This document shows, piece after piece, positions 1-64,000 of a stretch of DNA of 64,000 nt. The stretch is from contig JABSSW010000058.1 of NCBI GenBank assembly GCA_018902385.1, forward strand, positions 124,001 to 188,000, written 5' to 3'. The DNA is from Physcia stellaris. Lineage: Eukaryota > Ascomycota > Lecanoromycetes > Caliciales > Physciaceae. The translations under genes and the position numbers were made by a program. The notes below the pieces were generated by a model. That model was given only the letters and a program-made list of their open reading frames with translations. It ran no database searches and was not told the origin of the DNA. Position 1 is the stretch's first letter, and each line of letters opens with the position of its first letter.

Positions 1-440
1 ACAATAATTTCGTAAATCAAATCGTTTTCAAAAAACTTTTGAATGTTGAATTCGCTTTTACGAATATTCGTGTATTGAATGTTTCAGCAAAAAAATTTGT
101 TGTCGATTTTCAATTCGATTCGAATCGTCATCAAAAAATTTTCAATTAATTTTTCAACTTTTTTTTTCTCGTTTAGATGAAATTGCAATAACTCATCAAA
201 AAATAAAACATTCATGTTTTTTATGACGAGCAATTTCTTTTTACGTCGACGTTTTATTTTTTCAATTTCGAATTTAATCATTTCAACGTCTTTTTCGACG
301 TTACGACGAATTTTTTTCACAATTTGTTTATGTCGAACGCGAATTGCAACATTCGTTTTTTTTTGCAAATCGACGACGTAAATTGTTTTGACTTTTTTAT
401 TTTTTTTGTTATTGATCGCAATTTCGTGAAAATCAACATT
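1..440. repeat. AT-rich hypermutated repeat, left part
   Basis: Very AT-rich sequence with not a single GG or CC dinucleotide, while CA and CG remain common. By eye count on the plus strand there are roughly 27 CA, 29 CG, 8 CT and 0 CC. The same composition resumes at 2427 on the other side of the LTR element, so this is one older sequence split by a later insertion. The minus strand stays open as a lysine-rich reading frame, which is what such composition produces. I cannot name the original element; a DNA transposon or another repeat is possible. Confidence 0.75.
436..440. repeat. Target site duplication, left copy
   Basis: ACATT directly precedes the 5' LTR and is repeated exactly after the 3' LTR at 2427-2431. 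Five bases is the usual length for LTR retrotransposon integration. Confidence 0.85.
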
Positions 441-628
441 TGTTACGAGCATGCCTGGAGATTTCGGTTGGAGTCTTATTTTATCAGCGGGAGTTCATAT
501 GAGGCTAGCGCGATCAGGGCTTGACGTTCACAATCTACTTCTGGCATTCGATTTTCATGTACATATTTGCTTCTTAGATCAAATATTCTCGTTATGTTAT
601 TTATTGAGTTTTAGGCATGCGCCTTACA
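441..628 (+). repeat. 5' LTR
   Basis: 188 bp, TG..CA ends. It differs from the 3' LTR at 14 positions, all C/T or G/A transitions. Read on the C-bearing strand, five lie in CpC and nine in CpT; none lies in CpA or CpG. Confidence 0.87.
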
Positions 629-856
629 TTATATTTGATTTTCATCGTGACGAGCGATGTAAAATTCACACTCGCAAGCGGTTTGCGAGTAGAAAGAAAC
701 ACGGTCGATCAATTCGTGACGGTCGCACATCTTCAGCACGAAACCTCCTTATTAATTCGCAGTGACGGTGGTTCACTGTCTCTTGCACAGCAGATTTCTC
801 GTTTTGGGTTTTGCGAGACTAATTGACATCCGGTCAAACGCTCTGCCGAAACAGGT

Positions 857-1057
857 TGCTCGTCGGGGTACGCGAGTAAGCAAAATAAGATCGCCAGTCT
901 CGTAGGGGTACGCGAGATAAAAGAAAATCGCCAGTTGCTCGTAGGGGGAGCGAGTAGAAACAATGCTTTCATCGCTCGTAGGGGTACGCGAGTGTTTAAA
1001 AGAAAATCGTCAGATCACTTGTAGAGATACGCAAGTCAAAAGAAAATCGTCAGTCTG
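857..1057. repeat. Imperfect tandem array of short hairpins
   Basis: About five units of roughly 40 bp. Each has a CTCG..CGAG type inverted core around a GTAGGGGTACG-like loop, followed by an A-rich spacer ending in ATCGCCAGT or ATCGTCAGT. It lies inside the LTR element. A separate perfect inverted repeat (ACTCGCAA / TTGCGAGT) sits at about 670-692. Function unknown; a packaging or RNA-structure role would be speculation. Confidence 0.6.
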
Positions 1058-1104
1058 AAGTTCTCTCTTTGGAGGCGATGATTGCACTTCACTTTCACTA
1101 TGCG

Positions 1105-1630
1105 CATCGTGGGTCAGCGAGAATGGTCGTGAGTCTGCGAGAATGATCGTGGGTCAACGATAATGACAGTCAATAGTTGATCTTTCTGTTCTGAAAGTCA
1201 GTCAATCAGTGAGTTTGCTACAACGGCAGTCAATTGTCGATTTTCTTTTTCGAGCTTTCGGCATTTAGTCAATAGACGATCTTCGTGCTTTCTCGAGTCA
1301 GTCGGCTCACTCATCAAATGGTTTTTACAATACTCATTTTCTTGAAGCGTTGGGACATCGCTTGTTAAAGAGGAAAATAGAAGTCACACACAACAATCTC
1401 ACACCAAATCATCAAATCAACAAACAATCATCCAAAACTTCAAACAAAATTTTCGGTTTCTAGGTCTGTTACATTTTCAGCATGGCCGAGAAATTCACGC
1501 TTCGCTTCGTTTCGTCAGTGCCTCAGCGAGCCTGCTCGTTTCGTCGGCATTCAGTGAGTTCGCTACAACGATTAGTGAGTTTGCTTCAATGAAATTCTTA
1601 GTGAGTCGGCTAGAACGATCTCAATATGCA
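1105..1630. repeat. Further short tandem repeats in the LTR element interior
   Basis: At about 1105-1165 three units of about 22 bp share ATCGTGGGTC..CGAGAATG. Around 1200-1225 and 1552-1615 variants of AGTGAGTTCGCTACAACGA recur about four times. Nothing coding is apparent. Confidence 0.45.
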
Positions 1631-2238
1631 TGCGTTCGATTTTTACATCTCTGCAGTCAACATCAAGAGGTGAATTTATTACATACAGCGATACGGGAGC
1701 AAATGGCATCGAGAGATGAAGAACAACAGTCAATGCGAGTCTATTACGCAGTCAATTCAGCTCGTTTTTTTCGCAGCCGTTTGTTCGGTCGTCAATGCAG
1801 CCAATATTTTGTCATTCGATTTTCTATTCTATAGTTTGCAGCCAATCAGGACGCGTCGATTAATAAGAACTCGAAAAGCTCAAATTCGAGGAGTTTGAAA
1901 CAGCACACGTTCGCGAAATCGATATCGTCATGCTGCTTTTGCTTTTATTCTGCTCGAGAAATCGGTCGTTTCATCATATTAATCTGCAGGTATTTCAGCG
2001 GTCAAGATTTTCAACAAGGTTTTCATTCTCGTGATCTTATATATTCAGTTTTCGCCTTTTTTCTTCTGCTTTCGCATTTATTTCTTCACATTTGTCACAT
2101 CTGCTTTTGGGCTTTCTGTTTCAACCATGGCCAGGCTGGTATCTGGATTTCAGTCAATGGATTTCTTCGCAGCGCCGACCGAGTAGAAAAAGTAGATTAT
2201 TCGCTTCGAAACGAAGCTTGGAGGAGACGAGGGGATAG

Positions 2239-2426
2239 TGTTACGAGCATGTCTGAAGATCTCGATTGGAGTCTTATTTTATCAGCGGGAGTCCATATGG
2301 GGCTAGCGCGATCAGGGCTTGACGTTCACAATTTATTTCTGGCATTCGACTTTCATGTACATATTTGTTTTTTAGATCAAATATTCTCGTTATGCTATCT
2401 ATTGAGTTCTAGGCATGCGCCTTACA
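2239..2426 (+). repeat. 3' LTR
   Basis: 188 bp, the same length and termini as 441-628, about 92.6% identical by direct alignment (174 of 188). Followed immediately by the target duplication ACATT at 2427-2431. Confidence 0.87.
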
Positions 2427-3050
2427 ACATTGACAACGACGTCGAAAATATTGTCTGAAAATCGATCAAAATAAAAAAATAAAAAAAATTCTCGATATCG
2501 ATGTTGAAAAATTCGAAACGACAAAAATTCAAAATTGAAAAATATAAAAATTTTTTCTCGAAAACGAAATGTAATCAATTGACGAAATGTAAAAATATTT
2601 TTTTTTTCGAAATCACGTCGCTTTTTTTCAAGATTATCAATTTTTTGTTGACGACGTGCAATCTCGTCACGTTCAATTTTTTTTTTTGTTTTTCGTATAG
2701 CAAACGCGTCAGAATTCTCATTTTTTTTTCGCGATTTAAATCATTCACAATATCACGAGCACGATTTCGTGTTGTTCGTTTTTCACGAATTTGTTTATCA
2801 CGAACTTTTTTCGTTTTGATTGCGTTTGCAATAATTTTCTGAAAAACTTTGTTTGCGTCGATGAATGATTTGAATTTTGCAAACTTTTTGATGACGATTT
2901 TGAGAAACATTACGAAACGACGAGACGACGAAACATCAAGAATTGATTAAACGAATTGTACAAAAATGTGATTTGAAACATGCAATCAAAAATTTCAAAT
3001 AATCAAAAATTGAATTTTTCACAGATCACATCGAAATTTGATGCGAGAAA
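2427..3050. repeat. AT-rich hypermutated repeat, right part
   Basis: Continuation of the sequence at 1-440, again with no GG or CC until about 3051, where the composition changes sharply to normal. On the minus strand 2575-2910 reads as a lysine/arginine-rich open frame, which I take as a decayed relic of a repeat-encoded protein and do not call a gene. Confidence 0.7.
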
Positions 3051-3629
3051 AGGAATTGCGGATCCGCATTTAAGCGAGCTTTCCGATGAGATATGCATAC
3101 GCTAATAATGCAGAGCGGCAGCGTCTATGATACTCTAATAAAATAGGGCTCTTGCCGCTAGGGCTGTCTAGCTAACTCGACTCTCGATCTGAGAGAGCTT
3201 CACATCTCACCATCGAACCTCAACTCTATCCAAGCTTCCCTTTGGATGATGTATCAGTCACGCATTAAGTCGAAACCTCAGTTGTCGTTGTGAATCAATG
3301 CTTCGGTTTCTCGAAGGGTCGCCAAGGGCTGAGGCTCCAAGGGCTCCACGCTTGACATGATTTCCTTCAAAATCATGAGCCATTTGACGCAGGATAGGCG
3401 CATCGAATGTAAGTGCAATCTATCATGTATGCTCAATGTGTTGTCATCTATCGGCAATGGTGTCATTTTTTCGTGTAGAATGGAGTCCAGCATTCACATA
3501 CACGACTGCACTCTCCCCAGGTAAAACCTCTTTGAAGGTAATAGTCTCCTTCTTCGTTACTAGCACTTGATATTCTCCCAGGAACATGCTCAAGACCACA
3601 AACCATCTTCCCGGTTTATTATTTTAAGA
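3051..3629. other. Intergenic, no supported gene
   Basis: Normal composition. Short open frames on both strands show no recognisable protein. It separates the repeat island from the first genes. Confidence 0.5.
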
Positions 3630-3842
3630 ATGCCCCGTCTCCTTTCGCGACTCCGACCTTCAAGACCTTGCTCACCTTCCTCCGGAATGTGCACTCGCAT
3701 TCTCGTGCGATACGAGTGCGGTCATATCTATGAGGTTGGCGGAACATCCTGCAAGCATAACGGGACCCACTGTCGAAATCCTGAAGAGGTGTTGGAGCAA
3801 AACTGGGATAATTGCTCTCACTGCGTTGTCGCCAAATTGTAG
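3630..3842 (+). CDS. Small Cys/His-rich hypothetical protein
   Basis: An intronless 70-residue frame starting at the ATG at 3630. The first 20 residues are basic and Ser/Pro-rich. The remainder contains a Tyr-x-Cys-Gly-His motif followed by spaced cysteines and a terminal CxxC-like pair, an arrangement that suggests zinc binding. Small proteins with a YxCGH core are widespread in ascomycete genomes, but I know no function. It faces the BRE2 gene, whose stop lies 230 bp downstream on the other strand. It could be a chance frame; the clustered Cys/His residues are the main argument for it. A longer upstream extension lacks an ATG. Confidence 0.45.
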   Translation: MPRLLSRLRPSRPCSPSSGMCTRILVRYECGHIYEVGGTSCKHNGTHCRNPEEVLEQNWDNCSHCVVAKL

Positions 3843-4071
3843 ATCAATATCTGCGTTAAGATCCTATCTTTCGACCAACACACGCTGGATAGAGTAGGTG
3901 CCGAGAAGGGGGAAATAAATCATAAGCTGAGTTGTGGAGCATGGGTTCCAAGATCCATTTATATCGAGCAGAATTGTCCACGTTTAGAATCATACTATCC
4001 CTTTCACTACCTAGATGTGGTGATAGCATTACATTTGGGTATCTTCGAAATTGCAGAGCAGTCACCAGTGA

Positions 4072-5930
4072 TCATTCCTCTTCCTGCACAACCTCCTTGA
4101 TCTGTCCCTCTCTTCTAATGCCAACCATACCACCGCTGTTCACGACCTCCTGCACCACAGCCCGCACCTCTTCCGCCTCCGGATCGACAGGTCCCATGAG
4201 CACAGCAGAGGTCTTGTCGCTAAGACTAGCCTTCTTCATTGGTTCCGAGCCCTCCTTCTCGCCGTTTTCCGTATCCTGAGCCCAGAAGTCAACTTCGTCT
4301 ATAATATCATAGACGATGTCTTCGGCGATCTGTTCGTTGAACCGATCAGAAAGCGGACGGACGTGGGATCTGTGGCCTGAAATAGGCTGCGCAGGCTCAG
4401 CTGGGTGACCACCACCAATCATATCAATGTCCCCATCTTGCTTGTCCGCCATGCTACTGGCCAAGTCTGCCGGGGGGTACCAAAAATCTGGACCGAAATT
4501 GACTTCAGCTGCTCCACCCCGAAAGACGCTGATAGCAGGGAAATAGCCAAGCATAGCGTCGTCAAGTCCATCCCGAGAGCCCAATTGATTCAATGGTTTC
4601 GAGGCGGGAGGTAGGAATGCCAGAAGCTGCGAGAATGGCTCACCGACATACTCGCCATTTTTGTAGACTTTGATGCTAGAAAAAGGAAGGGTACGGAGAG
4701 CGGGCGAGGAGTGGTTCGGAGAAGGGGGAGCCGCGCCTGGATTTACAGCGCTACCACCTGAGGTAGAAGTAAGAACAGGCACAGGGTTCATCAGATCCTC
4801 AAGTTCCTTAGTGGGGTGGTATTCGAAGTGCTCAAAGTAGATGTGGTTCTTGAATCGGATTGGTACGCGATCTCGAACTATGTTCGGCGCATCCGCGGGA
4901 CTAGGTGTATCATTATCATCTGAAATATCGACAGCTTTGTTGTAGGTCCCTTCAACGATCTTGCGATGGAAGGACAGCGAGGGCAAAGTGATCTCCATAC
5001 CAATTACGTCTCCCTCGCAAAAATCCGAGTTTGACGGCATGAAGTCCTTGGGGCGAGACATGTGCACTTTCTGACCAGCAACATCCCGTAAGCCATAGCT
5101 GTAGGCGTCGAAGCCGACCGGGGTGTCCAGACTCGCTTCACGACGCGCCCATCCTAGTCGGACGTGGCCTCTAGTTTCCCGGCTTACGCCTTCCGTCCCT
5201 GGATGATTGAGGTTTCTAACACCGCTTAAGATTTTGCATTCCCAATACCAGCGACCTTCCCTTACCCCCACATTCGCACGTGCCGTCCGGAAACCCTTCT
5301 CGGTCGTGATACTCCTTCCGCACGAATCGAAGAGGATATGCGACGAGGCGTCTTCGAAACTGAAGCGAGGTCCGTAAGGTTCAGTGTCGGACTGCCTGTG
5401 ATATTGATAGTTTGTGAACTCGGGGTCGCAGATACAGTGGATGTAACGGTAGCCTTTGCGATTAAAAACGCTGGGTCAAGTCAGACTTCCTCTAGACCAA
5501 AATATGTGCTTGAGGGACATACTTACTGTTCCGTACATTCGTGAAATTCGCGCCCAGCTTTGGTCATTACTGGCGTGAAAACAGGAGGTCCAGGCGGATC
5601 GAAGTCGGTTCTGTGTGGAGCTGGAAGCTTGTATCGGATGGGTGAAAGTGCCATAGGCACATCGATTTTCTTTTTGGACTTCTTGCCATGACTTGCAACA
5701 TCTGGTGTTCCACTACGAGCGCTGTCCACGCCCTTAGCTTCACGCTTCTTTAAAGATTCCTTCTTCTCTCGTTGCTCCCGTGCTGGCTGTTTTCTAGCAC
5801 GAGCAGCAGCAAAATCTGGGTTGAGTGGTGATGAGACTGCCGGGGCATGTTGCTCATCTTCAATGTTCATTGGCCGCTTTTGTGGAAGGGTAGTAGGAGT
5901 TGAGCTGCGTGGACGAGGTATTTCCGCCAT
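4072..5930 (-). CDS. BRE2: COMPASS (Set1) complex subunit Bre2/Ash2, SPRY domain
   Basis: Two exons on the minus strand, 5930-5527 and 5470-4072, with a 56-bp intron (donor GTAAGT, acceptor CCCAG). The join gives 600 residues in frame. The N-terminal 130 residues are basic, Ser/Pro-rich and probably disordered, ending in the conserved stretch PPGPPVFTPVM. From about residue 150 comes the SPRY domain, with motifs such as GRWYWECKI, HVRLGWARRE, GFDAYSYG and later FGPDFWYPP. In yeast and humans Bre2/Ash2L binds the catalytic subunit of COMPASS in the nucleus and supports H3K4 methylation. An insertion of about 50 Ser/Pro/Gly residues interrupts the SPRY fold near residue 315, as in other fungal orthologues. 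The acidic tail ends in EEE. The start was chosen as the first ATG of the open frame. Confidence 0.92.
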
Positions 5931-8345
5931 ATCTCCCCAGAGTGAGTGAGATGGTCTAATGGAATTATTCAGAGTGCATTTCTAGATCCGGGCATTATTG
6001 TTTGACCGGAACAGCAGCTCTATCTTACCCAGCAACCAAATACAATCACAACTGGTTCACAGGTATGAAGTAGCGTTTCGGAAATAAAATCCCACTCTCC
6101 GGAGAGTTTTTAAGTTTTCTGGCAGTTTATTTACTGTGCAAACTTGCAAACTCGCGTAAGGCTAAACGCGCGACAATGAGGGGGCCTTGGCAAACTAGTA
6201 CGGATACGACACTTGGCTCTACTTAGGTCAAATAGCTTGCTGCAACCACAACACCAGGACCCAGGCAAATTTCGCCATCGGTCATCAAAAATGTATCATA
6301 ACCACAAGTCGACAGGAGAGGTGATTTATAACCAAAAGCCAGACTTGAAACCATATGTCAAATTAAAACCTTACTGAAAAATGCATTCCAATACTGCAGG
6401 AATGGGTAGTAGCCGGGTGTGATAAATATGGGTTTTCTATTTGTTCCTCAATACTCTAGTCATAGCTGTTCCGTTAGAAAGGGGAGGGTTGGGAGGGGCC
6501 GGACATTGAGACTGAAGTGGCGGTCATAATATCACGAAGTACACAGTATCCTCCATGTGTCAAGGCATGGATTTGACATGAAAAATTTACACTGACCTTG
6601 TCTCTCTTTGGTTACCGAGCTAGATCGACAAAATACAAAGGTCTGGAGCCTCTCAAATGTGAAGCGTCTGCGGTCATTCTGTGGTCTTGATTATGGACGT
6701 GAATGATTGAATCCGATGAGTCTTCCCGTGATAGTCTCCTCACTGACTGCAGGTGGACTTCCCTTTCCTGTGCGTTGCACATGATCTTGTCCTTATGCTG
6801 AATATCAGAGACGTCGTGCTCAGAATTTTGTGATGAGCTGAATCCCTGAATATCCCCAAACTCGAGAAGCTTTTAAAGCTCATCGAGATTTAATGAGCTC
6901 TCGACCTTGGGAAAGTATCAGCGAGAACTTTGATCTTGTCAAGATATGAAACGCCAAAATGCTGCACTGACTCGGACTGTAATTCACGCATGATGACTCT
7001 TTAGCAGGTTGAACTACTCGTGAAAACCTCACGTTTAACCCACAATTACTACTTGAACCCTTCCATGATCAAACGCCCAGCCTTTTCTAATCTACGCTGA
7101 GAAAACCAAGAACACCTAATCATAGATTGCAGCGAAAGCACCTAATACCTCTTTATACCCTTCCTGATGATCGACTTCGATTAGGCTAAAAAGGCGAAAG
7201 AAACTGGATCATTTCACCAAGCTTTAGATTTCACCCTTCAAGTTCAATCGACTTCGTTATGTGACACAAGCTAAAACTTTGCTACAGATTGCAGGCCAGT
7301 TGATCCTGTTGCCAATGCTACAACCATCAGGTCGTATCCCACGAAGAGCTCATGACCTGCCCAAATCGGAACTGCAAATATAAGTCTTGGGATAATTGGA
7401 TGTATTACTTGAGAAAAGGTCAGAGCTGATCCCGGTCTAGTCGTCCTGGTTGACAATCTAGTCGTCCTGGTTGACAATGAACAACGTCGATAAGAAAGAT
7501 GTAGATAGACTAAATGACGATTGATTGCTTACCTAACTGGGCCAAAGCAAACAAATCGCTTTTCTCAGGCTTGCGCACCGGGTCATACTCGCATGGTAAA
7601 TAAGTTTTGATTTGCTGTATGCCTGATACCTAATGGGAGAAGGGTGCTTTTCTCCATACCGAATGTATGGACGGTTGATGGCTTGCTAATTGTTTCTTCC
7701 GTGAGCATGTTGTGGAAGCAACTCGGTATTGAATTACCCTTGTACTAGATCCATAAATAGTTTCTACTCTTGTACTTTGTTGCAACCTGGTCGATACTTT
7801 CACGGAATGTTGCGATTGACTTCATTCGTCGTGGCGTTTAGCAAGACTCCTGAATGATTGATAATGTATCATCGATCTTCAGTTCTCTAGGGTCGTTGCT
7901 CTGCAGACAGAAACTCCTGAAGATGAAGTGAAAACATCAGAAACAACCGTTCTCAATCCCAAACACATGCCTGTAGCTTGTCAATATACGAGTAATGAAT
8001 CACCTCGATCGTGAAGAGTCTGGTTGTGAGACCATCGTGAATAGAAAGATTTAGAATGATAAGAATTGTCGAATTTGAAAAGTAAATTTAGAACAGGTAG
8101 AGTGGAAAATTAGACAGCGACCAGCAGAGCGAATGTTCAACACTGGATTCTGCTGGCACTCGTTGCCTTTTTAAGATGTGGCCAGTCAATTTCCTAGGGC
8201 GCCCTAGCGCCGGCGAATCGGGCGCCGAAGCCGCCGAAACTTACTCGGCGAATTGAGATTCTCAACGATAGCTAAGTTCGCAATCTACTTCTTTCACTGC
8301 TGATTCCTACGCATTTTCCTTCAAGAATACGCAATTCTCTACAAG
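5931..8345. other. Long gene-free interval between divergent BRE2 and PDB1
   Basis: 2.4 kb with no credible reading frame on either strand and ordinary composition. It must hold the promoters of both flanking genes. I find no tRNA-like B box, no LTR copy and no protein relic. The only local structure is a perfect 21-bp tandem duplication at 7436-7477. Confidence 0.5.
7436..7477. repeat. Perfect 21-bp tandem duplication
   Basis: Two identical adjacent copies (7436-7456 and 7457-7477) beginning TCTAGTCGTCC and ending GGTTGACAA. Non-coding context. A recent slippage or repair product is the simplest reading. Confidence 0.85.
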
Positions 8346-9749
8346 ATGGTCGCTTCTAGGATTGTGCGGCCAGCTGCACGCTTTGTATCCTGTACTCGAT
8401 CGCCCTTAAACTTTCCCTTTCGACCCGCAGCCACATTACCGACCTCATTGAACCGACGAACATATGCCACACCCAGCGGAGTGAAGGAAATGGCAGTCAG
8501 AGATGCGCTGAATGAAGCCTTGGCCGAGGAGCTTGAATCAAACAGCAAAGTTTTCGTGCTGGGAGAAGAAGTAGCACAATATAATGGAGCGTTAGTACTA
8601 CCGCTCGAAGAGAGCTTTCTATGTTCAGGAGCCTCGCTATCGCGCCAGCATTTCATTCTCCAAAAACACCGCTACATCAGGAGAACACTACGGATGTCGT
8701 GTCACCAGATGAGCTTTTGATTACCTATTAGTGCAAAGACTAAAGATCATTTCTGCAGCTACAAGGTCACGAAAGGCCTACTGGATCGATTTGGTGACAA
8801 AAGGGTTATAGATAGCCCAATAACAGAGTCTGGGTTCGCGGGATTAACGGTCGGCGCTGCGCTGGCAGGCCTACATCCTGTGGTATGCTTGAACTATATC
8901 TTTTGGAGAGATAAGGCTCATCACGGCTTTAGTGTGAATTCATGACATTCAATTTTGCTATGCAAGCAATCGATCAAATCATCAATTCAGCTGCAAAAAC
9001 ACATTACATGTCCGGAGGCATCCAGCCCTGCAACATTACTTTTCGTGGTCCGAACGGTTTTGCTGCCGGTGTCGCAGCACAACATTCACAAGACTATTCC
9101 AGTTGGTACGGGAGCATACCGGGGCTCAAAGTCGTTGCGCCATGGAGCTCTGAGGACGCGAAAGGATTACTCAAGGCTGCAATAAGAGACCCAAATCCCG
9201 TTGTCGTACTAGAGAATGAGTAAGTGGATGGCAGGTTGGTCTAGCACAAGGCAAGGACATGACTGATTTGCGAGCAGGCTACTCTATGGAACAGCTTTTC
9301 CCATGTCCGAGGCTGCACAAAAGGATGACTTTGTTCTACCGTTTGGCAAAGCCAAAATCGAGCGGCCCGGCAAGGATCTGACAATCATTACGTTGTCCCG
9401 CTGTGTGGGTCAGTCCCTCGCTGCGGCCGAGAAGCTGAAGAAAGACTATGGTGTGGAGGCAGAAGTGATCAATCTTCGATCGGTCAAGCCTATGGATGTC
9501 GAGGCTATCGTCAATTCGGTCAAGAAGACTGGTCACCTTATGGCGGTCGAGAGCGGATTTCCCAGCTTTGGAGTTGGCGCTGAGATTCTAGCTCTGACGA
9601 TGGAATACGCATTCGACTACCTCGATGCACCAGCTGTGAGGATTACGGGAGCGGAAGTACCGACGCCTTATGCACAAGGGCTGGAGGACATGAGTTTCCC
9701 GCAGGAGAAGATGATTGCTGATTATGCTGCCAAATTACTAAGGGTCTGA
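8346..9749 (+). CDS. PDB1: Pyruvate dehydrogenase E1 component subunit beta, mitochondrial
   Basis: Four exons: 8346-8590, 8759-8882, 8933-9219 and 9278-9749, giving 375 residues exactly in frame, the usual length of fungal Pdb1. The first 35 residues are Arg/Ser-rich without acids, a typical mitochondrial targeting sequence, and a cleavage-like RRTYAT precedes the mature domain. Conserved E1-beta blocks include [39 protein letters not shown] and [11 protein letters not shown]. With E1-alpha it forms the thiamine-diphosphate-dependent enzyme that decarboxylates pyruvate and passes the acetyl group to E2 in the matrix. Intron 1 uses GTTAGT and is 168 bp, longer than the other two (50 and 58 bp). 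Confidence 0.97.
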
Positions 9750-11224
9750 TATTCGCAGTCTTTTCTACGTCGTTGGCATCGGATGCGATGGCTCCATATG
9801 TTTGTCTAGCGTGGGAGTGTTAGCTGGCGAAAGGCGCTTCGGGGCGGACGTTTTCCATCCTCGGCTCACGGCCGATAAGGTTGTCTGTGCGCTTTGACTC
9901 TTGATAGTCCTGTCAGCATACCTCATAGAATATCAATCGACAGACACTAGTGTTGCGGCGGGGATGGTCGGCGCAGCAGCAGCGGCTTGAGGCTCAACGC
10001 TAGAGGGCATCCCCAAGCCAATCGCACGAATGGAAAGCGGACGCTCGTAGATGCTGTCATGATTTAAATGACTTTAGTCTCAGGAGGATGGGGGCATATA
10101 CCCGTTCGTAGGAAAATGATGGAAAATTGATATTCTTCATTGCCATCGACCCAGTAGCAAAGCGAGGTTGTACGGACTTGGTCGGGGGCACTACCCACCA
10201 ACCTAGCCATCAGCGTCTAACGCAGGTCTGATCACAAAATGTAGTTCACTCGCAATCCTGCCCCGACGGCTTCCATCTTTCACCATTGCTCCTCCTCGAC
10301 CAAAAAGTGCCACACGATACTCACACATGACCCACCCCATCCTGCATGTGAGATCGGCTCATCCCAGGTTGTCCTTCGGCAATCTGAACCCTCTGCATGA
10401 CATGCCACGTTGCTGCCGCCTCAAAGGTTCGGAGGTGTGCACAGCTGCTCCGATCCATGGCCTTGGGAATAAAGAGGGTCTTCGATCCCACCGTTGAACA
10501 GGGCCGTGGACAAGGTCGCAGACAGGCTTACCAGCTCACGCTCCAGCCATGTCCGGCTTACATCTGTCTGGTGCCGCCGACCACCTGTCGTTAAGCCCCG
10601 GAGATATCTGGTCTAGTAGTAGTCCACCTGGAATAATAGCGCTCGAGCATGCCATCATATCCGCCTCCTTCGCGATCCTGCGTATTGGACAAGTCCCAAG
10701 ACCGCGCTTCCAGGGTTCCGAATAAATGGTAAACAGATTACCCTGTTCCATTGGTTTGACCAGCATCGCTCACCCGCGTCTGTCTTCAATGTCGTCTGCT
10801 TTCCTCGCAGCTTGCTATCTTCGCCATCCTTCGGTCGTCATCACTAGTGTCAGATGTCCGTCTCTCTACTCATCTATAATTCTCCGGTGTATGTATAGCG
10901 TAGATTCCCTCACTGTCATTCGTCAGTGCTTCCATCATGGATTGCGCTGCCAATGTCTGGTCCGCCCTGGACCGGGGCGGCCTTTGCTTACATCTCTCGT
11001 CGTGCTGCTGTTCTTTTGTTGGCCCCCCCTTCTGCCTCCTTGCGTATTGGATGAGTATTGATCAAAGTCCCTTATCGTATACTGTGCTAGAGCTCTCTCG
11101 TATCCGTCCGAGTTCATGTCTCGAGCTTCCTACCTAGGGTCTCATTTCCGCTACTTAACGTACCGCTTCCTCAGCGATTTGCAATCTGTAAGCTACTATA
11201 GAGCCCAGGGCAACGGACTCCATC
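9750..11224. other. Gene-free interval upstream of the F-box-like gene
   Basis: About 1.5 kb without a convincing gene. The part from about 10,780 to 11,150 is pyrimidine-rich on the plus strand and has short overlapping frames on both strands with no recognisable motif. A long 5' untranslated region or a regulatory RNA is possible but unproven. Confidence 0.45.
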
Positions 11225-12532
11225 ATGCCCAAAGGAACCAAAAAGGCCCCTCCAATTAAAGCTGTCACTCGGTCAAGCCTAAGATTTCTTACCATACCAT
11301 TGGAGCTCAGGGAACACATCTACACGGATCTCCTGAATTCATCGCCCTCAGCACTCTTCGATTTGCTTCTCACCAATCGACAAATCGCCAATGAAGCCAA
11401 GCCTTTCCTGTACAGGCAGCCCATGATCTTTGACGGTCAGGGAGAGTTCGTTTCATGGCTGAGGAACATCGACCGGGGATGCCTTCGACATGTTGTGGAC
11501 GTGCACTTCAAGCTCCATGACATCGACCCAGCGAAAATTGTTGGCGCTCTTGGAAAACGTTTGCGGCAAGCTTCACCAGACCACGACGATAACCCATACC
11601 AAGAGGCATGCGAGGTAGAAGTCGAACGGCTCGGAAAATACTTTCAGCACCTTCCGAACGTCAGATCTTTCACCATCCTCCCTTACGAAAATGGAGACCC
11701 TCGGCCCTCATACGGTATGTTGGTGTCATTTGCAGAGATGCTCGAGGACCAATTTCCAAACCTGCGATCTCTTACGAATTACGAGGAACTTCTTCCCTTT
11801 ACGTTCCTCGAGAATTACGGGAAACTCCAGCATCTGAGATTCACAGGCGTGTCGACAAGCACACGTGCAGAGGTGTACCGAACATTCCGAAAACTTCCGG
11901 AGCTTACCGCACTCGAGATATGGCGGCCAGACGCCAACATCGAAGACGACCGCTATGAGAAGATGTCCGAAGTCATTGGGGCTGGACGATGCAACGTTGG
12001 GGAGATACTCGGGGCTCTACCGCAGCTCCGCGCATTTTCGTACCGCGAATTCGCACTTAGTGCGAGACCCTCGGCAGCGTTCAATCCGGTCAGGAAGTCG
12101 ATCTTCGAATTACTGGGCGTGTTGGAAAAGCATCCCTCGTTACGGTCACTACAGATTTTGACGAACATCGACTTACTCAGCCGTGTACAGGAGAAGCTGG
12201 AAACAGTCATCTCCTCCTTACGCTCGCTCCGACAGGTTGATAGCTATTACGACGACATGCCGGCGTTTGAAGATCTTCCCCGGACCACTGAAACAGTCAC
12301 CATGCGGTTGGACCCTATGAGTGAGCTGACGCCGACGCTCCTGATGGACCTCCTTTCGGGAGCCAAAGAATCACGTGCCCGCCTGCCTAGGCTGGCCGAA
12401 ATTGCGTTGCACATTGACAGCTTCCCAGATTCTGAGCGTGCGCAAAGAACAGCGAGCTGGGTGCGAGACAAGTTGAGAGAAATGGGGATTCGGTTGAGAC
12501 TGAAGACGTGGAATGGACCAAGTAGATTCTGA
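11225..12532 (+). CDS. F-box-like / leucine-rich hypothetical protein
   Basis: A single-exon frame of 435 residues. After a short basic start, residues 19-55 (RFLTIPLELREHIYTDLL and the following LLLTNRQIANEA) have the form of the fungal F-box or 2EXR-type motif, an LP/IPxELRxxIY helix followed by a helix ending in a conserved LTNRQI. The rest contains repeated leucine-spaced segments (LRSLTNYEELL, LQHLRFTGV, LPELTALEIW, LRSLQILTNI), suggesting a leucine-rich-repeat substrate-binding part. Such proteins may act as adaptors in SCF ubiquitin ligases, but very large lineage-specific families exist in filamentous ascomycetes and the target here is unknown. No signal peptide or membrane helix is present. 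The start follows a clear upstream break in the frame. Confidence 0.75.
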   Translation: MPKGTKKAPPIKAVTRSSLRFLTIPLELREHIYTDLLNSSPSALFDLLLTNRQIANEAKPFLYRQPMIFDGQGEFVSWLRNIDRGCLRHVVDVHFKLHDIDPAKIVGALGKRLRQASPDHDDNPYQEACEVEVERLGKYFQHLPNVRSFTILPYENGDPRPSYGMLVSFAEMLEDQFPNLRSLTNYEELLPFTFLENYGKLQHLRFTGVSTSTRAEVYRTFRKLPELTALEIWRPDANIEDDRYEKMSEVIGAGRCNVGEILGALPQLRAFSYREFALSARPSAAFNPVRKSIFELLGVLEKHPSLRSLQILTNIDLLSRVQEKLETVISSLRSLRQVDSYYDDMPAFEDLPRTTETVTMRLDPMSELTPTLLMDLLSGAKESRARLPRLAEIALHIDSFPDSERAQRTASWVRDKLREMGIRLRLKTWNGPSRF

Positions 12533-13330
12533 TGACCTTTTTGAGGATTCTAGGTTTCCTTTCTCATACATAATTCATAATCGACTTATTTGGGCATTGT
12601 TACATCGGCCTTTGGTAATACGAGACAGACGTCATTAGCATTAGCGGTACTTGGATATAGAAATGTACCAATACCCCGTGGAGCATGCAGGGTGAGCATT
12701 TGGTAGGCGTTGTCTGTACAGCCCCTGAGGCGGAGCGGATAGGCCAACAGCACGGTGTCGAAAGCGAGGTCGCAGGTCTGGTGCTATGTTTGGAGCACTC
12801 CGTTCTAGACGGCGATGGATTATTGTCAAAGGCTCATTGACCATTTAGATGATATCTACAAATTTCAATCATCATCTCACTTACGCCACTGAGTGGCCAT
12901 TCTCGTAATATCCAACTTGACCCCAGAGCGTTTTCCGGGTAGTGCCTAAAGTCGGGTAACCTTCACTTTTTCAGAAGCAAGTAATGCAGGATCGTCAAAG
13001 GTAAGACGGAATAATATGGAATAGATTTACCTGACAGGTTGATATACGAGGAATTGCTCATGAGTTTTCCGCACTCGTTAAGCCATAAATAGAGCTAGTG
13101 CTCTTCCGTCGCCTACAAGTGTAGGGCTGAAAGTGACGTAGCTCTGGGGGGCCCTGAATCCTGCACTCTACGCTTACGATTTCCTCAATTCAGGACGTCA
13201 CATTATTGTTCTGACGGGGTAGATCTCGCACAGCAACTCCAGTCGCTACTTCCTACTGAATCCGAATCATCCACCTTGGACTTTCTGAAAGCTTTTTCAA
13301 TCATGCCCACCAACTGCGCCTTCGGATGAT
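12533..13330. other. Intergenic, probable phosphatase promoter and 5' UTR
   Basis: 800 bp without a supported gene. Short frames on the minus strand show no homology that I recognise. Confidence 0.45.
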
Positions 13331-15822
13331 ATGATTCCTCGAATGTCATGCTACGACCACGAAACCTCTATTCCCACCATGTCTGCTGCTACCACTACCC
13401 ATCTTACTCCCATAGCATCCAAAGCCCGTACACCCCGTACGGCACGAGACAAAGGCGCACCTAGTCCCAACTACTTCAACCCACTTGTATCCCCACAGTC
13501 CGCTCCATCAGATTCGCAGTCGAGCCTCGAGGCTTTCCGGAGGCAATCAGAAACCAATCCTTTCAACCTCAGCCATGGTAGTCTCTCTTTCTTCAGCACA
13601 AATGCATCGGCCGAGTTGAGTCCAACAGGCTTGCGCGGACCAGAAGACAATGTTGTCTCACCCTTCTCCCAACCAAAAGTCATGTCGCCCACAGACAAAG
13701 AAGCGCAGACCGCTGTGCCTATGGAAATTGATAGTTCTTCACCTTCTCAGGCATCGTTACCTCCTCCGTCAAGACCCTTCAATTTTCAGTCGACTGGCAA
13801 CAGCTCACCTTCGTTTTTCGATCTTCCTCGGAAAACATCGCCTTCCTCTCAATCCCCTGCCGATCTGTCAGCACGAAATCAACTTTCCCGCATTGACGAG
13901 CGACGTCCCCGCAACTCTTTACCGCAGAACAGGATAGATCCACCTTTATCCGCCGATCGTGAGCCTGTGCAACGTGCGGAAACGCTGCCGAGTTCGCTAA
14001 GTAAAGAAACCCCAAACTTCGTTTCACCACAAGAGCTCTTGGACATACTCGAATCATACTCACCCGATGAGGTCCTGCTCCTTGACCTTCGGGTCTACCC
14101 GCAATACTCCCAGTCACGCATTGATAGAGCTCTTAATCTATGCATACCTACAACTCTACTCAAACGGCCTGCATTCAATGTACAGAAGCTTGCGGATACA
14201 TTCAATAGGGAAAAGGAGAAGGCCAAATTCGCTCAATGGAAGGAAGCGAAGGTCATCGCTGTGTATGATGCCAACTCTTCTCTTCTCAAGGATGCTACAT
14301 CGAGTGTCAATACCCTGAAGAAGTTCGCGAATGAAGGATGGCGCGGATCCGCGTGTATAGTTCGTGGGGGCTATTCTGGCTTTTCGAAAAAGTTCCCAAA
14401 TTCTATAGATCGGCGACCAGCGAGCGAAATGGAGAGTACTCAGGGGAGGAAACTATCCATTGACCCCACAAAGTCTCTTGGAGCCCCTGTAGCTGGAGGT
14501 TGCTTGATGCCCGCCGAACAAAGCTCGGCGAATCCCTTTTTTGGCACTATCCGGCAAAACATGGATTTAATTGGCGGAGTAGGTCAATTTCCTATTAAGC
14601 TCCCATCATATATAAAAGATTCAAGCTATCTGAAAGATTTGAGTCATGGCAACGAATACAATGCCAATCTTGTGCCTCCATGGCTAAAAAAAGCGTCATC
14701 CCCACGTAATCGCGGCAAAAACGTTGCCGACTACTTCTTAAGCATCGAGAAGGGAGAGCAACGCCGTATGCAGAAAGCTCTGACCGGTACAGTCCATTAT
14801 GGCTCGCCTAACGCAACGTCCCCCAACTCCGTCAGAATCGCTGGAATTGAAAAGGGTAACAAGAATCGCTACAAGGACATGTTGCCCTTCGATCATTCTC
14901 GAGTCCGATTACAGAATGTTCCGGCTGGGGAATGTGATTATATAAATGCTAGCCATATTAAATCGGCTTTCAGCGGCAGGCACTATATTGCAAGCCAAGC
15001 CCCTGTACCTGCTACCATAGAGGTGTGTTCGGATCTTGTGTCTACTAGTGAGGTAATTAGACTAACGACAGGCAGGACTTCTGGCGCGTGGTCTGGGAAC
15101 AAGACGTTCATGTCATTGTCATGCTAACAGCTGAGCACGACGGCGGCCAGCGCAAGAGCCATCCCTACTGGGACGGTCAGTACGGGAACTATTCAGTCAA
15201 AGTCGAAAGCACACGTATTCAAACCTTGGTTCCGATAAAGCTTAACGTTTTCGGCGCTATAGATGAGCCGACTGTAATTATCCGAGAAATTACGGTTATT
15301 GGCCCTGGAAAAGAACGCCGCATCTCTCAGCTTCACTATTCAAGTTGGCCCGATTTCGGCGTTCCAACTGACCCATCCCATCTCCTTAGCCTTGTACGCG
15401 TCAGTCGCCGAGAAGAGCAGAAGTATGCCTCAGCGACGGCACGTAACAAAGAGAGGCCTGTCCTAGTGCACTGCAGCGCCGGTTGCGGGCGAACTGGCAC
15501 TTTTTGCACCGCCGACAGCGTGGTTGCGACGCTTGAAAAACGCCTTGACCAGCGCTGGCCCAAGAATAAGCCTGAGCCGAAGTGGACGGAGGAGGATGGA
15601 AGGGAAGACCTAGTGGCGAGTACCGTAGAGGACTTTCGATTGCAGAGGTTGAGCATGGTGCAGACGCTACGGCAGTTTGTGCTGTGCTACGAGACGGTGC
15701 TGCAGTGGTATGCTGAATGGCTTGAGAAACATCTTCGGGAAGTCGATGTGGTTGCTAAAGAGAGACCTGGGCTGGAGAGGAGACAGAGCAAGAGCAAGAG
15801 CATCAAATCGCCGTCGTATTGA
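13331..15822 (+). CDS. Protein tyrosine phosphatase with N-terminal rhodanese-like domain (Pyp1-type)
   Basis: Two exons, 13331-15022 and 15076-15822, separated by a 53-bp intron, give 812 residues in frame. Residues 1-225 are Ser/Pro-rich and disordered. A rhodanese/CDC25-like domain spans about 229-355 (SPQELLDILESY, LLLDLRVYPQYSQSRI, IVRGGYSGF); the usual catalytic cysteine position in its VYC-type strand holds Asp (VYD, about residue 313), so it is probably a docking domain. The PTP domain starts near residue 510 (NRYKDMLPFDHSRV, DYINASHI, YIASQAP). It carries HYSSWPDFGVP and the active-site loop VHCSAGCGRTG, with the catalytic Cys near residue 697. This arrangement matches fission yeast Pyp1/Pyp2, which inactivate stress MAP kinases. 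Another ATG at 13379 could be used instead of 13331. Confidence 0.92.
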
Positions 15823-16107
15823 TTTAGCTGCATTGTTGGCGGGTGGGCATAGCGTGCAGCGTTCATGAGCTCTGTATCAATAAGGATAGCATGATGGCGT
15901 TGCATAACTGAATAGAAGCATCCGGTTCATCTGAATATACGAAATGATAATCACCATACCAAGATGGCGGACTGAAGAGGATGAAATCGAAGTCGCCAAA
16001 GCGCTATGATGCCCATTGCTGCTCAAGATGTTTTAATGAGTCAGTAACCCACTTGGAGCTTGTATAATACATTCAAGATTGCTCTTCATCTTTTCCTTTA
16101 TTTAAAT

Positions 16108-17407
<1,300 letters not shown>

Positions 17408-18080
17408 GGTGACGGGTTGAAAGGGGTGTGAGGGATAGTGGATGAGGTATTGTGAGCCGAATATTCGAGGGAACAGGAAGGCGTTCGTTGGAAGGCACGT
17501 TGAAATGGTGGTATTGCTATCTTGAAGTTGGGACGGGGACGATAAACAGTGAAGGTGGGAAACACAGCGTTAGACAGCGTAGGGAGCAGTCTCAAGTGTC
17601 GAGCGAAAGGGAGCTAAGGTATCGGTAGGGTACCTTAAGGTATAAGGTATGGTGATATGGTGACGAGAACAGTTTAGCAGAAGCGTCACAGCCAGGGTCT
17701 ACGTAGCCGAGACGTTAGCCGCGGCTGCCGGTAAGATATGATCCCTGTCCAGAGGGTGTGATAAATGTGGTCGGCGACATGTGCCATGGCAGTAAGCACG
17801 CACCAGATGACCTTTCATCATCCATGCCTTACTACCTTTAACCTCTCTTACCCCCTTGACTCTCGTTGATCTCCGCTGTCAAGTCTTCGGTCCCAAGTAT
17901 GGGCGCATCCGCGACGAAGCTATCATCGCCCATCGCAAACTTATCAGCTTGTTTCAGATGATCCTTCCCGGAGACCGCTCCTTCCCAGCCTCAGAGCATT
18001 TACACCATTTGGTCTCAATATCCGTGTCAAAACATCGCTGTCGCATTCTATGCTGACCATTGATTCATCTGCTCTTCAAC
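17408..18080. other. Divergent intergenic region RPT6 / VNX1
   Basis: 670 bp that must hold both promoters. No gene seen. I looked for the yeast Rpn4 box GGTGGCAAA on both strands and did not find it. Confidence 0.45.
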
Positions 18081-21000
18081 ATGGCGCCTAATCAGCACTC
18101 ATTGGGCTCAACACCCTTCAATTCCTCTACAGACACATCGCCTACAGACACTCGAGCTCCTCCACCCCGTTTTGAGTCCATCACCCGAGAAGACGATGAG
18201 GATGCTTCCATAACCACAGGTACGATCCGCAGAAGCCGTCCACCGGCGATATCCACGCAATCGGGCAATCACGGCACGTTCACCTGCTTATCAGTTGTGT
18301 GCGCCGAGGAATGTGACTAATATTCTTCGGTTGACTAGGCTCAGTGGCTTCTTTCAATACCGCAGAGGAGGAACAGGACGATGGACAGCGAACGCCAACT
18401 CAAGAAGGGAGCCGGCAGCCTATGCATAGTAGTAGCTCATCCATACGGAACCAACTACTCTCCCCTGAATCGATAAACCCTTCACATAAACCAAAGAAAC
18501 CTGCAATGACACGAAGAAATTCGTCCAAATACCCAGCGCCTCATAGAGGTCAGGAGTTCTCCGTAGATGATGATCCAAATGAATACGAGTCCGACATTCA
18601 ACAGCATAAAAGGTCGTCCATAGCAAGGACTGCGTCAGGGGTCGGGCAGTCGTTACGAAGACAGCCCTCAACTTTGAGAAGACGACCTACAGCTCCACCG
18701 TCGAGCTTGCCGAGAGTGGCGTCTCAAGGCGAAGATGAGGAGGCGGCAGAACAAGGCCGCACGCCCACACCGGTCACTACGAGCATGGTTCAAGAACCTG
18801 AGGAGACTCAAGAAACCTCTGGCGAGGAAGGCACTGTGCTGGGAGATGCAGATGATGAAGACGACGAAGATGACGGGGAGCTGAGTGACGCCGAGAGCTT
18901 CACGCTCAAAGATCGTCAAAAAGCCATAAACGACACACATCCTTTTGGTATACGGATCTGGAAGCCTGCGCTGTACAAGAAAAACAGATCTGTTGAGAAG
19001 ACCGCCGAAGGCGATATCCACTCGTCACCCGGGGGCAGGGTCTCCAGATGGCTTTGGATCTTCAACCTGTTGTGGACGATCCTGTTCGGCTGGTGGCTCG
19101 CTTTGGCAGCCGGCTTGGGAGCCATTGTTTGCCTTGCTCTTGGTTTTATGCCTGGTACAGTCGAGTATGGCCGAGTCCTCGCCGGGTTAGCTTGGTACCT
19201 TTTCTATCCCTTTGGGCAATTTGTTCGCTTAGAACAAGACGAGGCATACGCCGAGGAAGATGAAGGGGAGGGCCGCAGTATCTCGGAATACGAGCGCTGG
19301 CAGAATGGTGACCTGGAAGATGGGCGCCTCTTTTTCGGCCCACTGACCTCTCGTTCCTTGATTGGTCGTCGAAGATCCAGCATAGAATCCGCAGATGAAA
19401 ATGACAGCCTCCTTGGGCGGACGCGGAGGGGTCACGAAGAAGATGATGAACGGATGAAAACCAAGAGGCGTCTTTTTGGTCGCGGCCAGTGGACCTTGGG
19501 CCGGGTCATATTCTTCGTGTTCTTCTACTTTCTGATTGCCCCTTTGCTTCTGCTTACCTCCCTTGTCTGCTGGTTCATGGTCTTCTGGATACCAATGGGG
19601 AAGGTCACTTTGCTCCTTTTCTACCATCTACGCCGACATCCTTTGGCCTTATCCTTCAATGCTGATAGCACCTACTCTCGTGGCGATTCTTCGCCCTCGT
19701 CGTCAATCTTGCTTTGCACTTACAGAGCCGTTGGCCTCAAATACTGGAAGTACACTATTGACGGCACCAATATCTTCCTCATTAATCTTATCGGCGTAGT
19801 ACTATTTGTGATCTTTGATTACTGGGTACTAGATGTTGTGCTTGGTCTCAAGGGATGGATTGTCAGTCCGGGTTTTGTCTTTGCTCTGGCGCTTTTCTCA
19901 ATCATTCCACTCGCATACTTCATTGGCCAAGCTGTTGCCTCCATATCTGCGCAATCCTCAATGGGCGTTGGTGCAGCCATCAATGCATTCTTTTCAACCG
20001 TGGTTGAGGTATTTTTATATTGCGTGGCGCTGAATCAAGGCAAGGGCCAACTTGTCGAAGGAAGTATCATTGGTAGCATCTTTGCTGGTATACTTTTCCT
20101 GCCAGGTCTGTCCATGTGCTTTGGAGCCCTCAAACGAAAGACCCAAAGGTTCAATGTCAAATCTGCTGGTGTCACTTCGACCATGTTGTTGTTCGCTATC
20201 ATTGCAGCATTCTCACCTACTCTATTTTATCAGATCTATGGCAGCGTAAGTCTTATTTTCCTCGTTCTCAGATCCTGCTAACTTGTTCCTAGCATGAACT
20301 TAAATGCCATATGTGCAAGGTTCAGGATGAGAGTGACGGAGATTGTACTCGCTGCTACTTCTCGCAGGTTCCAGCTATCCATGATGCCTTTTTCCTCGAA
20401 GCCGTTCGCCCATACACTTGGCTTGCTGCTGTTCTGCTGTTCCTGAGCTACATGGTCGGCTTGTGGTTTACCTTAAGGACCCACGCGGCTGTCATATGGA
20501 ACATTGAGATTGACGAGAAAAAGCTCTGCATTCTCATGGTCCGAATGGTAGCATATCCCACCAGCCCATACAGCTGCAGCCGGCTCCTCCTCCAAAACAA
20601 ACTAGCGGTAGTAGTAGTAAAGACATTGCCGGACGCGGAAACCCAATCCGAGAATCTCCTCTTTACAAGCGAATCCTGCAACAATCTTTGAAAGATGCCG
20701 GACTTGGGGACCACAGTGTGGACGAATCACGTCAGGCTTCTGTATCCAGCACCGCCCCAAAGAGCAGTTCTCCCAAGGCGCCACATCTTGTGCCACCTAA
20801 GAGTAGCGGAGGTGATAGCAACACGGCGGCAGATACAGCGAATCAGAATAGCATGAACATACCTTCGCTTTCCGAGCACGAGAATGCCGAGCTTGTTCGT
20901 CATGTCGTCGAGATATCTGCTCAAGCAGCAGCTTTAGCTGCCCGTGATGCCACCCAAACCAGCCGCAAAGTGTCTACTATTCATTCGGCACACCATACCC

Positions 21001-21848
21001 CACGCCGACCAACGACTGGTGGGCATGATCCTTTGGCTAACAATGATGAGGCTACTGCGGCAGAGGTAGCACATAGTGGTGGCCATGATGCGCCCAATTG
21101 GGGCAGGACCAAGAGCGCTGTCATTCTGCTCGGCGCTACACTACTCTACGCTATTATCGCCGAGATCCTCGTGAACACTGTGGACGTTGTACTTGAAAGT
21201 GTGGATATTGACGAGAAGTTCTTGGGAATCACCCTTTTTGCTCTTGTTCCTAATACTACGGAGTTTTTGGTTAGATCATGTCCCAGACTATTACGATCCA
21301 AGCTTACACTATCTTCTCCAGAATGCTATCTCATTCGCCATGAACGGCAACATCGCGCTATCCATGGAGATTGGCTCGGCCTACGCTTTACAGGTTTGCC
21401 TTCTTCAGATACCAGCACTGGTCCTGTTTAGTGCGATCATCGGTCAGAAACTAGGGCATGCTGAACTTCTGACGCACACATTCAAGTATGTACCCCTTTT
21501 ACCAGTGAGTAAGCACCGACTGACCATTCCAAGCCTCATTTTCCCTCAATGGGATATGGTCACCGTCATCCTCTGCGTATTTTTGCTGAGTTATGTTTAT
21601 GGAGAAGGCAAGGTAGGAGACCCATGGTCAGTTATATACACAAAACGGGCTAACATGATCTCCAGAGCAACTACTTTAAGGGAAGTATACTGTTACTCAC
21701 CTATCTCGTCATTGTGGTCGGGTTCTATCTAGCTGGTTATGCTTCAAACATAGAGCTCATGGGCATTGATCGCTTCGACAGACCAGCGATCGACCAAAGC
21801 AAAACACTCTATACCGTCGGCAGGGGTACCCACGGTAGAGCCTTCTAA
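18081..21848 (+). CDS. VNX1: Vacuolar cation/H+ antiporter, Vnx1-type CaCA family, with a one-base deletion
   Basis: Six exons: 18081-18219, 18339-20245, 20293-21269, 21322-21485, 21534-21612 and 21666-21848. A disordered acidic N-terminus of about 220 residues precedes a long multi-helix membrane domain (for example VSRWLWIFNLLWTILFGWWL). A CxxC pair element (CHMC..CTRC) follows near residue 690. The CaCA exchanger half contains LGITLFALVPNTTEF and NAISFAMNGNIALSMEIGSA. Yeast Vnx1 exchanges Na+ or K+ for H+ at the vacuole; this is inferred by orthology. The third exon changes frame near 20518-20522, where five A stand and six would join DEKK to the downstream linker. Adding one base gives exactly 1,149 residues. 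The start at 18081 is the first ATG in frame. Confidence 0.88.
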
Positions 21849-22414
21849 TGTGGAAAATATCTCTTAAGGCCTCGATCGTGGTAGTATACTACAGTCGTTT
21901 CTCAGCGTGGCGTCATGATAGGGACCATTTGGGCAATCATTGGCATTGAAGGAGCACATGGTAACCTGTACGCACCAAGTCTATAAATATTTGAAGATCC
22001 TCGTGATCATGTTGAACGACTGCAACCTCTGTCGAAACCTCTAGGCTAATGTTCGGAACAGTAATAATGATATATATGTATATACATAGATGTATTTGAA
22101 GTGACCTTACCTTACTACTTGACTCACATTAGCAGTCAGTTCATATGAGGATTTTTGCTGTGGTGGAGCATGTTGCATAAAATTATGTAACGGAACAAAT
22201 TCCGCATTGTTGATTGGACAGGGCAAAGAAACCCAAGTAATTCTTGGATGCAGACTCGAGAAGATTACATGCAACATTCTCTACTCTCTCTGATACTATT
22301 GCTTGATGTTACTTGTCTGTTTTGATCATTCGATGCCTCGAGCTTCAGCTCTTACTCCTCTTCTCGCAATCTAAATTGGCTTCGCGTATTTGATCGCACT
22401 GGCGGCGCAACAGC
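21849..22414. other. Intergenic between VNX1 and the importin gene
   Basis: About 570 bp, AT-richer than the genes, with an alternating TATATA-type stretch near 22,070-22,090. No gene seen. Confidence 0.45.
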
Positions 22415-25400
22415 ATGGACCTTGGGAGGTTAAGAGGTTGCATTCAGTCGACTGTTGACCCCAATGCAGATATCAGGCGTCAAGCTGAACTCGATCTAAA
22501 ATACGTAAGTATCCTGCGTTGCTCTATCCTGAACGGGAAGGCTAAGTAAAGAATTATAGGCTGAAGAGCAACCCGGATTCATAAATGCCCTCCTAGACAT
22601 CCTGCAAGCTGAGCAGGACAATGCGGTGCGGCTATCGTGTGAGTATAAGTGAGCGCCTCAACAGACACAGCCGCTAAAGCACACCAGCTGTGGTATACCT
22701 CAAGAATCGAGTGCTTAGAGGGTGGGCGCCCGGAGACGAGGTCAACCACCACAAGCAGATACCAGACTCAGATAAGCTCGACTTCCGAAACCGAATTCTC
22801 CCCATCCTTGCCACATCTACTTCACAGGTCCGAGCTCAGCTCATACCTATACTCCAAAAATACTGCAATATGACTTCCCCACGAAATGGCCTGACTTCAT
22901 GGACATTACGATGCGGCTATTGAACACCAACGATGCGAGTTCTGTATTTGCTGGACTTCATTGCATGTTAGCAATATGTCGAATGTACAGATTCAAAGGT
23001 GGAGAGACTCGAGACGATTTCAATCGCATCGTTTCCGTTTCATTTCCCCAATTGCTCAGTATTGGGTCGCGCCTGGTAGATGAGACGAATCCTGACGGCT
23101 GGGAGATGCTGCGAATAGTTTTTAAAGCATACAAGCACACAATCTATGTGGGTTTTGGCCGGAAAGTCCATGACGAACATCTACTGATCATTTACAGTTT
23201 GAGCTCCCTCCTCATCTTATGGCTCAAGATAACATGGTGGGCTGGTGTACCCTCTTTCTAACTTTCATAGCAAAAGAAGCCCCCCCTACTGCGTTGGATG
23301 AAGATCTAGAAGAGCGGGAGCGAAATCACTGGTTCAAATCAAAGAAATGGGCATATGCAAATCTGAATCGGCTCTTTGTACGGTACGGTTACTCTAAGAA
23401 GATACCAAATCACTTTATGGCGCCCACGCATGCTCACAGAATTTTCCAGATATGGCAACCCGAGCGCCAATGCCAAGAACACTACGCCTGAGCTTGTCGA
23501 TTTTGCTAAGTTGTTCATTGCTAATTTTGCACCTGAGATCCTTAAAGGATATCTACAGGAGATCGAGAAATGGGCGTCGAAAACAGCATGGTTGAATAAA
23601 CCCGCACTTTCCTATACCCTTAGCTTCCTGGACGAATGTGTCAAGCCGAAAAGTATGTGGAACCACCTTAAGCCCCATATGGACACGTTAGTATCACATG
23701 TGTTATTCCCTATATTATGTCAGTCGGACGAAGATATTGAGATGTTTGATGCGGACCCTTCAGAGTATCTGCATCGGAAGATGAACTTTTATGAAGAAGT
23801 GACGGCGCCCGATGTAGCAGCAGTGAACTTTCTAGTCTCTTTAACGAAGAGCCGGAAGAAGCAGACGTTCAGTATCCTGAGCTTCGTCAACAGTATTGTT
23901 AGCAAATACGAGCTGTCGCCAGATGACGAAAAAAATCCTCGAGAAAAAGAAGGTGCACTTCGTATGATCGGAACACTGGCTTCAGTGATCCTGGGAAAGA
24001 AGAGTCCGATTGCGGATCAGGTCGAATACTTCTTCGTAAGACACGTTTTTCCAGAATTCAGAAGTCCACACGGCTTTTTACGAGCACGGGCTTGCGATAC
24101 GCTCGGCAAATTTGAACAGTTAGAATTCAAAGATGCCAACAATCTCCTCATCATATACCGGAATATCTTAGAGTCAATGGCAGATCCCGAGTTACCAGTC
24201 CGAGTCGAAGCCGCACTTGCACTCCAGCCACTAATACGGCATGAGGTCATCCGAGCATCTATGCAACAAAATATACCCCAGATCATGCAGCAGCTTCTCA
24301 AACTAGCTAACGAAGTAGATGTGGATGCATTAGCCAACGTGATGGAAGATTTTGTGGAAGAATTTTCGGCCGAGCTCACGCCATTTGCTGTGGCTCTCAG
24401 CGAGCAGCTGCGCGACACATACCTCAGGATTGTGCGTGAGCTGTTGGAAAAGAACAATAACAAAGATGACGATGAAACATATGGAGACTTCTTGGACGAC
24501 AAAAGCATCACCGCGCTTGGTGTTCTTCAGACGATTGGAACTTTGATCTTGACTTTGGAGGCTACTCCGGACGTGCTAATGCATCTCGAGACGATTCTGA
24601 TGCCCGTCATACAAATAACGCTCGAGAATAAGCTCTACGATCTTTACAACGAGGTCTTTGAAATTATTGACAGCTGCACTTTCTCTGCCAAAGCGGTTTC
24701 GCCAACGATGTGGCAGGCGTTTGTCCTGATGCATAAGGCCTTCAAGGCTGGTGCTGAGCTCTATCTTGAAGATATGCTACCGGCGCTTGACAATTTCATT
24801 ACGTACGGTGCAGATGTGATGGTGCAGAACCCTAATTACACAGATGTCCTTGTCAGTATGGTTGAGGACATATTTCATGACGAGAAAGTAGGAGGAATGG
24901 ATCGTATCTGCGGTTGCAAGCTCGCTGAGTCGACGATGCTCAACTTGAGAGGTAACATTGACCGACATATACCGAAATTCGTGTCACTAGCCATGGGTGT
25001 CATATCTAGCAATGAGGTCAAAGTCAAATCGTATCGGATATACCTCATGGAGATGATCATCAATGCAATCTACTATAATCCGACACTAACGCTGCGAACT
25101 TTGGAGTCGAATGGCTGGACGAACAAGTTCTTCAGTTCATGGTTCTCAAATATTGAGGGTCTCACAAGAGTGCATGACAAGAAACTATCCATAGTTGCAA
25201 TTAGCGCATTACTCACCTTACGGGCAGATGAGGTTCCAAGTAGTGTGCAGCAAGGCTGGCCAAGATTATTGCAAGGCGTAGTTCGATTATTCCAAACACT
25301 TCCCGCTGCAATGAAGAGTACGTATTTGATTCACCACCAGCTCCTGGGGACGCTAACAGTCACTAGACCGCGAAGCAATGACGAAAGAAGGTGATTTCAC

Positions 25401-25925
25401 CCTTAATGATGACGACAGCGACGACGAGCAGGACACGTGGGAAGGCGAAGACGCAGCGTGGACTAACGATCTTGACGAAGCGGAAGGGGAAGTCGACGGA
25501 GATGTGAAGGATGAAAGTGCCGCCTATCTAGAGTTTCTCCAGGAGGAGGTAAGCAGTGGCTGCAGTGAAGCGATGTTTTTGACTGAACAGAGTTCTAGGC
25601 ACAGAAGTTCACAGCTAGCGAGGAAGAAGATGAATTAGAAGAGGAGAACCTTTTGGAGACACCTCTCGACAACGTTGAACCTTATGCTGCCTTCAAAGTC
25701 AGCATATACAGTGAGTGATGCTTATGCCGTGAATATCTCTGAAGATGATTGGCTTACACTTTCGGCACTACAGAACTCCAACATGACCAACCCCAGCTCT
25801 ATGACAGTCTGACGAAAATACTTAGTTCTGAAGAGCAGCACGTCTTACAAAATGTTTGTATTCAGGCGGATGCTAATGCTGCAGCTGCCACTGCGGCTGC
25901 GCAGCAACAATCGAATGGCGTATAA
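22415..25925 (+). CDS. Importin-beta family karyopherin Nmd5/Sxm1 (importin-7/8), with a one-base deletion
   Basis: Eight exons: 22415-22504, 22560-22638, 22688-23147, 23198-23382, 23450-25317, 25367-25548, 25599-25710 and 25774-25925. All introns have GT..AG ends and the joins keep phase. The N-terminus has the importin-beta repeat hallmark RRQAELDLK and VYLKNRVLRGW. The middle is a HEAT-repeat solenoid, and an acidic region (DDDSDDEQD, EEEDELEEE) precedes the end. Yeast Nmd5 and Sxm1 are paralogues that carry proteins such as ribosomal and stress factors into the nucleus; one gene commonly represents both in filamentous fungi, so I give no symbol. The frame breaks at 22856-22860, where five A replace six; adding one restores ILQKILQYDFPTKWPDF and a total of 1,042 residues. 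Confidence 0.92.
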
Positions 25926-26769
25926 CATAGGATACCTGGCAAACATTAAGATTTTGAGAGGGATCTCTGGAAGCTCCATCCGCTAATTACTCAAAAGATA
26001 TGAGATGGTGTAAAGGAAGAGGATTGGACGAGATAGACGAGGCACGAAGACAGAACAACAATTGTGAGTAGGAATCGTTGGTAAGGTACTTGCGTGTGAG
26101 TGGCTGAAGCTGAATGACGAGATGATGGGATGAGCGAGTATTCGCAGATACGCCCAAGATACCCAATAAAGCCATGCTGTCCCTAGTGAAAAAACCTGAT
26201 TGAACCCGTGTTTCAATAAGATTTCTAGGTTCCATACTGAGTCGATTGAGGCTTCTCGCAACAAGGCTGAGCGACGACATATGTGAACTAACAACAGTCC
26301 GAGTTGGAGAAAGCATCAATGCCAATCTTTTTATCTACGTCCAGAGAAGGATGGTCTTCATTGCACAATGTGTCCACTTCGTCGCGGCACTGGAGTTTAT
26401 ACCGAGCAAGTGGCTTATAATGTCTCGCCGGTGTCAACGCAATTAATTGACGAGTTCTTGTTACAGCCTCTTGCAGCCGTTGGAAAGGAAGCTCTACAAG
26501 CTGAGTCGTTTCCACAGAGGGTAGCTCAAACGTGGGTCAACGAAGTCACCAAAATACTAATTAACGCCGACCCTCCTGAATTACTCAAAGAGCTTTCTCT
26601 TTTACTTACTGTCTTATGTCATAGAAAAATCCAGCAATATCCTCAAAGACCCTCAATCATCGTGGTTCAGCCGCGACCTAAAGGAAGACTGTGCCGTCCT
26701 ACAGAATCATCTCGAGGAAACCATACTGGGAGCATCCTGAGCAATATGGGAAGTCATGCTTCCTTATAT
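25926..26769. other. Gene-poor stretch, possibly decayed P450 3' part
   Basis: No intact gene. A plus-strand frame at 26368-26844 has no recognisable domain. On the minus strand around 26330-26420 a faint resemblance to the P450 region before the heme loop (a Tyr-x-Leu..Arg pattern) can be imagined, but it is not strong enough to annotate. Confidence 0.3.
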
Positions 26770-27390
26770 TATCTATCCTGGCTCTGCGCGCCTGCCTGCA
26801 TAGGATCCAAGCAATTTTTTGGCGATATCAGCGAGCTAATTTGAGCTAATTGACGGCGAAGCATTTCCCGGGATTGTTCCAATGGGTGGCCATCCTGTGT
26901 GAATACACCTTCACCTAGAGGAGGTAGTAGAGCACCTCTCCTCTGTGAGTAAAGGTCAGCTTCCGTTGCTCGCTTGTGCAGCATCGACAGGGATCATGGG
27001 CTACGGACAACGGACAAGATTATCGAATTTTATGGAACAGTGCGAGAACACCTACGGTGCTAATGCCCCAGTTTTCGACGTTTTCATCGAATTGTTAGCT
27101 TGCAACGTCCTCTAAAGAAATCATCTCTCGATAAATAGGATACCTTCAAAATGAGCAGAGAGCATCGACTCAATATTCTTCGGGTAGTTGGTCACATAAC
27201 CAACCATTCTCAAAGGACGAGGCACCAAATTCGGCTTGCTGTCCAGATATTGCGATTGAAATGCCAGCACACGTTGAGACTCAAGAGCATCGTATTGCCG
27301 TTTGAGGATATCGAGCCCAAGAGGCCATTGGTAAGGAATCTTGGTTTCCATGGGTTCGCAGCCATGCTACCGCCCGAATCCTTCGTCTTG
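26769..27390 (-). pseudogene. Cytochrome P450 relic (CYP52/CYP539-like N-terminal half)
   Basis: Two separated minus-strand pieces carry family hallmarks. Piece one (27369 down to 27121) reads HGCEP, then QWPLGLDIL and MVGYVTNYPKNIESML, as in alkane or fatty-acid hydroxylase P450s (RxxGC..P, WPxGxD, then the PENIxAxL block). Piece two (26984 down to 26769) has GALLPPLGEGVFTQDG followed by SREMLRRQLAQI, the conserved block before the B'-C region. A TAG stop at 27367-27369 lies just before HGCEP. The pieces are about 140 bp apart in incompatible phase with several stops between. The I helix, ExxR and heme-binding Cys are not found downstream. I therefore call it a decayed gene; a few defects could be read errors like those in neighbouring genes, but not all. 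Confidence 0.7.
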
Positions 27391-28349
27391 CTGAAGTAAA
27401 GGTTAGCTATATTTCACTCATTCCGTTGCCGAGAGGCATACAATATAGGCATGGACAAGAGGGTCGATAAGGAAGCTGGACCGATGCCAAAATCGTGTAT
27501 CATACTTGAGACTTTATCTCCTCAACGCTAGGTGAATGGAGTAAATCGAGCAAAACCTGGTCAGATTTTTCTAGAGAAAACCCGAAAGAGGGACGCAAGC
27601 GAGCGTACCCAGTAGCCTACTTCCAAATTACCGTCTCTACATGGCATCTCCCGTCGACAAATTGGTGATTAAAGTCGATGCAGGCTTCCTCATGTCACTA
27701 CGGGGACTTTTATGTTCCCCGGCCGGCTTTAGAACCGATGGGCACCGTATAAGGAAGAACTAAATTACTGTCTGTCGCTGTTGATACGCGAACACAGTAA
27801 TTAGAAAAGGATTGATGACTGCTCATGTCATTCACGAGACTTGTTCCGATGTTGGGGACCACCTTGACAGTCCGTCCGTCTGCCTTACCTCAAAATCAAC
27901 TCCGCTGACGCGAGATATCACTACCATGCTCAGCATCAGTAAGTTCGCGGTTGCTGCAATCACAAATCACAGCCGCCTTCTCCTTGTCTCTCGAACTGTA
28001 TGTTTGGTGGCGAGTAGAGCAATTGTGGAGTAGAGCTCGAGACTGACTGATCATGGAGTTTGGAGTCTTACGAAGACCAAACGACTGATGGATGAGGTCC
28101 TTACTCAACCTCTAGTTCACTTCTATAGACTCTTGGCTCTCCATAGATATCCATACCAGCAAAGCACTCATCTGTCGATAGGGCAACGGGTCATCACAAT
28201 ACCATGATAGCTAAGCGTCAAAAGTCATACTGCCGTTCTCGCATATTTCTCTCCTGGCTGTGCTACATGATAAAGTCTCCAGGAATCTCAATCCAAAACT
28301 GTGCACCCTTTCCACCAAACCGTCCCAACATCACACAAGCTCGCTCATC
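27391..28349. other. Intergenic, no supported gene
   Basis: About 960 bp with only short frames and no recognisable product, RNA or repeat. Confidence 0.45.
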
Positions 28350-28835
28350 ATGCGGTCAGCAATCGCCAGCCCTCAGGCCCCATCCACAACAACCTGGTTC
28401 CTGATAATGATCAACGCCGTCCCGCTCATTCTCACCTCTCCTTCCCATACCAGCGCAGCCCCAATAACCACCCTCGACCTCTCGCGCCAACCACCCTTCA
28501 TATCACACCTTGCACCCGCCCCCAGACTCTCCACGTCCACCTCCCCAACTCACGTTTTCCATGCACGACATAACTCACACTCAAATACCTCCCTCCCTTT
28601 CCCTCTCCATGACACCACTCCCTCTCCCTTCCCAGAAAAGGATCAACAAGAAGCAGATTACATATCCTCCGGCCAATATCCCGCAGAAAATGGCCCGGAA
28701 GCGGAAAAGTCCGCCGCGGCGCAGCCGAAGATGATTGCTGTGTATGTGGTTGTTGGGGTTGCGATGCTGGTGTTGGGGTTTTGCGTGTATAAAGCGCTGA
28801 GGTATCGGAGTAAGCATGAGGGGTTTTGGTGGTAG
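28350..28835 (+). CDS. Small single-pass membrane protein, hypothetical
   Basis: An intronless frame; the ATG at 28350 gives 161 residues. A hydrophobic N-terminal segment (WFLIMINAVPLILTSPS) followed by small residues looks like a signal peptide. The middle is rich in Ser, Thr, Pro and His, as in extracellular linkers. Near the end a 20-residue hydrophobic helix (MIAVYVVVGVAMLVLGFCVY) is followed by a short basic tail KALRYRSKHEGFWW, predicting type I topology. Longer frames upstream of 28350 look less like a protein start. I do not recognise a family; fungal type I proteins of this shape are often wall sensors or ER/Golgi proteins, but there is no specific evidence here. Base composition is C-rich on the coding strand, unlike its surroundings. 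Confidence 0.55.
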   Translation: MRSAIASPQAPSTTTWFLIMINAVPLILTSPSHTSAAPITTLDLSRQPPFISHLAPAPRLSTSTSPTHVFHARHNSHSNTSLPFPLHDTTPSPFPEKDQQEADYISSGQYPAENGPEAEKSAAAQPKMIAVYVVVGVAMLVLGFCVYKALRYRSKHEGFWW

Positions 28836-29540
28836 GCCGGGAAGGGGGAGGGGATTGGTGGGACGGGGCATGGATGCTTCGTGAGCAGCCTATTTTGAGA
28901 CGTGGGTGGGTTTGATATGTTAGATATTTGATTGATGGGTTGTTGGGGATTGTGACTTTGGTGTCCATCGAGCGGCCGATTTCGGTTGTCGAGTCTCGGC
29001 CTCACTTTATATTGTATTTGCTATCGATTGATTTAATTGGGAAATCCATATATACCTTTGTCGCTATGTATGTTTCCTCAGGTTACTCGAAAATACCCTT
29101 CGAGGCCTTCTTGTGGACGAAGACCCGCGGGCATGTGATTTTTATCATTCGGATTGATGTTCTGGACGCACTCCCTTGTTGTGATGTGGTGGAGAAGGAG
29201 CCTCCCCCAGAAATTCCTACGCGAGCAGCTATGGTAGGACTATCTGCTGCAAGAGGCGGAAAGTACACCCCGTATTCGCGGTTGGCTGATACTACTCGCC
29301 GCCGGGTCTGCACAGAGTTTAGTGTTTTCCAAGGCTAGGAGGAGAGAATCCTACCGGTCATTTTGATAATATCGATACCGGAAGTCTCTTGCTTACCACA
29401 GGGCTCTTGTCCATCGACTCCAGCTTATCGGAGCCGAGTCGCATTCCGCAGATCTCTCACTTGTGCAACATACGATCTTCTTCACCACCCGGCCAGTCTT
29501 CCCTCTGTACTTTGCTTCCCTCACGATCCCGTCGGCAAGC
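28836..29540. other. Intergenic between small membrane protein and COX16
   Basis: About 700 bp; no supported gene. Presumably 3' regions of two convergent transcripts. Confidence 0.45.
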
Positions 29541-29915
29541 TCACATGACTCCGTCCGGCTCGCCCTTGAATCTCTCCACCCTCTTATTCTCCCAGTCATC
29601 CAAATCCTTCGCACTCAGCCTATAATACTCCTCTGCAGCATCTACATCTCTGACCTTCCTCCCCTTTGCCCCTCCTTCTAGATCTTGCTTGAGCCCCATC
29701 TTCTCCTCCTCGCTCAATCGTCTCATCTTGCGGTCGTGTCTCTCGTAGCGGAGTGCAGTGGCGGGGGTAAGAAAGAAGGAGCCGGCAACCATGGTTGTGA
29801 TGAAGGGGAGGCCGAAGAGGAGAAAAGGGTGGCGGGCGAGGTGACGGCGGTATGTTGCTGCAATGGTATTTTGACTGGAAGTGGGGCGGAAGGTTTTTCG
29901 TTGGAAGACTGGCAT
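29541..29915 (-). CDS. COX16: Cytochrome c oxidase assembly protein Cox16, mitochondrial
   Basis: A single exon of 124 residues from the ATG at 29915 (MPVFQRKTF, the usual Cox16 start); an ATG at 29990 would add 25 residues of less conserved leader. A transmembrane helix (FLLFGLPFITTMVAGSFFL) follows RHP at about residue 30, then TPATALRYERHDRK. The C-terminus has the conserved EYYRL..KDLDDWE and KRVERFKGEPDG. Cox16 is an inner-membrane protein that helps assemble complex IV by acting in maturation of Cox2/Cox1 modules. It diverges from EMC10 with a promoter of only about 180 bp. Confidence 0.93.
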   Translation of the reverse strand: MPVFQRKTFRPTSSQNTIAATYRRHLARHPFLLFGLPFITTMVAGSFFLTPATALRYERHDRKMRRLSEEEKMGLKQDLEGGAKGRKVRDVDAAEEYYRLSAKDLDDWENKRVERFKGEPDGVM

Positions 29916-30095
29916 TGTGGCGGTGAGGTTGGAGGAGCGGTGGTGGAATAGGTAGGGAAGAACTTTGAGGGAGGGGAGGCCTTGAGGCATATGAAGGTCT
30001 TGGCGTGAACGGTAGCGCTGAGGTGGAGATCGAATAGAGAGTTCCTGTCATAACTATCACTTTCATTGACCATTCGTAAACTCGGTCTGGCAACA

Positions 30096-30894
30096 ATGCA
30101 CCTATTCTCTCTCTTCAATCTCCTCCCGATCTTCGTCCTTCTCTTTACCACCCTCCTCGTCGGCGCCGCCACCCCACCAAGCCTTCACACCTCGACAATC
30201 TACCACCACCCTTTCTCCGCTTCCACACCCACCCCCCTCGCTACCATCGCATTCAATCCCCAACAGCCGCACCTCTCCACCATCGAATCATTCAAGGCCC
30301 CTAAAGCCTCCAAGAACGACCAGGACTCAACACGGATAGCAATCGACGTCTCCAGACCCGCAGGCGAGAAATCTCGCTATCGAACCACGCTTGTGGATTT
30401 TGTAAGTCTCAAAGAAGGCAGGGGTAGGTTCAGGGTCTCGGTTACGGAAGAAGGGGAGTTGGTGGGTGTAGCATGGCATCCTACCGTTTCTGTGCCGACG
30501 AAGGAGGGCAAGGAGGCGATGAAGAGAGTGGGCGGGAAGGGGGAATTTGATATGATGATTATGAGGGAGGGACCGCGAGCGACGGTTGATAGGACGTTAC
30601 CGAGTGTGAAGGGGAAGAAGAAAGGTGATGGGGTCAAGGGCGAAGGGACAGGGTCCGATGGGGAAGGCGAGGAGGAGCCGGAGAAGACCTTTTTGCAGAA
30701 GTGAGTTTTGCTCTCCCCTTGATTCGGTTTACTTGAGGCGGTGAGACGGAGGAGCCTTGAAAATGGACGATGAAAACTCCAAGTCGGGTGACGTAACGCA
30801 TGCTAACTTGGATACCCATAGATACTGGTATCTTCTCCTCATTCTTGCGTTTCTCATTATCTCAGGTGGGGGAGGGGCCGAGGAGAAGAAATAG
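30096..30894 (+). CDS. EMC10: ER membrane protein complex subunit 10
   Basis: Two exons, 30096-30700 and 30822-30894, with a 121-bp intron that has a clear TGCTAAC-like branch site near 30801. Product 225 residues. The start at 30096 places a strong signal peptide at the N-terminus (LFSLFNLLPIFVLLFTTLLVGAA); an in-frame ATG at 30066 would add ten residues. The lumenal part has a beta-rich domain (RYRTTLVDFVSLKEGRGRF, GVAWHPTVSV) and a Gly/Glu/Lys linker. The second exon encodes a helix YWYLLLILAFLIISGGGG and ends EEKK. This is the layout of Emc10, a subunit of the EMC insertase that inserts transmembrane proteins in the ER. Confidence 0.85.
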
Positions 30895-31002
30895 CCGGTT
30901 TTCGATTCCAGCAAAGCTCAATACGGATTGATCGTCTACCATGGCCTTTTGGAACCAGCGGCTGGGTATTACAGATCCGCTAATGAAGAAACCACACCCA
31001 AT

Positions 31003-32031
31003 TCACCACATGTCATCCATGCCTGCCATCGCTTCCATCTCATCATCAAAATTATCCTCGACCGTCTGGCGCTTGGTGTCCGGTCTACGCTGCTGAGCAT
31101 TTGCAGCGGAAGGTCCTAAATCTTTCAATGAGTCCTCGGCGAGTAAAACATCTAGCTCATCTTCAGATGGCGGACCTCCCCCAACCTCTTCGTCGTCCGA
31201 TAGAAATAAACTTTCGTTGGCTGCGGCATCTCGCTTGCGCCGTCTTTCCTCCAGGACTGCTTGTGGCGTTGCGTCATAGAGGTCTGCATCCTCATCCTCC
31301 CTTGGAGGCGGTGTTCTTGGTCTTTCGGCTGTATCGGCTAAAGCAGTCCCTTCCATATCAACATCCTTCGCTGTCAGGTCGGCCCGTGTTGATACTGCAT
31401 CCTGATCCGGCTCAGCATCGCGAGCGTTGTGTGGCTTTCCTTCGTTAATCCATTCCCGCCTCATGGTCTGCAGCCGCTTCTTGTGTCCTGCTTTTTCGAT
31501 CATCGCGAGGCCGTCGGCGAACTTTGCTCTAGGGTAGAGCTCGTCTAGCCAAAGCTGGTAGAATTGTAACAGACGAGCCGCATCAGAGTACTTTATGAGG
31601 GCGTGTCAGTAATCCCGCTCGGCTGCTCTGCGGTAAGATTATACCTCATGGCCTTTGCCTTTAAACCTCAACCGCTCCTTCGCAGTTCTTCTCAGCTTTG
31701 GGATGCCGGCATGGGATAGTAGCCTAGTTGACTATTATTCAGCACCTCGCCATGTTCAGTCCGTAACGATTCCCACGGACCTGTCCTCATCAAGCTTAGC
31801 GATTGGCTGCCTCGCCTTCTTGACTTTAATTTCCTCATCAATGCCCAGTCCAAGATCGTCTCCGGTCCGCGCTGGTTGAGAGGCAGCATTTGCCCCTCTT
31901 GAGGGCACATTCATGTTGGTATCGACATCCCGAAATATGTCGTCGTCAAGGTTGGCATTGTAATCGAATAGATCATCCATATCATCGTTGGGAACTGCGA
32001 CGGCCGGTCGACTCGCTGTTGCTGCAGCCAT
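31003..32031 (-). CDS. CSM3: Replication fork protection complex subunit Csm3/Swi3 (TIPIN)
   Basis: Three exons on the minus strand: 32031-31781, 31723-31645 and 31590-31003, giving 305 residues in frame. The N-terminal 80 residues are acidic and Asp-rich. The conserved Swi3 domain begins at EIKVKKARQPIAKLDEDRLL, followed by GIPKLRRTAKERLRFKGKGHEYSD, then LLQFYQLWLDELYPRAKFADGL. The C-terminus is disordered and acidic. With Tof1/Swi1 it stabilises paused replication forks and supports the S-phase checkpoint in the nucleus. The first intron uses an uncommon donor GTCCGT. An ATG at 32103 could extend the N-terminus by 24 residues. Two ACGCGT boxes lie about 135-150 bp upstream. Confidence 0.9.
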
Positions 32032-32684
32032 TGTATGAGGCACAAAACCTGTGAGCGCTCGATCTATAGAGATGGACAATTCAACGACTGTTGAGGATGC
32101 CAATTGAGTCTGGACAAATTTACTGCTATAGATTGATTGTGTGAACAGAAGACTCGATTGGGAGACGCGTCTCGACGCGTCTGTTGCACTTGTAGGTGTG
32201 GAACGGCCCGCCTTTCATCAACCACCGACGAAATCTCACATCAGGTCAGTAGTCATCCACAGTTGCGTTCCTTTTGGTAACCCCGAAGCCGAGGTAGAGT
32301 GCTTCCGCAAAGGAGACAAGTGACAATGTGCTATTGCCCACACGTCCTTGGGCTGTTATGCAAATGTAATGCCGGACGTTTCAAGAAATGATTCATGTGG
32401 TGTCACAACCATCTGGAAAAGCGTCTGTCATCAATACCCGATAGACACGCTTTTTGAATGAACGTGTTCAAGTGTTGCATACGGCGGACGATTAAGTTGG
32501 GCGCGTCATCAGTGATGAAGTTATGGAGGAGTGAGTGGCTCAACAGCGCTTCTGCGTGACAAGCAACAAAGGCTTTCTTACTTTACACAAAAATCAGAGT
32601 CTCTCTATTTCACTTGTATTTTGTGCCTCTCGCAATTTCTCTCTCTGTCCTCACTTTTTCTAAGCTTTATTCGGCTACACAAGT
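32032..32684. other. Divergent intergenic region CSM3 / SKI2
   Basis: 650 bp that must contain both promoters; pyrimidine-rich on the plus strand just before the SKI2 start (about 32,600-32,670). It contains the MCB pair listed separately. Confidence 0.5.
32165..32180. promoter_or_regulatory. Two MluI cell-cycle boxes (ACGCGT) upstream of CSM3
   Basis: ACGCGT occurs at 32165-32170 and 32175-32180, ten bases apart, 134 and 144 bp upstream of the CSM3 start codon. In yeasts MBF binds this box to drive G1/S genes, many of them for DNA replication. Function here is inferred from position and target. Confidence 0.6.
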
Positions 32685-35600
32685 ATGACGCAAAATTTGA
32701 TCGAAAGCCTTGAGGCGCTTCATGTCACCACGGATGAGAATTTTGTCATAGATGACATACTGGCAGAACGCAGGCCGAGGAAAAAGGAGAAGCAGTCTCT
32801 CGACGCTGTGAAAAAGGATCTTGAGGAGACCTTCTTGAAACCTCCAACATCATTTAGCGCGGAATGGCTGAACAAGCTACAGCAGAGATGGGATGTAGCG
32901 ACCGATTTCAAAGATCTATACGAGATGGCTCCAACGCAAACTAGGACCGTAACGCGTTTCACTAGAGAAGGATTGGAAGGCAGAGTGACTGGTTACAAAG
33001 AGGTCACGGTGCCTGCAACTAGTGCTACTGCAAAAAATTCCACCTCAATGTTACGAAAGCCAGCTAACCGAGCCGACTTCGTCCGCGGTGCTGCTGGTTT
33101 CTTTCCTTTTGCACCTGGAGGTCTTGATGGCGTGCAGGCAATTGCAGATTTGGAAGACAAGGCAATCCAGCAAGGGCAAAAGGCTGAGGGCGCAAGGTCT
33201 AATAATCTAGATAGAGTTATTAACTTCTCAGAAGGTGGCCTTCTAGAGATACCCCCAGGCTTTTCGCGAGGGCTTGATTTCAGTAAAGCATGTGCGAAAG
33301 TCGAGGACGCCACTGCGAAGCAGATTGAAGAAACCTTAGAAGCTGAACCGGAGGATCTACTAAATGGAGTGCCTACAAACGACACCGGCGGGGTTCCGGT
33401 TGACGTTGAGAATGGTGGGGAGTCGACGACGGAGGAAGCAGCAGACGATATAGACTCATTACTGCCCAATGAATTCCCATCCTTCGAGCCTCGTGGGCCG
33501 CTAGCAGCTTCTACAGCGAAAAGAGGTGGCAAAGAGTGGGCTCATATGGTTGATGTGAAAAGGGAGATTACCAATTTCCGAGATCTCGTACCAGACATGG
33601 CAAGGACGTGGCCCTTCGAGCTAGACACCTTTCAGAAAGAAGCTGTTTATCACCTCGAGAACGGCGACTCAGTCTTTGTCGCTGCTCATACCTCTGCTGG
33701 AAAAACAGTTGTTGCTGAGTATGCGATAGCTTTAGCAGCGAAGCATATGACGAAAGCAGTCTACACTTCTCCGATCAAAGCCTTGAGCAACCAAAAATTC
33801 CGGGACTTTAGGCACGGGTTCGAAGACGTTGGTATCCTGACCGGCGACGTGCAGATCAATGCTGAAGCCAGCTGTCTGATCATGACCACAGAGATCTTGA
33901 GGAGCATGTTGTATCGCGGCGCTGACCTTCTGAGAGATGTCGAATTTGTCATTTTTGACGAGGTACATTACGTGAACGATCTGGAGCGAGGAGTCGTCTG
34001 GGAAGAGGTAATCATAATGCTTCCCGAGCACGTAACTTTAATTCTACTGTCTGCAACAGTACCCAATACATACGAATTTGCTTCGTGGGTCGGTCGGACG
34101 AAGAAAAAAGATATCTACGTCATATCAACTCCAAAGCGACCGGTGCCGCTGGAACACTATCTGTGGGCCGACAAGGCAATGTATATGATTGTGGATGCGG
34201 ACAAACGGTTCTTAGATAAGGGCTGGAAGGAAGCTAATACTGCAATGTCAGGCAGAGACAAACTTGTACCACCAAAAGCTGTTGACAATGTCGCCAACCA
34301 GCGAGGTGGCGCCAATGGACGTGGCGGTCGAGGTCAAGGCCAGCGCGGAGGCCCACGGCGAGGTGGCCCTCAGCAACGAGGCCGGGGTCAGCCACAAAGA
34401 GGTGGAGGTAACATTGCCCGTACTGGGCGTGGTGGCGGCCGCACGACAGCTGCTCAAGACCGTAACATCTGGGTGCACCTTGTCCAACATTTGAAAAAGA
34501 AAGACTTGCTGCCTACCTGCATCTTCGTTTTCTCAAAAAAGAGATGCGAGGAGAATGCAGATGCTCTGTCCAATCTAGACTTTTGCACTGCTACTGAAAA
34601 GAGCGCTATTCACATGATCATAGAACGATCGATTGCACGACTGAAGCAAGAAGATCGTATCCTGCCGCAGATCAGACGACTGCGTGAATTGCTGGCACGA
34701 GGAATAGCTGTGCACCATGGCGGACTGCTCCCTATTGTCAAGGAGATGGTCGAGATACTGTTCGCAAAGACGCTGGTCAAAGTCCTCTTCGCCACAGAAA
34801 CCTTTGCGATGGGCCTTAACCTACCTACACGCACTGTCGTCTTCTCTGGATTCCGTAAACACGATGGAAGATCGTTCAGGGATTTACTGCCTGGCGAGTA
34901 TACGCAAATGGCTGGCCGAGCTGGTCGGCGAGGCCTTGACCCTGTCGGCAGTGTGATTATTGTATCTTCGGGCACCGAAGAAGCTCCGCCAGCTGGTGTT
35001 CTAAGGCAGATGATCCTAGGGATTCCAACTAAGCTTCGATCGCAGTTTCGTCTTACGTACAACATGATCCTGAACTTGCTTCGCGTGGAGGCCTTGAAGA
35101 TCGAGGAGATGATTAAAAGAAGTTTCAGCGAGAATGCTACACAGGCGCTCCTACCCGAGCATGAAAAGCAGGTCAAACTCTCCGAGTCGGATCTAGCAAA
35201 GATAAAACGCGAACCCTGCGATATATGTGATATGGATCTGGAGATGTGCCATGAAGCTGCTATGGCTTACCAATCGATGACTGCAGACCTTCATCTAGCT
35301 GTTGTGGCTTCTCCAATTGGTCGTCGCATGTTGTCACCAAGGAGACTGATTGTCTTTCGAAAGGTAAGTTGCCGAGTCGTTAGAGCATTGCTTATGACTG
35401 ATGGTGAATCTAGGACGGGATCCGGATACCTGGGATCCTGACCCGAGAAGGTGTCAGCAAAGGACTAGCTCCAACTATCGAAGTACTCTCCTTGGGCAGG
35501 AAGAACAAAAGTCGTGAGGCAAATGATCTCCTGCCTTACCTTCCAAGTTTCAGACCGCATTTCTCCAGCCTGCCGAAGAAGGTTGCAGAGATGGAACTCA

Positions 35601-36718
35601 AGGTGCTCAGAGTACCGTTGAGCGATGTAGACTGCATTACTAGATCCACGGTCAAGGTACGTTTCCCATCATTGCGCTTTGCAATATCCGCTAAGCGTGT
35701 CTTTCAGATTGAAATCGAGAAGTTGGTAATGCGTGCCGTAGATGCAGAAGCGGAGGTTCAGCTCACCAGAATCTGCGCATCCTGGAAAGCTCCATTCTGG
35801 GACGAGCTGGACTGGAGTCGTATCAAATTACTGAGCATCAGGGACACACTGGAGATTCGAAAGAATCAACTGCTGACTGCACAAGAAGCTCAATGCCTCG
35901 AGTGTCCTAATTTTGTCAAGCATGTATGTTGTTAGAGGTACTCCGTTCTCGATACTTGCTAACAGCTTTAGTTCTCCATGCGGCATGATGAATGGCTTAT
36001 CAAGGAGAACATCTCTCAACTTCGGCAGCTGATGTCTGATCAAAATCTACAGCTACTGCCCGACTACGAGCAACGCATCGCAGTCCTGAAAGACCTTGGT
36101 TTCATCGACGACAATTCCCGTGTGGAGTTAAAGGGCAAAGTAGCATGCGAGGTAAAACTACCCCGTCCCATACTACATCCTTTCTGGCTCACAGCTAATG
36201 CTTTCACAAACGAAAAGATCCATTCCGCCGACGAGCTAGTCCTCACCGAGCTAATCCTCGAAAACGTGCTCGCAGCCTTCGAGCCCGAAGAAATCGTAGC
36301 CCTCCTCTCCGCCTTCGTCTTCCAGGAAAAAACCGACGTGCAACCGACCCTAACCCCGAGCCTGGAAAAGGGCAAAGCGACCATCATCAGCATCTCAGAG
36401 AAAGTAAATCGTTTCCAGACCGAGCACCAGGTCATCCTCTCGAGCGACGACTCCAACGACTTCGTCAGCCGGCCCCGCTTCGGGCTCGTGGAGGTCGTGC
36501 ACGAGTGGGCGCGCGGCATGTCCTTCAACCGCATCACGGACTTGACGGATGTGCTCGAGGGCACCATCGTCAGGGTCATCACCAGGCTGGATGAGACCTG
36601 CCGCGAGGTCAAGAATGCGGCGAGGATCGTGGGGGATCCGGAGCTGTTTGCGAAGATGCAGGCGGCGCAGGAGATGATTAAGAGGGATATCACTGCTGTT
36701 GCGTCCCTTTATATGTAG
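32685..36718 (+). CDS. SKI2: Ski2-type RNA helicase of the SKI complex
   Basis: Four exons: 32685-35363, 35414-35656, 35708-35923 and 35972-36718, giving 1,294 residues, close to yeast Ski2. The N-terminal 300 residues bind Ski3/Ski8 in the known complex. The helicase core shows motif I AHTSAGKT (about residue 334), DEVHYVND (about 425), LLSATVPN, then [10 protein letters not shown] (about 741). The C-terminal third is the DSHCT helical region. Between the two RecA folds, at about residues 538-590, lies an arginine-glycine-rich segment with repeated RGG. With Ski3 and Ski8 the protein feeds mRNA into the cytoplasmic exosome for 3'-5' decay. All introns have phase 0. The start codon lies after a T-rich leader and is the first ATG of the frame. 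Confidence 0.96.
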
Positions 36719-37385
36719 GTGCTGATGGGGAGTACGTGCGGGCTTTGGAGTTAGAGCAGCTGTTTGGAGGACGGGTTTTGTGCTTTGATGAAACGGCGGT
36801 TTTCATCCTTGGAGGGATCCGAATGTTCTGAGTTTCGTTGGGCGTCTGGATGGTACGTATCTATCATTGAATAAAGTAGATTTTGAAAAGCGATCAACGG
36901 TCCAGCAGAAGCGGGTATCTGTCGATGAGATATGATAAATTCCGACGAACATGTTCTCTGAAGGCAGCTTTTTTTTCAAACCCAAGTTTTTTTCGGTCAA
37001 CCAGCTACGTAGTCATTTCTCATATCTAGATAGACCTCCATCACCGTTATGCCTCTTTCACGATTGCCAGGTTTCACACTCGAGGCCTTTAAGTCTGATT
37101 TCAAAACAATCAACTTATACTGCAATATCCACTTCATAGTACCTACCAAACAATGAGCATCAGAGCACGCACTAATCTTGCGAAATGGGGGTTCATCAGA
37201 TTCTAATATATACCATGTCCTTCTCCCAGTCAGACATTCCCCGTAACCCAAGACTCATCCCTGCCAGCCAACTATTTGCCGTAGGCAGACTCCTCCAAAT
37301 ACTCCAAGACACCAGACACCTATACTCCTCCCTCCCCATCCCCCTCCCCACTTCACCTCCCGCCCCACTCCCCCAACCAACACCC
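36719..37385. other. Convergent intergenic region SKI2 / DID2
   Basis: About 670 bp between two stop codons. No gene; C-rich tract at about 37,320-37,440 next to the DID2 end. Confidence 0.45.
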
Positions 37386-38285
37386 CTAATTCCTCAAAGC
37401 CCTCAACCTCTCCCCCAACCCCTCCTCCCTCTCCTCCTCGGTAACCTTCTGCGGCGCCGCCTTATCAGGCGCGCTCATCTCGGCCTGCAGCTCGACGCCG
37501 GCCTCGTCCGCGACCTGGCCGATCAAGCGATCGACGTCGTCCTGCGGCGTGCCGACGGCGGTGGCGGACGAGGTCGCGGTCTCGTAGTAGCCCGTCGCGA
37601 CGTCGAGGTCTTCGAATTGGGTTTCGAATTTGTCCATTACGGCGGAGATCTTGGGAAGGGGTTAGGGATTGTGGGAGAAGATTTTTTGGGATGATGGGGA
37701 ATTAGAAGAGGGGATAAGCGGAGGTATGCTGTACCTTCTCGAGATCCATACTCCTCATCGCGCCCTCCATGCCCTTCACCACGCCCGCCATGCTCCCCGT
37801 AACCTGCCGCATCGTCACCGCGGTCTGCACCCTGCTGGCGACGGCGTCGATCCTTGATCCTAATCGGAGGAGATTGAGTTTCTCGTTTTGTTTTCGGATT
37901 GCGTTTTGGGCGTAGATCTTCGCGATGTCGGGGTGGTTTTGTTGGATTGCCTGGTTCGTGGGGAAGACGTTTAGTTGGGCTGTACGTGTGAAAGGAATGG
38001 AATTGAGGTTGGGTTTGATATTGAGAAATTATGTAGGGAGTGAAGGGAGCTAGGAGGTTTTTGGAAGGAAGGGAGGGCAGGGAAGTGGAGGCAGCGTACT
38101 TTCTTGAGTTTGTTCTTCTCTGTGGTTTCGTCTTTGCCTGCTTTTGCGGCTTGGCGGTTGAGTTGTTTGGCTGTGAACTGCGTATCGCACGTCAGTGACA
38201 TGCTTCATGCCTAATGTATAGAGATTCAAGCGCTGGATGGGAGGTATACCTTCAAGTTGAACAGCGATTTCTCGAGACCGGACAT
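37386..38285 (-). CDS. DID2: ESCRT-III-associated protein Did2/Vps46 (CHMP1)
   Basis: Four exons on the minus strand: 38285-38250, 38177-38100, 37950-37735 and 37649-37386, giving 197 residues, the normal CHMP1 length. The first exon encodes only [12 protein letters not shown], which continues [12 protein letters not shown]. The helical core has [19 protein letters not shown] and the Met-rich helix ([19 protein letters not shown]). The C-terminus contains [22 protein letters not shown] and ends ERLRALRN, the MIM1 motif for Vps4/Vta1. It regulates ESCRT-III disassembly on endosomes during multivesicular body formation. The basic first half and acidic second half fit the family. It shares a 354-bp promoter region with MZM1. 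Confidence 0.94.
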
Positions 38286-38639
38286 TGTGGGGATGGTGGG
38301 GTAGGTGTGAAGAGTAGGTGGAGGATATGGAAGCCTGTTACTTAATTTGCTCCCAGAGGTCTGTCAAAAGCTTCCTGTATACAGAGAGCAGGAAGTAGAA
38401 ATTTCAAGGTATGGAGGTTGCGATATCGTGAAGCTTGTGCCTGGAATTTGAGCTTCACAGAGGGGATGACGTTGGCGGAGCACAAAACGCGCTAACCGCT
38501 TCAGTCGAGTCGCCGCAAAACCCTGTGATGCTCTACACGGGGACGAAAAGGAAGATCGTTCAATCCTCAACATTATTCTGTATTCAGTCATGATCTTGAG
38601 ATACCACTAACCTCATCTCCCGCTTCCGCTCCTCTGAAA

Positions 38640-39337
38640 ATGGTACTCTCACCCTCCCAAATCGCCATCCACGCCTACCGCGACCTCCTCCGCTCCGCCC
38701 GCATTGCTTTCCAGGGTAACCTCCCCTATCCCCTTTCCCCTTTCCCCGTTCCTACCTCCCCACCCCGACTCTAAGCCCTTCTCCCCCTCAACTCCCTGCA
38801 GCGAACACACATCTAACACCACCCAGGCGACACCCGCCTCCTAACAGGCGCCCTATCGCAAGCCCGCTCCGCCTTCGAAGCCGGCCGCTCCACCTCCCCC
38901 TCAGGTCCAGAGTTCGAGGCGCAGCTCAAGCACGCCGGTGATGTGGCGCGGCTGTTGAGGGAGAATGTAGTGCAGGGGGCCAGCAGTGGGGAGGATCGAT
39001 ATCGTGAGTCGCTCGTATCTAGCTGTACTTTGCGATGATGGGAGGGGGGAAGAGGCTGTGTGTGGAAGAGAGGGGTTGGGAGAGTTGGGCTGTGGGGACA
39101 GGCTTGCGGAAGAGAGAGAAATGTGGAGGGGGAGGCATTTTGGAGGAGAGAAGAGGCGATTCAGGGGTGGAAGGGTTCAATTATGCTGACTACTGGTGGA
39201 TAGAGCTACGGATACACGAGTACACTGAGCGAGGCGACAACGATAGCATCAAACAGGCAGGGAAAAGCACACTTGCTACTCCAATGAGCGGTGGATGCTG
39301 TGGTGGTGCGGCGGCAACAACAACAACAACACAATAG
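38640..39337 (+). CDS. MZM1: LYR-family mitochondrial zinc maintenance protein Mzm1
   Basis: Three exons, 38640-38715, 38827-39003 and 39204-39337, giving 128 residues in frame. It begins with an LYR-type helix (AYRDLLRSARIAFQGD). The Mzm1-like middle (LTGALSQARSAFEAGR) and RLLRENVVQG follow, then LRIHEYTERGDNDSIKQ. The C-terminus has an unusual GGCCGGAA motif and a run of Thr. Yeast Mzm1 is a matrix chaperone that stabilises the Rieske protein before its insertion into complex III. The third intron-exon border leaves a 200-bp intron, longer than most here. The terminal Cys pair and Thr run come from GGT/GCA- and ACA-type repeats and vary among orthologues. Confidence 0.85.
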
Positions 39338-39590
39338 TACAAGATCTTGGCATTTGCAACAGTGAGTAATTCATATATGCATAAAAGCATCTATTGCAGG
39401 CATGTCCCTTTGACAATAGGGGTATCTATGTTGAACTCGCAGAAATGGTCGCTAAATTGCTTCACAATAGCCTGTAATTCCCAACACCCATCGTTGAAGA
39501 TGGCATCTCTAATCCAGGCCCAACCTCCGAAAACGCCTTGTCAATGCTTTTGCGGTGTTAAGTGTCGTGTTATGCGTTTGATATGTCTCA

Positions 39591-42500
39591 TTATGTCGCG
39601 GCCGGGGCAGCAGCACCCGTCATCCCATCTATCGTTTCCACGGGCCCGCACGAGCAGAACAGATTCATGTCGCCATAAGCTGGCACAAGTCAGCATTTGA
39701 CCATCCTCCACACATCAGCCACAATAGATCTGTTTGAGACTCACCATCATCCAACCTCGTAACACTAGGCCAGAACTTCTTCTCCTTCAACCACGGCAAT
39801 GGATACGCTGCCGTCTCCCTGCTGTAAGGCCTCTCCCATTTCTCCCCTTCCAGCAAATCTCGAAGCGAATGCGGTGCCATCTTCATCACATTACCCTCTC
39901 TTGGCTGCTTTCCCTCCTCAATAGCTGCAATCTCTTTCCGAATCTCGATAAGTGCATCACAGAAACGATTCATCTCATCTAGATTCTCGCTTTCTGTGGG
40001 CTCAATCATTAGTGTGTTAGCGACTGGCCAAGACATGGTCGGAGCGTGGAAGCCGTAATCCTGCAGCCTTTTGGCGACATCGATAGCTTCAATACCAGCC
40101 GTGTCCTTGAATTTCCGGACGTCGAGAATGAACTCATGGGCGCAACGGCCGGCGGAATTGGTGTAGAGGATAGGGTAATGGGGTTTCAGGCGGGCAAGGA
40201 TGTAGTTGGCGTTGAGAAGCGTGATTTTGGTAGCGTGTGTGAGTCCGTATCCTCCCATCATCTTGATATAAGCCCAGCTGATGGGCAAGATACTCGCACT
40301 GCCCCATGGCGCACCACTGACAGGGTATATGCCCTTTTCACCGCCTACTTCGGCTAAAGGATGGCCCGGTAAGAATGCTTGAAGATGGGACTTTACGCCA
40401 ATAGGACCAACTCCTGGTCCGCCGCCACCATGCGGAATACAAAATGTCTTGTGAAGATTGAGATGGCACACGTCGGCACCAATTTCACCAGGCGAGCACA
40501 AACCAATCTGGGCATTCAGGTTGGCTCCATCCATGTAGACTTGACCACCGTAATCGTGCACCATCTTGCACGCCTCCTTGATTTGAGGCTCGAAGACGCC
40601 GAATGTGCTGGGATAGGTGATCATGATTGCTCCTAGCTCTTCACGATATTTCTCACATTTGTCTTTCAGGTCATCTATATCCAGATTCCCAGTTTTCTGC
40701 TCGCATTTAATCGTCACGACGCGCATGCCAGCCATTGCGGCACTGGCGGGATTAGTACCATGAGCTGACACTGGTATCAGGCAAATATCTCTTTTCTTTC
40801 CTGGTTGTTGCTCTTGGTATTTTCGGATAACACGAAGACCGGCAAACTCGCCCTGAGCTCCCGAATTAGGTTGCAGAGAAACAGCATCAAAACCAGTGAT
40901 GTTCGCTAAGTCGCCCTCCAATGATTCGATGAGTCTCTTATAGCCCTTCGCTTGCTGGACGGGAACAAAGGGATGTATGTTAGAAAATTCGGGCCAAGTC
41001 AATGAGGCCATTTCAGTGGCAGAGTTGAGCTTCATCGTACAAGAGCCTAAGGGTATCATGGAATGCACAAGCGACAGGTCCTTTGACTGAAGGTGATGGA
41101 TGTAGCGCATAAGCTCCGTCTCCGAATGATGTGTGTTGAAGACAGGGTGGGTTAGAAATGGAGATTGTCTTTTGAGATTTGCTGGGATTGGGGACACCCT
41201 TCTCTGCAAGTTCAAAAGTGTCTCAGTAGACATGCCTCCGGAACTTTTGGAAAAATGGCGGAAGACATTGACGAAAATCTTCAAGTCGTGGGCAGATACT
41301 GTCTCGTCGAGGGTTATACCTATCCTATTCTCGTCCAATACACGTAAATTGATTTTATGCTCGTTCGCAGCCCATTCGGCTACGCTCGCAGCTGTTCTAA
41401 ACCCTACCTCTACAGTTATTGTGTCGAAGGATGACACATCGCTTTCGCGTCCGGCTTTGCCGCTCACCGAGTATCCGAGTTTAAGTAAAGCCTCGCGCAG
41501 TATACAAGTCAGTTGGCGGATATTTTCAGCCATTGCGAACAAGCCTTGTGGACCGTGATAGATTGCGTAGAAAGCACTCATGTTAGCCAGCAAGGCCTGA
41601 GCTGTACAAATGTTGCTCGTTGCCTTTTCCCGCCTGATATGCTGCTCTCGAGTCTGCAAGGCAAGTCTTAAAGCTCTATTCCCTAATCGGTCTTTCGAAA
41701 CGCCAATCAGGCGCCCGGGAATCTTCCTCTTGTATTTCTCTGAACAGGCGAAGAATGCGGCGTGAGGTCCACCGTATCCGAAGGGAACCCCAAACCTCTG
41801 TGCATTTCCAAATGCAATGTCGGCCCCAAATTCGCCAGGAGGCTTTAAGAGTGTCAATGCTAACAGATCTGTTGCTACGCAAAAGGTTGCCTTTAGGTCA
41901 TGGACGGTGTCCGCCAGATTCTGGAAGTCATGGACTCCTCCTTCTGTGTCCGGGTACTGAGCAAGTACACCGATAAGATTGTCTCCAGTGTCCTTGACTG
42001 CCTGAGCCCCATCGGCAAGAAGATCTGCTGTGACAATCTTAATGCCGAAACCATCAGCCCGGGACTGCAGGACTGCAATGGTTTGCGGATGGCACAGAGT
42101 CGATACAAGGAAGGTTTTGTTTGGGTTTTTCTGCCTTGAAGTTGGAACAGCATTCATAGAAAGGGTCATGGCTTCTGCTGCCGCCGTTGATTCGTCTAGA
42201 ACCGAAGCATTGGAGATTGAAAGAGCTGTCAAATCAGACACCATGGTCTGGAAGTTTAGCAAAGACTCGAGGCGCCCTTGACTGATCTCCGGTTGGTATG
42301 GGGTATAGCTCGTGTACCAGCCTGGGTTCTGTAGAACATTTCTTTTGATGACTTCAGGCACTTTTGTGCCGGCGTAGCCACATCCAATGAAGCTTCGCAA
42401 AACCTTGTTCTCTTTTGCAATTTCACCAAGGCTCCGCAGCAGCTTTGTCTCCGACATTCTCCTACGCTCCTTCTTGGGCCCATAGATGGAGAGCGTCTTT

Positions 42501-42838
42501 TCACTGAGTATACCTGGTGGCAAAACTTCCTTGACAAATTCCTTCAGAGACTCACAGGGTGGATCCAGTTTGGCCAACATGACCGTCTCGTCTTCATGAG
42601 ATGGTCCAATGTGCCGGGGCAGGAAGTCATCTCTATAATTGAGATATGACTGTTCAGAGTACTCATAGGATACGTCGACTGGCGCGCTGTGCGCTGTATC
42701 GGAAGAGTGTCGCCTGTGTCCATTTGAAGATTGAAGCAGGGTTCGATATTTTTCGGTGGAGGTTGTGGAGAAGCTAGGCCTTATAATGGACGCAATTGAT
42801 CGTGGACGTGAGGGCGTCCGTAGAAAGGGACGCATCAT
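39591..42838 (-). CDS. GCV2: Glycine dehydrogenase (decarboxylating), P-protein, mitochondrial
   Basis: A long first exon, 42838-39745, and a short last exon, 39679-39591, joined by a 65-bp intron, give 1,060 residues. The first 45 residues are rich in Arg, Ser and Thr and lack acids: a mitochondrial presequence. Family landmarks include FLPRHIGPS, GYYGT-type GWYTSYTPYQPEISQGRLE, AYGGPHAAFFA-like FGYGGPHAAFF, and the PLP site HLNLHKTFCIPHGGGGPG with the lysine near residue 798. The short exon completes the conserved end AYGDMNLFCSCGPVE. The P-protein decarboxylates glycine and transfers aminomethyl to the lipoyl H-protein in the glycine cleavage system. The single-exon reading would end in a non-conserved tail, which supports the intron. 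Confidence 0.97.
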
Positions 42839-43460
42839 AAGGCCGGTCGAGTTTTCGGATGATGGTGGGTTTTACTCGGTGACGCTTGAGGTTCATAACT
42901 TCACGGGAAGCGATCGACTGCTGAGAACATTTTGCCGACTGATGCAGCTATCCAGGAAAGCCCTCTGACCCTGTCAGATTGCCAGGCGCTTCTAGTGATT
43001 GACGCAGGGGGAGCACGGTTATCGTCGCGTTATCGTTGAGAAGGAGGGAACATCTTTTGGCCGACAATCGTACCTACATTCCACGGCTGCACAATGACAT
43101 CATCGAAAACGATCAACAGCTCACCTTAGGGTTGAGCATTGAAGTTGGGTTTTTCCCAAGCCGGATTACCATCACCTCACCTTTATTACATCGGCGCTCA
43201 TTATTGTCTGCAGCGAACTAGGAGAGCACCGTCGGCGAAGAAATAATTAATTGGCATAATCTATGGAAAGCAGCGCACAAGGCGTGGAGGAACTCATCCG
43301 TCATGGGGTAGAACTACAACGCATTCATTGATGTTGCTATCCAGGCGTGGGCCTTTCTCCAACTTGTTCGTTTGATGTGTACATCTAGATGTTCCTGAAG
43401 TTCCCACAGTGAAGCATTGTTGTTTGTGATGAGCCACTTATTCACTTATGCTTCCCTGCT
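42839..43460. other. Intergenic between GCV2 and the histidine phosphatase gene
   Basis: About 620 bp, GCV2 promoter side. No gene recognised. Confidence 0.45.
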
Positions 43461-44575
43461 CTAGCTCGCTGGTGTTGTGGTAGGATAGCTGCACTCTGAA
43501 GTCGTTGCGGTACTTGCTGGCGGAGATGTACACGTACAGATTGGCTTATACGGCTCACTCGTGGTAGTTGGAGGTGTACCCTTGATGGTTTGAGCTTTGA
43601 CGAGGACCGGTATCACTGCACCAGTGCTGAGAGAGAACGCTCTGTGACCAAGAACTTTACGTACAACACAGTCAGCAGAGCTCCCGATTCACGTTGAAGC
43701 GTGTACTCACCTCTCAGAAGAGACGCGATTTCACCAGAATGGCTAGTGATTGATATGTAAGTGCTGTCGTCAGACGAGAAGACGTCGTCGAGCACCTTTT
43801 TTGACCTGATGTCCTGGTCAACACTGGTCTCTGCCTGAAGAGCCTTCCAGAGCTGGTCAGTCTCGGTGAACCCTGGTTCGATTTTATGTTTGGGGAATGC
43901 GTTCTGGATGTATGTCTTCGAGCCTCTGCGGTCACAGGTGTGGCCACTGATGCCCTCACGGAAAAGTTCCTTGACTTCGGGTATGAATGGGTACTTCCGG
44001 GGTAGAGAGAGGCCACTGAATGTTAGATTCGCTGTCTGAAGACACCTCGTCAAGGGACTCGTGTAATATGTCTGCGGTACCGGGATCTTCTGAACCGCGA
44101 TTTCGGCCTTCCAGAATTGATTCACGGCCAGGGCCTGGCTGACTCCTAAAGGAGTGAGGCGAGCATCATTCCATGTCACAGTAGAGTTTCCGTCTCGAAT
44201 AGAATAGTAGCAATTCCAAGCTGGGGTGCCGTAGTAGGTTTCAGCGGCATTATGAAAGCCTTGGCCATGACGACCCATAAAGAGCACTTTATACTCGACC
44301 CCACGAGGCGCATTACAGTTGAGAAACGAGACTTGGTGCTTGAACCTTTGCCATTGCGTCAGGTCGTGGCTATGGTGAGCTTTGGTGTCGGTGGGATATG
44401 CTTGATCGATCAGACCGAAGTTTGTCGTCGTGAAATTGAATGTAGACGCGTTCGTCGACGGATCATCTTGCAAAAAATAGCCTGTGACTGTAGTGTAATT
44501 TATGTAGGTTTGTCCAATTCTAGAAGCATTAGTCATACTCGCGAGAATCGCGATGGCGCAGACGAGGAAGATCAT
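43461..44575 (-). CDS. Secreted histidine phosphatase (phosphoglycerate mutase-like)
   Basis: Two exons on the minus strand, 44575-43711 and 43654-43461, give 352 residues. Residues 1-18 form a signal peptide (IFLVCAIAILASMTNA). The histidine-phosphatase motif FMGRHGQGFHN lies near residue 100, TSPLTRCLQTA near 170 and the second catalytic His in ITSHSGE near 280. The last exon adds VLGHRAFSLSTGAVIPVLVKA, the expected end of the fold, then a Ser/Thr/Pro/Cys-rich tail. Several N-glycosylation sequons are present. Members of this superfamily remove phosphate from many substrates; the substrate here is unknown and phytase or sugar-phosphatase activity would be guesswork. Reading through the intron would destroy the conserved C-terminal part, so the two-exon model is preferred. 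Confidence 0.88.
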
Positions 44576-45133
44576 TGTTACCTCTCCTGACGCAGCAAGC
44601 CTGAAAGTAATATTGAGGCTTGTAGCCCATCTTTATAGCAGATATGACCTCATCGGGATATGCTGGTAGGTGGCCCACGTGCACTCGCGTTGAAAAGCTG
44701 CAGTAGTGAACGTGATGAATCCAGTGGATGTCGTTGGCTCCAGAGTAGATCAGGTACGGGCGCCCCTAACAGGCAACCATTGTAGCGTAGCGGGCGGTGA
44801 AGTTCTAGGCCTTCTCGGGCTACCTAAATACTCCCGTCCTGGGCAGATAAGGTACTCCTTAGCCCACCATTTGCCTGACCATGAAAAGTTATTTGCTGAT
44901 TCATTGAGTTAAGAGTCAGGATTTCCCATCTTTGCAGTCCAGTGGCGCAGTTTTACCTTATTGTTCGGCATAATGCTCCGGTTGGATGACATATTTCTAT
45001 TTTTCCACCTCCTGTTCTCATCCTTGTGAACCAATTGCAGAATCTCGGGCTTGAGCTACTCCGTGATTTGATGAGACGGAAAAGTTTGAACAATCTTTGA
45101 TTTCTATCACACCCAAACGAAGGCCGGATCTAT
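44576..45133. other. Intergenic, no supported gene
   Basis: About 560 bp, promoter side of the phosphatase. Nothing recognised. Confidence 0.45.
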
Positions 45134-45724
45134 TCAGGCAAGACCTTGTCTCGTGCCGTTCGATGCTGTCGGTTTCCGAGTGATGTCTGGACTCCATGTA
45201 GGTCCAACGGCGAGTTTCAAACGTCTGCGCTTCCCTACACCAATGAAGCCTGCGGCCGCCACCCCCTTTTGAGGGGTGATGCATTCGTCGAAGATCGCTC
45301 TCAGCGACTCACCCACAGAGTCAATAGCAAGGTCATCTGCATCTGTCTCTCGGTCTAGCACGTCCAACGTGATCGTGCAGTACCTGTATTCCTCTTTGAA
45401 CGGTAGAGACGCGTAGCCCCGTGGCTTTGGCTCCTCCGGCGAGAAACGCTTCCAACGCCACCGGGTGCTTGAAAAAGGCTCGTCCGACAAGATTAGTCTC
45501 CACGCCCCGATGCACTCGTCGATGAATGCTTTGATGCCAGGATACCGGACGGGGGGAGTTGCTACACACGTAGCGTAGGGATCTCTAAAATGAACACCGA
45601 ATGCAGGACGTTCTGGTCGAATTATTGCCGCATTTGCTATAAGGAATGTAGCAAAGTATACCAGAAGGGTGGGCAAGGAGACTTTATAGCGGCGATACAA
45701 GGCAAAATTGTTGTTGGAGAACAT
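45134..45724 (-). CDS. Small secreted cysteine-containing protein, hypothetical
   Basis: A single exon of 196 residues. A basic N-terminus is followed by a hydrophobic segment (VSLPTLLVYFATFLIANAA), giving a signal peptide ending near residue 33. The mature part has four cysteines in the order C..DEC..YC..DEC, with a conserved-looking LPF..YRYCTITLDV strand and GVAAAGFIGVGKRRRLKLAVG near the end. This pattern occurs in a large uncharacterised family of fungal secreted proteins found in both saprobes and plant associates, so effector-like roles are possible but unproven. The gene lies between a secreted phosphatase and an amino acid decarboxylase, all on the minus strand. No intron is needed. 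Confidence 0.65.
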   Translation of the reverse strand: MFSNNNFALYRRYKVSLPTLLVYFATFLIANAAIIRPERPAFGVHFRDPYATCVATPPVRYPGIKAFIDECIGAWRLILSDEPFSSTRWRWKRFSPEEPKPRGYASLPFKEEYRYCTITLDVLDRETDADDLAIDSVGESLRAIFDECITPQKGVAAAGFIGVGKRRRLKLAVGPTWSPDITRKPTASNGTRQGLA

Positions 45725-46105
45725 ATGTGCTGGTCAGGAAGGAGAAGTCGCTCATTAATCACAACTCACCAGCTCGACTTTGGATGTCAAAGAGTGGGTC
45801 AAACGTGACACAAAGATTCGGCGCTGGATTATCTATCCGCTCAATTTAGCGCATTACCCTGTCCGAATATTCTTACAAGCTGCCCAATCAATAATCTATG
45901 ATGCCACCTGTTACAGTATCGCCGGTGCTGTCAGCAAATAGCAACTGATCTGCGGCAATTGCGATCAACAACAGGAAAGAAACCTCTAATGGTTGGATGA
46001 TTACATGGATAAGGAAGCGATTATTGCTTTTGTGAGTGGTCAAGCATTTATATGCAATCAATTTTAGTGTCATAGTAAGAGCTGGGCCTGTGACAACCGG
46101 AGTTT
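45725..46105. other. Short intergenic stretch
   Basis: About 380 bp, the 3' side of the decarboxylase and the 5' side of the secreted protein. Nothing recognised. Confidence 0.4.
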
Positions 46106-47890
46106 TCATGATGAAGTTGCTCCATTGATTGGGGCGATTGCAGACTCTTGGTGTTCATTGCCAATCAATTCCTCCGCAGTACGGACCAGGATATCGAAAG
46201 CTTTTCTCAGATGCTCCTCATCGGTCTTCGGGTTGGCACTAACCACTCGGATGGTGTATACTCTATTGATAACACTGCTGGTGAGGAAGATTTTTCCTGC
46301 AGCGTTGACGGACTCGTATACTTTCTTCGTAAGATCGTTAGCACGCTTTAGTTGTTTTTCCTCATATGCGAGGATCGTCTTGGTTAATGCTATCCTCTCT
46401 TCTAATGGAAGGTGTGATATTCCGTGTCCATATGGATCAACTTCTGACCCTTCTGCCGGTTTGATCGTAAACACGGTTAGTGCAAACCGCGGGTATGCGA
46501 ATACTTCAAAGATATCTTGCCTCGAAGCTATCCAGCCGTGAAACATATTGCCGAGCTGGATGTGGTTTCGAATATAAGATTTGAGTCCAGAGACCCCATA
46601 AGTCCTGAGGACAAACCATATTTTCAAGGAGCGGAAACGTCGTCCAAGCGGTATTTGCCAATCGCGGTAATCAGTAACTAGCCCCGAGTCTGAAAACTCA
46701 TTGCGCAAGTATGAAGGTGTGATAGAAAGGGCCGATGTGAGATCCGTGCGGGTTTTGACCCAAAGACAGCTGCGCACATTTTCAATTAGCAAGATGTTCG
46801 GAACAAGGCGAATCATGACCACTCACCCGGCATCAAAATTTGTGAGGAGCCATTTGTGCATATTCATCTCAAAGCTATCGAAAGCTCCGAATGAACTCGT
46901 CATCTCCTGGTACTCTTCACATATCAAGGCTGCACCAGCATATGCCGCATCCACGTGCACCCAGATTTCAGGCTTAGGTTGGAGGTCGTGTCTTAATACC
47001 TGCTCTATCTCTCCGAAGCAATCGATCGCGCACGTTGAGGTGGTTCCCAGGGTGGTCGTCAAGAAGAAGGGCTCCAAACCCTCACGCTCGCATTCGCCGA
47101 GCGTTTGCATGAGGGTCTCACCGGTCATTGACCAAAGATGGTCCTCCGTATTTATACGCACTGACTTGTAGCGTACTCCAAGAATCAAGGCAGCTTTCTG
47201 TGTACTACTATGAGATTGTTCGCTACCGAGAGCTACCAGGCGGCTTCGGATAGACGCAATTTGCTCCTCACGAGCTTCACCATCCAGAGCCTTACACGCT
47301 CTCTTAAGGTACCTCTCTCGAGCAGCGACCATGACAGTCACGATAGCTTCGCTGGCACTGCCTTGGATCACGCCACCCCCTTCTCCCTCGCTAAGATAGC
47401 ATGAAGGAAGGTTCAGTAAGCCTGCTAGCCAGTCAAGAACAATGGTCTCCAGCTCCGTGACGGCAGGCGAGCATAGCCAATTAAAGGCGGGCGCAGTAAA
47501 GGCAGCAGAATAGAGCTCTCCTAGCAATGAAGGGTAAGATACATTTGCTGGGAAGAAAGCCATGAAATTGGGTGACTGCCTTGCATTTCTTTAGTTGAGC
47601 ATGTCTGGCTTGATGGGATGGTCATTACCAGTGCGTCAAGCCTGGCATGATCTTCGACTCAATATCTTTCTGGATGCTTTCCCACTTCTCCCCTTCGTCT
47701 GGCGGTCCTGATGGAAGGAGATTGCGCAGATAGCCTGGGGAAACATTGGAAACCACTCTTCTGTCTTGAATGGTGTCGTAGTAATCAATGACTGGAAGCT
47801 TGTCAGTCGCCGCCACGGAGGGTTCCCAGAAATGAAGACACTCTCGTCGATTGCTGAATGAGCAGCTTTGCGAAATTCGCTTGAATCCAT
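46106..47890 (-). CDS. Aromatic-L-amino-acid decarboxylase (PLP group II)
   Basis: Four exons on the minus strand: 47890-47842, 47791-47629, 47579-46827 and 46769-46106, giving 542 residues in frame. Conserved blocks run in order: IIDYYDTIQDR, VSPGYLRNLLP, HWQSPNFMAFFPANVSYP, GGGVIQGSASEA, ATTLGTTSTCA-like TTTLGTTSTCAIDCFGE, the cofactor Asp in HVDAAYAGAA and the PLP lysine in NMHKWLLTNFDAGCLWV (Lys313). The C-terminal domain includes IPLGRRFRSLKIWFVLRTYG. Such enzymes convert DOPA, tryptophan, tyrosine or phenylalanine to the amine; the substrate cannot be told from sequence alone. Fungal members occur in both primary and secondary metabolism; no partner biosynthetic genes are nearby. The first exon is short (16 codons) but its join restores the conserved IIDYYD. 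Confidence 0.93.
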
Positions 47891-48351
47891 GCTCGTAAAA
47901 TGAGCAATCTATTTACGATTGAAAGAGAGAAATGGGAAAGGGTGTAGAGGACAAGTGTTATAAGGAAAGAGAAGTACTCGCTGCTTCTGTACCACGAGGT
48001 AACAGCCTACTACATGTAGGTAGCACCTTTACCTCCATGTACCTTGCTATGTACCGTACGAGCACAAAGAAACGGAATATTTCCTCGGTGACGCAAGTGA
48101 TTCCGCGAGAGAACGGAACGCCTCCGTCGATTGAAGTCTAATGCAATGCTTGTCTCCGCTCAGGGTCCAAGCCCTGCGTGATTCCTCATCGAGCTGGAGG
48201 TGGTGACAAATCCGAAGTGGATTGGCCAACATCGGGATCTGCTCTTCTCAGGCATATAAGTTCCAAATCGTTCACAATCATTTCCCTCGGATCTGTTTAC
48301 TCACCTATCTTCCATTCTAAACCACACAATCACCGCTTTCACCCAACCAAC
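47891..48351. other. Divergent intergenic region decarboxylase / DUF427 gene
   Basis: 460 bp holding both promoters. No gene seen. Confidence 0.45.
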
Positions 48352-48764
48352 ATGCCTCATGCAACAGCTACCTTCAACGGTCAGATCATCGCAGAAGCCG
48401 ACAGCTATGAGACAGTCGAGGGCAACATCTATTTTCCACCGACTGCAATCAAGGCTAAGGATGCCTTGACCGAAACTTCGCTGACCACCTTCTGCCCCTG
48501 GAAGGGAACTGCATCTTATTACAATATCACCGTGGATGGTAAGCCCACACAACCTTAGAAGTGCAAAGAAAGGGAACAGATGCTCATGGCCTCAGGCAAG
48601 GAGGCCAAAGACGCAGCCTGGTATTATCCAAAAACAATCACCGATCGAGCTGAAAAGATCAAGGACTATGTCGCATTTTGTAAGGCCTGTCGGTGCGAGC
48701 GCACTTCTCAAAGCTTTGATTAACCAAGCCAGATAAAACCAAGGTGGATGTGAAAGTAGAATGA
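48352..48764 (+). CDS. DUF427 domain protein
   Basis: Three exons, 48352-48538, 48596-48679 and 48733-48764, give exactly 100 residues. The whole protein is one DUF427 domain: ATFNGQIIAEADSYETVEGNIYFPPTAI, then FCPWKGTASYYNI, then DAAWYYPKTITDRAEKIKDYVAFYK. Small proteins of this beta-rich family are common in fungi and bacteria; their biochemical role is not established, although a nucleotide-related activity has been suggested from the Pfam naming. There is no signal peptide. The last exon has only ten codons, but the codon that spans the second intron restores the conserved AFY, supporting the model. Confidence 0.88.
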
Positions 48765-49258
48765 GATGATAGATAGAAGCAAGGAAATCTCGAGACCTGC
48801 ATGACTTCCCATGTCCACTTACCTCTTGCCCTTCCGACGAGATAGTATAAGAGTATCAAACAAGTCTTGGGTCATTTTACGACAGTAGTGCGTCCTGATG
48901 GAAAGAGTGGTATTGTTGAGCTTCAACACATGATAGCTCTGTTCGCTGCCATCGTCGGAGTAGCAACAGCAGCGGGGCTCGGGTGACGACTCCCGTCAGC
49001 TGGTATGCGCATATCCTCGGTTTCGTACGCGTTGTCGAATCAAAGTGCGGTATCTCTACTAGGATTGAAAAAGTGCACCTGGGCAGGGTGGTTGTTAAGC
49101 AGCGAGCTCCCTTAAAGCGGGAGGGCGGGACCAATTCCGCCACTTGTACGCGACGCGCCTGGCAATAATTCATCTACTAAGGACCGAGTCACTGTTCGTT
49201 TTACAGCGCAGTAATCTGCCTTATGCTAACCAGTTCTTACTGAGCGTAGGAAGTAGAA
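48765..49258. other. Intergenic between DUF427 gene and NSE1
   Basis: About 490 bp, no supported gene. Confidence 0.45.
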
Positions 49259-50405
49259 ATGTCTGAAGACGATGAGGCCCAGTACAACAACAGCAACCGC
49301 GCATTCCTACAAGCGATCATCGCTCGCTCCGTCTTAACTTTTGATGAAGCAAAGCCTATTCTAGCAGCTATTTCCACGGTTCACGGTACGTAGTGGCGCT
49401 CCGATCATCTCAGGGATTTGTTCGTGGCATGGGTGACTGATTAACACTCAGAAAGAAAGGAGATTCTACCAGAAGATGTCACAGAAGCGGACTTCAATTC
49501 TTACATATCTGCTGCCAACACTAAGATATCCGCCTTTGACCTTGAGATCCGGAGTACCTACCATCAGACCACACGACAGCGTGTTTACTCTCTCGTGAAC
49601 TCTACCAGCGACCCAATTGCTCAATTAGCGACCGTACACACCGCAGATGAGATCAGCTTCTTGAAACGAGTGCTTGATGCCATGTTTGAGACTTACAATA
49701 CTAGACGTCAGGAAGTCATGGCCATCAACTCGATGCAAGCTATGAAGTTGGCCAGACCTGCGGCCGAAGGCCGAAGAGAATCACAGAATGGGGCTACTCA
49801 AGGCAGCTCCGGACAAGGGTTGACGCTGGTGCAAGCAGAGAAGATGCTCAAGACCCTGGTCGAGGAAGGTTGGTTCGAGAAGAGTAGGAAAGGTTACTAT
49901 AGCCTCAGCCCAAGGGCGTTGATGGAGTTGAGAGGCTGGCTTATCGAAACGTACAATGATCCTGACGAGGAAGAAGAAGAAGAGGAGCAATTACCCAGGA
50001 TCAAGGTGTGCATGGCGTGTAAGGAGATTATCACTGTGGTGAGCCATGTTCGTTGCATGCCAAAGCTCGGCAGATGCTGATGATTCGCAGGGACAACGAT
50101 GCGATAAGAGGACTTGTGCAGCGAGACTACATGACATTTGCACCCAGAATTTCTTCCGGATCCAGAAATCCAAAAAATGTCCGTGCTGCAAGACTGACTG
50201 GAGTGGCAAGTCGTTCGTGGGCGAACGTGCCGTCACCTCTTCAGATAAGAACCAGTCAGGCACAAGAAGGGGTGGCGCTACCTCAAGGCGAGAAAAGCCA
50301 CTCGCAGCGGATTCGAATGGAGCGGGCGAGCCAGACAACCAGCGAGAGCGAGATGGCGAGGAAGAGGCAGAAGAAGGGCGAGAAGAAGAGGACACCGAAA
50401 GTTGA
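49259..50405 (+). CDS. NSE1: SMC5-SMC6 complex subunit Nse1 (RING-like ubiquitin ligase)
   Basis: Three exons, 49259-49385, 49452-50038 and 50091-50405, give 342 residues. The N-terminal winged-helix part starts NNSNRAFLQAIIARSVLTFDEAKPIL and contains the second winged helix WFEKSRKGYYSLSPRALMELRGWL. The variant RING follows: CMACKEIITV, CDKRTCAARLHDIC, and KKCPCC. These are the Nse1 landmarks; in yeast Nse1 with Nse3 and Nse4 bridges Smc5/6, and the RING supports DNA-damage repair. The intron inside the RING is phase 0 and joins ITV to GQRC. After the RING there is a Lys/Arg/Glu-rich disordered tail of about 60 residues. The start is the first ATG in frame. Confidence 0.92.
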
Positions 50406-51118
50406 TATCTCTCGTGTGCTGTGTTCAAGACTTTCATACCCGACGTGCTTGAACGGCAAATTGATGTTTGCGCTCTCCCATGCTCGCTCTTTTCGCGCCA
50501 GTTGACGATATGAAAACATGGCATGGTGCGTGGCGCAGATACATAGCATGGTACGACTCGAGCAGCTTCGCCAACGATGAGTCCAGATGGAGAGCTGCAA
50601 GAAGAGCACCTGCATTCGGTATCTGACGTCTGGATCTGTTCAGGCAGACTTCCCAGCAGCAAGGCGGACAGCGGACTTATCAACGCGATGACTTCATATT
50701 TCGCAGGACGAACTCGGTTTGCTCGCCAACGATAACCCCATCTGTTTTAGTCCGGCTTACGGGCTTGCTTAGCAGTGGATCTTCCCGCCCACGACCCAAT
50801 AACCCCGCATTCGGCAGGGATCTTTAGGCGGCTTATTACCCGGGGAATAATTATTAGATGGTTGGGGTGACACGAATGACGAGTGATGGTGGCTGACGGA
50901 GCTTGAGCTTGGAGCTCCAAAGCAAGCAAGCTTCAAGATGAGGAGGGGAAAGCTGGATGATGGCGCGAGGCTTGAGTATTCATAGACTCATCTACTTATT
51001 CTTCTATACCCCCTCCACTCTCTCATCCTGTGCCATCTCTGCCAACTGCTCCTTCGCGACTCTCCCATTGAACGTAGATGAGCGAGCACTGTTCGCGCAA
51101 TCATCGCCTGTAGACGTC
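50406..51118. other. Intergenic between NSE1 and the acid trehalase gene
   Basis: About 710 bp. A leader with a possible longer start (ATG at 50957) runs into the trehalase frame, but the better signal peptide begins at 51119. No separate gene. Confidence 0.45.
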
Positions 51119-54100
51119 ATGTATACAGCCATTTCTCTTCTCATCTCTTTCCTGGCCTTCTTGCAATTCAGCCCCAACTCAAGTGCAGGCGCAATCCTCC
51201 CAAGGCAAACTTCATCCGCATCCTCATCTACCTACAATAGTCGCTTCCCCAGCGTTACGTGGAACAATGATCTTTGGCGCGTCACAACCACGGCACTCGA
51301 CCAAGGTCATTACCAGTCGAGGCAGAGCATAGCCAATGGCTACATCGGTAGGTTAAGTGATCTTGTGATAAACAAGAAAAGGCGGCACTATGAGCGATTG
51401 GTGCTGACTGAATGGAAATTCTAGGTTTGAGCGTCGCAGCATTGGGACCGTTCTTCGAAGCGGATTCGCCAGTGAACGGCGACAACATCAATGGCTGGCC
51501 ACTATTCAGTGAGCGGCAGACATTCGGGACCATTAGCGGCTTCTTCGATCAGCAGGTGAGCTTTAAAGAACAAGAGCAATGGAGAGGCGCCATCTGATCG
51601 AATCTTCAGCCTACGACGAATGGAACCAACTTTGAATGGCTGAATCAGTATGGAGGCGAAAGCGTCATTTCGGGTGTTCGTTGCCATCTACATCTCAAAC
51701 TCGGAGTTCTCTAAAGCCGTTCAGATTCCACACTGGTCGGGTATCATCGTCGATTTGGGTAATGACACCTACCTGGACGCTTCGACAGACAGCGCACAGA
51801 TCTCAAACTTCAGCTCTACACTAGATGCGAAGGTAGGCAGCTTCCGAAAGTGTCGGGAAAGACGCGCTGACGTTGTGTTCGAAAGAACGGTATCTCGTCT
51901 TGGGAATACATGTGGACTCCTGCAAACGGCAATGCTTCCTTCCGGATTGCCTATACCATGTTCGCACACAAATTGCGGGTGAATCAAGGGTTTGTGCAAT
52001 TAAACGTCACGGCATCGCAAGACATCAACGTTTCTATCGCCAATGTGATGGATGGACTCAGCGCTGTTCGAACAGATTTTGTTACTAACGGGATGGACGA
52101 CTCGAGCTCTCAGATCTACACCGCTGTGAGACCAAATGGTGTAGATGTCACTGCCTACGTCTACGCCGCAATGGAGTGCTCCGAGCTTGATGCCTCAACA
52201 TTAGCAATTGTTACCGATAAGGCATATATTGGAACCAACGACTCAAGCGTTGCTCAAGCCGGAACGGTGTCTCTGCTTGCGGGTCAGACAACTACCGTAA
52301 ACAAGTATGTAGGAGCAGCCTCGTCAGATGGTTTCATTAACCCTCAGGAGACGGCTAAATATGCTTCGCTGGACGCGATGAGTACAGGGTTCTACCAATC
52401 AATGACTGACCATATGGGTGAATGGGCTGAAATCCTTCCTCAAGATTCTGTGGTGAGTAGCACCGCGCGTGTCAGCGAGCTAAGCACCTAACCAGGAATG
52501 ATAGGACGCCTATACATATCCGAATGGATCGTTGCCAGCGGATGACTTCATCATTGAGTCTGCAATCACCGCGGTACTGAATGTCTATTACCTCCTACAG
52601 AACACTCTAGGCCCCAATGCACTGGCTTTAGTGAACAGTGCTCCAATCGATACCAACAGCATCTCGGTAGGCGGTCTAACCAGCGATTCATACGCTGGGC
52701 TTGTCTTCTGGGATGCAGAGATCTGGATGCAACCTGGGATAGCTGCATCAGTAGGTTTTGCATCCCTGCCGCCTGGTCAACTGCTCATAAAGGTTGTAGC
52801 ATCCCGAATCGGTCAAGCAGATCGCCAATTACAGGGTGGTCCGCTATCCCCAAGCTCGTGAAAATGCTCAAACGGCCTATCAATCATCAAAGGCAAACAC
52901 GACCTTCTCAAATGATGCAGCAGTATATAGTTGGACTTCTGGTCGTTCTGGAAATTGCACGGTAGGTATCATTTGATACACTCAGTCTGAAACCCGAGGC
53001 TAACATTTACCCCAGGGCACTGGGCCTTGCTTCGATTACGAATATCATAGTAAGCTGAGTCAATGTCAAATTTATCAGACGATGCTTATTGTAGCCAGTC
53101 AACGGCGATATCGCCCAAGAATTCGTGAATTATTGGGTTACTTCTGGCGATACGCAGTTCTTCGAAGACTCTTTGTTCCCGATATACAACTCAATCGCTA
53201 CATTCTACTCCGAGCTTCTTATTAAGAATGGCTCATCCTACCAGCTGACCAATATGACAGACCCGGATGAGGTAGCACTGACCACGTCAAATTGTACAAC
53301 GTGCTTGCTGACGATTTACAGTACGCCAACCACGAAGACAACGGTGGATTTACTCAGCCTCTGATTGCTGACACCCTTAATAATGCAAACATGTTCCGCT
53401 CAATGTTCGGCATGGATGTTAACGCCACATGGGAAGACCAGTCGGCCAACATATACATCTCCCGCTCCTCAATTGGCGCTCAAGGGAACATCATAGACGA
53501 GTACACCGGCATGAACGGCTCGATCGAAGTCAAACAAGCCGACGTAGTGCTAGACACCTTTCCCCTCAACTACCGCCAAAATTACAGCGCCGCTGACTCC
53601 CTCTCCGACTTAATATACTACGCAGGCAAGCAATCCCTCTCCGGCCCCGGCATGACCTACGCTATCTTCTCCATTGTGGCCTCCCAAGTCGAACCCGCCG
53701 GCTGCTCCGCCTACACCTACCAACAATACAGCGAGCAACCCTATGCCCGTGCCCCCTGGTTCCAATTTTCCGAGCAACTAACCGACGATTTCACCACCAA
53801 CGGAGGCACCCACCCCGCCTTTCCCTTCCTTACAGGCCACGGCGGCGCTAATCAAGTCACCCTCTTCGGCTACCTCGGGCTTCGCCTCACCCCTTCTTAC
53901 ATCATGCATGTCGACCCCAGCCTCCCGCCGCAAATCCCCCATCTCCGGTACCGCACCTTCTACTGGCGCGGCTGGCCCATCAGCGCCGTCGCGAACCAGA
54001 CACACACCACCTTAACTCGTCTCGGGACTCCTATCGGGACGGCGAACATGACCTACGCCAATGCCTCGATCCCAGTGCAGATTGGCAACGACAACGGCAC

Positions 54101-54662
54101 CACGTACCACCTCCAACCGAACGGGACGCTAGCACTCCGGAACCGGAACATCAACAACGTCACCGCTACACAGGGGAATATCGCGCAATGCCTCCCCGTT
54201 TCCTCGCCGGACACGTATCAGCCCGGCCAATTCCCCTTCAGCGCAGTCGACGGCGCAGCGAGCACGAAATGGTCCAGCGATTCGGCCAACACCACTTCCT
54301 CGCTCACCGTCGACCTGTCCTCGCAGCCCTTCCAACCCATCACCGGCTTCTTCTTCGACTGGGCCCAGAACCCGCCCGTCAATTTCACCGTCTCGCTCTC
54401 CAATTCTTCGGCTTCGGATACTGGCAAGGTGGTCGCGAGCCAGAGCAATGTCACGGTCTCGAATCCGTATAATGAAACGCTGGTCGCGCTGATTACGGAG
54501 TATATGTCTAATACCACGAATCTGACCCTGGATGCGCCGGTGTATAGTGGTCTTTATGCGACGCTGAGTGTGTGGGGCAATCAGGTTGATGGGTTGAATA
54601 ATGGGACTGGGGCTAGTGTGGCGGAGTGGGCGATTTTGGGGAGTAGGAGGAGAGTGATATAG
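51119..54662 (+). CDS. Secreted acid trehalase (GH65, ATC1-like)
   Basis: Ten exons (51119-51347, 51425-51555, 51610-51675, 51725-51832, 51886-52452, 52505-52750, 52800-52961, 53016-53049, 53099-53271, 53322-54662) give 1,018 residues exactly. A signal peptide (MYTAISLLISFLAFLQF) is followed by a linker and by acid-trehalase blocks: LDQGHYQSRQSIANGYIGLSVAALGPFFE (given in part), INGWPLFSERQTF, PHWSGIIVDLG, GLVFWDAEIWM, then DPDEYANHEDNGGFT, where Glu572 aligns with the GH65 general acid. The C-terminal third is beta-rich, with SAVDGAASTKWSS as in a galactose-binding/F5-8C-like fold. More than 20 N-glycosylation sequons fit a secreted or wall enzyme. It hydrolyses extracellular trehalose to glucose. 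The number of introns is the highest in the window. Confidence 0.94.
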
Positions 54663-54951
54663 GTTGAGGAGTATAAGGAGATGAGAGGAGGACATGAGGA
54701 AAGACTTTGTGGTGCTGTATATAGCTGATATTGGAAAGGATGTTGCCTCGTCACATATAGGCTGCGTGGCTACCAGGCTGCTGATAGGGACAGTCGTATA
54801 AATTTAATTGGATAAGCTTGCCATCGAGGCTCTTACTGGCCTGTTGATGGGAGTCTCAGATCTAAATCTCTATTGGTAGTTCCTCATGATGGGACAATGC
54901 TTCGCTATCCTATGTAAGAGAAATTCTATCGTTAAGAGCTCATTTTCCTCA

Positions 54952-56453
54952 TCAGACCAAAGTTTTCACCTCACCATCTTTGATCTTCCCAGCTCCAAGC
55001 AGCCTCTTGACCTCTTCGGCCCAGACATTGGCTACAGCATCCACGCCTTTCGCACCACCCAGTTTACCCGCGAGCGCAGCCAGCTCCTCATTATCAATCT
55101 TGCCCATGACCAAGTCGACCTCATTCAAGACCTCATCCACGCGCTTCGCGCCCGCCGTCTCGCCCGCAGGAAGCAAATAATTAACATCCTTGACGGAGCT
55201 CTTGAGCACGCGCTTATTCTTCTTCGCCGCGTTCTTGGCCGCCTCTTTCGCTTTCTTGCCCTCTGCCTTTTCCGCCTTGGCCGCTTCCTCAGCGACCTTC
55301 TTCAACCTCTCGTCCTCTTCCTTCTTCTTCGCCTTCTCTTCCTTCTCCCTCCGCTCCGCCTCCTCTTTCTCTTCCCTCTTCCGATTCTTGCCGGCCCGCT
55401 CCTGCTGTCTGAATTTCTTGATCCGCTCGTCCCCGGCCAGGCAATCATCCACCAGGCTCCTCAAGCGCGCCGTATCCTCCGTCTTCTTCTTCTTGCGCGC
55501 ATTGTTGTTCTTCTTCTCGATATGCCGCTTCTGGTCCCGGTTCTCGTTGTCGTCCGGGACGTCCTCGTCCTGGTACTCGAAGCTGCGCCAGCTGTCGAAG
55601 TTGTACCAGAAGTTGTAGAAGGCCTCCACCTCCTCCTTCGTGCTCGCATCATTCCCTAACTTCGGCACAGGCTGCTCTTTGCTGAACCTCCCCTCGCTCT
55701 CGAATACGGGTCCCCAGGCTTTGAACCAGCCCCTCTTCTGCGCATCCTTTTTCTGGGGGGCTCCACGTCCGCGTTTTCGTCGACGGAGTCGAATTGGCGC
55801 CGCTTGACGGGGTCGAGGAGCACTTCGGTTGCTTTTTGGATGCATTTGAAGAAGGAGTCGTCTTCTGAGGAGCCGGTTGCGGCGCGTTTGTCCGGGTGGT
55901 GCCGGAGGACCTTTTTGCGGTGGGCGGTTTTGATTTGGGATTCTGTGGCGCGCCAGCGGTGGCGGGAGAGGCCAAGGACGGCGTAGTGGTCTTGGCCCTG
56001 AGGGAGGAATTAGTAAGGATATGATTGAGAGGCGGGAAGGGAAAGGCACGATGTGGCATGAAGTGCGAGGATGGGAAGGGAGGAACAGAGATCGGCAATC
56101 GTACCTTCCAATCTTTGGCGTCGCGCTGGAGCATCATCTGGTCTTCCGGCTCGCTGATCTCCCCGGCGTCATCGTCCTCGACTTTTTTGACATTTTCTTG
56201 GGCTTGGATGCGGTCGTCTTCGGAAAATGTACGGTGGTGACGTTTCTGTATATTTGTAAGCATCACCCGCGTCTAACAATTCTCCAGTTGTGGCAGGACA
56301 TACTCTTCGTGCATGGGCGAGAAAATGAGGTCCAACGGGCTCAATGTTGCGCTGGGTTGCAGTGGAGAGTGTGCCGATGGCCTTGAAGTCCTTCTCTGCA
56401 GACCAGCCTTCTGGAAGGACGGGCAGGGGTAGCTGGACGTGCACAGTTGCCAT
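54952..56453 (-). CDS. ZUO1: Zuotin, ribosome-associated J-protein, with a one-base deletion
   Basis: Three exons on the minus strand: 56453-56304, 56245-56105 and 55997-54952. The N-terminus (LPLPVLPEGWSAEKDF) is followed by the J domain GQDHYAVLGLSRHRW with HPD in LRHHPDKRA at about residue 138. The zuotin homology domain reads KKDAQKRGWFKAWGPVFESEGRFS and FYNFWYNFDSWRSFEYQDED. A long charged Lys/Glu coiled region follows and the C-terminal helix bundle ends the protein. With Ssz1 it forms the ribosome-associated complex that stimulates Ssb on nascent chains. The frame shifts at 55755-55760: six G on the plus strand where seven would keep VEPPQKKDAQ in frame. With the base restored the protein is 445 residues, the normal size, so an assembly error is likely. 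Confidence 0.92.
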
Positions 56454-57120
56454 GATGGTGGTTCAATTGTTCTATGGTAAAGTCCTACTTTCTTTACTTA
56501 TGTGAGTAGTTGGACGTAAACGCTAGCGCTTGTTCGAAATAATTTCTCAAGACGGCGGATCATCGGGCCGAGGATCTGCTTTCTTCCATTTAGTTTGCAA
56601 CCGAACTCGCCTCGCTCGCCTAATGGTGGAGCCTCGGATTTATTATTGATGCACCGCTTGAGTAATTGCTAATACGAAAACGAGAATCAGGTATCCAATC
56701 ACTCGACTCTGTTGGCTGTTCTAGACAATTAGCCATGTCCGGCTCTACACCGCTGCCACTCGTATAGTCTCATCTGAGTAGAGACTCAGCCTCAGCCTCA
56801 GCCTCAGCTGGCAGCCCTCATCTTTATGCGGCATGGCGTGAGCGCAGCGTGTCGCTCTTTTCATTGATGTACCTTAGCCGATATTCAGGACCCTTCTCAG
56901 CTTCTCACAGCATTCACCTGATTGGATGAGGACGGTGAAAGCCAACGGTGATGGGCTGTTTCATGATGGATTCCTCCACTGCCTAGTTCGCCGTCAGCCT
57001 TGGCGAGAAGGTGTTGTATATACAGCGTGTTGAACGCAATACCCATTCTCCCATCTCTTCCTCTTTTGTTTATCTCTTTTGTTTATCTTCTTTAGTAGCT
57101 ACAGGGAAAAACAAGACAAG
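56454..57120. other. Divergent intergenic region ZUO1 / proline-rich gene
   Basis: About 670 bp holding both promoters and a short repeat at 56785-56808. A T-rich leader with two copies of TTTTGTTTATCT directly precedes 57,121. Confidence 0.45.
56785..56808. repeat. (CTCAGC)4 microsatellite
   Basis: Four perfect hexamer units in the ZUO1/proline-rich gene intergenic region. Confidence 0.9.
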
Positions 57121-58043
57121 ATGTCATACCGACCCCCGCACCACCATATCAGATGCCGGGATCCTATCCTCCTCCTCCCTCAACCCAATATCCGCCATCC
57201 TACGCTGTCCCCCCTCAGCAACCGATGGGCTACCCACCACCCCAACCCCAATACCAACAACCAATTCCCTATCCCTCGTACCCACAAACATCCCCCTACC
57301 CGTACCCTGCCCACTTCCAGCCTCCCCACCCCATACAGCAGCCCATTCCCCTACAGCAACCAATCCCCACAACCCGCTCCCTAACCGTCCAATCCACCCC
57401 GCACTCACCTCCCCAAATCCTCATCACCGACACCCTCACTTCAGTACCGCTCTACACACTCACCTTCCCCAAGCGCGAGCATCTGAGCTCCACGCCCCAC
57501 ATTTCGGTCGCCGGTCCCTCAGGGCAGCAGATCGGGACTATACGCTTCCACTCCATGAGCGACGATGTCGATCTCGTGCTCCATGGCCAGGCAACCAAAT
57601 TGAAGGCCGGTAGCCTTAGTTCGAGCCACGAGATGGTCAGCGGCGTGCCCGGGGCCGGGAAGTGGAAGTGGAAGAAAGGGGAGTGTAGGGATGGGAAGGG
57701 GGAGGTGGTGGCCAAGTTTAAGGTGGAGAAGTGGAAGAAGAAGAAAAAGGTGAGTGGTTTGTGAGTTATTCTCTCTCTCTTTTCCTTTGGAGCGAAAAGT
57801 CGCTGGATGGCGGGAGAGGAAGGGAAAGGAAAGGAAAGGAAAGGAAAGGTGTGCTGACGATTTGGCGTGTAGGAAGGGAAATTCGAGCTGAGTCCCAGTA
57901 TTGCTGCTGGGGGCCTGGCGATGGATGAGATCGTTGTTAGTGGGATTGCCAAGGTGGAGCAGAAGTTTAGAGACACTGGTGCTGCGGAGGGAGTGGAGGC
58001 GGGGTTTGAAGTGGCTTCTGTTATTACTGGTGCTGGGTCTTGA
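57121..58043 (+). CDS. Proline-rich hypothetical protein with C-terminal beta domain, with a likely one-base deletion near the start
   Basis: Two exons with the splice at 57749/57873. Reading from the ATG at 57153 gives 255 residues beginning MPGSYPPPPSTQYPPSY. The better start is the ATG at 57121 (MSYRPP), which is out of frame unless one C is added to the run of five at 57133-57137; then the protein starts MSYRPPAPPYQMPGSYPP and has 266 residues. The first 80 residues are Pro/Gln/Tyr-rich low complexity. The rest (QILITDTLTSVPLYTLTF, GTIRFHSMSDDVDLVLHGQ, KWKWKKGECRDGKGEVVAKF) alternates like a beta-barrel of the tubby-C/LURP type, though I cannot confirm it. It ends with a short helix region. 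No signal peptide. Function unknown. Confidence 0.7.
57822..57849. repeat. (GGAAA)n microsatellite in intron
   Basis: Five and a half perfect GGAAA units inside the intron of the proline-rich gene. Confidence 0.9.
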
Positions 58044-59773
58044 TTAGCATCTGGTCGGCCTTGAGAACCTTGCGTCTCGTAAGAAGGGCCATCGAGAAGA
58101 GTGCATGTAGGTGCTGGAGAATACAAGTGACGTGAACCAGCTTTCTGTCGGCGGAACACCTTGTGGGTCCTTGCTAATGCCATCGTTGTGATATTGGCGC
58201 ACGTTATGATAAAAAAGCAAGTGTATACTATAACCACTAGCTATTGCTATATCTCAAGACCCACTTTGAGTACACTACTGCGGCCCAGAGCATGGAAGCC
58301 AGCCCTCTCCTCAATCATTGGCTCGCCCCTCACAACCCTCAATGAACCAAAGACAAATTCTTCACCCTCCGCCTCTTCGTTCTTCTCTTTCCGTACCTGA
58401 CGCAGAAGCTACATACCTATTACTGGCTTTCACGGGTCTTGCTGCCTTAGAAAAAGAAGTGGCTGTGGCTCGACCCATCCAAAATGGACTTGAGACCGCT
58501 AGATACGTTGGCAGTTGCTATAAGAATAGGTACCACTCGCTCTCTCCATTGTGATGAAGGTGGTTTTTGTAAGGCGAGCAGATCGCGTGATTTCGTGCTG
58601 GACATCTGGCTTGTTCTAATGGGTTGATGGGGCTCCTTGGATCGTTTCGGCATCTTTTCGGTCAAAATTGGATACTGATGCAACAATCTGTTCTGTTGTT
58701 GGGTTGTGCAAAGCCACAAACATCCCCAATTTCAGGCAGCTTTGAAGGAAAGAGGTACGCTATAGAGTCAGAGTTCGAGATATAAAGGCACACTCTTTGA
58801 CAGTTTTGGCATGGTGGCCAAGGCTGCTCATTGATAATAATATAATGTTGGAGACTATGTAATGAAAACGCCATCCTCGTGATGATGGCCATAGGGATAG
58901 ACCTCATATACTGAGTGATTAGATGATTGGCTAGCTTGTAGCTTAGTCCAGCAGACAAGTCATAGCCAGGCCTTGGAGGCCGTCTTTTACAAGGCTGTGG
59001 TTAAAGCGGTCAAGGTTTCTAGATGAGGATGGTCTCACTCAGTCCGGAGGTTTGAATTGGGGTTGTCGAAAATAGAGAGACTGCAGAAGGTGAATGTCCG
59101 ACTATGAGGCGTACTCGTACACCTGTCTATCCATGTCAGGATGCTCAAGAAGAGTCATCTGAGGCTGACGATGAAAGTCTGCCTATATTTGTTTATACGT
59201 ACTCCGAAAAGTCAGTACACTCCTACGCTCTCCAAACCGCCATAAACCCGTTAAATCCTCCGAACTTTCGTCGATAGGTGGACACTGTGATTGATATCCA
59301 CGCGAGCCTGGTGTTCGACTTGTCCGGCATAGCTAAGTGGAAGCCTCGTGAATGCTCTGATCTTATCGTGGCTCACTTTCTTGACAATTAAGGTATCGTG
59401 ATGGCGAACGGCTGCAGGTTATCTACTCTCCTAGTTCTTTCGAGTTTCCAGAATCTGTAAGGCAAAATATATTACCGATGATGTCCTGGGTGATGGCTTG
59501 CATCAAGTACATCTGGTTTCCGCTGTCTTCTCACCTACCATCCTCTTGGCACTTCTCTGCCAAGTCCAGTGCATCATGAAATTGCCCTTTTGAATTTGGT
59601 TATCATCTTGTAATCTGAGTGACGGATAACATCATGGGAGACACTAAGTACAGCAGCCGAATTGACTCCTTAGAAGAAACTAATGTCTGGTGCAGACCGC
59701 TGCACCGCAGACGCTGGCGATACGGGACCAGGCAGGGCTTGTTACTATGTTTTTAGATCCTCGAACAAACTGA
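58044..59773. other. Gene-free interval between convergent genes
   Basis: 1.7 kb between the stops of the proline-rich gene and PNG1. Short frames only, no recognisable protein, RNA gene or repeat. Composition is ordinary. Confidence 0.45.
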
Positions 59774-61057
59774 CTACGCAATCCCGTCATTCGATGGTAC
59801 CTCCGGGTTCGAGTGCAGTAGGTTTTCCGACCTCGTGACGGTTTCAGCCCGTAAAGAGCGAGACGTCGAATCAATAAGCCTTTTGGCGATTGCTCGCGCC
59901 ATGAACATCTGTAGCTGCCTTGCCTCCTGCTGATCCTCCTTAGTTTTATCGGCCTTTTCTTGCTCACTGAGATTCTGTTGTCTCATGGTCCGAATCTCTC
60001 TTACGATGTGATCGAGGACATTCTCGGGAACTCTAGATCTAACGGCGTAACTCTCAAGATCCCGAACATATCGTCTGGTAACATCTGTAGCGCCATCAAC
60101 GGAGAAGGCGATACAGTATGAGATTTTCCTGCCCCATCCTACCGTGATGCAAGCCAGTTTCCAGAGTTGCGAACTTGGGCAAGCATATTATATACCTTCA
60201 GTGTATATTCGCGGTTGGTCCCAGGCTTGTTCGCACGAATCCACATGAATCCATCGATTTTGATGCTCAGAGAATATTTCGCTCCACGCTAAATCCTCCG
60301 AACACCACACATACCGTACCCTAGAGCCAAGGGCCCGGCACAGCAGACTAAAGCAATCTGCCCATTCACCTGCCCGACCTCTTTGGGTCTTAAGGAGCGC
60401 TAAGACATCCGAGATCCTGGGAAACCTCACATATTCGTGGCATACTATGTCCGAGCATTGGTAAAGCTCGACCTTTGCGGCTCCTTGGATTTTCTCCTCT
60501 GTAGTAGGTTGAGCAAAGCCTCGCTTAAAAGTTGGTTTCGAACATTTGTTACAGGGAGGGTTATAGACATAGGTGAAGAATTCATTGCGAAACCACCTAG
60601 AGATTGTGTTAAGTTTATTCTCACCATTATAAACAGGACTAGAGGATCATGGAATACGCTACAGCGCACCTCAACAGGGCGCGCAAGACGCAATCTTGAT
60701 ATCCCACTCTGGTCGGCTTAAGTCTAGGCTCGCGGCCTGGGCTTGTTGAAGGGAATATTGGTACTCGGCATTACTGTGGATATCTTCCAAGGGAATGACT
60801 GATACAGCTTCGTCCAGAACGGCAGAGTTCTCGTACTTCAACGGAATTTTTGATAGATCAAGTAGCTGAGTTCGAAATCTCGCTGCGGACGCCTCTAACG
60901 GTGGGCTGGGCACTTTCGGCCATAGCCTCCTACGTCGATCTGCGGGTATTTCAGACATTAGTTGTATGAATCGTTTCTGGAGTATTCTGCATTTGGCGTC
61001 ATCTAATAGGGTCGTTGACCCTTTAGTGTATGAATAGTTTGATAGGTCGCCTTTCAT
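59774..61057 (-). CDS. PNG1: Peptide:N-glycanase-like protein Png1, catalytic Cys replaced, with a one-base deletion
   Basis: Three exons on the minus strand: 61057-60670, 60596-60196 and 60138-59774. The transglutaminase-like core has the zinc CxxC pair PPCNKCSKPT and the second pair YQCSDIVC, then FPRISDVLALLKTQRGRAGEWADCF, HQNRWIHVDSCEQAWDQPRIYTEG and WGRKISYCIAFSVDGATDVTRRY. In active enzymes the motif is GRCGEW; here Ala205 stands in for the nucleophile, while His and Asp of the triad remain. Filamentous ascomycete orthologues such as Neurospora PNG1 are known to lack this cysteine, so the protein is probably not a deglycosylase. The frame breaks at 60703-60705: three C where four would give WGYQDCVLRALLRWF across the first intron. 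Corrected length is 384 residues. Confidence 0.9.
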
Positions 61058-61379
61058 GGCTCGGCTATGTACTTGTTGAATTCTTAGGAGGAGATATCGG
61101 TTGTGATAGCCATCGAGAGAAACGGTGAATGTTCAGTGGAGACTCTGATGGTATAAAGGTTGCGGAGGATCGAATCAGAGGAGACATGATTGTTGGATGT
61201 GTTGATTAATGAAACGATACCGACATGATGGATCGTAGTCGCCCTTTTGTGATCTGATCCCAGGCCTAACGTCCAAATGGATAAATTGATGAAAAGAACA
61301 TTAAAAGCCAAAGGACAAGTCGAGATGCTAGAGAAAGGAAATGCCTCCACTCCCTATTCACAAGCGATAGCTCTCATGC
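61058..61379. other. Short intergenic region PNG1 / pfkB kinase
   Basis: About 320 bp, promoter side of PNG1. Nothing recognised. Confidence 0.4.
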
Positions 61380-62579
61380 TCAAGTCAGAGCCAAATGAAC
61401 ACGATTCGCCCCTTGAACTTCGTGTACTTCCCGCAGCCGAGCATGATATGACTTCAGTCTACACAGAACTTCTTGGCCGTTCCAAGTTTCCTTTTCTGCG
61501 TCGGTGCCCCGGCTGGGAAGACCGATTTGCTCCAGTGCGAAACTTGCTGCGACGCTGCCGTAGCTCGCAGCTTCAGAAAGGCTATTGTAATTTTGCAGGC
61601 CGACCATAAAGCCCCCAAGGAATGCGTTGCCCGCACCGGTGGGGTCGATGACTTCAGGCGAGTCTGGGCCATAAAAGGCCAGAAACCAGGCAAACGCTTC
61701 TGACCTACAAGCCACCAGACAGCCGTGCTCAGCTGCCCTTACGACAACGTATCCTTGCCCGAAATGGCCCACTCCAGAGTTTAGAAAGACACTTACATAA
61801 GCCTCTAATTGGCCGGGATCCAGTTTTTTCAGGGAATCCGGTGAGAATAGCGCAGTCATCTCGAAATGGTTCGGCGAGAAGACGTCAACCAATGTGCAGG
61901 CTTCCAACATCAGCCCGCAGTTCTCAGACTTACAAGCAGCTGGGAATGGTTCCCACACGACGAGAGGTCGTTCCGTGACGCCGCACTCTTCGCGGAAAGC
62001 CATAAGCTCGGGTATCTGTCTCGTCATCTCTTCCGGGCTAGCGAGGAAATGAAAGGCTTGTGCATACACGAGGGAAGTGGACCGGAGATCGGCTGGTGAC
62101 GGCTTGAGAGGCTCTGTGATGTATTTGAAAATTTTGGCTGCAATGTACCTAAGTGACAACCAATGACGGTAGTAGGGGCTTACCAACGGCCGAACGTTGT
62201 GTCCTCGTACTCTAATAGCCCCCTAGTGGAAAGTCTGTGTGCGTCCCTTCTCATGGTTATGCTCATCTCCCAGTCACGCAGCCAATCTTCAGCAGCCTCT
62301 GAAAACTCTTTCCGGCCGTCACCAGACATCCTACTGATTTTGATTCTGTGGTATCTGCAAAAAGTCGAGCACCTAGAGTGGCTATCGTAAAAGGAGAAAG
62401 TGAGAATGAGGCGAGCGACGACAGCAGCAGCGAGTTTCCACACAGTAAGCCCCAGAGCCACCAAGAACATCAGTAAGGGTCCGCCGTCCAGGGAACCGCA
62501 ATTCATCCAATACAACCATCCCAAGTGACAAAAATGATATTGTTTGACGGGGGTCCTCTACCGGTACTCCGGTCCTCAT
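61380..62579 (-). CDS. pfkB-family carbohydrate kinase-like protein, Mak32-type, with a one-base deletion
   Basis: Three exons on the minus strand: 62579-62444, 62381-62184 and 62148-61380. The N-terminus has the fold's first strand FLSLGMVVLDEL and GGSGAYSTLGARLFA across the first intron. The middle includes EPLKPSPADL and FHFLASPEE; VVWEPFPAACKSEN and VFSPNHFEM follow. The C-terminal signature is DPTGAGNAFLGGFMVGL, where the usual catalytic Asp of GAGD is Asn. This fits the Mak32 subgroup, which in yeast affects maintenance of the M1 killer RNA; no substrate is established. The frame breaks near 62312-62313, where one extra base restores TAGKEFSEAAEDWLRDWE and a total of 367 residues. The ATG at 62579 is chosen because it closely precedes the domain; one at 62696 is possible. 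Confidence 0.85.
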
Positions 62580-63529
62580 GATTGGACTTGAGATGTGAAA
62601 GGATGTGAGCTCCTCAACTTGGGTATATAAGAAGAAGGTTTGTTTGTGAGACTTGCCGGTAAAGTATCCGGCATGTAATCGCGGCTGTGTTATCAAACGT
62701 GTGATGACTTACAATTGATGAAATGTGTTCCTGGAGTCTGATTCATACCTGGCATGGCCGATTCCGGGTGACCTTACCAGTATTCAGTCAGATACGGTAC
62801 CTCGTACATGGAAAGAACACAATGAAGCACCGTGCAAACACATGCAAACGACAAGACTGAAAATGAAATCGACTCTAGTACGCTATCTACTCATGAAACA
62901 ATGCTCTGTATTAGTGATGAATAATAGATAGTAGGAGAGGGTAATTAAAGGAGTTATGTTGCAAGGCCTCAGGCCTTCCATATGCCCCTCTGGTGCAGCA
63001 GCATACGATCTACTTGCCTTGATTCCTATGGAGGATGCCTCATGAGATAGCCTAAGTACGAATTGGAGAGTCACATGACTATGCCAAATAAGAGATTCGA
63101 TTCGAAGAAACCTTGGAAGGTAAGTTCTCGTCGCAGCAATTCGAAAAGGTCATGACTGGTCTGGTGCTTCCAAATCGCTCTCTGTCGCTTCTAGGCTCAC
63201 CATCGTAAAGCAGCTTACAGCCTTCGCTTTCTAAACAGATTTGAGCCATGTACGGTCGTGGTCAAAAGCAAAGTCTAGAACTAAGAAAACACAAGTAAAA
63301 GTGCAATTGTGAGACGAGTTTCACGGGGTTTGAAACCGAGATGCTCCTGATCTTCCTAAACACAAAGTCTTGGCGTACGCTAAGATAAGTAAGCGAGATA
63401 CTTATCTTTCAACCGAGGCGGAATGAAGGAAATCCACACTCCACAGTTAATTCCGAACCACGCCATCTTCCGGCGAGCTTTCGATCAAAGGACTACACGG
63501 TAGCTCATGTACGGAGCCTTATACTCTTG
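62580..63529. other. Divergent intergenic region pfkB kinase / ENP1
   Basis: About 950 bp holding both promoters. No supported gene. Confidence 0.45.
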
Positions 63530-64000
63530 ATGTCCTCCAGATCCAGATCCAAAAGCGCCCGACGTCATAATCCGCTTGCTGAGGATTTAGTCGCTACAGG
63601 CAACTTGCGCGTTAAGTCCAACAAGAGGAAGGCGAAGACAGAGGATGAAGAGGATCGCTTCGTGGATTCAAGATCGTCGCGCAAGATTCTAAAAATCGGC
63701 CAGAAGCTAATCGACGAAGATCAAAAGGAGAATGCCCCCATACTTCCAAACCCTGCATTCACCTTCGAATCGCGGTTTGCTACTGAAGAGCAGCCTGAGG
63801 ATGACGAATTAGCCGGAGACCAAGATGGATGGGGAGATGGGGAGGAGGAAGAGGTGATTGAAGAAGTAGTACATTATTGGGCTCATCAGGACTCTGCGAC
63901 ACATCGCTAATAACGGCTACCGATAGGAAATCGATGCAAATGACTTGGACCTCTACAACAGATTTATGCCCACACCAGACGATCCTGCAGTACATTCAAT
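63530..64000 (+). CDS. ENP1: Bystin/Enp1, ribosome biogenesis factor, partial (5' end)
   Basis: Two exons are visible, 63530-63868 and 63927 to the window end, with a 58-bp intron. The ATG at 63530 gives MSSRSRSKSARRHNPLAEDLVATG. The bystin N-terminus continues VDSRSSRKILKIGQKLIDED and NPAFTFESRF, followed by a strongly acidic stretch (GDGEEEEVIEEV). The second exon reads EIDANDLDLYNRFMPTPDDP, which is conserved. Enp1 is a nucleolar and pre-40S factor needed for 18S rRNA maturation and small-subunit export. The C-terminal bystin domain lies beyond the window. Reading through the intron would end the protein after a few non-conserved residues. Confidence 0.92.

Follow-up and report, generated by a model that had tools for sequence, protein, structure and literature searches.

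Repeated DNA in the genome of the lichen-forming ascomycete Physcia stellaris is heavily altered by C-to-T changes at cytosines that precede a pyrimidine (CpY); the changes lie on both strands, are not limited to one repeat family (a DNA transposon is also affected), and are confined to repeats where this was tested. Many fungi disable jumping genes by C-to-T mutation of repeats, and the best-studied among them mostly mutate C before A. Section 9 of a 2025 kingdom-wide survey describes CpA preference as common to RIP-like defences (PMC12543289), and the repeats of P. stellaris obey the opposite rule. Leaving the enzyme aside, we consider it highly likely that the responsible process is repeat-induced point mutation (RIP), or something very similar, with CpC as its first target and CpT as its second.

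The window that we analysed (64,000 nucleotides of contig JABSSW010000058.1, positions 124,001 to 188,000) begins with a short LTR element lying within an older AT-rich repeat (Table 1). The initial annotation had proposed a CpY-directed, repeat-associated C-to-T process on the basis of the two LTRs and of the dinucleotide content of the flanks, with hand counts for the left one, and a recount reproduced its figures exactly. The gap-free LTR alignment shows 14 differences in 188 sites; each is a transition, and on the strand that carries the C not one lies at CpA or CpG. The plus strand of the left flank carries 27 CA, 29 CG and 8 CT, and that of the right flank 37 CA, 42 CG and 10 CT; letter-shuffled versions of the flanks contain a mean of 40.5 CC and GG, with at least 21 in each of 2000 shuffles, against none observed. 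Both flanks belong to a single older repeat, of which contig C29 carries two further, uninterrupted copies (identity 93% and 95% for the left part, 94% and 87% for the right). As homology extends beyond the point at which CC and GG return, the outermost ~55 bp of this repeat were spared. Within the element, the inner part would be too short to hold a pol polyprotein, and the purine-rich stretch is, judging from its sequence, probably the polypurine tract. Compared with the copy on contig C42, the inner part shows C-to-T differences at 102 CpC, 32 CpT, 14 CpA and 6 CpG sites. From position 3051 to the end of the window, observed/expected (o/e) ratios are 0.95 for CC, 1.08 for CT, 1.08 for CA and 0.89 for CG.

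Table 1 Features of the LTR element, the surrounding repeat and the adjoining DNA, in window coordinates.
Feature	Position	Strand	Remarks
Older AT-rich repeat, left part	1..440		0 CC, 0 GG; CG o/e 3.74; interrupted by the LTR element
Target-site duplication, ACATT, 5 bp	436..440 (left), 2427..2431 (right)		Bounds the element
5' LTR, TGTTAC...CTTACA	441..628	+	At least 41 genome matches
Short LTR element, inner part	629..2238	+	Partly mutated; CC o/e 0.56
Purine-rich stretch, putative polypurine tract	2220..2238	+	5' of the 3' LTR; read from sequence
3' LTR	2239..2426	+	14 transitions relative to the 5' LTR: 5 CpC, 9 CpT
Older AT-rich repeat, right part	2427..3050		0 CC, 0 GG; CG o/e 3.31
Outer end of older repeat	3051..3107		CC/GG kept; homology to C29 copies extends to 3107-3113
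Ordinary DNA, internal contrast	3114..64000		Without CpY depletion

Multi-copy comparisons bore out the proposed process, giving CpC and CpT rather than CpA as the mutated contexts. From 55 LTR matches in the retrieved genomic DNA, 46 could be used as 23 pairs (3876 sites, ignoring two columns at each LTR end); the nine left aside comprised lone LTRs on C13, C27, C26 and C21, a pair on C5 in which one member is truncated, two incomplete matches on C43 and an additional fragment on C126. These pairs differ by 333 transitions and 19 transversions, and 322 of the transitions fall at CpC or CpT, leaving 11 at CpA or CpG. The corresponding rates were 131/268 at CpC, 191/560 at CpT, 6/446 at CpA and 5/362 at CpG (odds ratio 46). 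The 5' base had a lesser effect than the 3' base, with rates ranging from 0.44 to 0.60 at CpC and from 0.17 to 0.44 at CpT. Transitions were split between the C side (181) and the G side (152), and every one of the 22 pairs having more than one change was mutated on both strands. CpC already came first in lightly mutated pairs (19 CpC and 2 CpT on C4; 7 CpC on C31). Little-mutated copies are also present in the genome: the LTRs on C42 differ at one site and those on C25 at two.

A CpY bias was also seen in the element interior and in a second type of repeat. Across 28 interior copies (excluding matches shorter than 150 columns or overlapping a better match), C-to-T changes affected 51.5% of CpC (1950/3784), 27.7% of CpT (858/3098) and about 5% each of CpA (173/3315) and CpG (180/3374), with opposite-direction changes numbering 88, 48, 78 and 123, respectively; interior copies share inherited changes, a problem from which the LTR pairs are free. 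In a DDE_1 DNA transposon compared between C12 and C43, 80 of 94 transitions were at CpY (48 CT, 32 CC), the others being 10 CG and 4 CA, alongside 6 transversions. Two further DDE_1 pairs showed no CpY bias: L084-L085, in which both copies are saturated (22 CT, 21 CG, 16 CA, 38 transversions), and L083-L086, which are 69% alike (6 CT, 9 CG, 8 CA, 39 transversions). Because interior losses at CpA and CpG exceed the reverse changes, and 14 of the 94 C12-C43 transitions fall at CpG or CpA, a weak CpR component is possible alongside CpY.

Dinucleotide composition agrees with these context preferences. In 174 tiles of 250 bp with GC below 0.28, o/e was 0-0.02 for CC, 0.05-0.19 for CT, 1.31-1.42 for CA and 3.4-4.3 for CG; 475 tiles of the same size with GC of at least 0.44 had normal dinucleotide composition. 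Old repeats would have been mutated again and again until CpC, and later CpT, was exhausted, ending as AT-rich DNA in which surviving C stands almost only 5' of A or G, hence the apparent three- to fourfold enrichment of CpG. Standard RIP indices do not register this state: TpA/ApT is 0.30-0.49 in AT-rich DNA versus 0.69 in the remainder of the window, the substrate index (CpA+TpG)/(ApC+GpT) is 1.14-1.39 versus 1.27, and the TpA-based composite RIP index of mutated repeats is negative (-0.75 to -0.99).

Where it was tested, the depletion was confined to repeated DNA, and gene DNA had normal composition. Of ten samples of 3 kb each, spaced along C1, C2 and C4, one was AT-rich, and ~2.8 of its 3.0 kb has other copies. 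The element on C4 has a CC ratio of 0.47 and flanks at 0.82 and 0.95, while the flanks of the C8 element are also partly depleted (0.66 and 0.75). Loss of CC and GG from single-copy DNA, which would have counted against the initial annotation, was sought beyond position 3050 of the window, in the 12 tiles of 300 bp with the lowest GC, and was not found: CC was at 0.55-1.34 of expectation and never absent, in a comparison whose GC matching is imperfect (tile GC 0.387-0.437) since no single-copy DNA equalling the repeats in AT content was found.

Stop codons within transposon domains (695 TGA, 6 TAG and 137 TAA) provide a further view of the mutated contexts. Simulated mutation at CpY creates TGA stops only and simulated mutation at CpA creates no TGA, and the observed pattern agrees with the CpY rule in three transposon families. 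The TAA stops are no direct product of CpY change, except via TAG. At equal per-site rates over three reading frames, simulated CpY mutation, with TGA as its sole product, gives about 3.6-fold fewer stops than CpA RIP, and the rule thus alters the capacity of the defence.

As for the agent, the initial annotation had suggested a distinct mutator, perhaps a different RID/DIM-2-type methyltransferase or a deaminase. Homologues of RID and DIM-2, members of the known RIP enzyme families, are present; a search for an APOBEC-type deaminase gave no hit, and this, together with the mutation of both strands, speaks against the deaminase option. Two RID-type genes (L031 and L033) encode a DNA_methylase domain with PPCQ, EET/EQT and GNAVPP motifs, and the product of the DIM-2 gene (L032) matches a chain of PDB 9bap over residues 220-905 (E 2e-181). 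In a methyltransferase tree of 228 of 239 proteins, the others being too short or lacking the motif used for cutting, L031 belongs to a long-branched lineage related to Eurotiomycete RID/DmtA enzymes and L033 to a Lecanoromycete lineage. One may envisage that repeats are recognised via homology, probably before meiosis by analogy with Neurospora, and that a RID-family cytosine methyltransferase, a reasonably likely initiator, begins the change. Whether one RID-type enzyme of the L031 or L033 lineage acquired its own rule, a 3' pyrimidine, in Physcia and its kin, creating a system of repeat mutation that complements canonical RIP, is a matter on which we are evenly divided. Were this so, CpA and CpG would stay intact, stops would be nearly all TGA, and standard RIP indices would be blind to the system.

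The CpY-directed process might instead depend on DIM-2-type heterochromatin methylation, with CpY methylated and methyl-C deaminated slowly or by the methyltransferase itself, perhaps also vegetatively; this variant is rather unlikely. The presence of L032 is in keeping with it, as is a table in a 2026 review that assigns DIM-2 all CpN contexts with CpT preferred (PMC13297926), and the Zymoseptoria Dim2 is described as promoting C-to-T change in mitosis (PMC8016269). According to the same Zymoseptoria study, however, Dim2 is active at CpA, methylation is highest in the CG context and CT is nearly devoid of 5mC, indicating that the DIM-2 family is not generally directed at CpY. Passive decay of 5mC should moreover reach CpG, yet CpG was spared in the LTR pairs.

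Editing of repeats or cDNA by a cytidine deaminase outside the methyltransferases, whether APOBEC/AID-like or new, is improbable. The general deaminase family PF00383, which includes ordinary metabolic enzymes, has 11 unsorted matches in the genome; the APOBEC_N profile had no match, although its sensitivity is unproven given that 14 control genomes also had none above the cut-off. APOBEC enzymes read the 5' neighbour, whereas the deciding base here is the 3' neighbour, and the both-strand changes in 22 of 22 LTR pairs and the mutated DNA transposon speak against cDNA editing, which we reject.

Modified cytosines can be misread in Nanopore sequencing. The assembly published for P. stellaris is described as built from Nanopore and Illumina data (PMC7513301), but a sequencing or assembly artefact, like a neutral AT-rich composition bias, is very hard to reconcile with a bias that is repeat-confined where tested, hierarchical in its contexts and concordant with the stops of three transposon families. 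Least credible is ordinary CpA RIP that has run out of CpA and left CpT and CpC seemingly dominant, a state to which we attribute the CpT-dominant, CpA-depleted alignments reported for Colletotrichum truncatum (PMC6180176): the five CpT families in that report have substrate indices of 0.08-0.12, whereas CpA in P. stellaris is intact, TpA/ApT is lowered and lightly mutated pairs are CpC first, and we reject it. We likewise reject chance, as well as CpG deamination in view of the CpG rate in the LTR pairs.

The CpY-directed process shares much with RIP in Neurospora and other Pezizomycotina, including C-to-T change on both strands of repeats, an AT-rich end state and genes for RID and DIM-2; it differs in that those systems target CpA and raise TpA, whereas here 6 of 446 CpA sites changed in the LTR pairs and TpA/ApT is lowered. 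Hypermutation of the CpG type (Microbotryum, at TpCpG; rusts; in part Tuber) is also repeat-associated C-to-T change, but CpG was spared here (5 of 362 sites) and is in excess in AT-rich tiles; three basidiomycetes are listed with a Masc2-like enzyme and without RID (PMC4352252). In Magnaporthe, Botrytis, Sclerotinia and C. truncatum, CpT is among the mutated contexts and, for the first three, RID is present according to Table 2 of a 2015 comparison (PMC4352252). CpT is accompanied by CpA in the same genome in these fungi (PMC4352252, PMC6180176), whereas in P. stellaris CpC comes first and CpA is spared; neither text uses the term CpC. The open-licence literature surveyed, a scope that takes in few subscription papers, reports CpA, CpT or CpG bias and no CpC-first pattern with CpA spared. 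What determines the dinucleotide target of RIP, an old question, thereby becomes testable. Among lichen fungi, RIP has been reported in Endocarpon pusillum and Cladonia rangiformis, and in Cladonia metacorallifera and Gyalolechia flavorubescens in a 2021 survey; a paper on Umbilicaria transposons does not mention it. C. rangiformis has RID and DIM-2 homologues, and the passages on its RIP give no context. The Endocarpon work and the 2021 survey, so far as their scoring is described, used TpA-based indices, by which the repeats of P. stellaris are negative; since these repeats score as RIP-free by TpA/ApT and CpA indices, index-based surveys may miss lineages of this kind.

The mutational signature itself is very clear, and it is read most cleanly from LTR pairs, because both LTRs of one copy are identical at the start. 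We compared 23 pairs, comprising 46 of the 55 LTR matches in the DNA examined, and found 333 transitions versus 19 transversions over 3876 aligned sites. With contexts named by the base 3′ of the mutated C, changes occurred at 131 of 268 CpC sites (rate 0.49) and 191 of 560 CpT sites (0.34), versus 6 of 446 CpA (0.013) and 5 of 362 CpG sites (0.014); with sites treated as independent, this bias corresponds to a Fisher odds ratio of 46 (p = 6e-95). Both strands carried changes in each of the 22 pairs that had at least two. The 5′ neighbour of the mutated C had a lesser influence: rates were 0.44–0.60 at CpC, and at CpT they ranged from 0.17 (preceding C) to 0.44 (preceding A). The +2 base was without influence at CpC (0.46–0.50) and had some at CpT (0.23–0.45). 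Individual pairs were CpC-heavy (19 CpC and 2 CpT on contig C4; 7 CpC on C31) or CpT-heavy (16 CpT and no CpC on C22; 20 CpT and 1 CpC on C37), and CC is nearly gone from the C22 and C37 element interiors (observed/expected, o/e, 0.04–0.05). From these two kinds of pair we infer an order of events in which CpC seems to have been mutated before CpT.

The interiors of 28 copies in the DNA examined were compared with the copy on C42, which has a single difference between its LTRs. C-to-T changes relative to this reference, which are not independent events because copies share ancestry, affected 1950 of 3784 CpC, 858 of 3098 CpT, 173 of 3315 CpA and 180 of 3374 CpG sites; reverse-direction changes numbered 88, 48, 78 and 123, respectively, and transversions 991. 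As CpA and CpG losses both outnumber the reverse changes, a weak effect at these contexts is possible. Tabulated by 3′ neighbour, LTR pairs and interior copies alike have CpC and CpT, not CpA, as the dominant contexts, as the initial annotation had proposed.

Within the window, the older repeat is uninterrupted at the insertion point in two other copies on C29, judging from sequence matches (93% and 95% identity to the window in the left part, 94% and 87% in the right). These copies, together with the counts reported earlier for window 1–3050, all of which were reproduced on recounting, point to an old saturated repeat with a younger, partly mutated element inside. Tandem-like repeats suggest that the element is non-coding and non-autonomous. 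From about position 3051 onward the window is ordinary DNA; at the end of the saturated repeat the process seems to halt before the homology does.

Coordinates of the features discussed (window, C58:124001-188000; L078, a DNA stretch on contig C2)
Feature	Position	Remarks
Short LTR element	window 441-2426	TSD ACATT; sits within older AT-rich repeat
Short tandem-like repeats inside the element	window 858-1165	37-40 nt and 20 nt
Final ~55 bp of saturated repeat	window 3051-3107 (G000:C58:127051-127107)	CC/GG retained; homology to other copies persists
Repeat on C2	L078 2065-2833 (G000:C2:1052065-1052833)	~770 bp; CpC-depleted

Pooled 250-bp tiles, drawn mostly from repeat-rich loci so that their proportions are unlike the genome's, split into two classes by GC. 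Below GC 0.28 (n = 174), o/e was 0–0.02 for CC, 0.05–0.19 for CT, 1.31–1.42 for CA and 3.4–4.3 for CG; from GC 0.44 up (n = 475), all four were near 1. One of ten spaced 3-kb samples (C1, C2, C4) was AT-rich (CC 0.0, CT 0.07, CG 3.89) and had other genomic copies for about 2.8 of its 3.0 kb. The window's 12 lowest-GC 300-bp tiles outside 1–3050 (GC 0.387–0.437) had CC values of 0.55–1.34, with 0.98 at the lowest GC and 0.61 at the next lowest, and among the tiles and samples examined no single-copy DNA matched the repeats in AT-richness. In the C4 element CC is depleted to 0.47, against 0.82 and 0.95 in its flanks, and the left flank of the C38 element is untouched (1.0); the C8 element (0.59) has partly depleted flanks (0.66, 0.75), and most other elements adjoin saturated repeat on at least one side. 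Separately, the matches listed for the C2 repeat (40 scored out of 801 candidates) include at least 28 other near-full-length copies at 89–96% identity, along with a few that are partial or less similar. The C2 repeat is itself depleted of CpC, yet its copies are more alike than those of adjoining DNA; perhaps it is an LTR that spread late, or one whose targets were already gone.

Other families were also examined. Between the C12 and C43 copies of a DDE_1 DNA transposon domain there are 48 CpT, 32 CpC, 10 CpG and 4 CpA changes and 6 transversions. Two further DDE_1 pairs were without CpY bias: L084–L085 (22 CT, 21 CG, 16 CA, 38 transversions), as expected since both lack any CC and the targets are gone, and L083–L086, only 69% alike (6 CT, 9 CG, 8 CA, 39 transversions). 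In-frame stops, counted over matches some of which are pieces of a single copy, were 250 TGA, 3 TAG and 33 TAA in RVT_1 (at least 150 matches; 150 of 527 candidates scored), 401, 3 and 101 in RVT_2 (at least 137 matches; 150 of 165 scored) and 44, 0 and 3 in DDE_1 (10 matches). When three methyltransferase reading frames from the P. stellaris genome were mutated in silico, CpY mutation yielded 3470 TGA and zero other stops, and CpA mutation 7431 TAG, 4995 TAA and zero TGA; the TGA excess with near-absent TAG is thus an alignment-free readout of CpC change (TGG to TGA). The 137 TAA stops in the three families are partly unexplained, TAG-to-TAA conversion via CpT change and older decay being possible sources. 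Stop-free matches (10 of 150 RVT_1 and 4 of 137 RVT_2 among those scored, 1 of 10 DDE_1) indicate that some elements are recent or escaped.

Standard indices do not register this signature. In the flanks TpA/ApT was 0.39 and 0.30 and the composite index −0.75 and −0.99; the random AT-rich sample gave 0.49 and −0.91, and the remainder of the window 0.69 and −0.58. Flanks and sample fail all three thresholds stated in a 2021 survey (product >1.15, substrate ≤0.75, composite >0; PMC7882544).

A genome search with PF00145 gave four matches at three loci, and the RID and DIM-2 homologues that the initial annotation had suggested looking for are present. For deaminases, the genome gave no APOBEC_N match and 11 matches to PF00383. 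L032, with DUF7893, BAH (a match under the curated cut-off) and methylase domains, matches PDB 9bap, chain “DNA (cytosine-5-)-methyltransferase”, at E 2e-181; we take this entry to be Neurospora DIM-2, and by sequence L032 is a DIM-2 gene. L031 and L033 are, by predicted product, RID-type. Two TGA within the L031 profile match are accounted for by two short introns called by eye, and we read it as a putatively intact gene; in L033 the C-terminal motifs lie in a second open stretch, and the protein is 99% identical to P. stellaris protein P0121. In a quick FastTree phylogeny (228 rows, long outgroup branch), L031 belonged to an 81-row group (support 99) that includes Eurotiomycete RID/DmtA proteins and, inside it, to a long-stemmed clade of 28 rows (support 100) whose sole named member is Heterodermia. 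L033 grouped with proteins of Heterodermia, Dirinaria and several genera of what we take to be Teloschistaceae and, more widely, Pseudocyphellaria and Usnea. A third RID-type group in this tree, P0058 (Psora testacea) and P0117 (Lecanora helva), lies apart from both Physcia genes, so that at least three RID lineages appear to exist among lichens. Motif VI was EET or EQT wherever the pattern matched (ENT once), so the EET of L031 is nothing special.

The process is most likely of RIP type. That a RID-family enzyme is the mutator is somewhat probable, since all CpA- or CpT-signature genomes in the relevant part of Amselem 2015 carry a RID/Masc1 gene (PMC4352252) and the signature in Neurospora crosses is described as gone without Rid1 and retained without Dim2 (PMC12543289, section 9). 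DIM-2, which a 2026 review lists as CpT-preferring (PMC13297926), is a less likely second candidate. For P. stellaris, the available text of the genome paper (46.57 Mb, 184 scaffolds, N50 594.86 kb; cultures from ascospores; PMC7513301) lacks the words RIP and repeat-induced; the assembly used here has 43,974,083 bases in 147 contigs. Lichen RIP is on record, in the portions available, for Endocarpon via the TpA index and Cladonia rangiformis via GC. Amselem 2015 reports signatures of CpA, CpT and CpG type and nowhere in its text uses the word CpC, and Badet and Croll 2025 conclude that CpA preference is shared, with CpC and CpT absent from sections 9 and 10 (PMC12543289). As far as the RIPCAL description extends, it defines CpC-to-TpC as a class, with CpA dominant and CpC among the depleted dinucleotides in S. 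nodorum and CpT reported in Tad1; in its pertinent section, van Wyk 2021 has CpT-to-TpT dominant in LARD retrotransposon alignments of RIP-capable fungi (PMC7882544). What appears new in P. stellaris is the target rule, CpC or CpT, inside a known type of process.
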